This document shows, piece by piece, positions 1 to 64,000 of a DNA stretch of 64,000 bases (its first letter is position 1; each line of letters begins with the position of its first letter). The position numbers and the translations under genes were made by a program. This DNA comes from Sipunculus nudus. Lineage: Eukaryota > Annelida > Sipuncula > Golfingiida > Sipunculidae. Location of the stretch: NCBI GenBank assembly GCA_026874595.1, contig CM049308.1, positions 17,358,001-17,422,000 of the forward strand. Reading direction: 5' to 3'. The notes beneath the pieces were generated by a model. It worked only from the letters and a program-made list of their open reading frames with translations. It had not been told where the DNA came from and made no database searches.

Positions 1-364
1 CTGTCTGGGTGCTAAAAATCACGCTTTTGAATTACCGTCAGGACCCTCTAGGATACGTAACTCCTGGTCACTTCCGGTTCGCACGCGTCTCTTTCTTAGG
101 TGCTGAACCAAGAACTTAATAACTCAAGGGAAGACGTGTTTTAGATCATTAACCTGCAGAACGAAATAGGTAAAAATTTTTATTACTTAGCTATGGGTGC
201 AGCTTCACCCGTAACTACAAAAAAAGGACGGCTTTTACAACGTAGAAGTGCAGTGCGAGCTTTAGGTTTGATATTCTTATTATTTGTCTAATAATCCTAT
301 GTAAAACATTTTTTTTTAATGTGACGTCGCCAATTTACATCTCATCTGAGAAAACTGGGACTGC

Positions 365-1766
365 CTAAAACGCGTGCACGCATGCGTGCTCACATACAGT
401 CACGTTGTTTCGCCTACCTAAACAAGCGCCTAAAAGGCGTGCGACCAGTTTTTGCGGACCACAACGTCTGGCCAAAAAAATTATATTGTTATGTGTTTTG
501 TGGATTTGATTGATGGAACTTAATACAATTTATGCGGTGAATAACATTAACAATATATTTTTTTATTGTTCATAGGAATACTACATCTGTACATCACCAA
601 CATGGCGGAAATATCGGCAAACATGTTAAAAAATGTGTCTGAATATGACTAAATGATAATAAATGATATAATATTGCCTAAACCTGGAATAATGATAAGT
701 TTCTTCACTTATAAACATTTTTGTTTCCATTTATGTACAACTAACTGAAGCTCCTTTGTATAATTAAGGAATATCCGCTACCCCAGCCTCAACTAATAAA
801 TAAGATATTCCATATAGATTATGAAAAGATTAAATAAAAATTTAATTTATCAATGTTGTACCATAGTTACATTTGTTTTCTTTCTTAAGGCAAAAATATA
901 AAATTGAATAAGTTTTCCTAATAATATGATGATTATTTTCGAGTAGGCTCTATTTACATTATTATATGAAAATATTTTGTAACCTGTATTCCAGCCTTCA
1001 TCAATTTATCTTTCATTACAATTCAGGAGCAGATAGTTATATTACCATCACAATGTTTCAACCTTGGAATTTGGTCATGGGCAATGTTTTGCAAGTTTGG
1101 CATGGTCAATTTCTGCAAATATTTTATATCATTATTCTTTGCTGTTACATTGTGTAGTATGTGTACACAATTTGCTTTGGAATAATGATGTTTGCAAGTT
1201 GAATTTTATGTTCAAGACCATATTCAAATATTATTTGTTAGCTAGTTTTTAGTGGGATCAGTATATATATATGTGTATACAGGTCTCAATAAATTTATAT
1301 TTTGTGCTTATTTTGTTTGTTACAATAATAATTATATTCGGTTTATATTTATTGTATTACCGGTTTTTGTATATATTGTGTTTTGTTGCATTAATAAATT
1401 TGTTGCCACCGATTTGTGCCTTAAGTTTACTTCCTCTGAATAAAAACACTCAAGAAAAATTATTAGTGATAAAGTGTATTCTTAATATGAATAAAAAAAT
1501 CAGGCTAGATTTTATGATGATTTAAATTAAATGACTAATATTTTCCCGCATAGTGCCTTCTTTTTCGTATATTGAATGTTATGAATTGGATTTAGCTAAG
1601 TTTCTTATGTTTTTTTTTCTAAATGCGCTGAAAAGATGACCTAGCATATCTAAGTAATCTGAAAGAAATTGGAATACATGACGAAAACCAAACGCAAAAA
1701 CCTGGCATCATGTTCTTTGGGTACTTTTTTAGATGCGTTCACGCATGCATATACGCGTTTTAGGCA
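365..1766. repeat. Inverted pair of ~29-bp GC-rich motifs around an AT-rich core
   Basis: The motif GCCTAAAACGCGT-n4-GCATGCGTG occurs at about 363-391 on the plus strand and again, inverted, at about 1738-1766. The roughly 1.35 kb between them is AT-rich with no recognisable protein. The pair may be subterminal repeats of a DNA transposon; true ends and a target duplication were not found. Confidence 0.35.
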
Positions 1767-2242
1767 CTCCCGAGAAATTATTAAATGGATACAAATCAAA
1801 TTTCAGTTCTGTTTTACAGAGACAGATAAAATGTTGGATAAGCGGAAATAGCCAACAGTGGAGAAACAACGAGAGTTAAAGTTCTGCCACTTTTTTTTAT
1901 CCGCTATTATTGAATCTTTATTAATTTGGATTACGTAAATGTTACATCACCATTAAAACCTATGAAAACTCTTGAAGATAACAATCTTGCTTTGACTCTG
2001 TTTTACAGCACTTCAGTCTTCATCATACAACACTTGGGTCTATACGGCCATTGGTTAAATTCTTAGTATAGGTCAATGTTCAAATTGTGTGTGGCCATTG
2101 CTTAAATTCTGTTTAAGATATCAAGATTATACAATGGTTGTCAATTAAAAAGGAGACTTGGCTTTATTTACATTTATCCTAAACTGCTGGACCCGGCACA
2201 TGATAACTCAACGTGCGGTAGGAGCTTTGGTTATGACCAGTG

Positions 2243-2480
2243 CTATAGGGGAGTCCACACCATCCGAGTCCGAATGCAAGGACGAGTCCAGGCCACTCCA
2301 GTCCAAGGAGAAGTCTTTAAGATTGTGCCAGCTTTCTTTCATCATATAGAGCTACATACGATAAAACATAACAGAATAATAGAGCGTACAGGAGCAACAT
2401 AAACATAAATATGTTCATATCAAATTAACATTTAACATTCTTAAATCTTAAACATATTTTTATAAGAATAACACTCAGAT
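2243..2480 (-). repeat. Old copy of the 'CGAGTCCGAGTCC' repeat family
   Basis: The stretch of GAGTCC-type repeats followed by AT-rich sequence resembles the longer copies at 32348-33170 and 37843-39770. It is diverged and truncated, in the same orientation as the 39 kb copy. Confidence 0.45.
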
Positions 2481-3670
2481 CCACACTGACCCATTATCTA
2501 AACATGGACAAAGTTAAAAGACCATGAATCGAATCTCGAGTACTGAGACTTGGAATCATATTCGATCAGGTTTTACTTCAAATATCGGATTCTATTTGCA
2601 AAAAATATTTACGGTAACATTTACAACGACAACATTCTTAATTGTTGTGAAGGACAAAATTGAAAAGTAGTTTTTCTCAGATGAAATGGGGTGGACACAT
2701 TGGATTGTTAAATCGGTTGGAATCGGTCATATCACCAATATAATGCAAATTAGTGATATGTTTACCCTAAACCTAAAGGAACATGAACAGTATCATATTT
2801 CAAAATATTTGTTATAGATCGATTTTCACAAAGGCTGACCGTGGATATCTATTTATTGGTTTAGGTGACAAATTTAAGTCTGCAGGTGTCCATATCCCTT
2901 TGTGCCCGGAATTTTATAATTTCATTTTTTTTAATATTCCTACTGCAAGGAGTTGACGAGAATACGTGTACTTCGTTAAAATAAAATAATAAAACCACTT
3001 GATTTAAACAATCCTTTCTTTTCATGTTGAGTAAAGATAGTTATATTCATAGAAGGTTGAGAAACAATGATAAGTAATATGAAGTGGACTTTTTCCAGCT
3101 TTATGTGCATCTATGGAGATACAAATATAAAATTAAAATTTAAAACATATCTGAAGAAACGTGTTAATGCACATATTTGTCTCAATTTCCCATAATAAAT
3201 TTTTTTCAAATTATTTTTACAAGAAGCGGAGTTTCTGTCTCAGTTTCTGTTTTCATATTAGGTTTCAAAACACTGGGAATGATAGTTATTCGACTTGAAC
3301 TAGAATAAACTAGCCTGCAGGTCTCCAGCTAACACAGTGGAGTGCAAATACTTCACCATGGCCTACACTTTTCTTATTGATAGTTATAAACTATAGCTTG
3401 CCAATACATTGAAAAAAAATCAAAATGGTGGACGGGGGTCGTTTAGATTTGGGGCTCTGACGGATTATGTCCACAATATCACGAGGGAAACCTCTGGTAA
3501 ATTTTTATTTAACTAGCATTGGAGAAAATCCAATGAGAAACCAAACATTATCACAGAAGACTTTCAGATGCCACGGCTTAGCTCTTATATGAGTGTGTAC
3601 ATCGGATAAGTAAACCGGATAGGCGCGTTATCGCCGTATCCCAAGGCTAAGTTTACCTTTGCCATGCAGG
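2481..3670. other. No gene or named repeat seen
   Basis: AT-rich DNA with no long open frame and no repeat I could match elsewhere in the window. Confidence 0.4.
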
Positions 3671-4990
3671 TTATCAAAAACAAGTGACCCGTGGGTCATG
3701 ACGCTCAGCCGACTGACATGTTGATAATATTTCCTTGCACAGATAAGTTATTAAGATAGGTGACATCATTGTTCATTCATATTAGCATAAGTTCATCAAG
3801 ACCCATAAGCACAACAAATCTGATGACAATCCAACCAGCCTTTCATGAGGAATCTGGCAATTTGTGTGTATTTCGCATTATTTCTGGGGTGCTCAAACAT
3901 ATCCCAAAACTCTGAGAATATTGGTCACTGTGACCCAATTTCAGGTTAAGACAGAGACTTAGTTTCAGGTTTTCAAGAGAACTTGTCAAGAAAGAAGATT
4001 CTAGGTTTAGTCATTACGATTTAAGCCCTATTAACAGATGACGTCATCTTTTAAGGTCTAAAAAATAGAGAAAATAATCGTAAAAAATACAGGTGGCGCC
4101 ACCAGTCGGCAAAAACTGATGTAACATCCCATGATCAATATCCATGCAAAAAATCAGGGTGATCAATGCATTAGTTGTTCAGATACTCGAGCTTTTGTAT
4201 CAAATTTTTCATTAATCTTGGGGGTACTTCGGAGCCCCATAGCTTAAAGAATATGGGTAACAGAGACCTAATTCCAGGTTTTCAAGGAGACTTTTCATGG
4301 ACCTATCTGGATATCAAGTTAGAAGATTCCAGGTCCAGCGGTTACAATTTTGCCCTGTAAACAGATGACAGCATCTTTTTAGGTCTCAAAATATAGGAAA
4401 AAAATCGTAAAAAAATCGATAAAATTTTTCATTATTCTAGGGGGTACTTCGGAGCCCCATAGCTGGAAGAATATGGGTAACAGAGACCTAATACCAAGTT
4501 TCCAAGAAGACTTTCATTGACCTCTCTGGATGTAAAGTGAGAAGATTCCAGATCCAGGTGTTAAAATTTGTGCCCTGTTAACAGAAGACGGCATCTTTTG
4601 AGGTCTCAAAAATAGAGAAAAAAAATCGTAAAAAATCGAAAAAATACAGGTGGCGCCACCAGTCTGCAGAAACTGATGAAACACTCCATGATCAATATCC
4701 ATGCAAAGGTTCATGGTGATCAATGCATTAGTTGTTTAGATATTTGAGCTTTCGTATCAAATTTTTCTTTATTCTGGGGGGTACTTCGGAGCTTGAAGAA
4801 TATGGGTAACAGGGACCTAATTCCAATTTCCAAGGAGATTTTTCATGGACCTCTCTGGATTTAAAGTTAGAAGATTCCAGGTCCAGTGATTACGATTTTT
4901 GCCTTGTTAACGGACAGACGGCCGGACGGCCGATGGACAAAGAGTGATCGCTATAGCTCAGATGACTTACAGTCAGCTGAGCTAAAAAGG
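3670..4990 (+). mobile_element. Tandem-repeat element, array A (Helitron/pearl-like architecture)
   Basis: The head motif GTGACCCGTGGGTCATGAC (near 3683) leads to about three diverged ~300-bp units. Each has AGGTGGCGCCACCAGTC, CATGATCAATATCCATGCA, GGGGTACTTCGGAGCCCCAT and GGGTAACAGAGACCTAAT blocks. The array ends with a GGACGG-rich stretch and GATCGCTATAGCTCAGATGA. Head, tandem core and ACGG-type tail are the layout of bivalve nonautonomous elements of the pearl/CvA type. Family assignment is inference; the repeats themselves are plain. Confidence 0.6.
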
Positions 4991-5360
4991 GGAGATTCCG
5001 CATGCGCGAAAAGAGCAGACATGTAAAACATCGGCTCTGAATAAAACTGACAAAACACGATAAGAGCTACAGAATACAAGAATATTTTGGTGGAACAGAA
5101 AGTAAAGAATCTTATCTAACATTTGAAAGACTACATATGATGGCAGTTGATTTAACATGCAGGTTATCACCCATTAGTTATTTTAAAAGTGATTGCCTAT
5201 GGATGTTCTAACAGTCATGGCACGAAGGCACATCTTCCTGTGCTAACATTTTTGGGATACGCAGGCAGACCCTAACTGTTGCATGTAAGCATTTAACATG
5301 TAAGTCTGTTTCATAAACTGAATTCAAAACAAACTGAATTGAAAACACATACTTACAATA

Positions 5361-5385
5361 GGTGGGTGGGGGGGGGGGGGGGGGT
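5361..5385. repeat. Poly(G) tract
   Basis: A long G run follows GGTGGGTG. Similar poly(G) tracts occur at several repeat borders in this window. Slippage or assembly error is likely here. Confidence 0.8.
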
Positions 5386-5463
5386 ACTAATATATGTATG
5401 TATGGGTACTATGAAAACTGTTATATATACGTGTATATGTATGTATATATTATTATTATTATT

Positions 5464-6372
5464 GTATCCGCCAAAACAGAGTTTTGCGGATACTATGTTT
5501 TCAGCTGCACGCCGCCGCCGCCGCCGCCGCCGCCGCCGCGTAGGTTTCCGGAGAACTCCTCCGTAACCGCTGGGTGGAATTTTACGAAACCCGGGATTAT
5601 GTTCGGGTCACATGTGAACTGCTGCGCCCCGATTTTGTTTTGACCTCTGACCTTTCCTCTGCGCTCTGCGTCCGTTTGTGCGTCTGTTTCCACACATAAA
5701 CCCACATATCTCGGGAACCGTTTGACGGATCAGGAAAATTTTTTTGCACAAATGTAGCCCTTGGAGAGCTTTATAACATACGCAAAACTGGTGGCGCCAC
5801 CTGCAACCATGTTTGCACAGTGTCCATCTGTTTGTCTACCTTGGGATAAAATCACTCATATCTCGGCAGTGGTTTGACATATCTGGCTCAAAATTTGCAG
5901 GTTTATACATCCACGACAGCTCTCTTGATTTTAGGACAGGTGGAGCCACCTGCATTCTAGTTTATGCAGCAGACATCCAAGCTCATATCCTGGGAACCGT
6001 TTGACCGATTGGGCCAAAGTTTTGCATGTGTATAGTTCTCACATAGCTCTTTATCATACGCAAAACTGGTGCCGTCACCTGCAACCATTTTTGCTCAGCG
6101 TCCATCTGATTGTCTGCCACGGGCTAAAATCACTCATAAACATGTAGTGGTTTGACTTATCTGCCTTAAATTTTGCATATGTATACAACTGGGACGGCTT
6201 TCTGGATTTTGTGGTGTTGGGGGGGGGGGCAACCTTCATACACAATTTGGCTGCAGACATCCATGCTAATATGCAACACTTCACTCTATTTCCCCTTGCC
6301 ACTTAATCCATGCCTCACTTCACCCGTTCCACTCTGATTTAGGCGGATACACGTAGTCGCTTGTCGACTACC
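5464..6372 (+). mobile_element. GTATCCGCC...GGCGGATAC element with ~140/279-bp tandem units
   Basis: It begins with a hairpin (ATCCGC-AAAAC / GTTTT-GCGGAT, 5466-5491) and ends with GGCGGATAC (6342-6350) plus a 7-bp hairpin (GTAGTCG/CGACTAC, 6353-6371). Inside are a (GCC)n run at 5508-5539 and units beginning CGCAAAACTGGTG..CACCTGCAACC at about 5779 and 6058, with a half-unit near 5937. Matching ends and the tandem core suggest a nonautonomous transposon. No coding capacity is seen. Confidence 0.5.
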
Positions 6373-6689
6373 CGTATTCTAGTTACTATTGTTATTACTA
6401 TACGTTTTATAATTTAGTGTATAAAAACATTTTTTTGTTTTTTAAATTTTCATTAATGAACCATGGTTTCATTAAGGTAAGTTGCAAGTACATGGGGAGG
6501 GTATAGGAAGGGGTGCTAATATGCATGTATGGGACTATGAAAACTGTTATATATACGTGTATATATGTGTATCTAATTATTTTTATTATTATTACTATTA
6601 TTATTATGACTATACGTTATATATTTTTGTTGTATCAAAACATGTTTTTGTTTTTTTAATTTTCAATTATGAACCATGGTTTGATTAAA

Positions 6690-7793
6690 GTCACTCCTTT
6701 ATTCCGTATTACGGCCAGGTTTCTCGGTCGCGCAGGCCGGGAAACGCCTCAATTACGGTCAGGGGCAGTGACTCCGTGACATGGGCTAACAAATCGAGTG
6801 GCCACTTCTGACCTCAATATCATTACACAATTATCCGCTCTCACATATTCCTGTCTGTTAATGAGTGCCTGGATAAAGGTTACCACTCGACCATGACTGA
6901 TGGTTGGATACGTCGTGCTACCCCCTCATTAGTATGCACAATAGTAAGGCATGTGTTCCCACTTGCGTTTATGTTTGTGAATCAGTCGTGCGAGCCGGAT
7001 CTTAAACTGGGTGTTTGTCATTTAATTTTTACGAATGACAACCAGCGGGTCCCGATGATTATGTCATCAAAAAAACGTTAGGCAAACTATGGATCTTTAA
7101 ACTTAAACTAACACGTTCGTCAAACGAAAACAATGCGGCATACATCGCACAATTTACTCATACATGAATAAATATATGAAGGAAAAATAAACATTGTTAC
7201 ATGTATAAAATGTTACGTATATTCCGTCCTTATTACTTTGAACATTATGGCGACCAAGAAAAGATATGAACTTGCTCTCAAAGAAAAGGTAGATCTGATC
7301 AGGAAGAGTGACGGGAAAAGCAGCCGACAGCTAGCAGATATCTATGGTGTCGGCCGAACTAAGTTTAAAACATACTTAAGAGGAAGCGAAAGATCATGGA
7401 ACAGTATGAAGGAAACGCAAATGCCAGTGTGAGACAGTGTGTATCTGCAGGGAATGATAAACTGAACGATGTCATGTGGCAGTGGTTCAACAAATTTGTA
7501 TAATATTATGGATATACAATCTGTTCGTAATTTAATAACAAACACTGTATTTGTATATATTGTTGGTAATTGTTATAAATATGGTAGACGTGATTGTAAA
7601 TATTTTATTTTTTATTGATAACAATTATTATATTAATACTCTGTATATACGTTTATTTTGTCGATTGTAATATAGATTTGAACTTGGTTTCGTGTTACAT
7701 TTTTACCCCCTTTTCCTGGTCAAGTCCTGTATAACGGCCACTCCTGTATTTAGGCCACTTTCACCCAGTCCCAATGGTGACCGTAATACAGGC
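6690..7793 (+). mobile_element. pogo/Tigger-like DNA transposon remnant
   Basis: The right end reads, in reverse complement, CAGTAGAACGCCTGTATTAC directly next to a TA, as expected for pogo-type elements. The left side near 6690-6720 has a related ATTCCGTATTACGGCCAGG, but its exact border is unclear. The only protein is a broken CENP-B-type DNA-binding domain at 7247-7503. No DDE catalytic domain is present, so the copy is nonautonomous. Confidence 0.5.
7247..7503 (+). pseudogene. CENP-B/pogo-type helix-turn-helix fragment, frameshifted
   Basis: Starting at the ATG at 7247, the frame reads MATKKRYELALKEKVDLIRK, then SSRQLADIYGVGRTKF. This is the N-terminal psq/CENP-B helix-turn-helix that binds transposon ends. 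Near 7370-7381 the frame shifts. The continuation KRKIMEQYEGNANASVRQC and NDKLNDVMWQWFNK is read in another frame up to a TAA at 7501-7503. The DDE transposase domain is absent. Confidence 0.6.
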
Positions 7794-7942
7794 GTTCTAC
7801 TGTATATAAAATTTTAATCTTTTACAACATGTTAAAGTCAATGGCGCAATGGCACATTTACGTTTATAACTTGCATAATATTATCTTTTAAATGTAATGC
7901 TCGGAGTGAAAAAACTGATATAATGAAGTCTTATGTTAGGCC

Positions 7943-8227
7943 AAAAATTAGGGTTTGGTTCTTGGGCACTTTTTTCCAGAAATCAGCACGGCCGGGCCAT
8001 ATTTTATTTATACCTTTTGTTTTGTATGTTTTGATAAAAATGTCATATGATAAGGCAAAAGCATGAAAATAACAGAAATTTTTGCTGAACAGGCAAAAGC
8101 ACTACATAACAGAGGAAATCTTATCAAAACTGTATTATTTTATCTTCTTGAAAGATTAAAATCAAAATTAAACATTTTGATTCGGGGAGTAAAAATTGTC
8201 GCGGGCGGTGCCTGAGAACCATACCTT
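7943..8227. mobile_element. MITE, family 1 (complete copy)
   Basis: Left end GGTTTGGTTCTTGGGCAC; right end GTGCCTGAGAACCATACC, giving imperfect inverted ends about 280 bp apart. The interior (GTTTTGTATGTTTTGATAAA, AACAGGCAAAAGCAC) matches a second copy at 61060-62185. No coding sequence. Confidence 0.6.
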
Positions 8228-8548
8228 TTATTATTTATTTTTTGGCCTTAAACTTTGCATTTTACCAGTGTCCGTGGTCTCGACAGTACACAAGATTCCT
8301 AAGAGCACAGATCGCGAGTTCGAGTACCGGTATCACCAGAGGAGCCGTGAGATTGTTCGCGGTCGACCCCAACCAGGGTCTTGTGCTCTACAGTTGGTCT
8401 GCAGCTGTTCATTAATATCTTCATTCTCAACTAATGAATTTGAAAGTAATAAACTGCAGATAACTCAAATTAAATCTAATTGCAAATTAATAGAAAGAAA
8501 TATAAAAAAAACGAAAATTAATCACGAAAATTGGGAAATTAGATAAAA

Positions 8549-8614
8549 GGAGAGACATAGCAGCTCAGCGGGGGCCGCGAGCCGAAGGCGCCCCTTCGTA
8601 TCCGCCACTGATAG
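8549..8614. mobile_element. MITE end (CAGTGGCGGAT type)
   Basis: On the minus strand this reads CAGTGGCGGATACGAAGGGG. It resembles the terminal motif of the complete MITE at 60602-60776. The other end was not found, so this is a truncated copy. Confidence 0.4.
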
Positions 8615-8630
8615 CAAAGGCCATTTAATG

Positions 8631-8633
<3 letters not shown>

Positions 8634-8672
<39 letters not shown>
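8634..8672. repeat. (TA)n microsatellite
   Basis: About 20 TA units. Confidence 0.9.
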
Positions 8673-8676
<4 letters not shown>

Positions 8677-8717
8677 TATTAGCTTAAGTGAAATTCAGAA
8701 AGGGCGAGGACTGGATG

Positions 8718-8776
8718 CGACCGGGGGGGGGGGGGGGGGCATGGCCCCCAGCGGCCCCCCTGGCTACGCCCCTGGA
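8718..8776 (-). mobile_element. CAGGGGCGTAGCCAGG-type transposon end with poly(G)
   Basis: In reverse complement it begins CAGGGGCGTAGCCAGGGGGG and runs into a G-rich tract. This terminal motif is common in animal nonautonomous DNA transposons. The partner end is not identified. Confidence 0.4.
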
Positions 8777-10315
8777 CAGGAAGGGGCAATGCTAGGGCAG
8801 GGAAGGTATTGGGGCACTGTAAGGGTAGTGTCGACCAGACATCAAGTTGTTGTTGGGATACGAAGAGAGGGAAGGATCGAGTAGTAAAGTCTTGTCTAAG
8901 CGGAAGTACGGGATCGACTGAGAGCCATTCCGAGGGCAATTCCAGCCCGACATGTTTCACCAAACAAAGTACAGGTTTTCACTCCTGTAAAACGTAGCTA
9001 AAGTTACGGAAAATCACCAACTAGATGCATAGAGGATGCCTGCAATTACAAGACAGAGGGATGACGGTAGTATTCTTTAGTGATAGGTGCTAATTAATTT
9101 ACCTCTGAGTCGGATTAAAACTATGAGGAACTGATGATGAACCTGGACCAGTAAGCTTGTTTTTAACATTGCCATGTACAACTTCAACCGTTTATAACAT
9201 GTGTAGTCTAATTAATCAATATATTTTCTGAGAGGAACCCATCAACAAGTTTGAGTTTTCTTTGAACTGAATAACTTCTGGTAAAAGTTTCTAGATTTTA
9301 TTAAATAAATTGTATATACTTTAAAAGTACGGAAAAGGGATAGTGCTAACGTCGTAAACAAAATCGCTGCATTTTAATATTTAGTATATTCAGTTAATAA
9401 GGTTAAGAAAAGGGATGTAGAAAATGTTTCTAAAGTGATTTATCAAACGATTATTTTTACTCATTCTATGAAAGAGAATAGTGGAGCTTACTGACAATTT
9501 GGCTTCGTTCTTTAAAAGAAACAAATGCATATGCCACCTTGAATTTATAAAATATAGATTTTTAATCATTTGTTTTTATTAACCAGTCTTTTTGTATTTG
9601 ATATCCAGTATAAACGCAGACGACTATTAAAAAATTATGTATATTTGAAAAAGTAAGAAACATTTTATCATGAGAGCTTTATCCTTAGAAAATGATACAC
9701 AAAGAAGAATTGGGCGTATCGTCAATATATTTTTGGTATCGAATTGAGTGTATCGTAAATATACCTGACTATGCAGATCGATACACAGCCCTAATACACA
9801 CACCAACAAACACACACACACCACACACACAAGGCGTCTCCGTACACCAGTAAACCTGGTCTGACCCTGCTAATAATTTTATGCAAATACCTATCTATTA
9901 AATTGCTATATGTAATATATGAATTAACATGTAACTATTAAGTCTCCAGTATGCAGGCCTCGTAATCGGTAGGCAGTACCTGGTCATTTGTTTATTTTGT
10001 CGTGATAGTTTTTAGTCGCATGATATGTGAAACCTAATTGGCTTCGATCAGGGTAATAGCTAGACAAATTAGAGTGCTAAATTTATGGACTTTGGCGAAG
10101 CAAGGGGAGGTGGTCACAACGGGAGGTTCAGGGGTCACTCTGTTTCGGAATACGTAATCTTTATCTTTGTTTTGATGTATGTGCCTTAACTATTTTAATG
10201 ATTATTCTGGCTGTCGTTTGATTCATATTTGTAAACATACTTATAAGGTACAAATAAAATACCGTTTGGGGTCATCAACAACCAACGTTTTATTGCTGGG
10301 TGTTGTTTTTTTTTA
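8777..10315. other. No gene seen; CA-rich microsatellite inside
   Basis: AT-rich DNA with no recognisable coding segment. A CA-rich microsatellite lies at 9796-9831. Confidence 0.4.
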
Positions 10316-11075
10316 TGCCCCCGCCACATATAGTGGCCTGGGCATATAGTTTTACCCATGTCCGTCATTCCGTCTTACCGTCCTTTCGTCCTTCCCTCCT
10401 ACCGAAATGAAACAGTTGTACGGGCTTTTTTTTCGCAATGCCTGCAGATATTGGCTTAATTTTTGGTGTGTGAGTGCATAATGACCACTAACAGATCGAG
10501 TTTGCGTTTTGTCCCGGTTGACCTATTTTTGATCGTATGACCGCTCCTAAACATAGAAAAGTTCATGAAATATTGACATTTTCATGATAAATGCACATAT
10601 ACGGTTTTTTGCAATGCCTGCAGATATTAGGCTGGATTTTGGTGTGTGGATTGAACATGACGAGTTACAGATCCAGTTTGCGTTTTGTCCCGTATGATGG
10701 CCTAAGAACAGAAAATTTCATGCAAATAGAAATTTTCATCATAAATTTATATGTACAGACTTTTTTTCACAGTGCTTGCAGACATTGACCTGATTTATTG
10801 TACCCGCCAGATCATGACCAGTTACAGATGGAGTTTGCGTTTAGTCGCAGTTGTCTTACTTTTGACCGTATGACAGTTCCTGAACATTAAATTTCATAAA
10901 AATTGAAATTTTCATGAGAAATGCACATGTACGGCCTTTTGTCACAATGCTTGCAGATATTGGCCTAAATTTTGGTGTGTGGATGCATTATGACCACATA
11001 CAGATCGAGTTTGCATTTTGTCCTGGTTCACCTACTTTTGACGGTATGACAGCTCCTGAACATAGAAAATTTTAC
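10316..11075 (+). mobile_element. GCCCCCGCCACATATAGTGGC-headed tandem-repeat element
   Basis: The head at 10318-10345 contains a GCCAC-ATATA-GTGGC hairpin, then CCGTC/CCTTC repeats. Four diverged units follow, each with a (C)CTTGCAGATATTGGC-like block at about 10441, 10617, 10775 and 10950 (spacing 158-176 bp) and a GATCGAGTTTGCGTTTTGTC block. I recognise the head as a common bivalve interspersed-repeat motif; the exact family is not certain. Confidence 0.5.
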
Positions 11076-12075
11076 AAACTTTAACAAATATTTCTTATTT
11101 GCTCCAAGCGGGGACATTTGTGTCGTTCCGACACATCTAGTTGTGCTGCTAGGGGCTTGCAAATGTGAGCTTTGTGCCGGCCGGCAGAAGCCCGTCCCGG
11201 TTACCCCGGACCGGCGCCGACCGGCGTGGCAATAACCCTGTCTCCAATATACCGGCCTGTCACCGACATACAAACGAATCCGTTATCATATAATATCTAC
11301 CTATCAATCTCTCCCTCCCGCTCTCTCTTAAAAATGTATTTATCTGTATCTTTAGCAAAGTAACTTGTTTCACGATCTAAGGGATAAAAGAAAGCACAAT
11401 TATATATTAAGATTCCTCCGTTTGTTTATTTGCATATCAGGAAATAATTGTCATACAGCCATCAGCAAAGCTCAGTCACACAATAGTATATATGTATATA
11501 ACATTAAATCTCTGTTAGTACATAATTAAAAATTTGTATATTTTAACAATTGAATATATATAAATTTCCTTAAAAAAATTTTTAAATTAAAAAAAAAAAT
11601 CACCAAGCATATTCCTTTAATCCTATATATAAAAGCAATTGGAAGCGTGATTTGATAATTTTTGTTCTTATATTTTCTGTGCTGATACATTAAGGAATGT
11701 AATACCCGAAGTAGGTCTGGCAAGGAAATTAAAAAAATGAACTGATACATGGAAAAAAAATAAATGCCTGAAACTGCGATGCCCTTAGAAGTATTCCGAA
11801 ATGTGAATAAAATACAAAACTAACTGTCATTTAAAAGGTAAGCAACGGTGCCAGTCCATTGATCGCATGAATATACATTAATATTAAAAAATTATGAATG
11901 GTTTGTGGTTTGTGACCTTGCCGCACGATGGAGTCCAAATGTTTCACGGTTTATATCTACGATCTGCCAGGATGAACAATGTGTTAATTATGTATTGAAT
12001 GTTGAGAAAAGAAAATCTGGCTTTACAAGATAACAGAGAAAGAACCGATTTTTCCATTGCTGGTGATTCACCTGT

Positions 12076-12330
12076 TCACGGGCTATAACATGGTTTGTAA
12101 CATCTGTACAAAATACTTCCTTTTGTACAACATCTACACCCGGTTGCTTCTTCCAGTTTGTTAGCATTACAACGTAATGTCGTGCCTCTGAGAATCAGCC
12201 CTGGCCTCTGAGCTTTCGGTTTGTTGCAAGCTATAGCCGGAACAAAATATTTCGTCGTCATTCCACTACATGTGGTGTCTGATGAATCTGGTTTAAATTT
12301 CACATCGATCGGTATACAGCCTTTTGATTT
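12076..12330 (-). CDS. Pseudoprotease exon 5: nine-cysteine C-terminal domain
   Basis: The acceptor is ACGATTGCAG|AAATC; the stop TGA is at 12078-12076. It encodes residues 275-358. Cysteines are at 279, 295, 309, 328, 339, 341, 342, 351 and 355, giving a CxCC cluster and a CYKPC end. The CSG and CxCC pieces vaguely recall cystine-knot domains, but I cannot assign a family. A possible AATAAA on this strand lies about 650 bp beyond the stop, at 11430-11425. Confidence 0.72.
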   Translation of the reverse strand, partial: KSKGCIPIDVKFKPDSSDTTCSGMTTKYFVPAIACNKPKAQRPGLILRGTTLRCNANKLEEATGCRCCTKGSILYRCYKPCYSP

Positions 12331-12403
12331 CTGCAATCGTAAACAAACAACTGTTAGGAAATCAATGGAAATATATGTCAAATCCACAGTTTAAAATTTT
12401 TAT

Positions 12404-12473
<70 letters not shown>

Positions 12474-12632
12474 CTCTGAAGAAAAACAACTCTGATGATC
12501 GGGTCTCATCCCGTGAAACAGACTGTTGTGAATGTGCAGTGTTGTTTTTCTTCAGTGATTTTCTTCAGAGTTATGCATCTCTGGCCTAGTCTGTAGGCCA
12601 CAGAGCAATTTACATCGGAGGGTAACACTACC

Positions 12633-12686
<54 letters not shown>

Positions 12687-12828
12687 CGAAGGTAAGATAA
12701 ACAGTGACGCCTTTTAGATAGACTTACTATTTTTTTAACACACAACTAGTTAGTCTATCTAAAAGGCGTCACTGTTTATCTTAACTTTCGCTTCAACTAC
12801 AGACTAACACGGCTATACCACTTATATA

Positions 12829-12908
<80 letters not shown>

Positions 12909-13334
12909 GAATGAATAGCCATGCTGGTTCGTTGTACGAAGAAATGAAACATGAATACACCGAAAAGTCGGTTCACTGCCGATGGGAAACGAACCCATGA
13001 CCTAACGATTGCCGGTTGCTTGCTCCATCCACTGAGCTACAGCAGGTCCCCGACCCCTCTGGGTATTTGCACACTTTTATAAGAACCAGCCAAGTGACGT
13101 CACGGTAGTGACGTCAGAGTACTACCCACTACATGTGTTGGCACAGCAACTTTGCATGCAGCAGGGAGAACTTGTGGCCTTATATGGTGTGCGGCATATA
13201 TTATATAGACAGATGAATGATTAGCCTTGCTGGTTCGTTGTACGAAGAAATGAAACATGAATTCACAGAAAAGTCGGTTCACTGCCGATGGGAAGTGGGA
13301 AGTGAACCGACTTTTCTTTGTATTCATGTTCATG

Positions 13335-13411
<77 letters not shown>

Positions 13412-16400
13412 GGAGAGAGAGAGAGAGAGAGAGAGATAATTTATTCACATAAAGATTTAAGACAAAATCAAACGCATTGCGAGTACTCCATGGAGTTTAA
13501 ATCCTCTGACCAGAGTGGCAATGGAAGTTGTTTTGAAGACTTTGGTTCGATTATCTTTTCTACATATTTAAAAAAAAAACTTTTTAGGGATATAGCAAGT
13601 TATTCATAACAAACAATCCACATAGGATTAGTTTCTGATGGCTCCAGCCAGTTTTTCCTTAAACGGTTATAAATGTCTTTACTACATTAACTAGGTTCAA
13701 TATGTCGGATATAAATGCCTATATTGAGTAATGAATTCAGGGTCAGGAATATTTGTGAGACGTTATATGTCTTTTGACAAGCTCCCCCAGTCTGTGGAAT
13801 TATGAATAAAAGCAGGCTGATGTACATTAATTTCATTATACAAAGTTTAATTTTATGAATTCCAATGATAAAAACTTACACCAATTTTATAAGGCAACTC
13901 CGCCGTTACTGTGGTAGCAGCTGTACCTACTGCTGGAGCTGAAAAAGAAATAAATGTTTACTTAAGGTTGCTGCATCAATGCGGCATGTAACAAAAATTA
14001 AAGTATAAAGGACATCCCAGATAGATGAGAAGCATTTCCCTGACGAATGAGTTAAACATAAAACAGGGCTTGGGCTTTCTGAAATCAAAAGCCCGGTCAG
14101 AAATCAAAGAAACAATACAGTATTCATCTTGTCCTGGCTTATCAATTAAAAAAATACTTTATCATGGATCCTTGTCAGCGGCACGTGCAGAAATTTGCAG
14201 TTAATTTTCTACTAAGCCAAACACGTACGGTCCATCTTCCATCCTCTGTTATGAAATATTTCCTAGATGACAGAAGCTATCATCACCACATTTTGTAGTT
14301 ATAAATATGCAAAAGTTTTGGTAGTGTTTCCATTGTGGCCTACTTTCAAGGAACCGTCATTATATTTTCAAGGATATCAATTTCTCCAAAAATTTGTTGA
14401 ATTTCAATGACTTCTTGAGATAATTAAGATGAGACATTTCTATACATGATATCCCATATACCTCAGTAACAGTTACAACAATAGCCACCAAAGTTTACAT
14501 GCAGATGAGGTCATATGTTTGCCAGCATTTAATTATCTACCAGGGGATGGAGTGGATGAGAAGCAGTAGAGAATATATTTGAATAACTTACTGAACATTC
14601 ACGGCTGGCAATAATATTTAAAATAATAAAAACATCGTTAGTTTTTAGTTCAAGTGACGGAAGGTTAACTGAGGTATAGCATTGGCGTTTTTTCCGTCGT
14701 TTCGTGACAAATCTAGAATTTTCTAGACCTAGAATTTTCTAACTTAACATCCATGGAGTTCATTAAAAATCATTGGTTAAAAGTCATGGTTTGTGCACCC
14801 CAGAAGAGCCTATGTATTTTATAATGTGGGTACCCTTGGGACTGGGCCCAACTGCCCACTTTATAGAGGTGCCAATTATATGGAGGTATAAGCTGGCACA
14901 TTCAGTGCTGCCACCTAAGGCCTGGTAAAGCTCTATGTATTTTAATGAAAATTTGTCCACATAAAGGCACATGTGATGACCCAAGGATTGCAGTCTGGTG
15001 CAGAAAGATTTTTATTTAGACCAGCCTAGAGAAGAAAGTTATCTTTCATGGGCCTATTTATTTTTTTCATGAATGAAAATAATACAACTTTAAATAGCCT
15101 TATATTTCAAAGTCATAAATCGTCGCCGGATCCTTTACTTTATCAATGTTTTTAATAGAAAAATTCCTTTTGAATTAAGATGGAACTTGGTTATGCTTTT
15201 TATTAATAATTTATCAATTATTATTTCTTATTCATTATTTTACCTTATTTAATCATCACATTCATTGTATGTTTCTAATAATTATATCTACTTAGTCTTT
15301 TATTTCGTTCTAAACTTGTTACAGTCCTTATTTTATTTATTTATCCTGTATCAGATTTACTTAAATAAGCTGGATAGGTTTATCAGTGTATAAACATGCT
15401 GTTATCAGTAAAATTTCTGAAGAAACCAGGAATATCCGGCGAAACATTAATTTCTTGGAGTCGAATTTAAAGGATCTCTAGGTTCCAAATTCAGGAGGAT
15501 CAGCGTACTTTTTATATTTTGAAAACAATTAAAAATTTAATAACTGCAAGAGTTTGGCAGCAAATCATTACTACCAATTAAAAACCAAGCATGTGAATTT
15601 GGATATAATTGTACAGGAAGAAAATTATTTTGAGCTGAAATACTCTCATTAATTTAGTAAAAGTCTTTAATATTTCACATGTATTTACGATCCATCTCCG
15701 ATCGATTACATAATATGTCGATTGTCTGTTTCACACAAGTCAGTTTGTTTACTTGTAATTATAGTCTATTTCGTCCATCTTGGACTATTTATGGTAGTCT
15801 CTTTTCGTCTATATGCAACATATAAAAACTTGATTTTGTCTCTTATTTTTACTGCACTGAAATGAAATAAATTGTGCAAACAAAGTGAAATAGTCCATGA
15901 AAATAGTGCCCTCTTTGGGACATTTTGTTCAACATAAATATCAACAGAAATGCTAAAACAATTTCACCTGGAACAGATAAGTTGGGAATCAGGAGACGAA
16001 ATTGTTAAAGACATTGAAAATATATAATACGAGGGGAACTTTAGTCAACTGTTGCCATTTCATGCATAAACCTACCATTGACTAATATTTTGAGAGGGAT
16101 ATCAAAGTAACAAGAGATAAAACATTTTCCATGGTTTTCTCGCCGCACTTTTGTTTTTTCCCATTTTTACCATCATGCCTAAGGTTTATCATCTTGCATC
16201 CATCGCAGTCGGAATGAGGAGGCCATCTCTGTTTTAAAAAACGCAAAAATGGTCCCATGCCTTTTTTTAAGTCGGACTATATCCGCCCGATTTTCCGGAC
16301 AATAACGGCTAAAATTATAATATTTGCATGAAAAATGTAAAAAATATTCGCCTGTCAACAACCAAGGCATGGCTGAAAAATACAAATTTTTCAATTTATT

Positions 16401-18150
16401 TGATACAATTATTTTGATCTTACATGGTCCTCTAGATTTAATTAATTCTTTTTTACAGGCGACGGTAAAGTCTCTTGTATTCGAAAAAAGAGACCACACA
16501 GACAACCCCTACGGATTCTGAGACAAAATAAATACGAGGGATAAATTTGGATAAATCCAATAATATATGATAGATTATTTTTTACCCGTATTTTCTAACA
16601 GTATTACCTTGTTAGTACAGAACAGGTGGATTTAGTATTTGAGAAACAAAGAGGGCAACAAATGCAACTGGGCAAAAGGCCAAGATCTGCACTCATTTTG
16701 ATCCAAAATAAACAACCGTCGTTCCCCTGTCCATATTTTTTAAAATTTAAATTTTCATTGAAATATTTGGAGACCAACTGACATACTAGAAAATTTGCCA
16801 CACTGGTTACATCAATTTCAGTCAGCCATCTTTTTTACGTAACGTGATTAACTGTTATAGAGAATTCGAAAGGGTTACGATGTCGTGTCATACACAAAAG
16901 CAACAACTCACAAAACTGATCCTCCATGACAGCACTCGCGCCCTGCGGTCCCAACAATTCATCAAGTAGAGGAAAAATGTTGGCGGCCACGCTGCACTTG
17001 TTCAATTCACAATTGGGATAATTGCGTATAATGATTCCAACCACGCGATTCCACTTGAACACTGGGGCCCCGCAGTCTCCATAACACGTGGCTTGCGTAG
17101 GCATAGTCGTCAGCATACAGATGTTCTTTGTTCCATCAGTTGTTATAGAAGTAATGCCAGCACAGCACGCGTTAGCCCCACTCCATTTCATTTGAACCGC
17201 TTGTATATTTGTTGCATCAGTTTCAGGTGTCATCGATGTCATCCCCCATCCACTCAGCATAACCGGTTCTTCCGGCGTAGGTACATGTGTTTTTGAACAT
17301 GGTAGTTCTGCCGGTTTACAGGTTGTCAATTCATAATCTCTTTCGATGATTATTATGGCCACCTCTTTATCCTTTGTATATCTTACTTCTTTTATTTTTC
17401 CTTCATTGGTTTTTGAGGGACCGCTATACAGTCTGAAATAACAGATGGATCGGTAAAACGCAGGGAAAAGATGCTTTGCATGGTGCGTCATTTATGACAC
17501 AAACACATGATATCTGTTACCAAATATTCCAACCATTTTGTCGGCTACATGTGGTTCATTTAATTTCTGCGTGCAAAAAAATTCTATATACCTATATGTT
17601 TGAATTATCTTCACGAGGCATAATATTTGTGGAAGTTTTACATCCCATATTCATTTCCAAATACTTTGTAATACCTCATTTTACGTTATTTTACGTAATT
17701 TGTCAAAACGGGGCAATAACTATATATATATGTTTTGATTTCGACTTAGGAATTTGCGTTATCGTTCTCTAACTTTTGCCAAATTTAGAACTTCTACAGG
17801 AGTTTATTGTCTTTTTCTGTGTCTGCCTTTGACCGAACAAAATAGCCGCGTCACATACGGGGGCGAGTAGCTCCACAGTAATAAATTGAAAACACTCAAC
17901 CCAGTCAACCGTGACACTGGTTGGTTACTTTCCACACTACAGCGTTTAGTTACAGTATTTTCATTGCTTTTGGCATATGAACATATATATGCATGTCCAA
18001 GAGAGCATTTGGAGCCACAATTACGTGATCTGGTCCGATTACAGGTACTGAGTTACTTAATCACACGTAATAGGATAGGTGAATAGTCACTACCAATATT
18101 AATTGTGTATTCATCATAATAAATTAGTCTTCCTGTTATTTCTCTGTTAT

Positions 18151-18210
<60 letters not shown>

Positions 18211-18322
18211 TATTTACATTCTGTGTAACTGAACTTTGCGTAAATAATCACTATGTACCAGCCCTTAGCATCCTGCTAGTAGAGCACTATTTGATTCGTT
18301 CTGCAAACATGTATACTATCGG

Positions 18323-18400
<78 letters not shown>

Positions 18401-19181
18401 AAAACCTCGTTGTGTCGAAGTCGAAGGGACTTGTGAATTTACTTCGTTCAACAGGAGTTCGAGACATCCGATATTCATTTTATTCAATCTCATTCGGCCT
18501 TTATTATTATTGATAAATACTACACATGTATAAGTCCTATATTACGTTGTTCTAATGAGTGTGTGCGTGAAAGAACAACATAATGTTATAAAAAAAATTT
18601 TTGTTAATAAAGAAGCACATACGTAACACCAAAATAGGATTAAGTAAATAAAAAAAGTGAAGCAGTATAGTGAGCTCTTTGGTAAATAAGAGTCAATCTG
18701 AAAGGTGTTATCTTCCTCCCTATACATAGAGTCCTGTCTGTTTATCCTAGACCCGTCGAATATGAGGATTCCATTATGTTTGGTTTATTAATAACTTTTC
18801 ATTTCGAATCAAGGCATGATTATGAGTGATTAATTGGTCAAACACGTAAAAAACGGACCAGGTGTGTAAACCATCGCGCCTGATGGGTAAGATCCTTTGC
18901 CGGAAATTATTATATAACTGGTCATCACGGCCGTAGGTATGATTGATGGACCGTTCACAACTTTTTTCGAAACATTCAAGCGACATGACTTCGAGTTAAG
19001 CAATAGAAATACTAGCTGGGGACCAACAAAACACTTCGACTATTCAGGTGTTTCGTCACATCCGAGTTCGACAAAAAAGGAGTTGAATTATTAAAGTTTT
19101 AACTGTTTTTGCAGGGACTTCATATTCAACTTCGAAACATGCGGGAATTCGAATTAAACGACTTCCACAAAACGATGTTAC

Positions 19182-19263
<82 letters not shown>

Positions 19264-22200
19264 TCCGGCTGGCCTAAAGAAATTATGGAATGGGAGTGCG
19301 AGGGATCCATGAGAATTATCAAGTCTCCCTGGGGATCATGATGCTCAACTGACCTCTGACACAGAGATATTCTATAAACTTAGATTGCTGTCATATTAGT
19401 ATTGTTGTAACTCTGTTTGCAACAGAAGTGAAGAATATATCAAATATGGTTACTGGGAGTTTTCGGAGCGTGGTACCGCGAGATTTCGAAATCACCTGCA
19501 TTTCTGTTTACATTGCAAACATCGACAAATTACACCAGTGAGCTTACGGATACGTTCGTCCATGAGAAGTAGTGCGGCCAAAAAGATCATAGAGAAAGCG
19601 CAAAACCTGCTTATGAATGCCCGTATAGGTGAGATAAATTTCAGGATTACATGCAAAAAGTGCAGACTGCAACGAGAGATTGTTTGATACAGTTACCAAC
19701 GATCGTTTTGCGGAGTTACACGCTTACATAGAGAAAGGTAAACGCCTAGAATGGGACAAATGTCGAGACCGCCATCGCAACAAGTTTTCACTCTAAGTTG
19801 CCAAACAGCCATCTCCAGATACCACTGAAAGTGGAGTAAGTCAAGCAGAAACGGATAACATCAAAAACAGGTGGGTGAAAACATTTCTTCTCGAGAACCT
19901 TCTACACATATGGTATCTGTGTTGCGTAGAGGGCTCAACTTTGCCGTCACGCCTGACCGGCTCCCTGTCAATGACATAATCCTAGCTGTAGAAACGGCAT
20001 GTAAACACATTGGGGCCACCTCCGATGAAGCGGCCTCCCTTCATGTTGATTGTGTCAAATTGATCCAGAATGCTAGACCCCCGAAAAAAGTAACATCTCT
20101 CGAGAGGAAAGACAAGCTCTAGATGATTTGAAAAATGATGACTCCATTTACACCATGCCGGCTGACAAAAGCCGCGCTGTAGTCGTAATTGACAAATCTG
20201 AATATGAGGCAAAAATGGAGGCCTTGTTGAGTGACACAAACATCTACGAAAAACTAAAAAAAAACCCACAACCATGTATTCTAGACAGGTCATCTCGGCT
20301 TTGAAGGACATTAAGGCATCTGGTGCTCTGACTCATAAACAATATCTTGAGCTATACCCCACTTCCTCCGTTCCCCCTAAATTGTACGGCCTCTCTAAGA
20401 TCCACAAGGCTGGCGAACCCCTGCGCCCTATAGTAGCCTCTCGTGGATCGGTCACGTACAATATCGCTAGATTTTTGGCTAAAATACTTGCCCCTCTTGT
20501 GGGTTAATCTCCACGTCACATCATGAACAGTAAAGGCCTGGTAGATAAATTATCCTGCATCAGATTGGCATAGAATGAGAGTTTGGTGTCTTATGACGTC
20601 ACTGCCCTCTTCACTAGTGTACCTGTGGATAAGGCCCTTAAGATTATCTTGGAACTGCTGGAGAATGACGAGACCCTCAACGATAGGACCGACTTAAATT
20701 CAGCCCAGGTCACGGCCCTTCTCAGGTTATGCCTCAAGACGACTTATTTCGTTTACAAAGGGGAGTACAATAAGCAGAAGGAAGGTGCCGCCATGGGCTC
20801 CCCAGTAAGCCCTATTGTGGCTAATCTCTACATGGAGAATTTTGAGGAGAAAGCCATCGCTTCATTCCCCCATCCGCTCAAATTTTCGCTATGTCGACGA
20901 CACCATCTCCTCGCTCAAAACCGCACTCATTGACCTCTTCACTGTCCACCTGAACAGCATCGACTCTAAGATACAGTTCACAGTGGAACATGTTGAGGAC
21001 AAGACGATTGCTATGCTTGACGCTAAGATTAAGATTCAAGACGACGGATCCCTTGAGTTCTCGGTGTATAGAAAAATCACACACACCGACCAATATCTGC
21101 AATTCGACAGCCACCAGCCCCTGCAACACAAACTCGGTGTGGTACGCACCCTCAAGCACCGTGCGCATGCAATCTGCAGCTCTCGGGAAACCCTAGATAC
21201 TGAACTCGACCATCTAGACAAAGTTCTTAGGGTATCGGGCTAACCCGAGAGAGGCTGCCCCTCACACGGACAAAATTGTGCCCCATCCTGGTACTGAGTG
21301 CTCTTTTCCTGTTAAAGGTCATGTCACGATCCCCAACGTGGCAGGCATTTCTGACATTCTAACCAGGAAATTCCGCAAATTGGGTGTTGCAACTCATGCG
21401 GTCCCTGCCAACTCCATCCGCAGACATCTTGGTACCCCCAAAGATAAGGACCCCATGTCGGATATGGGTGGTATTGTGTACCATCTCCAATGTGCAGACT
21501 GCGACCACCACTATGTCGGTGAAACGGGTAGAGCCTTTAAAATACGACACTCTGAACATCTAAAGGACGCTAATTCCCCCGTCTTCCAACATCTCAATAG
21601 TACGGGACACCATCTAGAAAAAGGCAAAATGGTTGACAAAGATTCACGCTGGTTCAAACGCGGCATACGCGAAGCTATGCAGATACGAAAACTCCAGCCC
21701 ACTCTCAACCAGGACCAAGGGCGCCACCCTCTCCCGAGAACCTACAACTCCTTGTTGTTGACACGTGACCGTTCGTGCCTCACGGCCTATGGCAACGGCT
21801 CAACAACAAACTAAGGATTTCCCCTGGCCTTGTTCACGTCATTCAGTGAACAAGTCTGGTAGAGACCAGACTAAAACTCTGCTTTCAAATACTTTGCATG
21901 TGGGTACTGTTAAATTGTTTCATATTTATTATGGTTACTTCAATTTGTCCATTTGGATAGATACAATAGTTAATCATGATGCATGTTGCTGGTCTCCTAT
22001 TGTGACATGTTGAACCTGATTTCTGAGTCTTAAAAAATTGCCTCCCAAAGGAAACAAAATAATGGAACTCCTGATTGCGGGTGTGAATATTATGTAGAGA
22101 GAAAATTGAATGATTTGAAAGACACTTTGTTGGGTGCAATATACACTCTCAGAAATACTTTCACAAATGAAACAGAAAAGTAATATTTAAGCTGTTAAGA

Positions 22201-25200
22201 GAAGAAACTAAAACGAATGCGACACAAACTGCAAAAATGGTACAAAGCGTGGAATAAGCTTGAAAGATATAAAATGAAAAAGGAGAAATTGACCGAGGAA
22301 AATAGAAAACTGAAAAAGTAGCAACATTTTTTCAAGCCAAGTTGTGACTTCTGTGATTAATATGCCCAAACAAAGAAGGTAACTTCAAAAAGGTAAAAAT
22401 AGGCCCACAGGATTTTGAGTGGATGAAGATAAACCTTTCATGATTCGTGGTGATTGTAGCATTTTTTAAAATAAAAATCATCAGGAACGAAGAAGAGTGC
22501 AAATTAAAGTAAAAGTAAAAGATATTGTTGAATATTTCAAGCTGCCTTGATTTAATTGATATACGAAATAACTTGAAATCAATGGCAGACTAGACCTGCT
22601 TTTATTTTTGCGTTGTTTACAAGATTTTTTAAGTAATGGCATTTCCCTCGGGTCTAGTTTGAAAATTTGAGGCAAACAGCAAGAAGAAAGGATACTGGAA
22701 GTTTAACAATGATTTATTAAAGATGAATCCTGCAAGGAATTGTCTATCACGAATTGTGGGATAAAATGGAAATTATCAAAGTATTCGACCAGAGAGTAAA
22801 CCATTGTTTACGCAAAGAACATTAGGAATATACTGAATGATCATAACGAGACAGTATCCTCTAGACTAAAATGTTTCGACAGAGGGAGAGAATTGACTGA
22901 CCTATGAGAATATTTCTAGCAAAGAGATACAAGTCACCAAGGGTTCATGACGCTTAGCTGACTAGAAAAACGTTCACAAAGGGAATTTTATCAATACCAA
23001 ATTTTTTAGGTGGTATCCCATTTCAACTGAGGCTCAGCTGGAGGATATGAGTAACGAAGATCTAATTTCAGGTTTCCAAGGAGATTTTTCAAGGAACTGC
23101 CTGGATGTCAAGTTAGAAGATTCTAGGTCCAATATTTACATTTGTACTCTGTTAACAGGCAACCGCTCAAGAAAAGGCGTTAACATTTGATAAAATCCAG
23201 GTGGTACCACCAGTCTGCAGGAACTGATAAAACACTCAATAATGCATGTGCATGCAAAGAATCATGGTGATGGATTTCATTAGGTGTTCAGGAACTGGAG
23301 GTTTCATATAATCTGTTTAATTATACTGAAGGGTATTTACAAGCCCTTTAGCTCAAAGGATAGGGTAACAGAAACCTAATGTCAGATTTAAAAGGATATT
23401 TTTCATGGACATCTCTGCATTTTAAATAAGAAGATTCTAGGTTGATAGGTTACGATTTGTACCCTGTTAACAGATGACTGCATCTTTGAAGGTATAAAAA
23501 AAAGAAAAAATGCATAAAAATAAGTGAAAAAAACAGGTGGTGCCACTAGTCTGCAGGAACTGATAAAACACTCAATAATGAATATGCATGTAAAGTATCA
23601 TGGAAATCAATGCATCAGTTGTTCAGATACTGGAGCTTTTTTAACACAGTTTTAATTATTCTAGGGGGAACTCCGAATCCCATAGCTAAGAGGATATGGG
23701 TAACAGAGACCTAATTTCAGGTCTGCAAGGAGACTTATCATGGGCCCTCCTGCATGTCAAGAAAAACGATTCTAGGTCCAGTCGTTACGATTTGTGCTCT
23801 GTTAAAAGATGACCGCATCGTAAGAGGTCTAAAGAATAAAGAAAAAATTGGTAAAAATATAAAAATACAGGTGGCGCCACCAGACTGCAGAAACGGATAA
23901 ACCATTCTATGATCAATATCGATGCAAAGAATCATGGTGATCAATGCAACAGTTGGCCAGATACTTGAGCTTTTGTATCAAATCTTCCGTTTTTATTCTG
24001 GGTGATTATTTGGAGCCCCATAGCTCAGAGGTTATGGATAACAAAGACCAAGGAGACTTTAATGGGGCTCCCTGCAAGTCAAAAAAGAAGATTCTAGGTC
24101 CCGTCAATACGATTTGAGTCTTGTTAACAGATGACTGCAACTTTTTCAGTCTCAAAATAGAGTTGTTCATTAGTTGTTCAGATACCTGCGCTTTTGTTTC
24201 AAATTAACCATTATTCTGGGGGGGGGGGGCGGGTATTTCGAAGCCCCATAGCTCAAAGAATAAGGGGAAAACATAATTTCAGGTTTCAAAGGAGATTTTT
24301 TATGGACCTCCAAGGATGTTAAGTAAGAAGATTCCAGGTCCAGTGGTTACAATATGTGCCTGGTAAACGGTCGGACAGACGGACGGGCAGACAAACGGAC
24401 AGACAGACGGACAGGCGGACAGACGGACGCCGGACAAATGGTGATTGCTATAGCTCAGATGACTTTCAGTCAGCAGATCTAAAATGGTCTAGTCCTTAAA
24501 AGGCTGAAAGGACAACTGTAAGACCAAACGTTTGATGAAGAAAATGAGGATTACCAGGTACTTTTGATCAGCTAGAAATGAGGTGGAGATATTATATTAG
24601 AAAACCTAAATCACGAACAACGCCTGAGGATGCATTATCTTATTAAAAAAGAAACTACTGCCAGTAAAATCATTTTAAGAATGTCTGTATAAAAGTAAAT
24701 ATAAGAAATAACGAACTATAGGTCACCGTTTCAGATGAAACATGTTCGACCATACTCAAATATGTTCAATAAGAACATTGAAAGGTATGCTAAAGAAAAT
24801 ATATAAATAACTTTTATAAAAAAAAATCTATAAGTGGTGTCATTATTTTAATTAAATAAAGTACAACTGCGATTTGAAAGAGGTTTTGCAGAGAAGTTAT
24901 TTTTTAACTCAACTTTTCCTACAGAAAATATAGGCATGCCTTAATATAAAGAGAATATGTTAATCTTGTAAAAGTTTCTTCAATTTATTCTTCAATTAAC
25001 TCTGTTATTTGAACGACTGAAATTTTTACTGCAGCGAAGCAACGTTTTGCGATTGATCTGAATTACCCTTTCACAAACTTCTAACTCCACTTTCACCTCG
25101 GGAAATTCAAATCAACGTTAGTATTAACGAACGTGTATGACTTACTTGATGCTAGTAGGTGAGGCCGCAGCACGTGCGCATGCCCCACACGTAAGCACCA

Positions 25201-26052
25201 CCCGATTAGAGATACACACACCAGAGCATTTTGTGATTCCCGAATCAATATAGACCATGGATTGTGAAGTCGTTGTATCTGTATTTGTAGCCCCTGTTGG
25301 TATAAAATATCAAATGTTTAGGTTTAGAACTAAATCGACCTGATAATATAAAGAGAGAACAATGATGACGCAGGATGTTTTGTTTGTTCAAAAGGTCTCG
25401 TCCGATGAAATTTATCATTTTTTAAAATTATATACATATACAACCTTCGATGATGGCATAAGTTCGACAAATTGTTAAAAAATGGTCTCTCTCTTTCTTA
25501 AATGCGACGGTTTTCTTGGGTTGTAGGGTCATTATCGAACAAATCACCAATGAGACTTAAAAATATCGCTGTATTTTATATCGAAAAAATCGCAGAATCA
25601 ATATGACTAAACTTCACCTGGCATCTTGGATTATAGGAGTATAATTGGTCAAGATATCAATTTTGAGGTTTAGAATAGAGATAGCCTGGTAAAAAAGTGA
25701 GATTTAAGCTGAAACCGGATGTTTTGTTTTTCACTTGTTTGCGTCCAATGAAATTTGGCAATTTTTTTAAAAATAATTTTAAATCAATTTAAATTTATAA
25801 TTAAAAGTACGCAACTGATCACAAATAACATGATAAATCACTGAAAGGTGTAAATAATAGTATAGTATCACTCGCCATTTGTCCTACAAGTAATGAAATA
25901 TGTAGTAGTCTTTTGTTACTTTCATACAACCCTAACACCCAGATGAGAGATAACCTACCTCCAATAATGTAGGAATCCCTCTTCAATCTTTTCAAAACAT
26001 TTAAGCCGCACACCGCGTTGATGTACAGCAAGATAACGACCAAGAGCTTCAT
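12076..26052 (-). CDS. Secreted trypsin-fold pseudoprotease with a C-terminal cysteine-rich domain (5 exons)
   Basis: The CDS joins 26052-25959, 25293-25146, 17432-16912, 13938-13880 and 12330-12076 on the minus strand. It totals 1077 nt (358 aa plus stop); all donors are GT, all acceptors AG, and phases run 1,2,1,0. Residues 1-16 form a hydrophobic signal peptide, followed by a basic propeptide (KRLKRDSY) and IIGG (29-32), the usual mature N-terminus of S1 proteases. C54/C70 match Cys42/Cys58; SGWG (141-144) and GDxG (199-202) are present. The catalytic residues are lost: Ala69 at His57, Glu104 at Asp102, Cys201 at Ser195. The Asp194 equivalent (D200) and Gly193 equivalent (G199) remain. Residues 255-274 are a Thr/Ala linker, and 275-358 hold nine Cys ending in GCRCC and CYKPC. 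It is likely extracellular and non-proteolytic, perhaps a binding or regulatory protein; the partner is unknown. Intron 2 (7.7 kb) is full of transposons. Exon chaining is by eye but the phases agree throughout. Confidence 0.8.
12404..12471. repeat. (TA)n microsatellite
   Basis: A long TA run directly 5' of the hammerhead-like motif. Confidence 0.9.
12476..12555 (+). ncRNA. Hammerhead-ribozyme-like motif (probable Penelope-like or retrozyme terminal repeat)
   Basis: An outer 15-bp perfect stem (CTGAAGAAAAACAAC at 12476-12490 with GTTGTTTTTCTTCAG at 12541-12555) encloses the hammerhead core. This comprises CTGATGA (12492-12498), stem II CGGG/CCCG (12500-12503/12510-12513), GAAA (12515-12518) and a short stem III ACA-GAC-TGT. 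Cleavage would follow the U at 12527. A three-pair stem III is typical of hammerheads in Penelope-like elements and retrozymes. Pairing of stem I next to the core is poor, so activity is uncertain. Confidence 0.5.
12635..12685. repeat. (TA)n microsatellite
   Basis: Separates the hammerhead-like segment from the long hairpin. Confidence 0.9.
12686..12791. repeat. Long hairpin with a perfect 31-bp stem
   Basis: Positions 12694-12724 are the exact reverse complement of 12752-12782. A further 5-bp pairing, GCGAA/TTCGC, follows after a small internal mismatch. The loop is 27 nt. It sits between two (TA)n tracts and is followed by CAGACTAACACGGCTA. Confidence 0.85.
12792..12822 (+). mobile_element. 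Retroelement-like terminal motif CAGACTAACACGGCTA
   Basis: The string ACTACAGACTAACACGGCTA next to a (TA)n run resembles a terminus I recall from interspersed repeats in vertebrate genomes, where it follows a hammerhead-like segment. It supports reading 12470-12860 as a Penelope-like end. The link is from memory and needs a repeat-library search. Confidence 0.4.
12822..12905. repeat. (TA)n-(GA)n compound microsatellite
   Basis: TA repeats pass directly into GA repeats at about 12864. Confidence 0.9.
12908..13335 (-). repeat. tRNA-like interspersed repeat, one unit plus partial second unit
   Basis: The block AGCCATGCTGGTTCGTTGTA recurs about 300 bp later at 13222 as AGCCTTGCTGGTTCG. Between them lie the tRNA-like segment, GCACACTTTTATAAGAACCAG, two TGACGTCA palindromes and a CATGCAGCAGGGA block. 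The same set recurs at 43606-44010. The second partial unit folds back on itself (GAAAAGTCGGTTCACT 13268-13283 with its complement 13301-13316). Confidence 0.6.
12975..13046 (-). pseudogene. tRNA-like sequence (72 nt, apparent GGC anticodon)
   Basis: On the minus strand the acceptor pairs 6 of 7 (CCTGCTG with CGGCAGT), the D stem GCTC/GAGC is perfect, and the T arm ATGGG-TTCGTTT-CCCAT is perfect. A box TAGCTCAGTGG and B box GGTTCGTTTCC are recognisable. The anticodon loop CCGGCAA lacks U33. It is embedded in a dispersed repeat, so it is more likely a SINE-type Pol III promoter than a working tRNA. Confidence 0.55.
13339..13437. repeat. (TA)n-(GA)n compound microsatellite
   Basis: TA run to about 13368, then GA repeats with one GGAGG interruption. 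Confidence 0.9.
13880..13938 (-). CDS. Pseudoprotease exon 4: Thr/Ala linker
   Basis: A 59-nt exon with a strong acceptor (TTTTTCAG|CTCC) and donor (GGT|GTAAGT). It takes phase 1 from exon 3 and leaves phase 0 for exon 5, encoding [20 protein letters not shown]. It has no cysteine and looks like a spacer between the protease fold and the C-terminal domain. Confidence 0.7.
13939..16911. other. Intron 3 of the pseudoprotease gene; nothing else recognised
   Basis: AT-rich intron DNA. Short open frames are present but show no domain or splice support. Confidence 0.5.
16912..17432 (-). CDS. Pseudoprotease exon 3: Asp102 and Ser195 regions
   Basis: The acceptor is TTATTTCAG|ACTG (17433/17432). 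The donor is TTTT|GTGAGT (16912/16911). It encodes residues 81-254 and carries [10 protein letters not shown] (the Asp102 position is Glu104), LSGWG (140-144) and CYGDCGAP, where the Ser195 position is Cys201. The open frame continues past the donor to a stop at 16835. A read-through isoform lacking the C-terminal domain is therefore possible, but the donor and phase-matched downstream exons favour splicing. Confidence 0.8.
18157..18204. repeat. (TA)n microsatellite
   Basis: Immediately precedes a hairpin at 18205-18252. Confidence 0.9.
18205..18252. repeat. 13-bp hairpin after (TA)n
   Basis: AGTGATTATTTAC (18205-18217) pairs exactly with GTAAATAATCACT (18240-18252) across a 22-nt loop. The (TA)n-then-hairpin arrangement copies that at 12635-12791. 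Confidence 0.75.
18327..18397. repeat. (TA)n microsatellite (left flank of pogo-like MITE)
   Basis: About 35 TA units, ending where the element AAAGTAAAACCTCG begins. Confidence 0.9.
18397..19186. mobile_element. pogo/Tigger-type MITE inserted in (TA)n
   Basis: The left end reads AAAGTAAAACCTCGTTGTGT followed by CGAAGTCGAAGGGAC. The right end in reverse complement reads ACAGAGTAACATCGTTTTGT then GGAAGTCG, TTCGAA and so on. This is the familiar AGTAAAACCTCGTTTTTTCGAA-like pogo inverted repeat, here imperfect. (TA)n lies on both sides, fitting TA target use. About 790 bp, no transposase. Confidence 0.55.
19187..19259. repeat. (TA)n microsatellite
   Basis: Lies between the pogo-like MITE and the Penelope-like element. 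Confidence 0.9.
19562..20880 (+). pseudogene. PLE reverse transcriptase, N-terminal and palm part
   Basis: From 19562 ([17 protein letters not shown]) broken frames give [20 protein letters not shown] (about 19932), [20 protein letters not shown] (about 20155), [20 protein letters not shown] (about 20370) and [18 protein letters not shown] (about 20586). These are the conserved PLE blocks up to RT motif A (YDVTALFTS). [12 protein letters not shown] (about 20797) is RT motif B. Stops and frameshifts occur near 19686, 20120, 20506 and 20570. Confidence 0.7.
20815..21243 (+). pseudogene. PLE reverse transcriptase, YVDD and thumb part
   Basis: After a frameshift near 20880 the frame continues with [12 protein letters not shown], the RT catalytic motif C. 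It then reads [18 protein letters not shown] and [20 protein letters not shown], the thumb block of PLE and related RTs. A stop at about 21241-21243 ends this segment. The catalytic Asp pair of YVDD is intact although the reading frame is broken. Confidence 0.7.
21278..21814 (+). pseudogene. PLE GIY-YIG endonuclease domain
   Basis: The frame encodes [20 protein letters not shown], then [16 protein letters not shown] and YVGET correspond to the GIY and YIG signatures, with a CxxC between them and the conserved Arg at the helix start, as in PLE endonucleases that nick the target. It ends at a TAA at about 21812-21814. The domain itself looks intact over about 95 residues, although the upstream RT is broken. 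Confidence 0.75.
21832..21871. repeat. Two adjacent hairpins after the PLE stop codon
   Basis: GTTCAC (21832-21837) pairs with GTGAAC (21846-21851). GTCTGGT (21854-21860) pairs with ACCAGAC (21865-21871) across an AGAG tetraloop. They sit 18-57 nt beyond the stop and may belong to the PLE 3' end recognised by its RT. Confidence 0.6.
22000..22925. other. No gene; one short Lys/Glu-rich decayed reading frame
   Basis: At about 22219-22323 a frame reads [18 protein letters not shown] followed by [15 protein letters not shown] and a stop, suggesting a coiled-coil fragment. No start or partner exon was found. The rest is AT-rich and unrecognised. Confidence 0.3.
22930..24485 (+). mobile_element. 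Tandem-repeat element, array B
   Basis: Same family as array A. A head CAAGTCACCAAGGGTTCATG near 22934 is followed by about four diverged units with AGGTGGTACCACCAGTCTGC or GGTGGCGCCACC blocks. The tail is a GGACAGACGGAC microsatellite (24368-24432) and ATTGCTATAGCTCAGATGAC. It lies inside intron 2 of the pseudoprotease gene. Confidence 0.6.
25146..25293 (-). CDS. Pseudoprotease exon 2: Cys42-Cys58 segment with His57 replaced
   Basis: The acceptor is ACCAACAG|GGGC and the donor is AA|GTAAGT. It encodes residues 33-80. The spacing from C54 to C70 is 16, exactly that between Cys42 and Cys58 of chymotrypsin. The normally invariant TAAHC is TCGAC, so the catalytic His position is Ala69. Two extra cysteines (C58 and C67) lie close by. 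Confidence 0.8.
25959..26052 (-). CDS. Pseudoprotease exon 1: signal peptide, propeptide and IIGG
   Basis: Starts at the ATG at 26052-26050, which has A at -3. Residues 1-16 ([16 protein letters not shown]) are a classic signal peptide. The exon ends after IIG plus one base at the donor G|GTAGGT (25959/25958). The next in-frame codon across the junction is Gly, completing IIGG. A TATA box lies about 50 bp upstream, which supports this as the true first exon. Confidence 0.82.
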
Positions 26053-26102
26053 TCTTTGTTCGCGTGTCTGCTGCTCACTACGAGTATACTTCGTGATCCT
26101 CG

Positions 26103-26110
26103 CTTTATAA
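26103..26110 (-). promoter_or_regulatory. TATA box of the pseudoprotease gene
   Basis: On the minus strand the sequence reads TTATAAAG about 51 bp upstream of the start codon. A transcription start 25-30 bp downstream would leave a 5' leader of roughly 25-30 nt. A TATA promoter of this kind suits a strongly or tissue-specifically expressed secreted protein. Confidence 0.6.
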
Positions 26111-26392
26111 GTATTGAATGAAATGGATCCTCTTTTTTGATTGGTAATTAATTTTTCTCAATGAATATGTATCGCTTCCAGTTGTCCAATAGCTATGTTG
26201 TTTTGTGTAAGCGACCTCAGTCACTGAACCTACGTCACTTGCGGCATAATAGAATAACATGAGTACTGCGCATTACATAAACCTCTAAGGATGTACACTG
26301 GTGGAGAGCTTTTGCATTTTGTTTCTGTCTAGAAGCTCTGAATAAACAGTGTCAGAATGGGTTTTATTCAGATCGGTTAGTGGTTAAGGAAC

Positions 26393-27796
26393 CAACATTT
26401 AACTCTATGATAATTCTGTATCAGTGTGTCGTGCCGAGTTAAAATCAAAAGTACCTTATTTTTATGAATTGTTATGATTACTCAGATCAGGTTATCATCT
26501 GGCACGTCTCTGAACCTTGCCGTCGGACTTAGTCTTGTTATTATCAGATTATTAATATTGATATAATTAACATTGATTGTAATTAGTTTGGTGGCCGTCC
26601 ATGGCCGTGGCATATTATTTTTGTAATGGTAGAATTAAAATATAATGAGAGGGATCGTGTACACGGATGGACTGTAAAGTGCATCTGTATCTCGGTTAAT
26701 TCAAAATGGAAAAATAGTACCATAGCCGGTAGGTGCTTAGGTCCTTTGTGTTCCAGGGGTATCACTGACACTGGTGTTTTCTGAATAAATATATGTCCAT
26801 GCTCTCATGATATTAGTAACTATATTATGTAAAAGGTAACCAAGGCAGGAAACAGTGAAAATACATATCTAGTATTTATAGTTATTATAGAAAATAACAA
26901 ATTGTATTGTCAGGGTAACATCAGCCATGAACAGTGAGTGTAAACTCTTGACACTAACTTGGACAGCTATCATAGTCAGAAAATTACATTTTGACCATTT
27001 GACAGGTCATCATGTACATTTGTTGCAGTATTCATAATAATTCACTATTCACCAATAATGAATAAATTTTTCAAACTAATGCATAGAATAAATATGAAAA
27101 TCTAATTAATCATGTATTTATTTATGGAGTAGATGTTTTTTTTTAATTTAACGTCTAGATTCCATGGGATTATAAGATTGAATATTTAATGCTTTTCACT
27201 TGGAATGTAACTTTCAGGAATATTTTTACCATATTCTTTAGTGTATGGGCTCTCACTAATTATATCTGACATGTACTACATAAATTGAAATATTAAATGT
27301 AGTACTGCTATCCGAACCACAATGAAATTGGCTAATTTTGTCGTGAATGTGTAACATTCACCAGATTAGCTGTGAAATGATGAGAAACAATGTCAGGTTG
27401 TGTTTATCATATTTTTCATTATAACTGTTGATTAGAATGGAGTCAAATCATCATGCAGGCTTTGTAAAGAGCTATACGACTTGTTTTTGATTGCCATTGT
27501 ATGGGAATTTTCCATATACGCGTGGTTGATGGAGGCTCCAAGTAAGTTCAGTGAGTGTATATGAATGACTTATTTAGACTAACTTATTTAGAGACAATGA
27601 TTAATAGGACTAGGAGAAATTATCAGCTATTGAGCAGTATCACTAAATGACAGCGTTTTAAGAGGTCTATTATAGCTCAACTATTATACTTTTCTTTTAA
27701 TTGTCAATTATTTTGGATGTATCATGGACTACAAGTTACGTTGTAATGGTTCAGTATTGACTTACAAATGTATATTTTATTACAACATAATGGGCA
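26393..27796. repeat. Large tandem duplication, copy 1
   Basis: Begins AACATTTAACTCTATGATAA and is repeated in order from 27797, an offset of 1404 bp. No open frame over about 60 codons; noncoding in appearance. It lies just upstream of the pseudoprotease gene. Confidence 0.75.
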
Positions 27797-29304
27797 ACAT
27801 TTAATTCTATGATAATTCTGTATCAGTTTGTCGTCGCCGAGGTAAAACCAAAAGCTCCTTAATTTGTGTATGGTTATGATCAGGTTATCATCTAGTACAT
27901 CTCTGGTGTTTGCCTTCGGGCTCAGTCATGTTATTATCAGATTATTAATATTAATATCATTGTCATTGATTGTAATTAGTTTGGTGACCATCCAAGGCCG
28001 TGGCATTCTGTTATTATTATTATTTTTTTAATGGAAGAATTAAGGTATAATCTGAGGGATTGTGTACATGGATGGACTACCGTTAAGTGCACCTGTATCT
28101 TGGTTAATTCAAATGGGAAAAAATGTACCATAGTAGGTAGGTGTTCAGGTCCTTTTGTGTTCCAGGGGTATCACTGACACTGGAGTCTTCTGAATAAATA
28201 TATGTCCATGCTCTTATGATATAAGAGGAACTATAATAAGTAAAAGGTAACCAAAGCAGGAAACAATGAAAATATCTATCTGGGATTTACAGTTATTATA
28301 GAAAATAAAAAATACTATTGTCAAGGTAACATCAGCCATGAACAGTGTGTGTGTTAACTCTTGGTACTAACTTGGAAAGCTATCAATTTTTAGTATCATA
28401 GTCAGAAAATTATAATTTGACCATTTGAAAAGAAAAGGTCATCAGGTACATTTGTACCAGTCTTCATACCAATTATGAATTAATTTTTCAAATGAATGCA
28501 TAGAATAAAGATGAAAATCTAATTAATCATGTATTTATCTATGATGTAGTTTTTTTTGTAAATTTAACGAGTAGATTCCATGAGATTATAAGATTGAATA
28601 TTTAATGCTGACCACTTGGAACGTTACTTTCAGGAATATGTTAACCGCATTCTTTAGTGTATGGGTTCTCACTAATCATATCAGACTTATTACACAAATT
28701 GAAATATTAAATGTAGTAATGCCATCTAGACTGATCTCCTGACGGTTAAAATAGAGTATTTTAGGTTGTAAATAGGAAAACATTTTTAAACTTGATTTGG
28801 TTTAAATTCAGTAGAGAGCAATGGCTCATAAAGCTATAGAATTTATGGATTACTTGGTGATTCTTTACTTCATTTGTAAAAGAAAAAGCACCCCTGTCCA
28901 GTGGTCACTGACAGTATTTTCATTTAAAAGACCATCATAGGTATAATCAGATGGGCAAGTCAACTTTCTTTATCCATATACAGTGTTTCATACCAAATGT
29001 GTAATATCAAATGTATAAAGCGCTTTCAAGTTGTGCCCCAATTTTGCTATAAAAACCAAGTCAAATAACGAGTATTTATTAATAATATATTAAATACTTA
29101 CTTAATTTGTCAGAATTAAAATACCGAGTCTAAAAGTGAATCAGTCAAGATCATGATATAAGAATTATTAAGATCAAATTGGAGCAAGCACTGGCATCAG
29201 ATAATTATTTGTTGGACAATACTCAGAATATTTGACTTTTTTCTTGTATGTTAGAAATATAAACATGCACATTTTCCTTTAACTCTGTATTGATCTTGCT
29301 TGAC

Positions 29305-29359
<55 letters not shown>

Positions 29360-30150
29360 GGGAGGGACTTATTGGCACTGTTTCCTTTGAGTAGTTAGTT
29401 TAATTTTACTTGAAATGCTATGTTTGGCATTATCCTATAAATGTATTCTTGTATATTGGTATTGTATTATGGATGGACAACAATACATTCTGAAATTGAG
29501 TCAAGTTTGAATAATAATAATGTGTTAATAATTCAGAATGACTGATCTTGGTTGTGTCAGATTCATATTGGCAAACTTAAGTAAAGGAATACTTTTGTAT
29601 TTATGAACAAAAGATTGACTGCATTGATGTTTTAGTCAGGTAAAAAGACACCCATAAATTGTTCCTATATATGGGAATCACAGTGAAATATGCTAATTTT
29701 GTCACAAATAGGTAACATTCACCAGATTATCTGTGAAATCATAAGAAACAATGTCAGATTGTGTTTATCATATTTATTTTCTTTATGACTGTTGATTAGA
29801 ATGGAGTCAAATCATCATGTAGTCTTTGTAAAGAGCTATACCACTTTTTCTTGATTGCCATTATATGGGAATTTTTTCATATACGTGTGGTTGATGGAGG
29901 CTTCATGTAAGTTCGGTGAGTGTATATGAATGACTTATTTAGGCTAACTTATTTAGAGACAATGATTAATAGGACTAGGAGAAATTATCAGCTATTGAGC
30001 AGTATTACTATATGACAGCTGTTCTAAGAGGTCCATTATAGCTCAATTATTATACTTTTCTTATAATTGTCAAATGTTTTGGATGTATCATCATACAAGT
30101 TACGTTGTAATGGTTCATTATTGACTTACAAATGTATATTTCATTCCAGA
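27797..30150. repeat. Large tandem duplication, copy 2, with ~940-bp extra segment
   Basis: 27797-28725 matches 26393-27310, and 29670-30150 matches 27312-27790, each with scattered differences. The extra stretch (about 28728-29668) includes a (TA)n run at 29310-29354 and looks like an insertion into this copy or a deletion from copy 1. Confidence 0.7.
29310..29354. repeat. (TA)n microsatellite
   Basis: Lies within the extra segment of duplication copy 2. Confidence 0.9.
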
Positions 30151-30602
30151 TTGACAAGTTGTTTTTTTTTTTCAATGTACAAACAAACATTATCGCACTA
30201 AAAATAAAACAACCTTTCATCAATTCACTCTAGAAAGCAAAGCCTACCAAAAGATTTCCTAATGTCGAGTCTGAGAGACACCATTCACTTGGTAAACTAA
30301 TGCTGAGATGTATGTATATACCTTTCAATTCTCATTTATATTATAGTTACAGATATTTGTCTTTAATTTGGACTATAAAAAGTAATAAGCTATTTTGTAC
30401 TGTGTTTTAGGCAAGCAGGAGTTATTGCCATCACTTAGTATTAGTGAAGTCTAGCAGTCTGTAGATCTTTTATGTCTTTTTGTCTGTATACTTGTATTTG
30501 TGTTAATGCAAAATACAAAAACACATATATACTACTTCTTCACTCAAAGATATATAGATAAATATTATCTCATTGTATTTTATGATAGAAATAATTTCTT
30601 AA

Positions 30603-31440
30603 AATGTTAGGGGATTAGGAGACTATAAGAAACGGAAACAAACTTTCCATTGGCTTCATAAACATAAGGCACAAGTAATATTACTACAAGAAACACACAG
30701 TACACCCAAACAGGAACATAGCTGGAAATCGGAATGGGGTGGCAGAATATATTTTGCACATTGGACAAACAAAGCTAAGGGTGTATGTATTATGGTTAAA
30801 AATAATATAAATATTGAAATTCATGATATAATATGTAACAAAAAGGCCAATACATGGTCTTAGACACTACAATAGAAGATACTAGATTAACCCTGGTTTA
30901 CATTTATGGTCCAAATCACGACGACCCAGATTTTTTTTATTAAAATTATGGATATTGTAGAAACATTACCAATTGATAATAGATTACTTGGTGGGGACTT
31001 TAATTTAGTTCTTAATACTTTAAATGATAAAAAAGGAGGTCGGGCACAGAGTCATAGAAGAGCATAAGGAGTAATCAATACATGGTTAAATAATATAGAT
31101 CTTGTAGACATCTGGAGAGAACAACACTCTCACCAAAACCAATACACCTGGAAAAGACTCAATCCAAGAGCAGTCTTTTGTAGATCAGACTTTTTTCTTA
31201 TTTCAAGAGGTCTTATCTCTGTCGTTCAAAAATCAGATATTCTGCCAGGTTTTAAAACTGACTATTCTGCCATTGAAATTATGCTTGAGTTAAAACTAAA
31301 TAAGAGAGGGCCTGGTTTTTGGAAATTAAATTGTAAGCTATTAAATGATGCAGAATATATTAATTTAGTAAAAGAAGTCATAAAAGAAACCGAAGAAGAT
31401 AATAAAAGCGCCAATCCAGCACTATTGTAGGATACTATTA
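30603..31440 (+). pseudogene. LINE AP-endonuclease domain remnant
   Basis: Broken frames give VILLQETHSTPKQE (the QET motif), TLVYIYGPNHDDPDF, LLGGDFNLVLNT and TDYSAIEIML, where TDHSA is expected. These are ordered signatures of the LINE APE-type endonuclease that nicks target DNA. The active-site His of the SDH block is Tyr. Stops at about 30860 and 31065 and a frameshift near 30935 interrupt it. Confidence 0.72.
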
Positions 31441-31514
31441 AATGTAAAATAAGAGAAGCCACAATAGCATATTCTATTAAATTAAGTAAAAAGAAAAAAA
31501 CAAAACTTCAGGAA

Positions 31515-32340
31515 TTGGAAAGTTCATTGAAAATATTAGAAGAACAGTATACCAAATTTCAAGATGATGAGATAATAGAAGAGATTAAAGAAAAGAAATT
31601 GAGGATTGAAAAAATAATACAAGAAAAAAACAGAAGGAATTTTTTTATTAATGAACACAAGTCCTTGCCTGAAGAAGACAGAACCTACTGCGATAAAGAT
31701 ATATCTAAAACAGAAATTTTAAAATGCTTAAATTCTTTTAAATTGGGGAAAACACCAGGTTCAGATGGTCTACCAGTAGAATTTTATAAAACATTTTGAG
31801 AAGACATAAAAACTTATTTGACTGAGAGTTATAAATATTCATATTCAACTGGAAAATTAAACATTACTCAGAGACAGGGAGTAATAACCCTAATTCCTAA
31901 AAACAGCTAAAGATCCCACCTTACTTAAAAACTGGAGACCAATATCACTATTAAACGTCGATTATAAAATAATTACTAAATGTATGGCCCTTAGATTACA
32001 GAAAGTTCTTCAGGAGTTAATACATCCGGACCAAACTGTTTTTTTTAAATAGATATATAGGGGAGAGTCTTATTAGAATATATAGCCTTATCAATTATTG
32101 TAAAAAAAAAATCAAAGGTAATATTATGACAATCGATTTTGAAAAGGCGTTTGATTTATTAGAATGGCCATTTATCCAGAAAGCATTAAAGTATTATAAT
32201 TTTGGACCCTCATTTTGTAAATGGCTTGAGATCTTTTATAAAGACATCTCATCTTGTGCCATTAATAATGGATTGGCCACTAGATTTTTCCAAGTGGGTA
32301 GAGGAGTACGTCAATGATGCCCACTCTCACCATACCTTTA
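31515..32340 (+). pseudogene. LINE reverse transcriptase remnant
   Basis: A Lys/Glu-rich linker (31515-31670) leads into GKTPGSDGLPVEFYKTF (about 31747) and, after a frameshift, NWRPISLLNVDYKIITK (about 31933). MTIDFEKAFDLLEWPFIQKA (32126, RT motif A) follows, then FFQVGRGVRQ, a TGA and CPLSPYL. These match the L1/Tx1 RT order. The YADD-type catalytic block is missing through truncation. Confidence 0.75.
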
Positions 32341-32347
32341 TATAACT

Positions 32348-33170
32348 TTGTACTCAGACAAGGGGACTCGAGAAATCAGGCGAGTCCATCTCGAGTCAAC
32401 TAGAAAAGATAAACTCTGTCACGTATTATATAAACTGTGCACATGGGTGAACTACATACAGAGTATTACTAAGAAAATTAGATTATACTTATCAAGCTCT
32501 GCATCAAAAGCTAAACGTAATTAACCGTTCAAGTAAAGGGCACTTGTAAACTTACAAAAATTTGCATGATCATCTAAAATATCCCTTTTACATATTTTTA
32601 AATTAGAATATTTGTTTTAGACTCGGACTCGAGTTACAAATGACTCGGACTGGAAGAAGGTGACTTCAAGGACTCGGGCTCGGACTCGAGCGGCCTGGAT
32701 TAGGACTTACATTCGGATTCGGATTGTGTGGACTACATCACTACAACCACATGGAAACAAAAAATAAGCTTTACAAGCAACCACAAGTATTTTGATAGAA
32801 GTAGGTCCTGTAGCCATGACCTTGAACTTAAGGCCTCATATTGTTTAATAGATTGGCTTCCAATGCGTCCACACACCAATGATTATATTACGGGCGGGTT
32901 GACAGGCGCGAGTACTGAAGGACGCACGGTCGGACTTAGGCACGGACGAAGCCTTCCTATATCCCCTCGTGCAACTTTATTTCCAGTGGATAATACATTA
33001 GTAATTTAAATTATTAATTAAGTTTATTATTCTGCTATATGGTGTGTACTTAGGATCTTTATAATTGTTTATATAGATAATAAGCTTTAATAATATCGGT
33101 TGGATACCTGCTTTAAATCATAAGACACATGATTTATAAAAACAACATGTATTCAAAGCATAATAGAGAA
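32348..33170 (+). mobile_element. GAGTCC/GACTCG repeat family, copy A (uninterrupted)
   Basis: Begins abruptly at the LINE breakpoint with TGTACTCAGACAAGG. It contains GACTCGGACTCGAG repeats, AAGTAGGTCCTGTAGCCATG and TTATATTACGGGCGGGTTGA. A near-identical inverted copy is at 37843-39770, and older copies are at 2243-2480 and 51380-51650. It provides the empty site for the 1080-bp insertion in copy B. No protein recognised. Confidence 0.65.
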
Positions 33171-34890
33171 AATAAGGATACTGTATGAGAAATGATGTTT
33201 GGTACTACTCACAAACAAACCATCCACTCACTGACTGAATTCCCACCCGTTCTGTTTAACACCATTCACACATTCAGCATACCGGATCCGCGCATAAGGG
33301 ATCTCACCATATTTATTTAGTCAATAGCGATTTTGTTCGCATCCTGCATTTCGTACATAAGGGATCTTAGCTTTAAGGTTTTTGTACTCCTTACATTTAT
33401 ACTGCTCAAATTTAGTAAAAGAAGAGTTTGTTCAGATCAGATTGTAGGTGTGAAATTCAGTTTGTAACTCCAGTAACCGTTTAGGTATAAAACATGCACA
33501 TATACCCAAAATGTCATAAAGTTCCATCATGGAAGTCTAAAAGTCAATATGCTTGACATTTTTTTCGGGATCAAAAGGTGAAAATTAAATTTTATCATAC
33601 ATTTTTTGAAAGCTTGTTATCTCCCTCTTGGTATTTCTATATGATAACAGTATCAAATAAGTAGCTTCATGCCAATAACGACCCTTTAAACTTCTAAATC
33701 TGACATACGCTAACTCACCCTTGCTCAAGCTGCCTTCACAAGTGTTAGCTGCTTGTTGTACTTCTTAGCTGACAGAGTTTTGTTATTCCTCCTTCTGTCG
33801 TCTTGCAATGAAAGCCATCAATTCAAGATATGCTGTGAATTTAGTCCAGATGGACAATTTTGGAATCAGAAATTTTGCAAATACAATGTAGTTAAATTAA
33901 GTCGAATCTTTATATCTCTCAGGCATGAATTTAAAAGTGCCTTTATCTATACTAAATAAGCTTGAAATCATGGGGAAAATAAGTAATAGGAGAGATTTAA
34001 CTGCAATTTAGTTTTTCTACTGCTGTTATACCGAAATATATATGGCAAAGTACTGAAAGGCAAATTTATAAATTTTATTTTTTCCGGCCCCTTGATATAA
34101 AAAGTGTAGGTTATGTGCTGATATCTTTTATTTCAAGTTTCTAGTTTGTTTCATATTATAAAAAATAAATTTTGATTGCTATTGCATATAATACTTGTAG
34201 CCATTGTATTTCATATTTGTTGCTTTAAAAGGAGAAAAAGAAAAATGACAACCCTTAAGGTTAAACTGATTTTCAACAAGTTAGAAATATAGCTAACTCT
34301 ACACGAAATATAAACTGCAAGGAAAAATGTTTAACTTATCTTAGATAGCGTTTATTTCTTTATTTCTTTTCTTTTGCCCAAGGGTGGTATTCCCCAAATC
34401 TTCAGCACATCACATTCTTATAAACAAAGAAAATGACGGCATTAGCTATGGCCTTGGTATCTTTTAGCTGTTTAAAAGATTGCAGACAAGGGGTAGGGAA
34501 ACAGAAATAGCTATGACTAATTACAAAGCTTTGACATGCACCGATCACTAAACAATAAATTGCCCCTTTAAATGTATCTATTTAGATCCTCTATTCATTA
34601 TAATTACCAATATGTCCATTGAGATGTTAGTAAGTCATCAAAGGCTAATAGGTCATGAAACTCGGGCAAAATAAGTGAACATGTTACAACTCTCAGGGAG
34701 TATTCTTCTGAGAATATAGAATGCATGCCTGTGTTTCCGAGCCAAAGGAATATATAAAAATGTAACATATTGCAATATTTATTGATATACTATGAACCAT
34801 CCTTCAAGACATTTATTAATAAACCCATTTAAGGGTGTTCAAGTAGTTTAAAAACACAAGGATTACAGGCCTTATGCAAACCTGTGCATT
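33171..34890. other. No gene or named repeat seen
   Basis: AT-rich DNA. Short open frames have no recognisable domain. Confidence 0.4.
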
Positions 34891-34901
34891 GGGATATATA
34901 T

Positions 34902-35054
34902 TGTTACGGGGTGCACATAAAAGCGGACCGAACTGTATCGCTAGTGAAGCTTTTCTAGCGAAGCGGTTGGGACGCCAGACTTGTGCGCCACCAACCTGGG
35001 TTCGACTCCTGGATCGGCCCAGGATTTTCCCCTCCTTTATTTGTCTTCGTAACA
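34902..35054 (+). mobile_element. 153-bp TGTTAC...GTAACA element with tRNA-like promoter
   Basis: Starts TGTTACGGGG, ends TTCGTAACA, and is flanked by ATAT on both sides (34898-34901 and 35055-35058). Inside, TAGCGAAGCGGTTGGGACGC resembles an A box/D arm and GGTTCGACTCC is a near-perfect B box with a T-arm fold. TG...CA ends suggest a tiny LTR-type element; the Pol III boxes suggest SINE-like transcription. Confidence 0.55.
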
Positions 35055-35149
35055 ATATGAGGTATTATGCTTTCATGCTGGACCGTTTCTTTTCACGTTC
35101 AATTGAAATGTGATATGTATATATATACAATGAAAGAACTGAAAAATTT

Positions 35150-35880
35150 GAACCCGAGAACATGCACCAATTACAAAAAAAGTCACTACTGAAATATTAG
35201 CATGGGTGCACACAACACAAAAATGATTTTAGGTGGCGCTATCAGTCTTGAGTACGAGCAAGCCATCAAATATGTATGGACTTGAACAATTTCAGGCAGA
35301 TACTTCAAACCCCTTTTCGGCTATGTGCACCGATTAGAAAAAATAATTGTAGGTGGCGCCACAAATCTTCTATACAACTATTCCAGATGTATCGACATAT
35401 CGAATAACTTCAGGCTGATATGTCAAATCACTTCTGAGGAATAAGCAGGAGCATACAATGCAAAATTACTGTAGGTGGCGCTGCCTTCTTGCATACGATA
35501 TATACATATGGCCAATTTCAGGCTGATATATCAAATACCTTAAATATTGATTGATGCAGTGGGCACCACTAATACCCGAAAAAAACTGGAGAGAATTGTT
35601 GGAGAGAAGAGTTTCAGAGATTATTTTTGTGAAGTATTGAGCAATTTGGCAATACAGTTTCGATGAAGATTTTTAAATATTTTAGCTTTTTCTTTATAAA
35701 ATATAATTAAATGCAGATAGCAAAAAATAAGGAAAATCCGATAGAGCTGTTTAGATGACTAATTTTTGGGATAAAATTGTTGATGCTAGCTTCAACCGTT
35801 TTTGAGATAGCATGGGTAAACGTACGGAAGACGGCGGACGGACGACGCTGCGCCATCGCATAAGCTCACAGGTTTGCTAA
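35150..35880 (+). mobile_element. ~120-bp tandem-repeat element with ACGG-rich tail
   Basis: Three units each contain (T)AGGTGGCGC (35231, 35351 and 35473) followed by a TTCAGGCTGATATGTCAAA-like block. The tail ACGGAAGACGGCGGACGGAC lies at about 35822-35842. Layout resembles arrays A-C but the unit is different. Confidence 0.5.
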
Positions 35881-37842
35881 AAAAATTCTGAGGTGTTTAT
35901 TTTTCTCATACTAGTAATATTCATCTTGAAGAAATGTTATAAGATTAAACATTAGTTTTTATATCAACTTTAAGATGTGACTTTGACACTGTTTTGTAAA
36001 CTTAAACCTATGTTAAGGACTTTTAAATGAAAGATAAAGTGAAGTTTATACAAGGGATATCATTTTGGTTTTGTAAGAAATACATAATCGATGTTTTGCC
36101 CCTGACTTGATTAGTTGTTTGGCTTAGGGTGTAGTGACAAAAACGAACGCTTAGATATATATTGCTTTATGCCAGCATCATTGGCCTAGCCATCTGAATC
36201 CGGAATAATTGAAAACTTTTATCCCACCGCATCAGTGATGTAGGACTCGAGCCAGGGCTTGCCCGGACGTATAGGCTTAATCACCAATAAATCATGTTGA
36301 ATTTACATGAAATGAACTTCTTCCCTTTCAAATTAATTGGTACCTGCCAAACTATCACCTGAATCCGTAGGCTTACTCCTGTACCCGAGTGTTAAAACAA
36401 GTGAACCGGGCGTGATCACAGGCGTCAACATAAACTCAGTGCGTCTATCGCCCTGGCCATAACACATGTCAATCACGAGATGCGCTGACTAGCACGGATA
36501 CCTGTACTGAGCCCGTGTTGATCTAAAAAATTATCATTGGTAGTGTCAACAATTGTAACTACTAATTTTGAACTCGAGTGGGTTAGCAGAAAGGTGTGTG
36601 CACAAACTGTTACATAAAGAAGAAATCCCAGACTTCTTCTGCGAAAAGCCGTAGCTAAAAGTTTCATAGCATTTCCACTTGGTTTGGCCAAGTCTGCTAT
36701 TCCAGCTATTAATTCATATTAATTTTATTTTAATATACATGTATAAATCTAATTCTCTGAATAGCACGGGGATGATAACATTGGCCATTTCATGTTGCAA
36801 AACAGCTTAAATGACGTTCCTTGTCGCGTATAGTGTATGGTTAGGACAATTACCTGTGAAAGGTCATGGGACATGTGGAAAGTAGATATCGGATATCCAA
36901 ATAAACCACGAGGCAGACAGATTAACCATTTTTAGCCTGACCCCCTAAGCCCCGACCTGGATCCGTTTCTGAATAATAACATACGGTAAATGGTTGTTAT
37001 TCTATTTGTTTTCGTCTCATATTTGTTTACCATAATTCTTCTTTGTATCTATTGAAGTATTTCATGTTTCAGATTTAAAAAAAAATACAAATCTTAAACG
37101 GCCGCCGACTTATAATTAATCGTTTACCTGTCAACAACACTTTGTCCATATATAAAAAGGTCACTATCAAAGATCAATAATATCAACGGTCTTCATTTGA
37201 AGGGCTGTTTTTCAGTTATGTTTATTTTCAAGGCTACCCTTGTCACCAGACCATTTACAGCTAAAACTGATTAACGGACTAAAAGAAAAGACATCAACGT
37301 GTCAAATAAAAAAATAAATTTTGAATATGTATACCCTAACCGCATCTTGCAGTGTGGCAAAATTGTTTGCCAACCCCTCAATTTGGCCTTGTCAAACAGA
37401 ATAGAAAAACGATCTCACATTTCTTGCATTTATCCATCATCCACTGTGAAACGATTAGACTTAGACAAACTTCAACTTTTCAAAGGCTTTATCATACACC
37501 ATAGATCAAATCAGTAGACACAAGGATCTTGGACAAGGGTTAGGATTTCATGATATTGGACAAGCCTGCTGACGTTTAATCGGTGACTCAGCCACCCATT
37601 AGTATATCGCTTTTTTTCTGAGATAAGCTTAATTATTCTTTATTCTTCGATAGTCTTAATTAATGATGTTCTTAGTAATATATAAATATATATATCAATA
37701 ATGAAGTTTGGATAAAGGTTCACTAACACTAGGAGAAGAAGTTCATTTTTATTGAAATAATAAATAAAAACCTAGAGAAGTAATGAAAAAAGCAATGCCC
37801 TTAGCCTTCTCGTTACATCTAACTGCACATAAATACAATTCT
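35881..37842. other. No confident gene; one weak minus-strand frame
   Basis: Mostly unrecognised AT-rich DNA. The exception is 36473-36691 on the minus strand, listed separately. Confidence 0.4.
36473..36691 (-). CDS. Weak candidate first exon or short ORF with a membrane segment
   Basis: The frame begins MAKPSGNAMKLLATAFRRRS and continues with a hydrophobic stretch LGFLLYVTVCAHTFLL, as in signal-anchored type II proteins. A possible donor ACAG|GTATCC lies near its end on the minus strand. No second exon, family or promoter was recognised. It may be a chance frame in AT-rich DNA. Confidence 0.2.
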   Translation of the reverse strand: MAKPSGNAMKLLATAFRRRSLGFLLYVTVCAHTFLLTHSSSKLVVTIVDTTNDNFLDQHGLSTGIRASQRIS

Positions 37843-38256
37843 CATACAGTATCCTTATTTTCTCTATTATGCTTTGAATACATGTTGTTTTTTTATAAAT
37901 CATGTGTCTTTTGGTTTAAAGCAGGTATCCAACCGATATTATTAAAGCTATATAAACAATTATCAAGATCCAAAGTACACACCATATAGCAGAATAATAA
38001 ACTTAATTAATAATTTAAATTACTAATGTATTATCCACTGGAAATAAAGTTGCACGAGGGGATATAGGAAGGCTTCGTCCGTGCCTACGTTCGACCGTGC
38101 GTCCTTCAGTACTCGCGCCTGTCAACCCGCCCGTAATATAATCATTGGTGTGTGGACGCATTGAAAGCCAATCTATAAAACAATATGAGGCCTTAAGTTC
38201 AAGGTCATGGCTACAGGACCTACTTCTATCAAAATACTTGTGGTTGCTTGTAAAGC

Positions 38257-39336
38257 ATGTTACGCCATCAAATGATATCACATCCATACGTGGAATATTT
38301 TGCGTCTTCATTTGGTATATGGTGATCCCCTCCGTTTTTCTCAGTTGTCCCCTGTGTTTTCACACTGTCCGGTAGCTCATTGTCTGCGCAGGTCACGGTC
38401 TCTGCATTTGTCCTGCCTGGCGACACCAGGGATTTTGACCGTGGCCTTGCGCAGAACACCTCATGCACGTGCCCGGAGTGGACGTGTGCACTGTGTATTA
38501 CCGGCAGTCCTTTGTCTTTGCAGGTACGTTTAATTATATCTAAATATGTATTGAAATATCGGTGTGAATAAGCAGTATTCCTTTATATAACATTATAGGG
38601 TTTATCCTAAATATTCCTGTTTTCCGTACATGTATGGTGTCTCACGTGATAATATATCTGGAATAACTATAATATAAAGTGTGTCCTAGCTAGGCATCCA
38701 CGTACTATCCTATAATTGTGTAATGTAAGAATATTAACTGCTCTTACCGTATTACGTAAAATATATTAGTGTTTATTAAGATATATATGGCAGAACACCT
38801 CATGCACGTGCCCGGAGTGGACATGTGCACTGTGTATTACCGGCAGTCCTTTGTCTTTGCAGGTACGTTTAATTATATCTAAATATGTATTGAAATATCG
38901 GTGTGAATAAGCAGTATTCCTTAATATAACATTATAGGGTTTATCCTGAATATTCCTGTTTTCCGTACATGTATGGTGTCTCACGTGATAATATCTCTGG
39001 AATAACTATAATATAAAGTGTGTCCTAGGCATCCACGTACTATCCTATAATTGTGTACCGTAAGAATATTAACTGCTCTTACCGTATTACTTAAAATGTA
39101 TTAGTGTTTATTATGATATATATGGCAGAACACCTCATGCACGTGCCCGGAGTGGACGTGTGCACTGTGTATTACCGGCAGTCCTTTGTCTTTGCAGGTC
39201 AGACCTGCACCGCACTGTGTACATATATACACCGAGGAAATGAAAGAATTGGTGTGTTGTCCGCTTTCGTTATGTTCTTCTAACAAGAACTCCGTCGCTT
39301 GGCAATGACAGTCCATAATGATAAGCCCGGCGTAAC
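38257..39336. mobile_element. 1080-bp insertion with (A)TGTTACGCC...GGCGTAAC(A) ends
   Basis: AAGC is present once in copy A and twice around this insert (38253-38256 and 39337-39340), showing a target duplication. The ends are inverted TGTTACGCC/GGCGTAACA. The interior holds two full and one partial copies of a 335-339-bp tandem repeat that contains an exon-like segment. No transposase or RT was seen. Confidence 0.7.
38451..39199 (+). repeat. Tandem repeat of exon-like segment plus intron-like spacer (2.2 copies)
   Basis: Copies start with GCAGAACACCTCATGCACGT at 38451, 38790 and 39125. Each exon-like block is 70 bp and ends TTTGCAG|GT; after the first two copies the sequence continues ACGTTTAAT like a donor. 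The block can encode TSCTCPEWTCALCITGSPLS in one frame. In the first copy that frame extends upstream for about 30 codons (AQVTVSAFVLPGDTRDF...). In the third it extends downstream to a TGA near 39309. Not recognised as any known protein. Confidence 0.55.
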
Positions 39337-39829
39337 AAGCTTATTTTTTGTTTCCATGTGGTTGTAGTGATGTAGTCCACACAATCCGAATCCGAATGTA
39401 AGTCCTAATCCAGGCCGCTCGAGTCCGAGTCCGAGTCCTTGAAGTCACCTTCTTCCAGTCCGAGTCATTTGTAACTCGAGTCCGAGTCTAAAACAAATAT
39501 TCTAATTTAAAAATATGTAAAAGGGATATTTTAGATGATCATGCAAATTTTTGTAAGTTTACAAGTGCCCTTTACTTGAACGGTTAATTACGTTTAGCTT
39601 TTGATGCAGAGCTTGATAGGTATAATCTAATTTTCTTAGTAATACTCTGTATTAAGTTCACCCATGTGCACAGTTTATGCCTATATAATACGTGACAGAG
39701 TTTATCTTTTCTAGTTGACTTGAGATGGACTCGCCTGATTTCTCGAGTCCTCTTGTCTGAGTACAAGCCCGAGTCCATGAAGTCAGTATCCTTAAAGCCT
39801 GGCCCCAAGTCCAGACTCGAGTTCAAGAT

Positions 39830-40880
39830 GTCGGAGACATTACACTTCCACCAGGATGACCCACAGCCTGCCGATCGATAACTCTATTGCAATAATTGTT
39901 TATGGTAATTCCGATTACCTCTAAAATTTAATGGAATATTCCTTGGGTAATTTCCTTATCCTCCACAACATTTCTACGAAATCAGTTCAGAAATCTTTAC
40001 GAAAATTTTCTGACAGACAAACAGAGGGTAGAGAATTACACAATTTGCCAAATGGCGGAGGTTTAATAAATGACAAAGTCCCCATGCCCCGGTGATCTTA
40101 TGGAAATTTTTTCTGGAAGGACAAAAGCTTTTTAAAGTTGAATGCATGTATTGCAGGACTGTGTGCATTTATATGTTTGAAGTAAGAATATTTAGTAGAA
40201 CTGGTAAAATAATCCTTGTTTATGTTGATCCATTTGTAAATAATGCACAATAACCCTATGACCCAAAGATGCAGCATTCAGATGCATCAAGACAACATGG
40301 CCAGCATTTTTTTTCAAGAAACATTCCCAACTAAAAATCTGCATTCTGATGAATGCAAGCCTCCTCCATTCACTTATTTGGTACATATTTTGAGGTTTAT
40401 TCCTGCATTAATGGCCTGTAGATTTGTGAATATTCCTTACTGATGACTTTTCAGAGCCGGATCCACATCAAAATCTTAATGATTCTTGTTCCATGCCCGA
40501 AAGCCCTGGAAATTTCATTAGATTGTGCTCATGATTGCGTGATCTATATAATAAACAAACACGCGCACACACTCTAAACACACATACGAGAATGAACGCA
40601 TACTCTCATAGGAGAGGCAAGTATAATTACAATGGTGGGTGGATATAGTCATGAATGTGTTACAGACGTCGCCATGAATAATGCAGTGCGTGGTGCGTTA
40701 TGATGAACCATCATTTAATTAGAAAAGTTCCCCCCCCCCCCAAAAAAAAGAAAAGGGTAACGTTGTTATCCTATATCACGAAACTGTCAAAATGCCCTAG
40801 CAATTAATTATGCTTCGTGCCAAGAGCCTGTAAACAGGATAATTAGTTCTGTCACTAACCTCAATCTAACAATGCTGACA
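39830..40880. other. No gene; part of a CA-ended repeat
   Basis: Positions about 40440-40590 (CCCGAAAGCCCTGGAAATTTCAT, GAACAAACACRCRCACA type) resemble 54010-54190 and look like a dispersed repeat ending in a CA microsatellite. The rest is unrecognised. Confidence 0.4.
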
Positions 40881-40888
40881 ATGACAAT

Positions 40889-41303
40889 ATGCAGTTTGAA
40901 TTTTTGACAACAATTTACAATTTATTAATGAAAACCATAGAAAAGCTAGAAGAACCTACCAATCTTATTTTGGGTGGGAATTTTAATACACATGTAGTGC
41001 ACAGAAGACGAGACGCAAATAGTGCACAGGTGGCTGGGATTTGGTGCGCCTGTACCGCGGTCACTCGGGTCAATGTTGAACAAACAATTTAGCTCCGCCC
41101 GACCCGAGCCTAACAAAGTCTTTGTCAAAGAATTAATCAGCCGTGACTGCCACGTACCGGCCGATACATCGGCTGATATAGTTGTAACGTCAGATGCATC
41201 GGCTATTAGTTATAACACCCGATCACACCACGTTCACAGAAAACGTAAACCATCACTTGATCGGAGGAAAAATGAAACTGACCATCCACTTGAAGGTTTT
41301 TAA
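40889..41303 (+). pseudogene. Possible retroelement fragments (GGNFN block) and an unidentified ORF
   Basis: The frame from 40889 reads EKLEEPTNLILGGNFNTHV, resembling the LGGDFN block of LINE endonucleases, but only this motif is present. An overlapping frame at 41022-41303 (93 codons, higher GC than its surroundings) includes SYNTRSHHVHRKRKPSLDRR and has no family I recognise. Either could be chance. Confidence 0.25.
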
Positions 41304-41329
41304 CTTTTTTTTTTAATCTAGGCGGTAGT

Positions 41330-43470
41330 CATATGTGGCGCCTGTAAAACCCATATTCTTCCAGCTATTGGGCCCCGACGTACCCCCCCCCCCCCCAGAA
41401 TAATGGCAATTTCATACAAAAGCTCAAGTATCTGAACAACTTATGCATTGATCACCATGATTTTTTTTTGCATGGATATTGAACATGGAGTGTTTCATCA
41501 GTTTCTGCAGACTGGTAGCGCAACCTGTATTTTTTCGATTTTTAACTTTTCTTTTCTCTATTTTTGAGATATTTAAAGATTGGTCATCTGTTAACAGGGC
41601 ACAAATTGTAACCGCTAGACCAAGAATCTTCTTACTTGACATCCGAAGAGGTCCATGAAAAATCTCCTGGAAACCCTGAAATTAGCTCTCTGTTACCCAT
41701 ATTCTTCGAGGTATGGGGCTCCAAAGTACCCCCCAGAATAATGGCAATTTCATACAAAAGCTCAAGTATCTGAACAACTTATGCATTGATCACCATGATT
41801 TTATTTTGCATGGATATTGAACATGGAGTGTTTCCTCAGTTTCTGCAGACTGGTGGCGCTACCTGTATTTTTTTATTTTTTTTTTTTTTATGATTTTTTT
41901 TCTATTTTTTAGACCTTTAAAGATGCAGTCATCTGTTAACAGGGCATAAATTGTAACCGCTTGACCTAGAATCTTCTTACTTAAAAACCTGAGAGGTCAA
42001 TGTAAAACCTCTTTGGAAACCTTAAATAAAGTCTCTGTTACATATATTCTTCCAGCTATGGGGCTATGAAATACCCCCCCGAACAGCTGAAAATTTCATA
42101 GAAAAGCTCAAGTATCTGAACACTAATGGATTGATCACCATGATTTTTTGCATGGATATGATCATGGAGTGTTTCATCAGTTTCTGCAGACTGGTGGCGC
42201 CACCTGTATTTTTTTCAATTTTTAACGATTTTTTTCTCTATTTTTGAGACCTTTATAGATGCGGTCATCTGTAAACAGGTCACAAATCGTAACCGCTAGA
42301 TCTAGAATCTTCTTACTTGATATCCGGAGAGGTCCATGAAAAATCTTCTTGGAAATCTGAAATAAGGTCTCTGTTACCAATATTCTTCCAGCAATGGGGC
42401 TCCAAATTACCCCCCAGAATAATGAAAAATTTAATACAAAAACTCAAGTAGCTGATCAACTAATACATTGATCACCATGATTCTTTGCATGGATATTGAT
42501 CGTGGAGTGTTTAATCAGTTTCTACAGACTGGTGGCGCAACCTGCAATTTTTCGATTTTTTACATTTCTTTCTCTCTATTTTTGAGACCTTTAAAGATGC
42601 AGTCATCTGTTAACAGGGCCCAAATCGTAACCATTGGACCTGGAATTTTTTTTTTGACATTCAGGGAGGTCTCCTTGGAAACCTTTGATTAGGTCTCTGT
42701 TACCCATATTCTCTGAACTATGGGGCTCAGAAGTACACCCCAGATTAATGAAAATTTGAACAAAAGCTCAAGTATCTGAACAACTAATGCATTGATCACC
42801 ATGATTCTTTGCATGGATATGTTTCATCAGTCTGCAGGTTGGTTGCGATACCTGTATATTTTTTTAAAGATTTTTTTCTCTATTTTTGAGACCTTTAAAG
42901 ATGTGGTCATCTGTTAACAGGACATTTATCGTAATGACTTGACCTAGAATCTTGTATATTTTGACAAGAAAAATCTCCTAGAATCTTTCAATTTGACATA
43001 ATAGAAGATTCATGAACTTCTCCAAGGTAACCTGAAATTACGTCATTCTTACCCATACCATTTGAGCTATGGCGCTAAAAAGTGTCCTCAAAACAATTAA
43101 AAGTTTTAAACAAAAGCAGGGCACACATAATAAAAATTGGACCTAGAATCTTCCAATTTGACACCCAGGGGGGTCCATAAAAAGTCTCCTTGCAAAATTG
43201 AAATTATAGGTATCTATAACTGATATTTTCCAACTTAGGCGGCAAGTTTGAGCACCCCATAAATAATGCAAAATACATAAAAATGTGAGATTCCTCAGGA
43301 GTGGGTAAAAGGAATGTCCTAAATTTGGTGTGCTTATGCATTTTAATGAACTTAAGTTAACTTGCATGAATGATGGTGCCACCTACATTATCTTAATTAG
43401 TTCCCTATGCAAGGACATATTGTCAACATGTCAGTCGGCTGAGCGTCATGACCCATGGGTCACTTGTTAC
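41330..43470 (-). mobile_element. Tandem-repeat element, array C
   Basis: An inverted member of the array A/B family with about five or six units of roughly 310-380 bp. Reverse-complement blocks include ATTATTCTGGGGGGTAC, AGGTGGCGCCACCAGTCTGC (41511-42840, several diverged) and GGTAACAGAGACC. The head palindrome TGACCCATGGGTCA is at 43450-43463. The GGAC-type tail is not visible at the other end. Confidence 0.6.
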
Positions 43471-43553
43471 AAATGTATTCGAATACGAATGCGAATACTG
43501 AAAATACCTGTATTCGAATACAATGAAAACTACTGAATACGAATACCCAGTGT

Positions 43554-43555
<2 letters not shown>

Positions 43556-43606
<51 letters not shown>
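43556..43606. repeat. (TA)n microsatellite
   Basis: Replaces the T-arm side of a first tRNA-like repeat unit. Confidence 0.9.
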
Positions 43607-43608
<2 letters not shown>

Positions 43609-44015
43609 CAATATCCGGTCGGTGGCCTTACCACTTGGCTAAACCCGACTCCCTCCCCCTCTGTGTAATTGCACACTTTTATAGGAACCAGCGAAGTGAC
43701 GTCATGATAATGACGTCATTGTCTGACCCACTACATGTGTCGGCACGGCGACATTGCATGCAGCAGGGAAAACTAATGGCCTAATATGGTGTGCTGCATA
43801 TATCATATTTAGATGTATGAAAAGCCATGCTGGTTCATTGTTTACAGATGGAAATGGTATACATAAAAAAGTCGATTAACTGACGGTGGGAATCGAACCC
43901 ACGATCTTCCGATTTCCGGTCGGTGGGTTTACCACTTGGCTACGCCAGATTCCCTTCCCCTCTGTGTATTTGCACACTTATAGGAACCAGCGAAGTGAAG
44001 GCAAGGCGACTATAT
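43607..44015 (-). repeat. tRNA-like interspersed repeat, partial tandem dimer
   Basis: Two copies of CGGTCGGTGG(C/G)(C/T)TTACCACTTGGCTA (43617 and 43918), each followed by CCCTCTGTGTAATTGCACAC and AGGAACCAGCGAAGTGA. The family is the one at 12908-13335, including TGACGTCA sites and CATGCAGCAGGGA. Confidence 0.6.
43879..43949 (-). pseudogene. tRNA-like sequence (71 nt, apparent GGA anticodon)
   Basis: In reverse complement the acceptor pairs 6 of 7 (TCTGGCG with CGTCAGT). The anticodon stem is CCGA/TCGG with loop CCGGAAA, and the T arm GTGGG-TTCGATT-CCCAC is perfect. The B box is GGTTCGATTCC and the A box TAGCCAAGTGG. The D stem does not close. It is probably a repeat-borne Pol III promoter rather than a real tRNA gene. 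Confidence 0.55.
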
Positions 44016-44126
44016 GAATATATCTATATGTATTTAAACAGATATATATTTGTACATTCGTATGAACATAAAGGTATATGTACAGTTGTATATAGTCATC
44101 ATTGTTAGCAAAAACTGTATATGACA

Positions 44127-44130
<4 letters not shown>

Positions 44131-44194
<64 letters not shown>
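44131..44194. repeat. (TA)n microsatellite
   Basis: About 32 TA units. Confidence 0.9.
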
Positions 44195-44197
<3 letters not shown>

Positions 44198-45420
44198 AAT
44201 TTATATGTATTTTTGTGTGGGGGAACAATACACTTAGTAAATGAAGAATATGCAAGTTTGGAAAAGTGTTTGATATAAAGATATATATCGCCTGTCGCCT
44301 GCATCACCATATTGCCCCCCCCCCCCAACACACACACAGAGACAGAGTTCTGTCATTAAGTCAAATAAACATTAAGAGCGCCATCTAAGATCAAGTTTAA
44401 TGACATAACTAGTAATCCTGTAAGCTTTTGACACTAACTCAGTTAATTGCTAGCGCGTTTTGACTATCTAGTGATTTGTGATAACAGTTGCGTCACCTCT
44501 TTCAACGTTTTTTTGGACCTCTTTAATTTTATGAAACATTCCGCAGAGCGCATCAAGCACTGCAATTCTTTGAACGTATGTAACACTTCGATGTATAAAT
44601 CCTTCAACACAGTTTTTAATTTATTTATGCGTTCATTCTCGTGTGTCTGTGTATGTGTACGTGCGAGCATGGGTTTGTTCACAACATTACACACCCAGTC
44701 ATGAGCGCAAACTATCAGGGCAAAATATCATAATATCGGGTGATCGGGAATGGACTATCGGGAATGGACCAATTAAGAAGAATCGATGAGATTTAAGTGT
44801 GGATCCGGCACATGTTTCGGCTCGAGGAATATTCACAAATCTAGACTCAGTTATGCAGAAATGAATCTGAAGGTATGAGCAGAAGTAGTGAATGGCGGAG
44901 CCTTGCATTCATTAGATTTATAGTCGGAAATGACTTTTGTACACCAGCAATAGCCATGTTGTCTTGAGGCGCCAGCAGCTGCATCTTCGGGTCGGAGAGT
45001 TATTATGAACTTTACAAAAAATTGAGAACCTTGTCACATATCTATAAAAGGATACAAGTAAACGCAGATAATTAAAATATTAATTTACTGGCTCTGCCTA
45101 ATATTAAAATCATATTTCATACTTATAAACGCATATTGTTCAGCCATACATGTATTCAAATGTTTAAAAAACTTTTTTTTTCTTCTAGATAAATGTTCCA
45201 GGTTTCCACCACCCTAAACTTTCCTGATAACGACGGTGGAAACATTTTAAAATGACTTTCTCATTTCTCCACGACGTACATAAAATCTTTCCGACCTTTC
45301 AAGATGTATTTAACTCTATCAGTATAGGATGGACCTGTGCCTACACCTTTGTCATTGTAACCAAATGCATATTCCATCGAAATCTTTACTCTGTTGGTAG
45401 GGGACCGAAATTTGAAAGAT
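44195..45420. other. No gene or named repeat seen
   Basis: AT-rich flank of the DIRS element. It has a short C tract and CA run at 44318-44336. Confidence 0.4.
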
Positions 45421-45423
45421 AGA

Positions 45424-45602
45424 GGTTTTATTACGTAAACATAATTGTGAACTGTTTCTGTATTAATGAGAATTTTCTCTGTTAAAGTTTATACGCCAGA
45501 GTAAGCCAACCGAAAATTTTCCCTTATTGGGCCTATTATCGCCAATCCCGCCTCGTTCCCGTGTATCTAGGTCACACTTCCGTTACCCATAATCACATTT
45601 TC
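45424..45602 (+). repeat. Left inverted terminal repeat of the DIRS element
   Basis: 45456-45602 is nearly an exact reverse complement of 50883-51029. The outermost 45424-45455 (TTTTATTACGTAAACATAAT...) is unique to this end, and its complement lies in the internal region at about 50731-50778. Confidence 0.8.
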
Positions 45603-45722
45603 TTCTGGCGTTCGCCATGATGGACGTGTGATCCCGCACTGCGAGATTCGTCCACTGTTGGGTTTGTACAAATGATTTTGCCAACTGAACTGTAAGTTGT
45701 GTTTCTTTTCCCTTGCCCGCCA

Positions 45723-47785
45723 TGGAGAACCCCACTTATTGTGGCTCTTGTGGTTCTTTAATCCCGCTTTTGGACTCCCACCCCACTTGTTTTCGTTGCC
45801 GCACCAACAATGACCCCTGCCGTGGTCCGGCTGATCCTCGTTTTCACTGCCAGACTTGGATGTCTGACATGTGGGCCTTGTTCCAGGATTGGGCCCATTC
45901 CCCGGTACTTGGGGGTTCACCCTCCCATATTCCATTGTCTGGCCCCGTGGTTGTCTCAGGGGGGGAGGGGGGGGGGAGCCTACCCTGGTTGACCGCACCA
46001 CGGCTGTGCTGCGTTCACCGTCCGTTCCCGCCGGTCCTGTCACCTCTCCAGTGGTTTCGACAGTTAAATCGTTGCTTTCTCATTCACGGAAACGGAAATC
46101 TTCCCCCGTTCCCGCGGCCTCCCGTTCTGACTGCACATCTGCCTATTCCATATTACATAAATTGTCCCGGTTTTGCTCATCACTTATGTCGGATCTCGAC
46201 GATTCGTCTAGACCCGAATCAGTCCGCCCGGCGCCCTCGCCGGCGCCCCCGGTACTTCTCCCCGGCCGTTCTCGTCGCCCCCGGCTCCTCGCCGGATTCC
46301 TTCATTATCCCCGGGGCGGGTTGGAGCCGTCCCGCTGGATCGCCCGGACCTTCCTGGTGTGCAGGTAAGTTCGTCGGTCCCTCCTGCCTCCATTCGGGGC
46401 AGCCGGCCTCGCCTCTGGTTCCTCCGTCTGCCGTCGTTACTAACCGGCCGGCCGACTCTTTATTTCAGTTACCATCTGCTGTCCGGCCTGCGGCTCCGGT
46501 TCCTGTGCCTTCCCGGATGGTTCCTGCTGCTGCTCGTTCCCCGGCTTCCTGTTTCCAGCCTCCGGTTGTTCCGGCTCAGCGGGTCTCTCTGGCTCCCCCT
46601 ACACGGGGTTCTCCAGGGTCCCCGGCTTCTCAGTCAGCCGATCCCGCCCTGGCACCAGACCAGTGGTCGGAGATCGCGCTGCAACGCCAGGCTTGGCGTA
46701 CGCGCAAATCTGCGCTTCTGGACCTAGTGGCTACCTCCACACAGGAGGCTAACCCTAGTGGTCCAAAGTTCCGTAGGTTACAACCTCGGACTCTCTCGGC
46801 GTCGGCAGCCGGTTCTTATTTGAATCCGGCCACCCTTCAATCGCCCTCAGCAGCGCCCGCCGTGTGTCTGGGATTTACAGACCACACGGGGGATCTCTTA
46901 CGTGAGCACCCCGCGGTGGTCTCGGGGTCTCGCTCTACTCCTCCTGGGGCCCCGCTTCCGCCGGGTTCGGATATACTTTGGTCCCCCGGTCCCTCTGGAA
47001 TTCCCGTGGGTACCGGGCTACCTGTTTCGATCGCTTGCCCCATTATCCTGATCACCCGGATGTTCTGTCTGCTCCGCTGCGACTCGAGTCCGGCCTGGAA
47101 CAGCTGTTTGCGGACGGTAAGTCTTTATTTCCATCCTCTGTCCAGTTTTCCGATCGTCACCTGTCGGATCTGGAGGGGCTCGGCCGGCAAGCGGCTGGTA
47201 TGGTTACCGACTTGCAGGCTGTCACTAGCTTGCTCGCCGTTTCTCCGGACACGCTCACTCTCAACGACATATGGCAGGCTTCTGCCCATCCTGGCGCTGA
47301 GTTAAATCAGGTCGTTGGCACCTGGTTGAAAATTGCATCTTGTTACGCCGCACGGCTTGCATTCAGTCATTTAAGCACTTAAAGCCGGAGTTTCTCAGGC
47401 GGAGTTACCCGAGCTTTATTCTCCGCCTTTTACCGGTTCCCTGCTGTTTGGCGGCCAATTACGGCCTCTATTTGACCGTGCCTTGGAGCGATCGGATCAT
47501 CAGGCCCGCCTCCGCTCGACCTCTCTTGCGCCTCGGCCATCCTTCCGCGTTCCCCGCTCTTGGCTTCCGGTTGCGGCTTCCGCTCAGCCGCGTCGCGCAT
47601 CTGCTACCTCTTCACGTCCTTCAGGCCGTTCCAGCCGTTCTCAGCCTTTTCGTGGTCGATCCTCCAAACGAGGTTTGACCAAGAAATCACTCTCTCGCTC
47701 CGGTCAGCGCCCATTTTCCCGCGTGGGCGGGTATCCCCTCACAGCGGTTAATTCTCAGCACCCTAAAGTTCGGGTTCCGTCTTAA
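45723..47785 (+). pseudogene. DIRS gag-like ORF, frameshifted
   Basis: Starts MENPTYCGSCGSLI with a CxxC...CxxC pair (YCGSC...TCFRC), a likely zinc-binding knuckle. It continues through Pro/Ser-rich sequence to a conserved-looking helical part (DLEGLGRQAAGMVTDLQAVT, about 47166-47225). It ends with a basic Arg/Ser tail (SSRPSGRSSRSQPFRGRSSK) that stops at 47783-47785. The frame changes near 45960 (in a G tract), 46360, 46970 and 47400-47480. Such proteins package the element RNA. The function is inferred from position. Confidence 0.6.
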
Positions 47786-47800
47786 GTTTTTGCACACACC

Positions 47801-48646
47801 ATGCACCCATTCTTCACTCCGCCTCCGTCCGATCCGGCAAACCGCCTCGCTTTGGAGGAGGCCATTCAATCTATGTTAGCCAAACGGGCAATTTTCGAGG
47901 TTTCCCCATCCACCTTGGGGTTTTACTCTCGCCTTTTTCTTGTTCCCAAACCGCACGGCCGTTGGCGCCCGATCATAGACCTGAAGCGCCTCGATTCGTT
48001 CATCCCTCGGCCCCGTTTCGGATGTTCAATATCCATGCTGTGCTCCGCATTGTTCGGCGGATGGATTGGGCGTTCAAAAAGAGGCCTTACGGATGCCTAT
48101 TTTCACATTCCCATCCATCCCGCGTCTCAACCGTTTCTTCGCTTCGCGTATCAGAACCGCGTTTTTCAATTCCGGGCCCTTATGTTCGGGATCACCGTGG
48201 CCCCCTGGGTTTTTGACCATGCTTGTTCACCCGGTCACGAGTTATCTCGTTCACAGGGCATTTCTGTGCTCCCTTATCTGGACGATTGGCTGGTCCATGC
48301 GGCCGATCGCTCCCTCTTACTGTCGCATCGCTCCCGGGTTCTCAACTTACTTCGGAACCTTGGCTTCCTGGTCAATACGGAGAAATCTCTTCCCACTCCC
48401 ACCCAGTCCATCCAATTTCTGGGTGTCCCGCTCGATTTTGCGTCCGGCACGGCGTCGCTCCCGCGAGATTTTGCTCTCACGCTCCGCTGCCTAATTCGTT
48501 CCTTTCTCACGCGGCGCTGTGTAGACTCGCGCACAGCAGCTTCTCTCCACGGTGCTCTCCACTGGGCCGCGTCCTTATCCCGTTCGGCCGACTGTACCTC
48601 CGTCCGATTCAGTCTATCTTGCGCCGTCACGGCCTTCTCCGTTTAA
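47801..48646 (+). pseudogene. DIRS reverse transcriptase
   Basis: The 281-codon frame contains LFLVPKPHGRWRPIIDLKRL, LTDAYFHIPIHPASQPFLRF (motif A), LMFGITVAPWVF (motif B) and LPYLDDWLVHA (motif C, YLDD). LVNTEKS and IQFLGVPLDF follow. These are the hallmark blocks of DIRS/Ngaro-type RTs. The frame is lost near 48640 and continues in another frame into RNase H. Confidence 0.82.
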
Positions 48647-49120
48647 CCTCGGTTCGTCCTACGATCCTCCCGTTTTGGCTCACCTGGCGGTCCCTTCGTC
48701 CCTGGATTGACCTTTCCTTTCTCCTGCGCGGCGTTCCTTTTTCCATGGATGTCACTTGCACCATCTATACCGATGCGTCTCTCCTCGGTTGAGGGGCCCA
48801 TCTTGCCGATCTTCGCGCTTCGGGGATATGGTCCCCGTCGGACCGTCTGCTCCATATCAATATCCTCGAACTGCGTGCCGTCCGTCGTGCGATCTCCCAC
48901 TGGTCTCCCCGCTTGATCGGAAGTCACATTCTCGTCCGGACCGACCATACCACGGGGGTGGCATATATCAACAGGCAGGGCGGTACTAGGTCTCCATCGC
49001 TCATGCTGGAGACTTACCTTTTGTTCGATCTATGCATCTCTCTCCGGGCGTCGATTCGTGCATCCCATCTTCCGGGCGTGTCGAACATCCTTGCGGACGC
49101 ACTTTCCCGTCATCCGGAGT
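48640..49120 (+). pseudogene. DIRS RNase H domain
   Basis: In the frame ending at 48792 the sequence reads CTIYTDASLLG then TGA where Trp is expected. Without changing frame it continues GAHLADLRASGIWS, INILELRAVRRAISHW, LVRTDHTTGVAYINRQGGT and SNILADALSRH. The catalytic Asp (TDAS), Glu (LEL) and second Asp (TDHTT) of RNase H are all present. One nonsense mutation (48790-48792) breaks it. Confidence 0.78.
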
Positions 49121-49199
49121 CTCCTCCTTCCCCGCCGCTCCTTCCGCTCCCGGTTGTTCGGAGTGTTTTCGCTCGCCTGGGGCGGCCGGAATTCGATCT

Positions 49200-50545
49200 G
49201 TTCGATTTTCCGTCCCCCCCCCCCCCCGTGCTCATGCCTTCCGAGACGCGTCTACGTCACCCTCGCGACCGTCTCCCCGACACCCTGCCGTCCGGGTGGT
49301 CTCACCGGTATCTCTTTGCGTTTCCGGCGCCTCATCTCATCCGCCGTGTCCTTCTCCGCTTGTCCCGCGCGGACCAGCCTACCCTTCTTCTCATACTCCT
49401 GGTTCAACCGGCTCCCTGGTTTCCTCTGTGGCGCTCGTTCTCTCTCGCCCCCGCTTCTACTACCGCTCCGCCTCGCGCTCCCGTCATTCCCTCGAGCGCG
49501 TCGCCCATTTCGGTCGTGCCCTCTATGCGCATGCGTGCTCTCCTCGGACACCTCACGGATCAGGGCATTTCAAGTCCGGCTGCTCTCCTTGCCTCGGCTC
49601 CCCGGCGCCGTTCTTCGGACCGCATCTATGACTCCCGGTGGCGTCTCTTCACCGAGTGGACGTCTTCCCGGGGAATCTCCCCTTAGATCCGTCGCTTGCG
49701 GCTGTTTTGGGATTTTTCGTGTTCTTACTGCAGGATAAACATTTATCCTATCCCTCTCTGCGTGGCTATCGTGCCGCCCTGCTGTCGGTGCTCCGTCCGC
49801 TGGGTCACGATCGTGACCTTCATCACCCGTTGGTGTCGGGCTTTCTCATGGGGGTTCCTGCCCGTGCGTCTCGTCCTCGGTATGTTGCGCCTTCCTGACG
49901 CCTGGACGTCGTCTTACGTCACCTCCGGGAACCCCCTTATGAGCCGTTGCGTTCGGCTCATCTTCTACATTTATCTCGGAAAACGGTTTTCCTCCTCGCT
50001 CTTGCATTGGCCGGTCGCCGTTCTGAGCTTCATGCCCTCGTGGCTGCTTCGAAATTCACGCAAATTGCGGCCGACGGTTCGTCGGCCACCCTACATTTTC
50101 CTCCGGATTTTTATCGAAAGAACCAAAATTTCGATGATCCTCCGTCTGCTTGGCACGTTCCGGCCCTCCCGAACGGTCCGTACCGTTATGCAGCTCCCAA
50201 TTGCCCGGTTCGTGCGTTAAGTTCTTCTCTTAAAGCTACTCCGTCTTTAAGGGGGGGGGGGGGGGGGCGCAAGAAGTTGTTTATTTCCACAAAAGTCACA
50301 ACTTCCAATAAGGAGATTAGCCCTATCACCATTAGTGCGTGGCTCAAGCTACTATCGTCGCCGCATATGATTCAGCTTCTCCATCCACCTTAGACCAACT
50401 TCACCTCCAGGCTCATGCCATTCGTGCTCTTTCGACTTCCTTACTCCATTTCTCCGGGATCTCACCCAATCAATTGGTCAAGAAAGGGATACTAGAAATC
50501 CCCATCTACTTTCACCAGCTTTTATCTAAAGGCTGTTCAGCTCCA
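49200..50545 (+). pseudogene. DIRS linker and tyrosine recombinase
   Basis: After a DLFDFP linker block (about 49198) and FPAPHLIRRVLLRL, a recombinase begins near 49530 (ISSPAALLASA, SDRIYDSRWRLFTEW). It continues in other frames with LSYPSLRGYRAALLSVLRPL (49748), LALALAGRRSELHALVAA (about 49997, catalytic Arg box) and QATIVAAYDSASPS. AHAIRALSTSLLHFSGIS (about 50413) carries the HxxR box. The terminal Tyr is not certain. Frameshifts occur near 49640-49690, 49900 and 50340. It would integrate the circular DNA copy. Confidence 0.72.
50246..50268. repeat. Poly(G) tract within the recombinase
   Basis: A G17-type run interrupts the recombinase frame and is a likely slippage or sequencing-error site. 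Confidence 0.8.
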
Positions 50546-50730
50546 GGCATCGGGCCTTTACTCCCTAGGCCCTGTGATCGCGTCGGGAGAGGTCCTCCAA
50601 TTTTCCAGGCCATCTTCTTCCTCTCCGTCTGTTCCACCGCCGAAGTCGTCTGCTGCTCCATCCCAGCTCTGAGATTCTCCTCGTTCCAGCGTTACAGGTA
50701 GGTGCTCCCTCCCCAAGGCATGTCTGTTCT

Positions 50731-50843
50731 TTTCTCATTAATACAGAAACAGCTCACAATTATGTTTACGTAATAAAACCCCCCCATTCCCTCCCTGTGA
50801 ATGGTGGTTTTGTTAGTAAACTGTTTTGAGCTTTTCTGTATTA
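50731..50843 (+). repeat. Internal complementary region (ICR) of the DIRS element
   Basis: TTTCTCATTAATACAGAAAC...TTTACGTAATAAAAC is the reverse complement of the left terminus. CTGTGAATGGTGGTTTTGTT...CTTTTCTGTATTA is the reverse complement of the right terminus. They meet at a C tract. DIRS elements are thought to use the ICR as a template to join the two ends and circularise. Confidence 0.8.
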
Positions 50844-50882
50844 CAAACATCGCTCCCTCCCAGTCCTCTTCCTTACGCCTTC

Positions 50883-51087
50883 GAAAATGTGATTATGGGT
50901 AACGGAAGTGTGACCTAGATACACGGGAACGAGGCGGGATGGGCGATAATAGGCCCAATAAGGGAAAATTTTCGGTTGGCTTACTCTGGCGTATAAACTT
51001 TAACAGAGAAAATTCTCATTAATACAGAAAAGCTCACAACAGTTTACTAACAAAACCACCATTCACAGGGTGGGGGGGGGGGGTTTG
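50883..51087 (+). repeat. Right inverted terminal repeat of the DIRS element
   Basis: Begins GAAAATGTGATTATGGGTAA, the complement of the inner edge of the left repeat. The outer end (about 51030-51087), with a G-rich run, matches the complement of the second half of the ICR. Confidence 0.8.
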
Positions 51088-51379
51088 TTAGCTTAAAATG
51101 CATCAACATGCTTTTAAAAGGAGAGTCCTATGAGGCTGTCTTTTGATCAAGTGACATAAAAATCAGAAGGGTTCTTCCTCTGTTGGTAGGTGGGCCATAT
51201 ATGAAAGATGGGGGCTATTGGTGAAAATATTGTTTCAGATTTGTCCATTTTTAAAAAATGTTTTTTAAGAAATGCGTCATGTGACCCTGGCCATTGAATT
51301 AATTTCCGCAAAATCATTAGGGTTCTGTCCATAATCATAAATGATCCATATGTGATAAATGGGAGTTTTTTAAATGGAA

Positions 51380-51650
51380 ACAAAAATTAGTTACACAAGC
51401 TTTTATGGAAGTAGGTCCTTTAGCCATGACCTTGAGATATTAAAATTGTTAAATAGATTATTTTTAACGTGACCTCCAATTTAGGGGATAATATGTTACT
51501 TAGTTTGATTATTTATTTAATTTATGAATCTGCTATTTGATGTGTACTTTGGATTTTGATGATTATTTAATGTTCAGCTTTAATAATTTTGTTGAGCTAC
51601 CCGTTAAAACATTTGACACATGATTTATGATAATATAGTCATATAGTTTT
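51380..51650 (+). repeat. Old copy of the GAGTCC/GACTCG repeat family
   Basis: GGAAGTAGGTCCTTTAGCCATG, ATTATTTAATTTATGAATCTG and CATGATTTAT blocks follow the same order as in copy A at 32795-33150, with many differences. Confidence 0.5.
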
Positions 51651-53570
51651 ATACATGTATAATTATTTTCAATTTCCCCTGATTTAGTAAAAAATTGTCT
51701 TTACTTATCGTTTATCCGTCCTTTTATTTATCCTATCTCCATACATAACTTATTTCAATAAAAATTTGTTTGATTGGTTTCATCGGAAATTTATCCAAAC
51801 TTAATTATTGATGTTATCGATTAAACGAAATCAAACTTGTCGAAATGAGGAAATCCTAGCCCTTTTAGAAGATCATCGTGTTTATTGATTTCATTAATGG
51901 TATATCCTTATGCCTTTTCAAACATACAGTCCGTCTTATCGTCCAAATACCAATGGATGATGAATTTCTTTTTCTCTAGAGGCAATAGATGAGATTGGCA
52001 AATAATTTTGAAAGACTGCAAGATGTGGTTTAGGGTTGGCAAGACCTTTCGTAATATTGATTCCAACCAATGCATCTATAACATTCTTAAACTGTGCAAT
52101 TTATAAACAGAGGCATATGTTAGCTTCAGGAAATATATACTACCAACCAACTCTAAAAGCACTTAATCGCCTTACATCTAAACCTTTGTATCCTGACAAC
52201 AATATATAGTAAAAAAAATATTTATACAAAATTTACATATTATTAATCAAATTACCTATCATAATCGATTGGTGAAACATATAACAGACATTGATATGTG
52301 TGATAGCAAAAATAGGACATCATAAAGTATTTGTATCGCAGTGCCCGATTTACGGTATGTGGTAAAGGTCAGTAACCACGGGCGTTCAGTTTCATCCATA
52401 TAATCAGTAGAGAAATTGTCATTTGATTGAAAATCTGACCTTTTTCAATGAATTCAGATTTTCACAAGTATTTTTTTTTTGGTTTCATTATGTATGTGCC
52501 TTATTGGTTCATTATAACATACTTTTTTAATTGAACATCTAGATGTTAAAACATCACAGGAGTTGAAGTTGATGGAAAGGACTTGACTTGTGCATTAATT
52601 TTCCGTTTAATATTTTCTATATATCATCAAAATATGTTTTTAATGGATGGAAAGTACATAAATACATAACCCACTGGAAAAAATGCCGCATCCTTTTTCT
52701 TCAAAATAACATATACTTTAAAGGTTAAACTATGACTCTGAAACCGTTTTTAGTTTTTCTAATAAATGGGTTATTGCACGGATTTTACTTTAAACAGATA
52801 AAATCCGCTATCTTGTACCAATAGACTTAATTCTGCTGTCTTAGGTTTTTTAACAACTCATCCACTGTATTATATAGTATATACGTATCCATGTATACCA
52901 AACGATATCAAAGAGATATGTTTACAAAAAAAAAATTTCCTTCGGTCCCGGTAAGTCGGAATTATTCATGCTTCTTCTCGGCAATGTATCGGGGCTCATG
53001 ACTCCGACACGGCCAACATGGCGAATTTATAATTACCAAATAATAAACACCAACTGTTCAAATAAATGGAGGTAACATACAGGCCGAATTGTGGAAACAT
53101 CAAATGTGATCTATGACCTTAAATTTTTACCCCTAAATCATTTGATATTTTTAGTATTTGGTGATACAAATATGCATTTTGAACAAATTAATCATTTGGA
53201 CCCATAAATATGAATACTGCAGCACATGAATTATCACTAAGGGTTCCTCATCTGAAATTGTAGCTGACATTAACATGTTACCTCGAACTTTAGTAAAAAA
53301 AAAATCGATAAGGCCGTTCCTGTTCTGGCAACATACACACCAAAATCGAAAGGTATTGTCTTTAGAGATGAGGGACATACATGTATATGTAAAGTTTGAT
53401 TCCTATTAATAAAACCCGTAGCCGTTCAACCTACATGTGCAGGTTGTCCAAGAGAGAAATACTCAGCTGACAAGCATGACCTGGGACATTAGGGTCTAAT
53501 ATTCATTGTTCACACTTTTTTTCAGACATTGTATATTGAGAGAAATGTAAATCTCTACATAAACTACATT
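51651..53570. other. No gene or named repeat seen
   Basis: AT-rich DNA without recognisable coding segments. Confidence 0.4.
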
Positions 53571-53571
53571 A

Positions 53572-53961
53572 TTACATAACTTGGTGATCAGTTGCAAAAT
53601 AAATAATTGGTGAGCTTACTGGACTGGGACATGACTGATATATATTTATCATTCTAATCATAACCAATAAAGAGCCTAGAAAAGAAAAGAAGTTTGATGG
53701 TACCATCGGTATCACACAATTGATAAAGCTATCCAAGATCAACTCGCACATCAATTTCCTTATCGGCTCATCCAAGAAGCAGGAATCTGCATCACAAAAG
53801 ATACATGCCACCGCCATTACAGGACAAGTTTTAAAACCTCTCTGCGAACACATAGGACATCGCCACTTCGAGGTGCTAGGCGCTCGACCGTGAACTAAAC
53901 AGGTTTGCGTGGACACTGATGAGGCTGAACCTTCTGTGTATCGACTTATTTTTTGGCCCAT
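53572..53961 (-). CDS. Unidentified 129-codon ORF with Cys-rich and membrane-like parts
   Basis: Starts MGQKISRYTEG (the N-terminal Gly could be myristoylated). A Cys-rich part, WRCPMCSQRGFKTC then ACIFC, is at residues about 33-54. A hydrophobic region (NFFSFLGSLLVMIRMI) is near residue 92. A possible splice donor CCA|GTAAGC occurs near the 3' part. No family, promoter or partner exon was recognised. The length is unusual for this AT-rich background but chance cannot be excluded. Confidence 0.3.
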   Translation of the reverse strand: MGQKISRYTEGSASSVSTQTCLVHGRAPSTSKWRCPMCSQRGFKTCPVMAVACIFCDADSCFLDEPIRKLMCELILDSFINCVIPMVPSNFFSFLGSLLVMIRMINIYQSCPSPVSSPIIYFATDHQVM

Positions 53962-56900
53962 ATTCCCAGGTCCATTCGTGCATAAGTGCCCGTGTGTTTG
54001 TGAATATTTCTTGATGACGCTTCAGAATCCGCAGCAGATGCTGGATGAACACCAAAATTTTATCTATTCTTTCTTGGCCTATTCCCGAAATGCTCTGAAA
54101 ATTTCATGAGATTGCGTGAGTTATGTCGTGAACAAACACACACACACTCGCACACACATATAAAACACGAATGGAAATGATTGTTTACTCTCCTGACGGA
54201 AGCAATTATTGGACATTTTATGCTTTTATTTGAAATGGTATTCAAAATGAACCACATGTGTTGAAATTTCATACGTGTTAGTCTTACACTTGCGGATCTC
54301 TATGGTATATTCTTGTTACAATTTGGTGGATTTTAGTAACTGATGTCTGATTACTGCACATAATTTCAGTTTTATGGTCAGTCGCAAAATGCATAATTAC
54401 TTTGCTAATAATCTGGTTATTGCCATTTGCAACTCAAAGGGATGTTGTTGTCTATGTGCTTGTCAAAAGAAAGAGATGTTACATTAAATGAAAAACCAGA
54501 AATGATGTAAACGAACTGTAAAGACGGCTGCCTGGGAGCCACATACAAATACTTTCTGTTGCAACTTGTGGTGGTTTAATCTATATTATGACTGAACGAT
54601 ATTAATAATATTAAAACATCTTCATTATCTTAGCGCTATGCTAACAACACACGATGACTTGTAAAGATGCAGACAATAAATGCTACAACATAAGCCAGGA
54701 GCAAGAAACATATTGGAGTTTATTTTAATAATTAATTGATTTGCACTTCTAGCACGACACCGTGCATTTAAACCTGACATATCTTCAATGGGTGCAAAAA
54801 CAGAACAAAACACTGATGCGACATGAAGTGTGTGACTCAGTTGATTACATACTTTTGGTGATTCCAAGCTGCTTCAGTCTAAGGTGTAATAAGTATGTCG
54901 TTACACTTTTGATTTAAGTTGCATTTATTGACTCGAAATGTCACTGTCGATGCATCAGAAAAAAGGAAATTTGCTACATTTGTTCTCGATCACAAGTGGG
55001 ATAACCGTCTGACCTTCCAGGTTCTATGTATGATGTTTTCTCACTTCTCTGGAACAAAATCATATATATATTATACAAAATCGTGGATAAGTGACAGTGG
55101 GAAGCACACACACACATACACATACACATAGATAGACAGACAGACAGACAGATAGATACATTTTTTTATTTGATTGGCAGGTTTGATTTCGGCCCGAACG
55201 CATGCGAGTTTCTTTACTTATGTTATGTTATGCCTAATGAAAAAATTGTCTCAGTGTCTTTAAGTCGGAGAAACATAATATACCTGTAAGAAAATAAATA
55301 TTGGTCTAATTATTTGATAGGGCTGACGGCACTACCCCAGACAGCCTCTGTCAGGACTGAGATTGGTGATCTTAATTTTAGTGTCCAAACTGTTGTTTTG
55401 TTAATCATGTGTTTATAGGTATTTATTTATAAATAAATAAATGTTTATCATTTCTACACTTGTCACCACTGGCTAGTGATATCACTCAACCATTACATGC
55501 ACAGATTATTCTCAGTAACTGATAAGAAGCCTCCCAACTCAGATAAAACTTAATAACATTTAAATCAAGGGAAGTGGAGTAACATCTCCGTTAAAATTCT
55601 GCATGTCCTGAGGTTTTAGCCGATAAGTAACTGTCTCCATTCTTATGCAAGCCCCATTCACATGCACACGTTTACTCCAGTGAGTATATATACACATTTA
55701 AGGAAATTTACTTATATAAGTATATTGTGTCACGTGAACAGATTTGCATATGTGAATATAGATACTGTTTGTGTAAACTGACATGATATGAGTTATAGTA
55801 TATTTGCATGAGTTCAGGATGGATGCAAAAGTATATTTGCATGCACGTAATTTTGCTTGTAAAGAAAATTGTGTTATGTGAACAGATTTCTAGTTGCATA
55901 TACTGTATATAAGGAAACAGACTTTTTATGTTACAAATCGGCATATGATTACATATTCATGTCCGAAACCTCCTTGTCTGAATTGTCTATGTCCAGAATT
56001 TTCTAATCCAAAAACGTCCGTCCAACATAAAATATATTTATTTTGTTTCTTTAGCTAAAGTGTGTTCAAAGAGGAAATATACACACGTGGGCTTTGGTCC
56101 ACCGGCCCATGTTTAATAATTATGGTGTGTTTAAATGTCAATTTTTGCATAAATGGAAATTAATTACATGTTTACACAATGTAAATATACTCCAAGTCGA
56201 ATTTTACTCAAAGGTGTAAATTTACTCCATATACAAAAATAATTACATGAGTTAATGTCTGCATGTGAATGCCGCAAGACGCAATAAACCCATCAGCCGT
56301 ATAGTGTGAGAGCCGTGTGGAGTTGTTACTGTGTGGAGGTTTCAGGAGGCACTTCCTTGGATCAAGTTCGAGAGTCGAATGTTACTGACTGTAGACACAT
56401 CAGGCCTAGCCATTAAAACATGACTCGCAGGTTTTTTTTTAATATACCCATGTGGCTTGGGAGTCATGACACAAGTCATTATTGAACAGCAGCAAATAGG
56501 GTCTTTGTTAGTTGTCGCAATTCGTGACATCACGATCGGAAATCGTAACTCTCGTTGTTCTACACGGTCGATCCGGATCTTTCGGATCCTGCTGTTCATT
56601 CCCGTACATTGACCCAGGGTAGTATTTCAGAATACGTAGCGTCGAACAACCCGAGCCGCGCATAATTCCTGCTGGTTGATTCTTCACTAACCGCTCGCAC
56701 GTGGGTAAATTATTTCACAATCCGAAATCGAATTCCTTCTCTTGGTGGATTATTCTTTGGACTACTTAATAACAGCTTGTATTTATTGGCTTGATTAATC
56801 TTAGGTTAGCTCAACGATGGTCAGCCGCAGAGTTTAAGACTTGCGGACTAGAGACTAGAGGCCTTGTCTTGCTACAAGCCTGTTTACATACCTGAGCCAT

Positions 56901-57805
56901 GTTACAGTGGCATCATATAAACATTGAATGCACTTACATCGATATCGTGATTCACGGTCCGTTTTGTGTCAATCTCTAACCTGAAATAACGGTGGTCCGC
57001 ATGTCAAAGCAGTGCCCTTAGAACTGGCTGTAAAGCTATTTAGGCCTTGAGCCGGTGTGCAATGTTCTCCTCTCTCCGACATTCCGTCTATGTTCTCACA
57101 CTGTCAACTCAATTATAAAAACAGACAGGTCCTTTCTGAAATAAATTAGAAACTGCCAATGTGTCAGCGAGTCATATAACCAATTAGAATTATCCTTTAT
57201 CCCTGTCATTTCGATTAATCGATCCATGTTTCGGCTTAACCGAACCGAAGCTGTCTAGGAGTTTTTCCACGTTCCGGTCTACATGAACGAACCTTGTTTC
57301 TTTATCCCTCCTCAGGCACGATGACTATCACCGCCTGAAAAGCTCTAGTTCCCATTTGCCGCAATCTGTGGAAGCATTGGTAATTAATAGCGCGCACGCA
57401 TCCAACGCTTCGCAACGGTCAAGCTTCCCCCACTTTTCAGTGTCTTCCTTGCGTTTTAGGCTTTTTATATGTGAAATCGCTTTAAACGTCACACCATATC
57501 GCATTCCGACGCATAAAATCACACACAAATGCATCAGACGCGTGAGAACGAGAACAGGGTCGTGATATGTTGAAATATTTTGGACATGGATCGTAAGTTA
57601 CGGTAAGGGTAGAGTATGAAATACTCGCATTTTAAACGAACTTTGAAGTTTTCTTTATCATATTACAAACTAATATTATCAAGTTTTTAAGAACATGCAT
57701 TTTCTATCTAGCTTGAATGTAACCAAAACTGTGCAACTGTTAATGATATCCTGTCTCGGCAGTCGCCGGCGTCATCGCTTCCAACTGAACGATAATAGGG
57801 AATCG
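53962..57805. other. No gene; microsatellite and repeat fragment
   Basis: A dispersed repeat fragment lies at about 54010-54190 (similar to 40440-40590). A (CA)/(GACA)/(GATA) microsatellite is at 55106-55159. Short open frames elsewhere lack domains. Confidence 0.4.
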
Positions 57806-57807
57806 GC

Positions 57808-57990
57808 TTTATAGCTGGAAGAATATGGGTAACAGAGACCTAATTTCAGGTTTCCAAGGAGATTTTTCATGGACCTCTCTGGATTTAGGTGAGAAGATTC
57901 TTGGTCCAGGGGTTACGATTTGTGCCATGTTAACAGATGACACCATCTTTGAGGTCCCAAAAAATAGAGAAAAATAAATCGTAACAAAAT
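57808..57990 (+). repeat. Single diverged unit of the array A-C family
   Basis: Contains ATAGCTGGAAGAATATGGGT, AACAGAGACCTAATTTCAGG and TTTTCATGGACCTCTCTGG in the same order as arrays A-C, but only one unit and no head or tail. Confidence 0.6.
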
Positions 57991-60600
57991 AAAAAATTTA
58001 CACATGAATAAATATTAAAGTTTAAATCATGGAAAATCAAAAGAACAACGGTGACAGATCCCTTGGAATGTAATAACTGTTATAAGTTGATGAGAGGTAG
58101 AACATTTCGAAGATAATACAGAGTAAAGGCGGAAATATAACCCTGGATGTAGGTGGGCTTGATATGTATCACTACTTTTGACTGCCAGGGAAATGATTCA
58201 TTAATGTAATCGGGTAATTGTGATGTCTTCATTTAATGTATGCAGGTTAATGCCACACAATGATATATATACAAGAGCTCAGTGTTAGCCAACAAGCTGT
58301 CGGTATTTGCGGTCATTGTAAGGCAGAGCTGTACATATCAACGTGTCGCTGTATTGTGCTTGAAAATTCGGCTTCTGCGAGTATCGGGTTTACTTCGATG
58401 TTGAATCATCCTCCACCAATCTCAGGCTGTAATTAACAAATTAACCGCCAGTCAATATTATGAAGCAGAGTTATGCGAATCTCTTAGTACAGAGAAATAA
58501 GGCAATTTGGTAAGCTTGTCAGAATAATGTGCGTATTCTTTGTTTCATTAAACTATGTTTTGAACAGATAAATGTTCGTTTCGTGAACATTAACAGGTAT
58601 GGGTCTTTTTTAGCACACTCATTAAAGCCTTAGCTTATAATGCCTCATAAAATATAACAACTTCCGAAATACCAGTCGTCTAGTTGAGATATAATTACAG
58701 GTTTTGGAACCAGTTAAGGAATATGTTTTGTAAAACTATTATGCTATTTAAGGAAAAGTTTGTTGTAAATGCTTCACCTATACTCACAAGTCACTTGCAG
58801 ATAAACCAATGTATACTTCCGACAATGTGGAAATCCTTCAACCTATGCAAAAGAGCTGCGTGCAGATACACAGCCAGGTAACGAACAGCACTTCGTCCTG
58901 TGTTTGGGATGTCTTTTGCTCAACTATGCATGGATCTTTGTGATATGTGCTTTTTAGTCCATAATAAAACTACAACACGTCTTGTAACTGCGTATTTACA
59001 TGTCCTAATGAATGAATTTCTTTTGTCATTTTTTTATCTTGAGCCACCGAGCAAACAAGAATGCACCGGTCTATCAACAGAAATGACATCAAAGCATGGT
59101 ACTCTAATTATGATTATGTACAGTGTAATAAATTAAAAAAAGAGACAAGAAAAACAAAAATGAATCAGCCAGCCGTAGAAAGTCTTCACTTGCAAGGAGC
59201 TCGGATCACAGGCAAAATATGACGTCACAGTTCAGACAGGATAAAAAATCCGATTGCCTCCTGCCATACAGACAGTGGCATCAATTCACCTTCCAGGGTT
59301 CAGGGGTGTTTCATGGGGCAGGTTGAAGCAACTTTTTTGTAAAAAAAATACGATTGAAATAACTCTGGGCAGATCCAGGATTTAGGAATAGGATCTAGGA
59401 GGGTTCCAACCCAGGAAGACTAATGACAAAACCTTAAAAAAAACTAAAAAATTGTTTGACACCCTTTGAAAAGGTTGCCTCGAATGAAAAAGAAGGGGGT
59501 CCAGATGACAAATGAAGTAACCATATAAATACTGGTAGACATTAACATAATATATATATATATTATGCTTGCGAGAAGCAGACGTATTGCTATGTGTACA
59601 CCCGGCTCTAGTCGCGTCGACGTTGTCGTAAAATGCGCATGTGTTCACCAATGCATTTTCATTCAACAGTTTTTTTTTGTCGCTGCTTTAGCTAGGTACA
59701 TATTCATCCGTTTATTTCACAACGGCCGTCCAGCAAGGGCAATCGTAAACTTCACAATAAAATTTTGTCTCATTCCAAGAAAGCGTCTGCTCTTACAATA
59801 AACATACACATACTTACCAGAATTTGCTTCGCATCACTATGTATAAGTAATATGGCATGAAGTAACTATAATCCAAATTATTTCAATGGCCTATATCTGA
59901 TCCCCATCAACACATTTATACCTACGCCATTGGTGTATTTTTAAGTTCCGGTACATTATAGCGAGAGGATTTCTTTTCCCATAATCCTTGAATAACCAGA
60001 ACAGTCGTTTTGGTCTGCACTGTGTGCTTTTCTTCCTCTACCTTGTGGCCCTGGTTACCCTATAAGAGGCAATATAGCAATACAAGGGCAACATGAAGAT
60101 ACTAGATATAAGTCCTACTTTTATATAAATTGAATGTGTACCTATACAGGTGAAGAATATAAAAGAAACCACAGGTATTTTAATACGAAAAAGTGACGAA
60201 AATTTAAAAAAAATCGAAAGGTATTCTCTTGTAGTCATCAAAATTAGTTTAAAGAAAGATGATTTGACCAAGATTATAAATATCTCGAAATATGACCACA
60301 GAAAGGGGGGGGGTCTATGCGTAATTTATGTTATAATAATATTTTTGCAAAATGCGCATATTTTTTTGTGTATTATCGTGACATACCAGTAATTATAGGC
60401 CTACTTGTAATCTATTAACTTTATTTTGACCTTTCTGTGTTATCTTTATTTATAATATACGTTCATGGATATGTTTATAAAAAGAGAACTCTATTTATAA
60501 GTTGACAGTAAAGATATATCATATATATAAGATAAAGATATTTCATTTGATGCTTGTATTATATAGGATTCGTATGCACAATAATGTTAACAGCACGTTG
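57991..60600. other. No gene or named repeat seen
   Basis: AT-rich DNA; short open frames without domains. Confidence 0.4.
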
Positions 60601-60601
60601 C

Positions 60602-60776
60602 CAGTGGCGGATCCAGAGTTGAGGTCCAGACCGCTCCTTTGGAGCAGCAACAACCATTTCTTTAGGGATTAAACCAAATCTTTCGGCCTTGACCCCTCAG
60701 GTTCTTGATCAGAGAACCTTTGTTAATCTTCCTAGATTGGAACTTCCAAATTCTAAAGTACTGGATCCGCCCCTGA
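60602..60776. mobile_element. 175-bp MITE with CAGTGGCGGATCCAG ends
   Basis: Left end CAGTGGCGGATCCAG; right end CTGGATCCGCCCCTG. These are inverted repeats differing at one or two positions, typical of hAT-like nonautonomous elements. ACGTT occurs on both sides, but with a 2-nt gap on the left, so the target duplication is imperfect. Confidence 0.6.
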
Positions 60777-61054
60777 CGTTATGGTCGAGATATACCACTA
60801 CTTACGATGTGCACATTCTGTTTGCGAACATGGGCATATGTACCGTCGGTACTAACATACCACCGTCACGGGGACGTTATCAGAGCCTTTCTTAGCATGA
60901 ATTTCCTACAGTTACTGATAGTGTATATAAAAATAAGCTAGATATCACACATATTCTAAAGATTAGGCAGCTGAATAACTGTATATTTGTTAGCATGTTA
61001 AAGAAATGCATGGTATGCAGAATAAAAATGTTTATAAGCAAAAGTGATGGGTAA

Positions 61055-62190
61055 GGCCAAATTAAGGTATGGTTCTCAGGCACTTTTTTTCAGAAATCGG
61101 TGCGAGCGGGCGATTTTTTTAACCATTTTTTTTTGTATGTTTCGATAAAATGTCATATGATTAGGAAAAAAAATGATAATTACAGAATAGTTATGCTTAA
61201 CAGGTAAAAGCACTGTTACTGTAAAAGCACTGTCTCTTTTATTGTATGCGGCAGTCTTACATGTGTATGTGCAGCGCTAGGATTGTCCGTTGCCATGGGA
61301 GACACGCGAGCTTGCCCAGCCCACGTGTGTGAACCCTGACGTGAAGAAACACAGCGTTCTTTGTTCTAGTTTGTTCTTTTGGCGTGTGTATTATGGGTTC
61401 TTTAGATTGTTCGGGAAATGGAAAGTCCTCGGCTTGAGGTGAAAAGTTATAATTAGGGGCTGTGTTTAGAGCCGAGAGGGAGAGGAGAGGGAAATATTCC
61501 AGCGTACACGGAAGAGTGCGAGTCAGTTTGTGGACCTTTCCGATATTGCAGTAGTTATAGATCTTCTTCGGACTTTGTAACGGATATTAATTATTCTCCA
61601 GTTTCCCTTTGGGATCACTATCAGAACTTCAATTTTGGATTAAAACAAATTGATTTTGTGATTGAACTGGACTGTTATTCTCTGAGAAGATGTATGTGAA
61701 CTGTTTATCTGAATTATATGCTTTAGAGGACTTGTTGTCATGTGACAGTGGTAGTATCCAGGTACTGTACACTTTATTTTTTTTTATGCAGTGAAATTGT
61801 ATTTATTTGCTGTTGTACTGTTGTTATACTATGTAATTGTATTGATTTAGTGTATTGTAATGTGAGGTTTTTTTAAAGAATAAATTATAATTATTTGTTA
61901 ATTAAAACCCCTGATAAAAAAACCCCTGACTTCTTTATTCATTCCCCTAGACATTTCACGCCGCCTCGTGTTACAGAATCTGATTTTTTAATCTCCATAA
62001 CAAAATTTGTGCTCTTCAAGACTACGTGATCTGTTGATATTAGTTTCCGTAACAGCACTTTATAACAAAGGAAATCATATCAAAATTATATTTTTTATTT
62101 TTCTTAAAAGACGAAAATCAAAATATTTGAAGGGAGGGGGTTAAAGTTGACGCGGGCGATGCCTGGCCTGAGAACCATAGTTTCTTTTGC
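61055..62190. mobile_element. MITE, family 1, copy split by an 841-bp insertion
   Basis: Left end GGTATGGTTCTCAGGCAC near 61066; right end GCCTGAGAACCATAG near 62180. Interior sequences match 7943-8227 on either side of the insertion. Confidence 0.6.
61214..62054. mobile_element. 841-bp TGTTAC...GTAACA insertion, possible solo LTR
   Basis: Starts TGTTACTG, ends CCGTAACA, and is flanked by GCAC on both sides (61210-61213 and 62055-62058). It splits a MITE whose intact copy is at 7943-8227. It holds AATAAA near 61880 and no coding region. TG...CA ends and a short target duplication fit a solo LTR. Confidence 0.6.
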
Positions 62191-64000
62191 CTATTATAGT
62201 AAATTTAAAGAATGTGCCAAGAACATTTTAGAACATGCTCACCACGCAGACTAATGATATCAATTAATCCAAAATGTCAAAGGAAAGCACCAGTGCAAGA
62301 AAGCGTATACACTGACGGCTTTGTACATCACGATTCTGACCTTACAGGTCATTGGAAGATTGCCAGTAACACGACGTCATGAAGTTTGCTTTACCATTAA
62401 ATGCACATAAGTACGTGATAAAATTACCCATGCATTGGGATCTCAAAATTAGATTGTTATATTTATATATATAAATTTTATAAAATATTGATATATAAAA
62501 ATTATTATTTATTCAGCATTGCCAGTTCAGAATCATGTCTGTCTATCACAAGGCCGTGTTTATGTTAAAGCAGAAAATAGCTCCTAATTGAGTTATATGC
62601 AAGTACAAAGGAAGATTACACATAGTGTAGTCAAGGATGATAGCGGGGGGGGGGGGGGGGGGGGGGTGGCAGTGTCAGTATTTATTTGGAATGCCCCGCT
62701 CTAATTTACTTAGCAAACAGTTAATATCCATGCATCATAGAATTCTTAAGCAAATCCTGAAAGCTGAACCTGTCGTGAGGGGATACCTGCGGAATAAAGC
62801 CAAAGTGTCAATACATTTCAGGCGTCCCTTTCTGAAAGGAAGGGACAGTTGCGGACGGGGATGATTACTGCTAGGAGATACAGTCAACAATAAAAAATAA
62901 AAGAATACATGCAAGATGATATTTAAAATTAAAATCTTTAGCACGGTGATCGATAATTTTGCTTATCTTACCTCTGACTTAAAAAAGCCTTTGAAGAGCC
63001 TATTCATTTATGAATACAAAAAAAATAATTAACAGTTTATCAGGCATTTAATTTTACAAGAAGTGTAACAAAAATTACAAAATTTTTACATATATATAAA
63101 TCCCCAAAACCTTCTGTTGGTTTGCCAAACCTTCATGGAAAGAAGATTTTTTATTAAAGGATAGGGTGTCATATTAAAATATTGCATTCATGTAAGCCAT
63201 TGTAACTCACTTAAGCGTATCTTAAACAACTATTTAACTGTGGTTATCCTTTACAGTTCTTCATCATAATTTGCACAAATTATTACACATTTTAATGTTA
63301 CATTTAATTAAATTTGACTTGATTCGGGTTCTTAAATAGGATGTAGTCATTTCAGTTGTAAAATAGTATGTAAAGTTCATTATGTTATAATTATGGGCAT
63401 ATTTCAACTATATGATATTGGTTCCCTCTCGTGAGTCTGTGCATGTAATTATTATAATGAAATCAACAATTTTGTTATTGTTTTTATGGAATTAAAAAGG
63501 ACGATGGCTTATTATGGAAAGAAAAAGAAATGCAAAACTTTAATTACATTCAGGGCGTATGTTTTCTGTATAAGGCACATGTCAGTTTGTTAGCTTGTAT
63601 GCGAAATCAATATTGTTCTGGATCACGATGTAAAATTAGCGTTAGTTAAGCAGATATACAACACTAGAGTTTTTGTTTGCAGTTATTTGGTATAAAATTA
63701 TTAAAAAAACGTGGGCTCCAATTAAAGATGTACAATCGGCTGCAGCATCTTATGTATACCTTCCATTAAATGACTCTAGCAAGTCAAAATATATATTCGG
63801 GCAGCCATCTCATGACCAAAATGGTATCATAAAATATCAGAATAGCTCTATTCTTCATTCTTCCTTCAAGCTTGTATTATAAAGATAGTACACTTTGGCT
63901 GCTACTCATTGTCTATAGATGACTGTTTTCATGAAAAAAAATTGCTGTACCAGTGATCTTGCTTGGACGGATAAAAAAAGTCTAGATTTTGCCTTTGTGC
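62191..64000. other. No gene; one long poly(G) run
   Basis: A G22-type tract lies at 62645-62666. The remaining DNA is AT-rich and unrecognised. Confidence 0.4.

Follow-up and report, generated by a model that had tools for sequence, protein, structure and literature searches.

In the scabies mite, the SMIPP-S proteins make up a multigene family of the S1 type whose catalytic triad is mutated; some members inhibit human complement, and in the portion of the source available to us they are described as paralogs of the homolog of the dust-mite group 3 allergen (PMC4930577). In Tenebrio, the accessible text gives 125 serine peptidase homologs, Asp102 being changed in 13 and clip domains being present in 21, and Cys is absent from the residue-195 replacements that this part of the account lists (PMC11172050). 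The trypsin fold is also used for binding, not catalysis, in the HGF beta chain, haptoglobin and protein Z, according to the section of the source at hand (PMC13194640). The family reported here is not described among the literature matches listed, subscription journals lying mostly outside their scope.

The window, by which we mean the whole 64,000-nucleotide stretch of Sipunculus nudus DNA that was analyzed (C3:17358001-17422000, C3 and similar labels denoting contigs of the 1.43 Gb genome), contains a five-exon gene on the minus strand (window positions 26052-12076) with a predicted secreted product of 358 residues. In order, the product comprises a signal peptide and a short basic propeptide (both assigned by eye), followed by a trypsin domain, which a short linker joins to a cysteine-rich tail. 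The features of the gene are presented in Table 1. Exons 2 and 3 are in frame with canonical splice sites, and a GTRAG donor follows exon 3 in the same phase in 14 of the 15 family genes, the gene at C3:54.59 Mb having only GTAGAG. The C8 and C10 genes were where exon 4 was initially recognized; it was subsequently located in the window and in two cluster neighbors, and exon 5 emerged as a phase-0 exon conserved between the window gene and one neighbor. The original prediction of five exons was borne out by the homologous exons 1, 4 and 5, while the interval it assigned to the gene takes in exons 2 and 3 only. A longer exon 3 ending at the stop codon at 16835 (279 aa) was ruled out by the in-phase donor after MEDQF in 14/15 genes, and an extra Cys past the end of this exon was an artefact of the donor (TGTGAG).

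Table 1. Features of the pseudo-trypsin gene in window coordinates
Feature	Position	Strand	Remark
TATA-box-like TATAAAGC	26102..26109	-	57 bp upstream of ATG; consensus match only
Exon 1: signal peptide, basic propeptide (LKRLKR), DSY/IIG boundary	25959..26052	-	Exon 1 homologs in seven further genes
Exon 2: first half of N-terminal barrel; Cys42, Cys46, Cys55, Ala57, Cys58	25146..25293	-	Homologs in 13 other genes
Exon 3: Glu102, Cys122-like, SGWG, Cys168/182/191, GDCG (Cys195), Cys220	16912..17432	-	
3' end of exon 3: conserved phase-1 GTGAGT donor	16912	-	
Exon 4: short linker	13880..13938	-	Homologous exon and splice sites in two cluster neighbors
Exon 5: 84-residue C-terminal domain, nine cysteines, stop codon	12076..12330	-	Homologs downstream of paralogs

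Intron 2 holds a reverse-transcriptase-like retroelement fragment with broken frames (19400-21814, plus strand; RVT_1 E 7e-4, below cut-off), presumably Penelope-like as judged by eye. A second retroelement at 45689-50701 on the plus strand (reverse transcriptase E 3e-14, with a weak RNase H match below cut-off) is one which, again by eye, we take to be DIRS-like. Two tRNA genes lie on the minus strand at 12974-13046 and 43877-43950 (Ala GGC, Ser GGA), and since a pair of repeats 82% alike (13029-13206 and 43631-43808) is found at or near both of them, these may be tRNA-derived repeats. Related repeat units, with a spacing often of about 335 bp, occur at approximately 4000-4930, 22990-24390 and 41390-43110, and at 57813-57974.

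Within the trypsin domain, Ala69 in LTCGAC falls at position 57, Glu104 in KEVAI at position 102 and Cys201 in GDCGAP at position 195. C54 and C70 are spaced as Cys42 and Cys58 are, SGWG is present, and the Cys42-Cys58, Cys168-Cys182 and Cys191-Cys220 pairs are kept together with Gly193, Asp194 and Gly196. The original prediction that the three catalytic positions read Ala, Glu and Cys, with Gly193 and Asp194 retained, was confirmed at the residues as placed, and its view that the trypsin fold is kept agrees with profile searches, in which PF00089 (Trypsin) matched the corrected query domain at E 4.2e-15 (56.6 bits against a curated cut-off of 20.6) and a profile of seven family members matched 326 PDB sequences at E<=0.001 (best 1.5e-15). 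These PDB matches comprised many trypsins, among them Der p 3 and SMIPP-S 3h7t (E 4.1e-12 with the family profile). PF00089 was also detected at E<=0.01 in 7/7 family members scanned. The S1 region of the window gene reads Ile-Arg-Asn, where Ser-Trp-Gly is usual.

The loss of catalytic residues extends across the family: His57 is present in 0/14 genes, Asp102 in 1/15 and Ser195 in 0/15, and none has an active S1A triad. Only the C14 gene among the 15 departs from the fold residues, with Ser for Gly193 (positions 42 and 58 were scored in 14). Codons for AAHC gave no match in the window (0.12 expected), and the looser pattern Ala-x-His-Cys gave two (0.99 expected), neither inside the gene, one being on the plus strand and the other lying some 29 kb upstream of it. 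An alternative exon 2 with the catalytic His, named in the original prediction as evidence that would count against it, was not found in the gene, and exon 2 as read in 13 other family genes likewise lacks His57. Judged by sequence, the product is a serine protease homolog (a trypsin fold with a substituted triad), and our best reading of the window gene is that it encodes a predicted non-catalytic pseudoprotease.

A search of the genome with exon 3 of a C8 relative returned 20 places from 24 candidates. Fifteen of these, the window gene included, are genes of the same kind, intact in the exons read and located on five large contigs, with six in a tandem, same-strand cluster at C3:17.16-17.45 Mb; C6 and C8 carry three each, and single genes lie on C10, on C14 and at C3:54.59 Mb. 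Degraded relatives were present at C10:16.31 and C14:11.87 Mb, with a frameshifted further copy at C3:21.13 Mb, and the remaining three places, two on C13 and one at C8:69.27, hold pseudo-trypsins of another kind, in which position 195 is Ala or Gly. When a tree was built that also contained five more trypsin-like sequences from the genome, the 15 genes grouped together (support 86/92, recovered in 88% of bootstrap trees), and the program flagged long outgroup branches. Family members are as little as 23% identical, and 22 of the 210 gap-free columns in a 14-member alignment are invariant, 9 of the 22 being Cys. The pattern C[FY]GDCG[GA] occurred at 16 places in 1.43 Gb (a control pattern at one), 15 of which are family loci, including the degraded C10 copy; the C14 gene escapes it because it reads SDCG. 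The sixteenth place (CFGDCGA, C6:86227247-86227266, minus strand) lies outside known family loci.

Elsewhere in the genome, the trypsin-like genes L018, L042, L043 and L044 carry Ala or Gly at 195 (GDAGG, GDGGG) and are apparent pseudoproteases outside the family. Contamination of the assembly by bacterial sequence may account for trypsin-family matches with long open frames and equal scores (ten at 77.1 bits, for example) on the small contigs C61-C90 and C138. When a phage collection was searched with the query, only two weak matches were obtained (a Rhodococcus phage serine protease, E 0.02, and another, E 0.9); a family relative as query gave no match there, and no match among viral contigs was confirmed.

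With respect to the dead active site, Cys195 is present in 15/15 genes and Cys55 in all 14 in which exon 2 was found (that of the C10 gene was not found), and the codons of both vary between TGT and TGC. The original prediction, which dealt with Cys195 only, did not note Cys55 as its co-conserved partner. Position 57 drifts (Ala 5, Thr 1, Arg 3, Lys 2 and Asn 3 of 14), as does position 102 (Glu 9, Gly 5 and Asp 1 of 15), and two intact-triad relatives in the genome have Ala55 and Ser195. The presence of Cys46 agrees with that of Cys119 in 14/14 genes, that of an extra Cys preceding 168 matches that of a Cys after 220 in 15/15, and a GC late in exon 3 tracks an extra first Cys of exon 5 (both in 3/10, neither in 7/10). 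Summed over exons 2, 3 and 5, the cysteines come to an even number in 9/9 genes with all three read (22 in six, 20 in three), with the caveat that close relatives are not independent and that a redox pair would also give even totals. As Cys46/119 and the other cysteines are gained and lost in pairs, a disulfide is preferred for Cys55-Cys195, and the dead site is probably closed by this bond; conservation of Cys195 or of C55-x-x-C58 would also be expected under a chemical role. The trypsin part and the tail contain nine invariant cysteines each, a number which, if all are paired, suggests an interdomain bond, most simply from Cys122. In chymotrypsin Cys122 also holds a separate chain. An AlphaFold prediction of exon 3 alone (198 aa, past the donor) had a pLDDT of 38.6 and was unusable as a model.

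The tail domain encoded by exon 5 gave no match at E<=10 either to Pfam with any member (HMMER filters drop most weak matches) or to PDB chains by sequence or profile. Ten exon 5 sequences were aligned and share nine invariant cysteines. A genome search with exon 5 of the window gene produced 23 matches from 24 candidates, and a tail match was observed downstream on the same strand, 2-20 kb off, for 15/15 family genes; ten of these were read and five were located only, and for the two at roughly 18-20 kb from the gene the linkage is by position only. Two of the tail matches scored E 0.7 and 1.3, and both were read and keep the pattern. Other tail pieces were found inside the cluster at C3:17.280 (with stops) and 17.2895 (two rows), at C8:7.823 in the C8 group, at C3:21.142 beside the frameshifted copy and at C14:11.917 (with stops), together with chance-level matches on C13 (E 0.23) and C4 (E 4.3). 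As all of these lie near the family or are at chance level, this search gave no convincing tail match away from it.

In the eight first exons read, the residue before the IIGG-type motif was Tyr in seven and Phe in one (the gene at C3:17.164) and was never Arg or Lys, the sequence being RDSY in the cluster and RDNY or KESY on C8. With Tyr or Phe in place of Arg or Lys before Ile16, trypsin-type activation is unlikely, and an N-terminus inserting beside Asp194 would not be made by a trypsin-like cut. In the window gene KRLKR, presumably a furin-like motif, ends three residues before IIGG. The description of IIGG after a basic propeptide in the original prediction was therefore correct for the propeptide but not for the usual Arg/Lys activation bond, and its suggestion that the activation machinery may be preserved was not supported by the comparison of first exons, though Asp194 is kept. 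Exon 1 encodes only the signal peptide and short propeptide, and no N-terminal clip domain of six cysteines, which argues against the clip-type regulator that had been proposed.

Selection was compared between the two parts of the protein in three pairs among three cluster genes. While dN/dS over exons 1-3 was 0.28, 0.19 and 0.30, the same pairs gave 0.62, 0.91 and 1.16 over exon 5. Exons 1-3 are under purifying selection, in line with the original prediction and against random decay. With 82-84 codons from three related genes behind them, the exon 5 values indicate fast change, not proven positive selection. On the uncorrected reading of exon 3, the query pair had given a dN/dS of 0.28 and two C8 genes one of 0.49.

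We consider it reasonably probable that the window gene belongs to an expanded, secreted, non-catalytic trypsin-fold family in which the barrels are joined by a Cys55-Cys195 disulfide and serve as scaffold for a variable tail. Cys55 would belong to the N-terminal barrel and Cys195 to the C-terminal barrel, and the bond between them would lock the two across the dead site, beside Cys42-Cys58, with Cys122 bonded to the C-terminal domain. Such a protein would not need zymogen activation. It would function by binding: the trypsin part would give rigid support, and the variable tail would engage a partner that itself changes, such as a microbe, a gamete or another organism; a decoy or receptor-binding role would be compatible with this. 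That the changes are random, in a pseudogene or through an assembly artefact, is scarcely credible for the window gene given its open five-exon frame, conserved splice sites, low dN/dS over exons 1-3 and the same Cys in 15 genes, even with degraded relatives at three places in the genome. A pseudoprotease in which Cys55 and Cys195 instead pair with other cysteines, or stay free in a structural role, would fit all the sequence evidence for lost catalysis and selection equally well; we regard it as unlikely, as the two cysteines are near the old catalytic center and are kept together wherever both were read, for which a pair is the simplest account, and as L044, the sole other pseudo-trypsin with exon 2 read, has neither.

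A chemical use of the same residues was also weighed. C55-x-x-C58 with Cys195 and Cys42 could form a thiol-disulfide exchange center or a four-cysteine metal site, and a CxxC motif is indeed present in 14/14 exon 2 sequences (CGAC, CGTC, CANC, CARC, CGKC or CGRC) alongside the invariant Cys195. In the accessible text of two studies, Ala55 and Cys58 are described as near the catalytic residues (PMC3434108) and, in a simulation, the Ser195 O-gamma contacts the oxidised Cys42 (PMC13165411); the Cys42-Cys58 bond is placed near the triad. This proximity counts equally in favor of the Cys55-Cys195 disulfide. We nevertheless find such a site rather improbable: the fold itself normally contains Cys42-Cys58 as a structural disulfide, the protein is predicted to be secreted, a setting in which cysteines are paired by default, the even Cys totals fit full pairing, and neither 57 nor 102 holds a conserved acid or base. 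Viral 3C-like cysteine proteases of the PA clan have a trypsin-like fold with a Cys nucleophile and keep the catalytic His. A cysteine peptidase of this type, with Cys195 as the working nucleophile, would benefit from the Gly193, Asp194 and Gly196 kept beside Cys195 in the GDCG of the window gene; it is very improbable in view of the absence of the PA-clan Cys and His combination, the Ile-Arg-Asn S1 region, the Tyr before IIGG and the Gly at 102 in 5/15 genes. Leaving staple and redox or metal site side by side, we lean slightly towards the statement that across the family the active site has been turned into a conserved Cys cluster (42, 55, 58, 195) and that a new, rapidly diversifying recognition domain rich in cysteine has been added as the tail. 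If true, this would be a new route from a protease fold to a binding or redox protein, and the conserved trypsin part set against the fast-changing tail points to a recognition role.

In comparison with known systems, the product of the window gene resembles in sequence the serine pseudoproteases that act by binding and not by cleavage; of these, the HGF beta chain, haptoglobin and protein Z differ from this family in architecture, and we know of no Cys55-Cys195 pair in any of them. Viral 3C-like proteases differ in their His, which is absent at 57 in 14/14 family genes. To our knowledge, neither the Cys55/Cys195 pair nor a cysteine-rich C-terminal domain occurs in SMIPP-S. Pseudoproteases are usually known by their losses; here two cysteines have been gained, one per barrel, and kept through deep divergence. 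Arthropod serine protease homologs resemble the window gene in having an S1A domain with triad substitutions and in being mostly secreted, and a cysteine-rich C-terminal domain like that of the window gene is not described for those of Tenebrio in the available part of the source (PMC11172050). The original prediction had held the loss of all three catalytic residues with a Cys at 195 to be unusual; this is only partly borne out, since a mutated triad also marks the SMIPP-S family as described in the available text (PMC4930577), but the Cys at 195 is absent from the Tenebrio list as accessible, and only 13 of the 125 homologs there have a changed Asp102 (PMC11172050). The nearest expanded inactivated S1 family found is SMIPP-S, which is likewise an expanded S1A family with a mutated triad.
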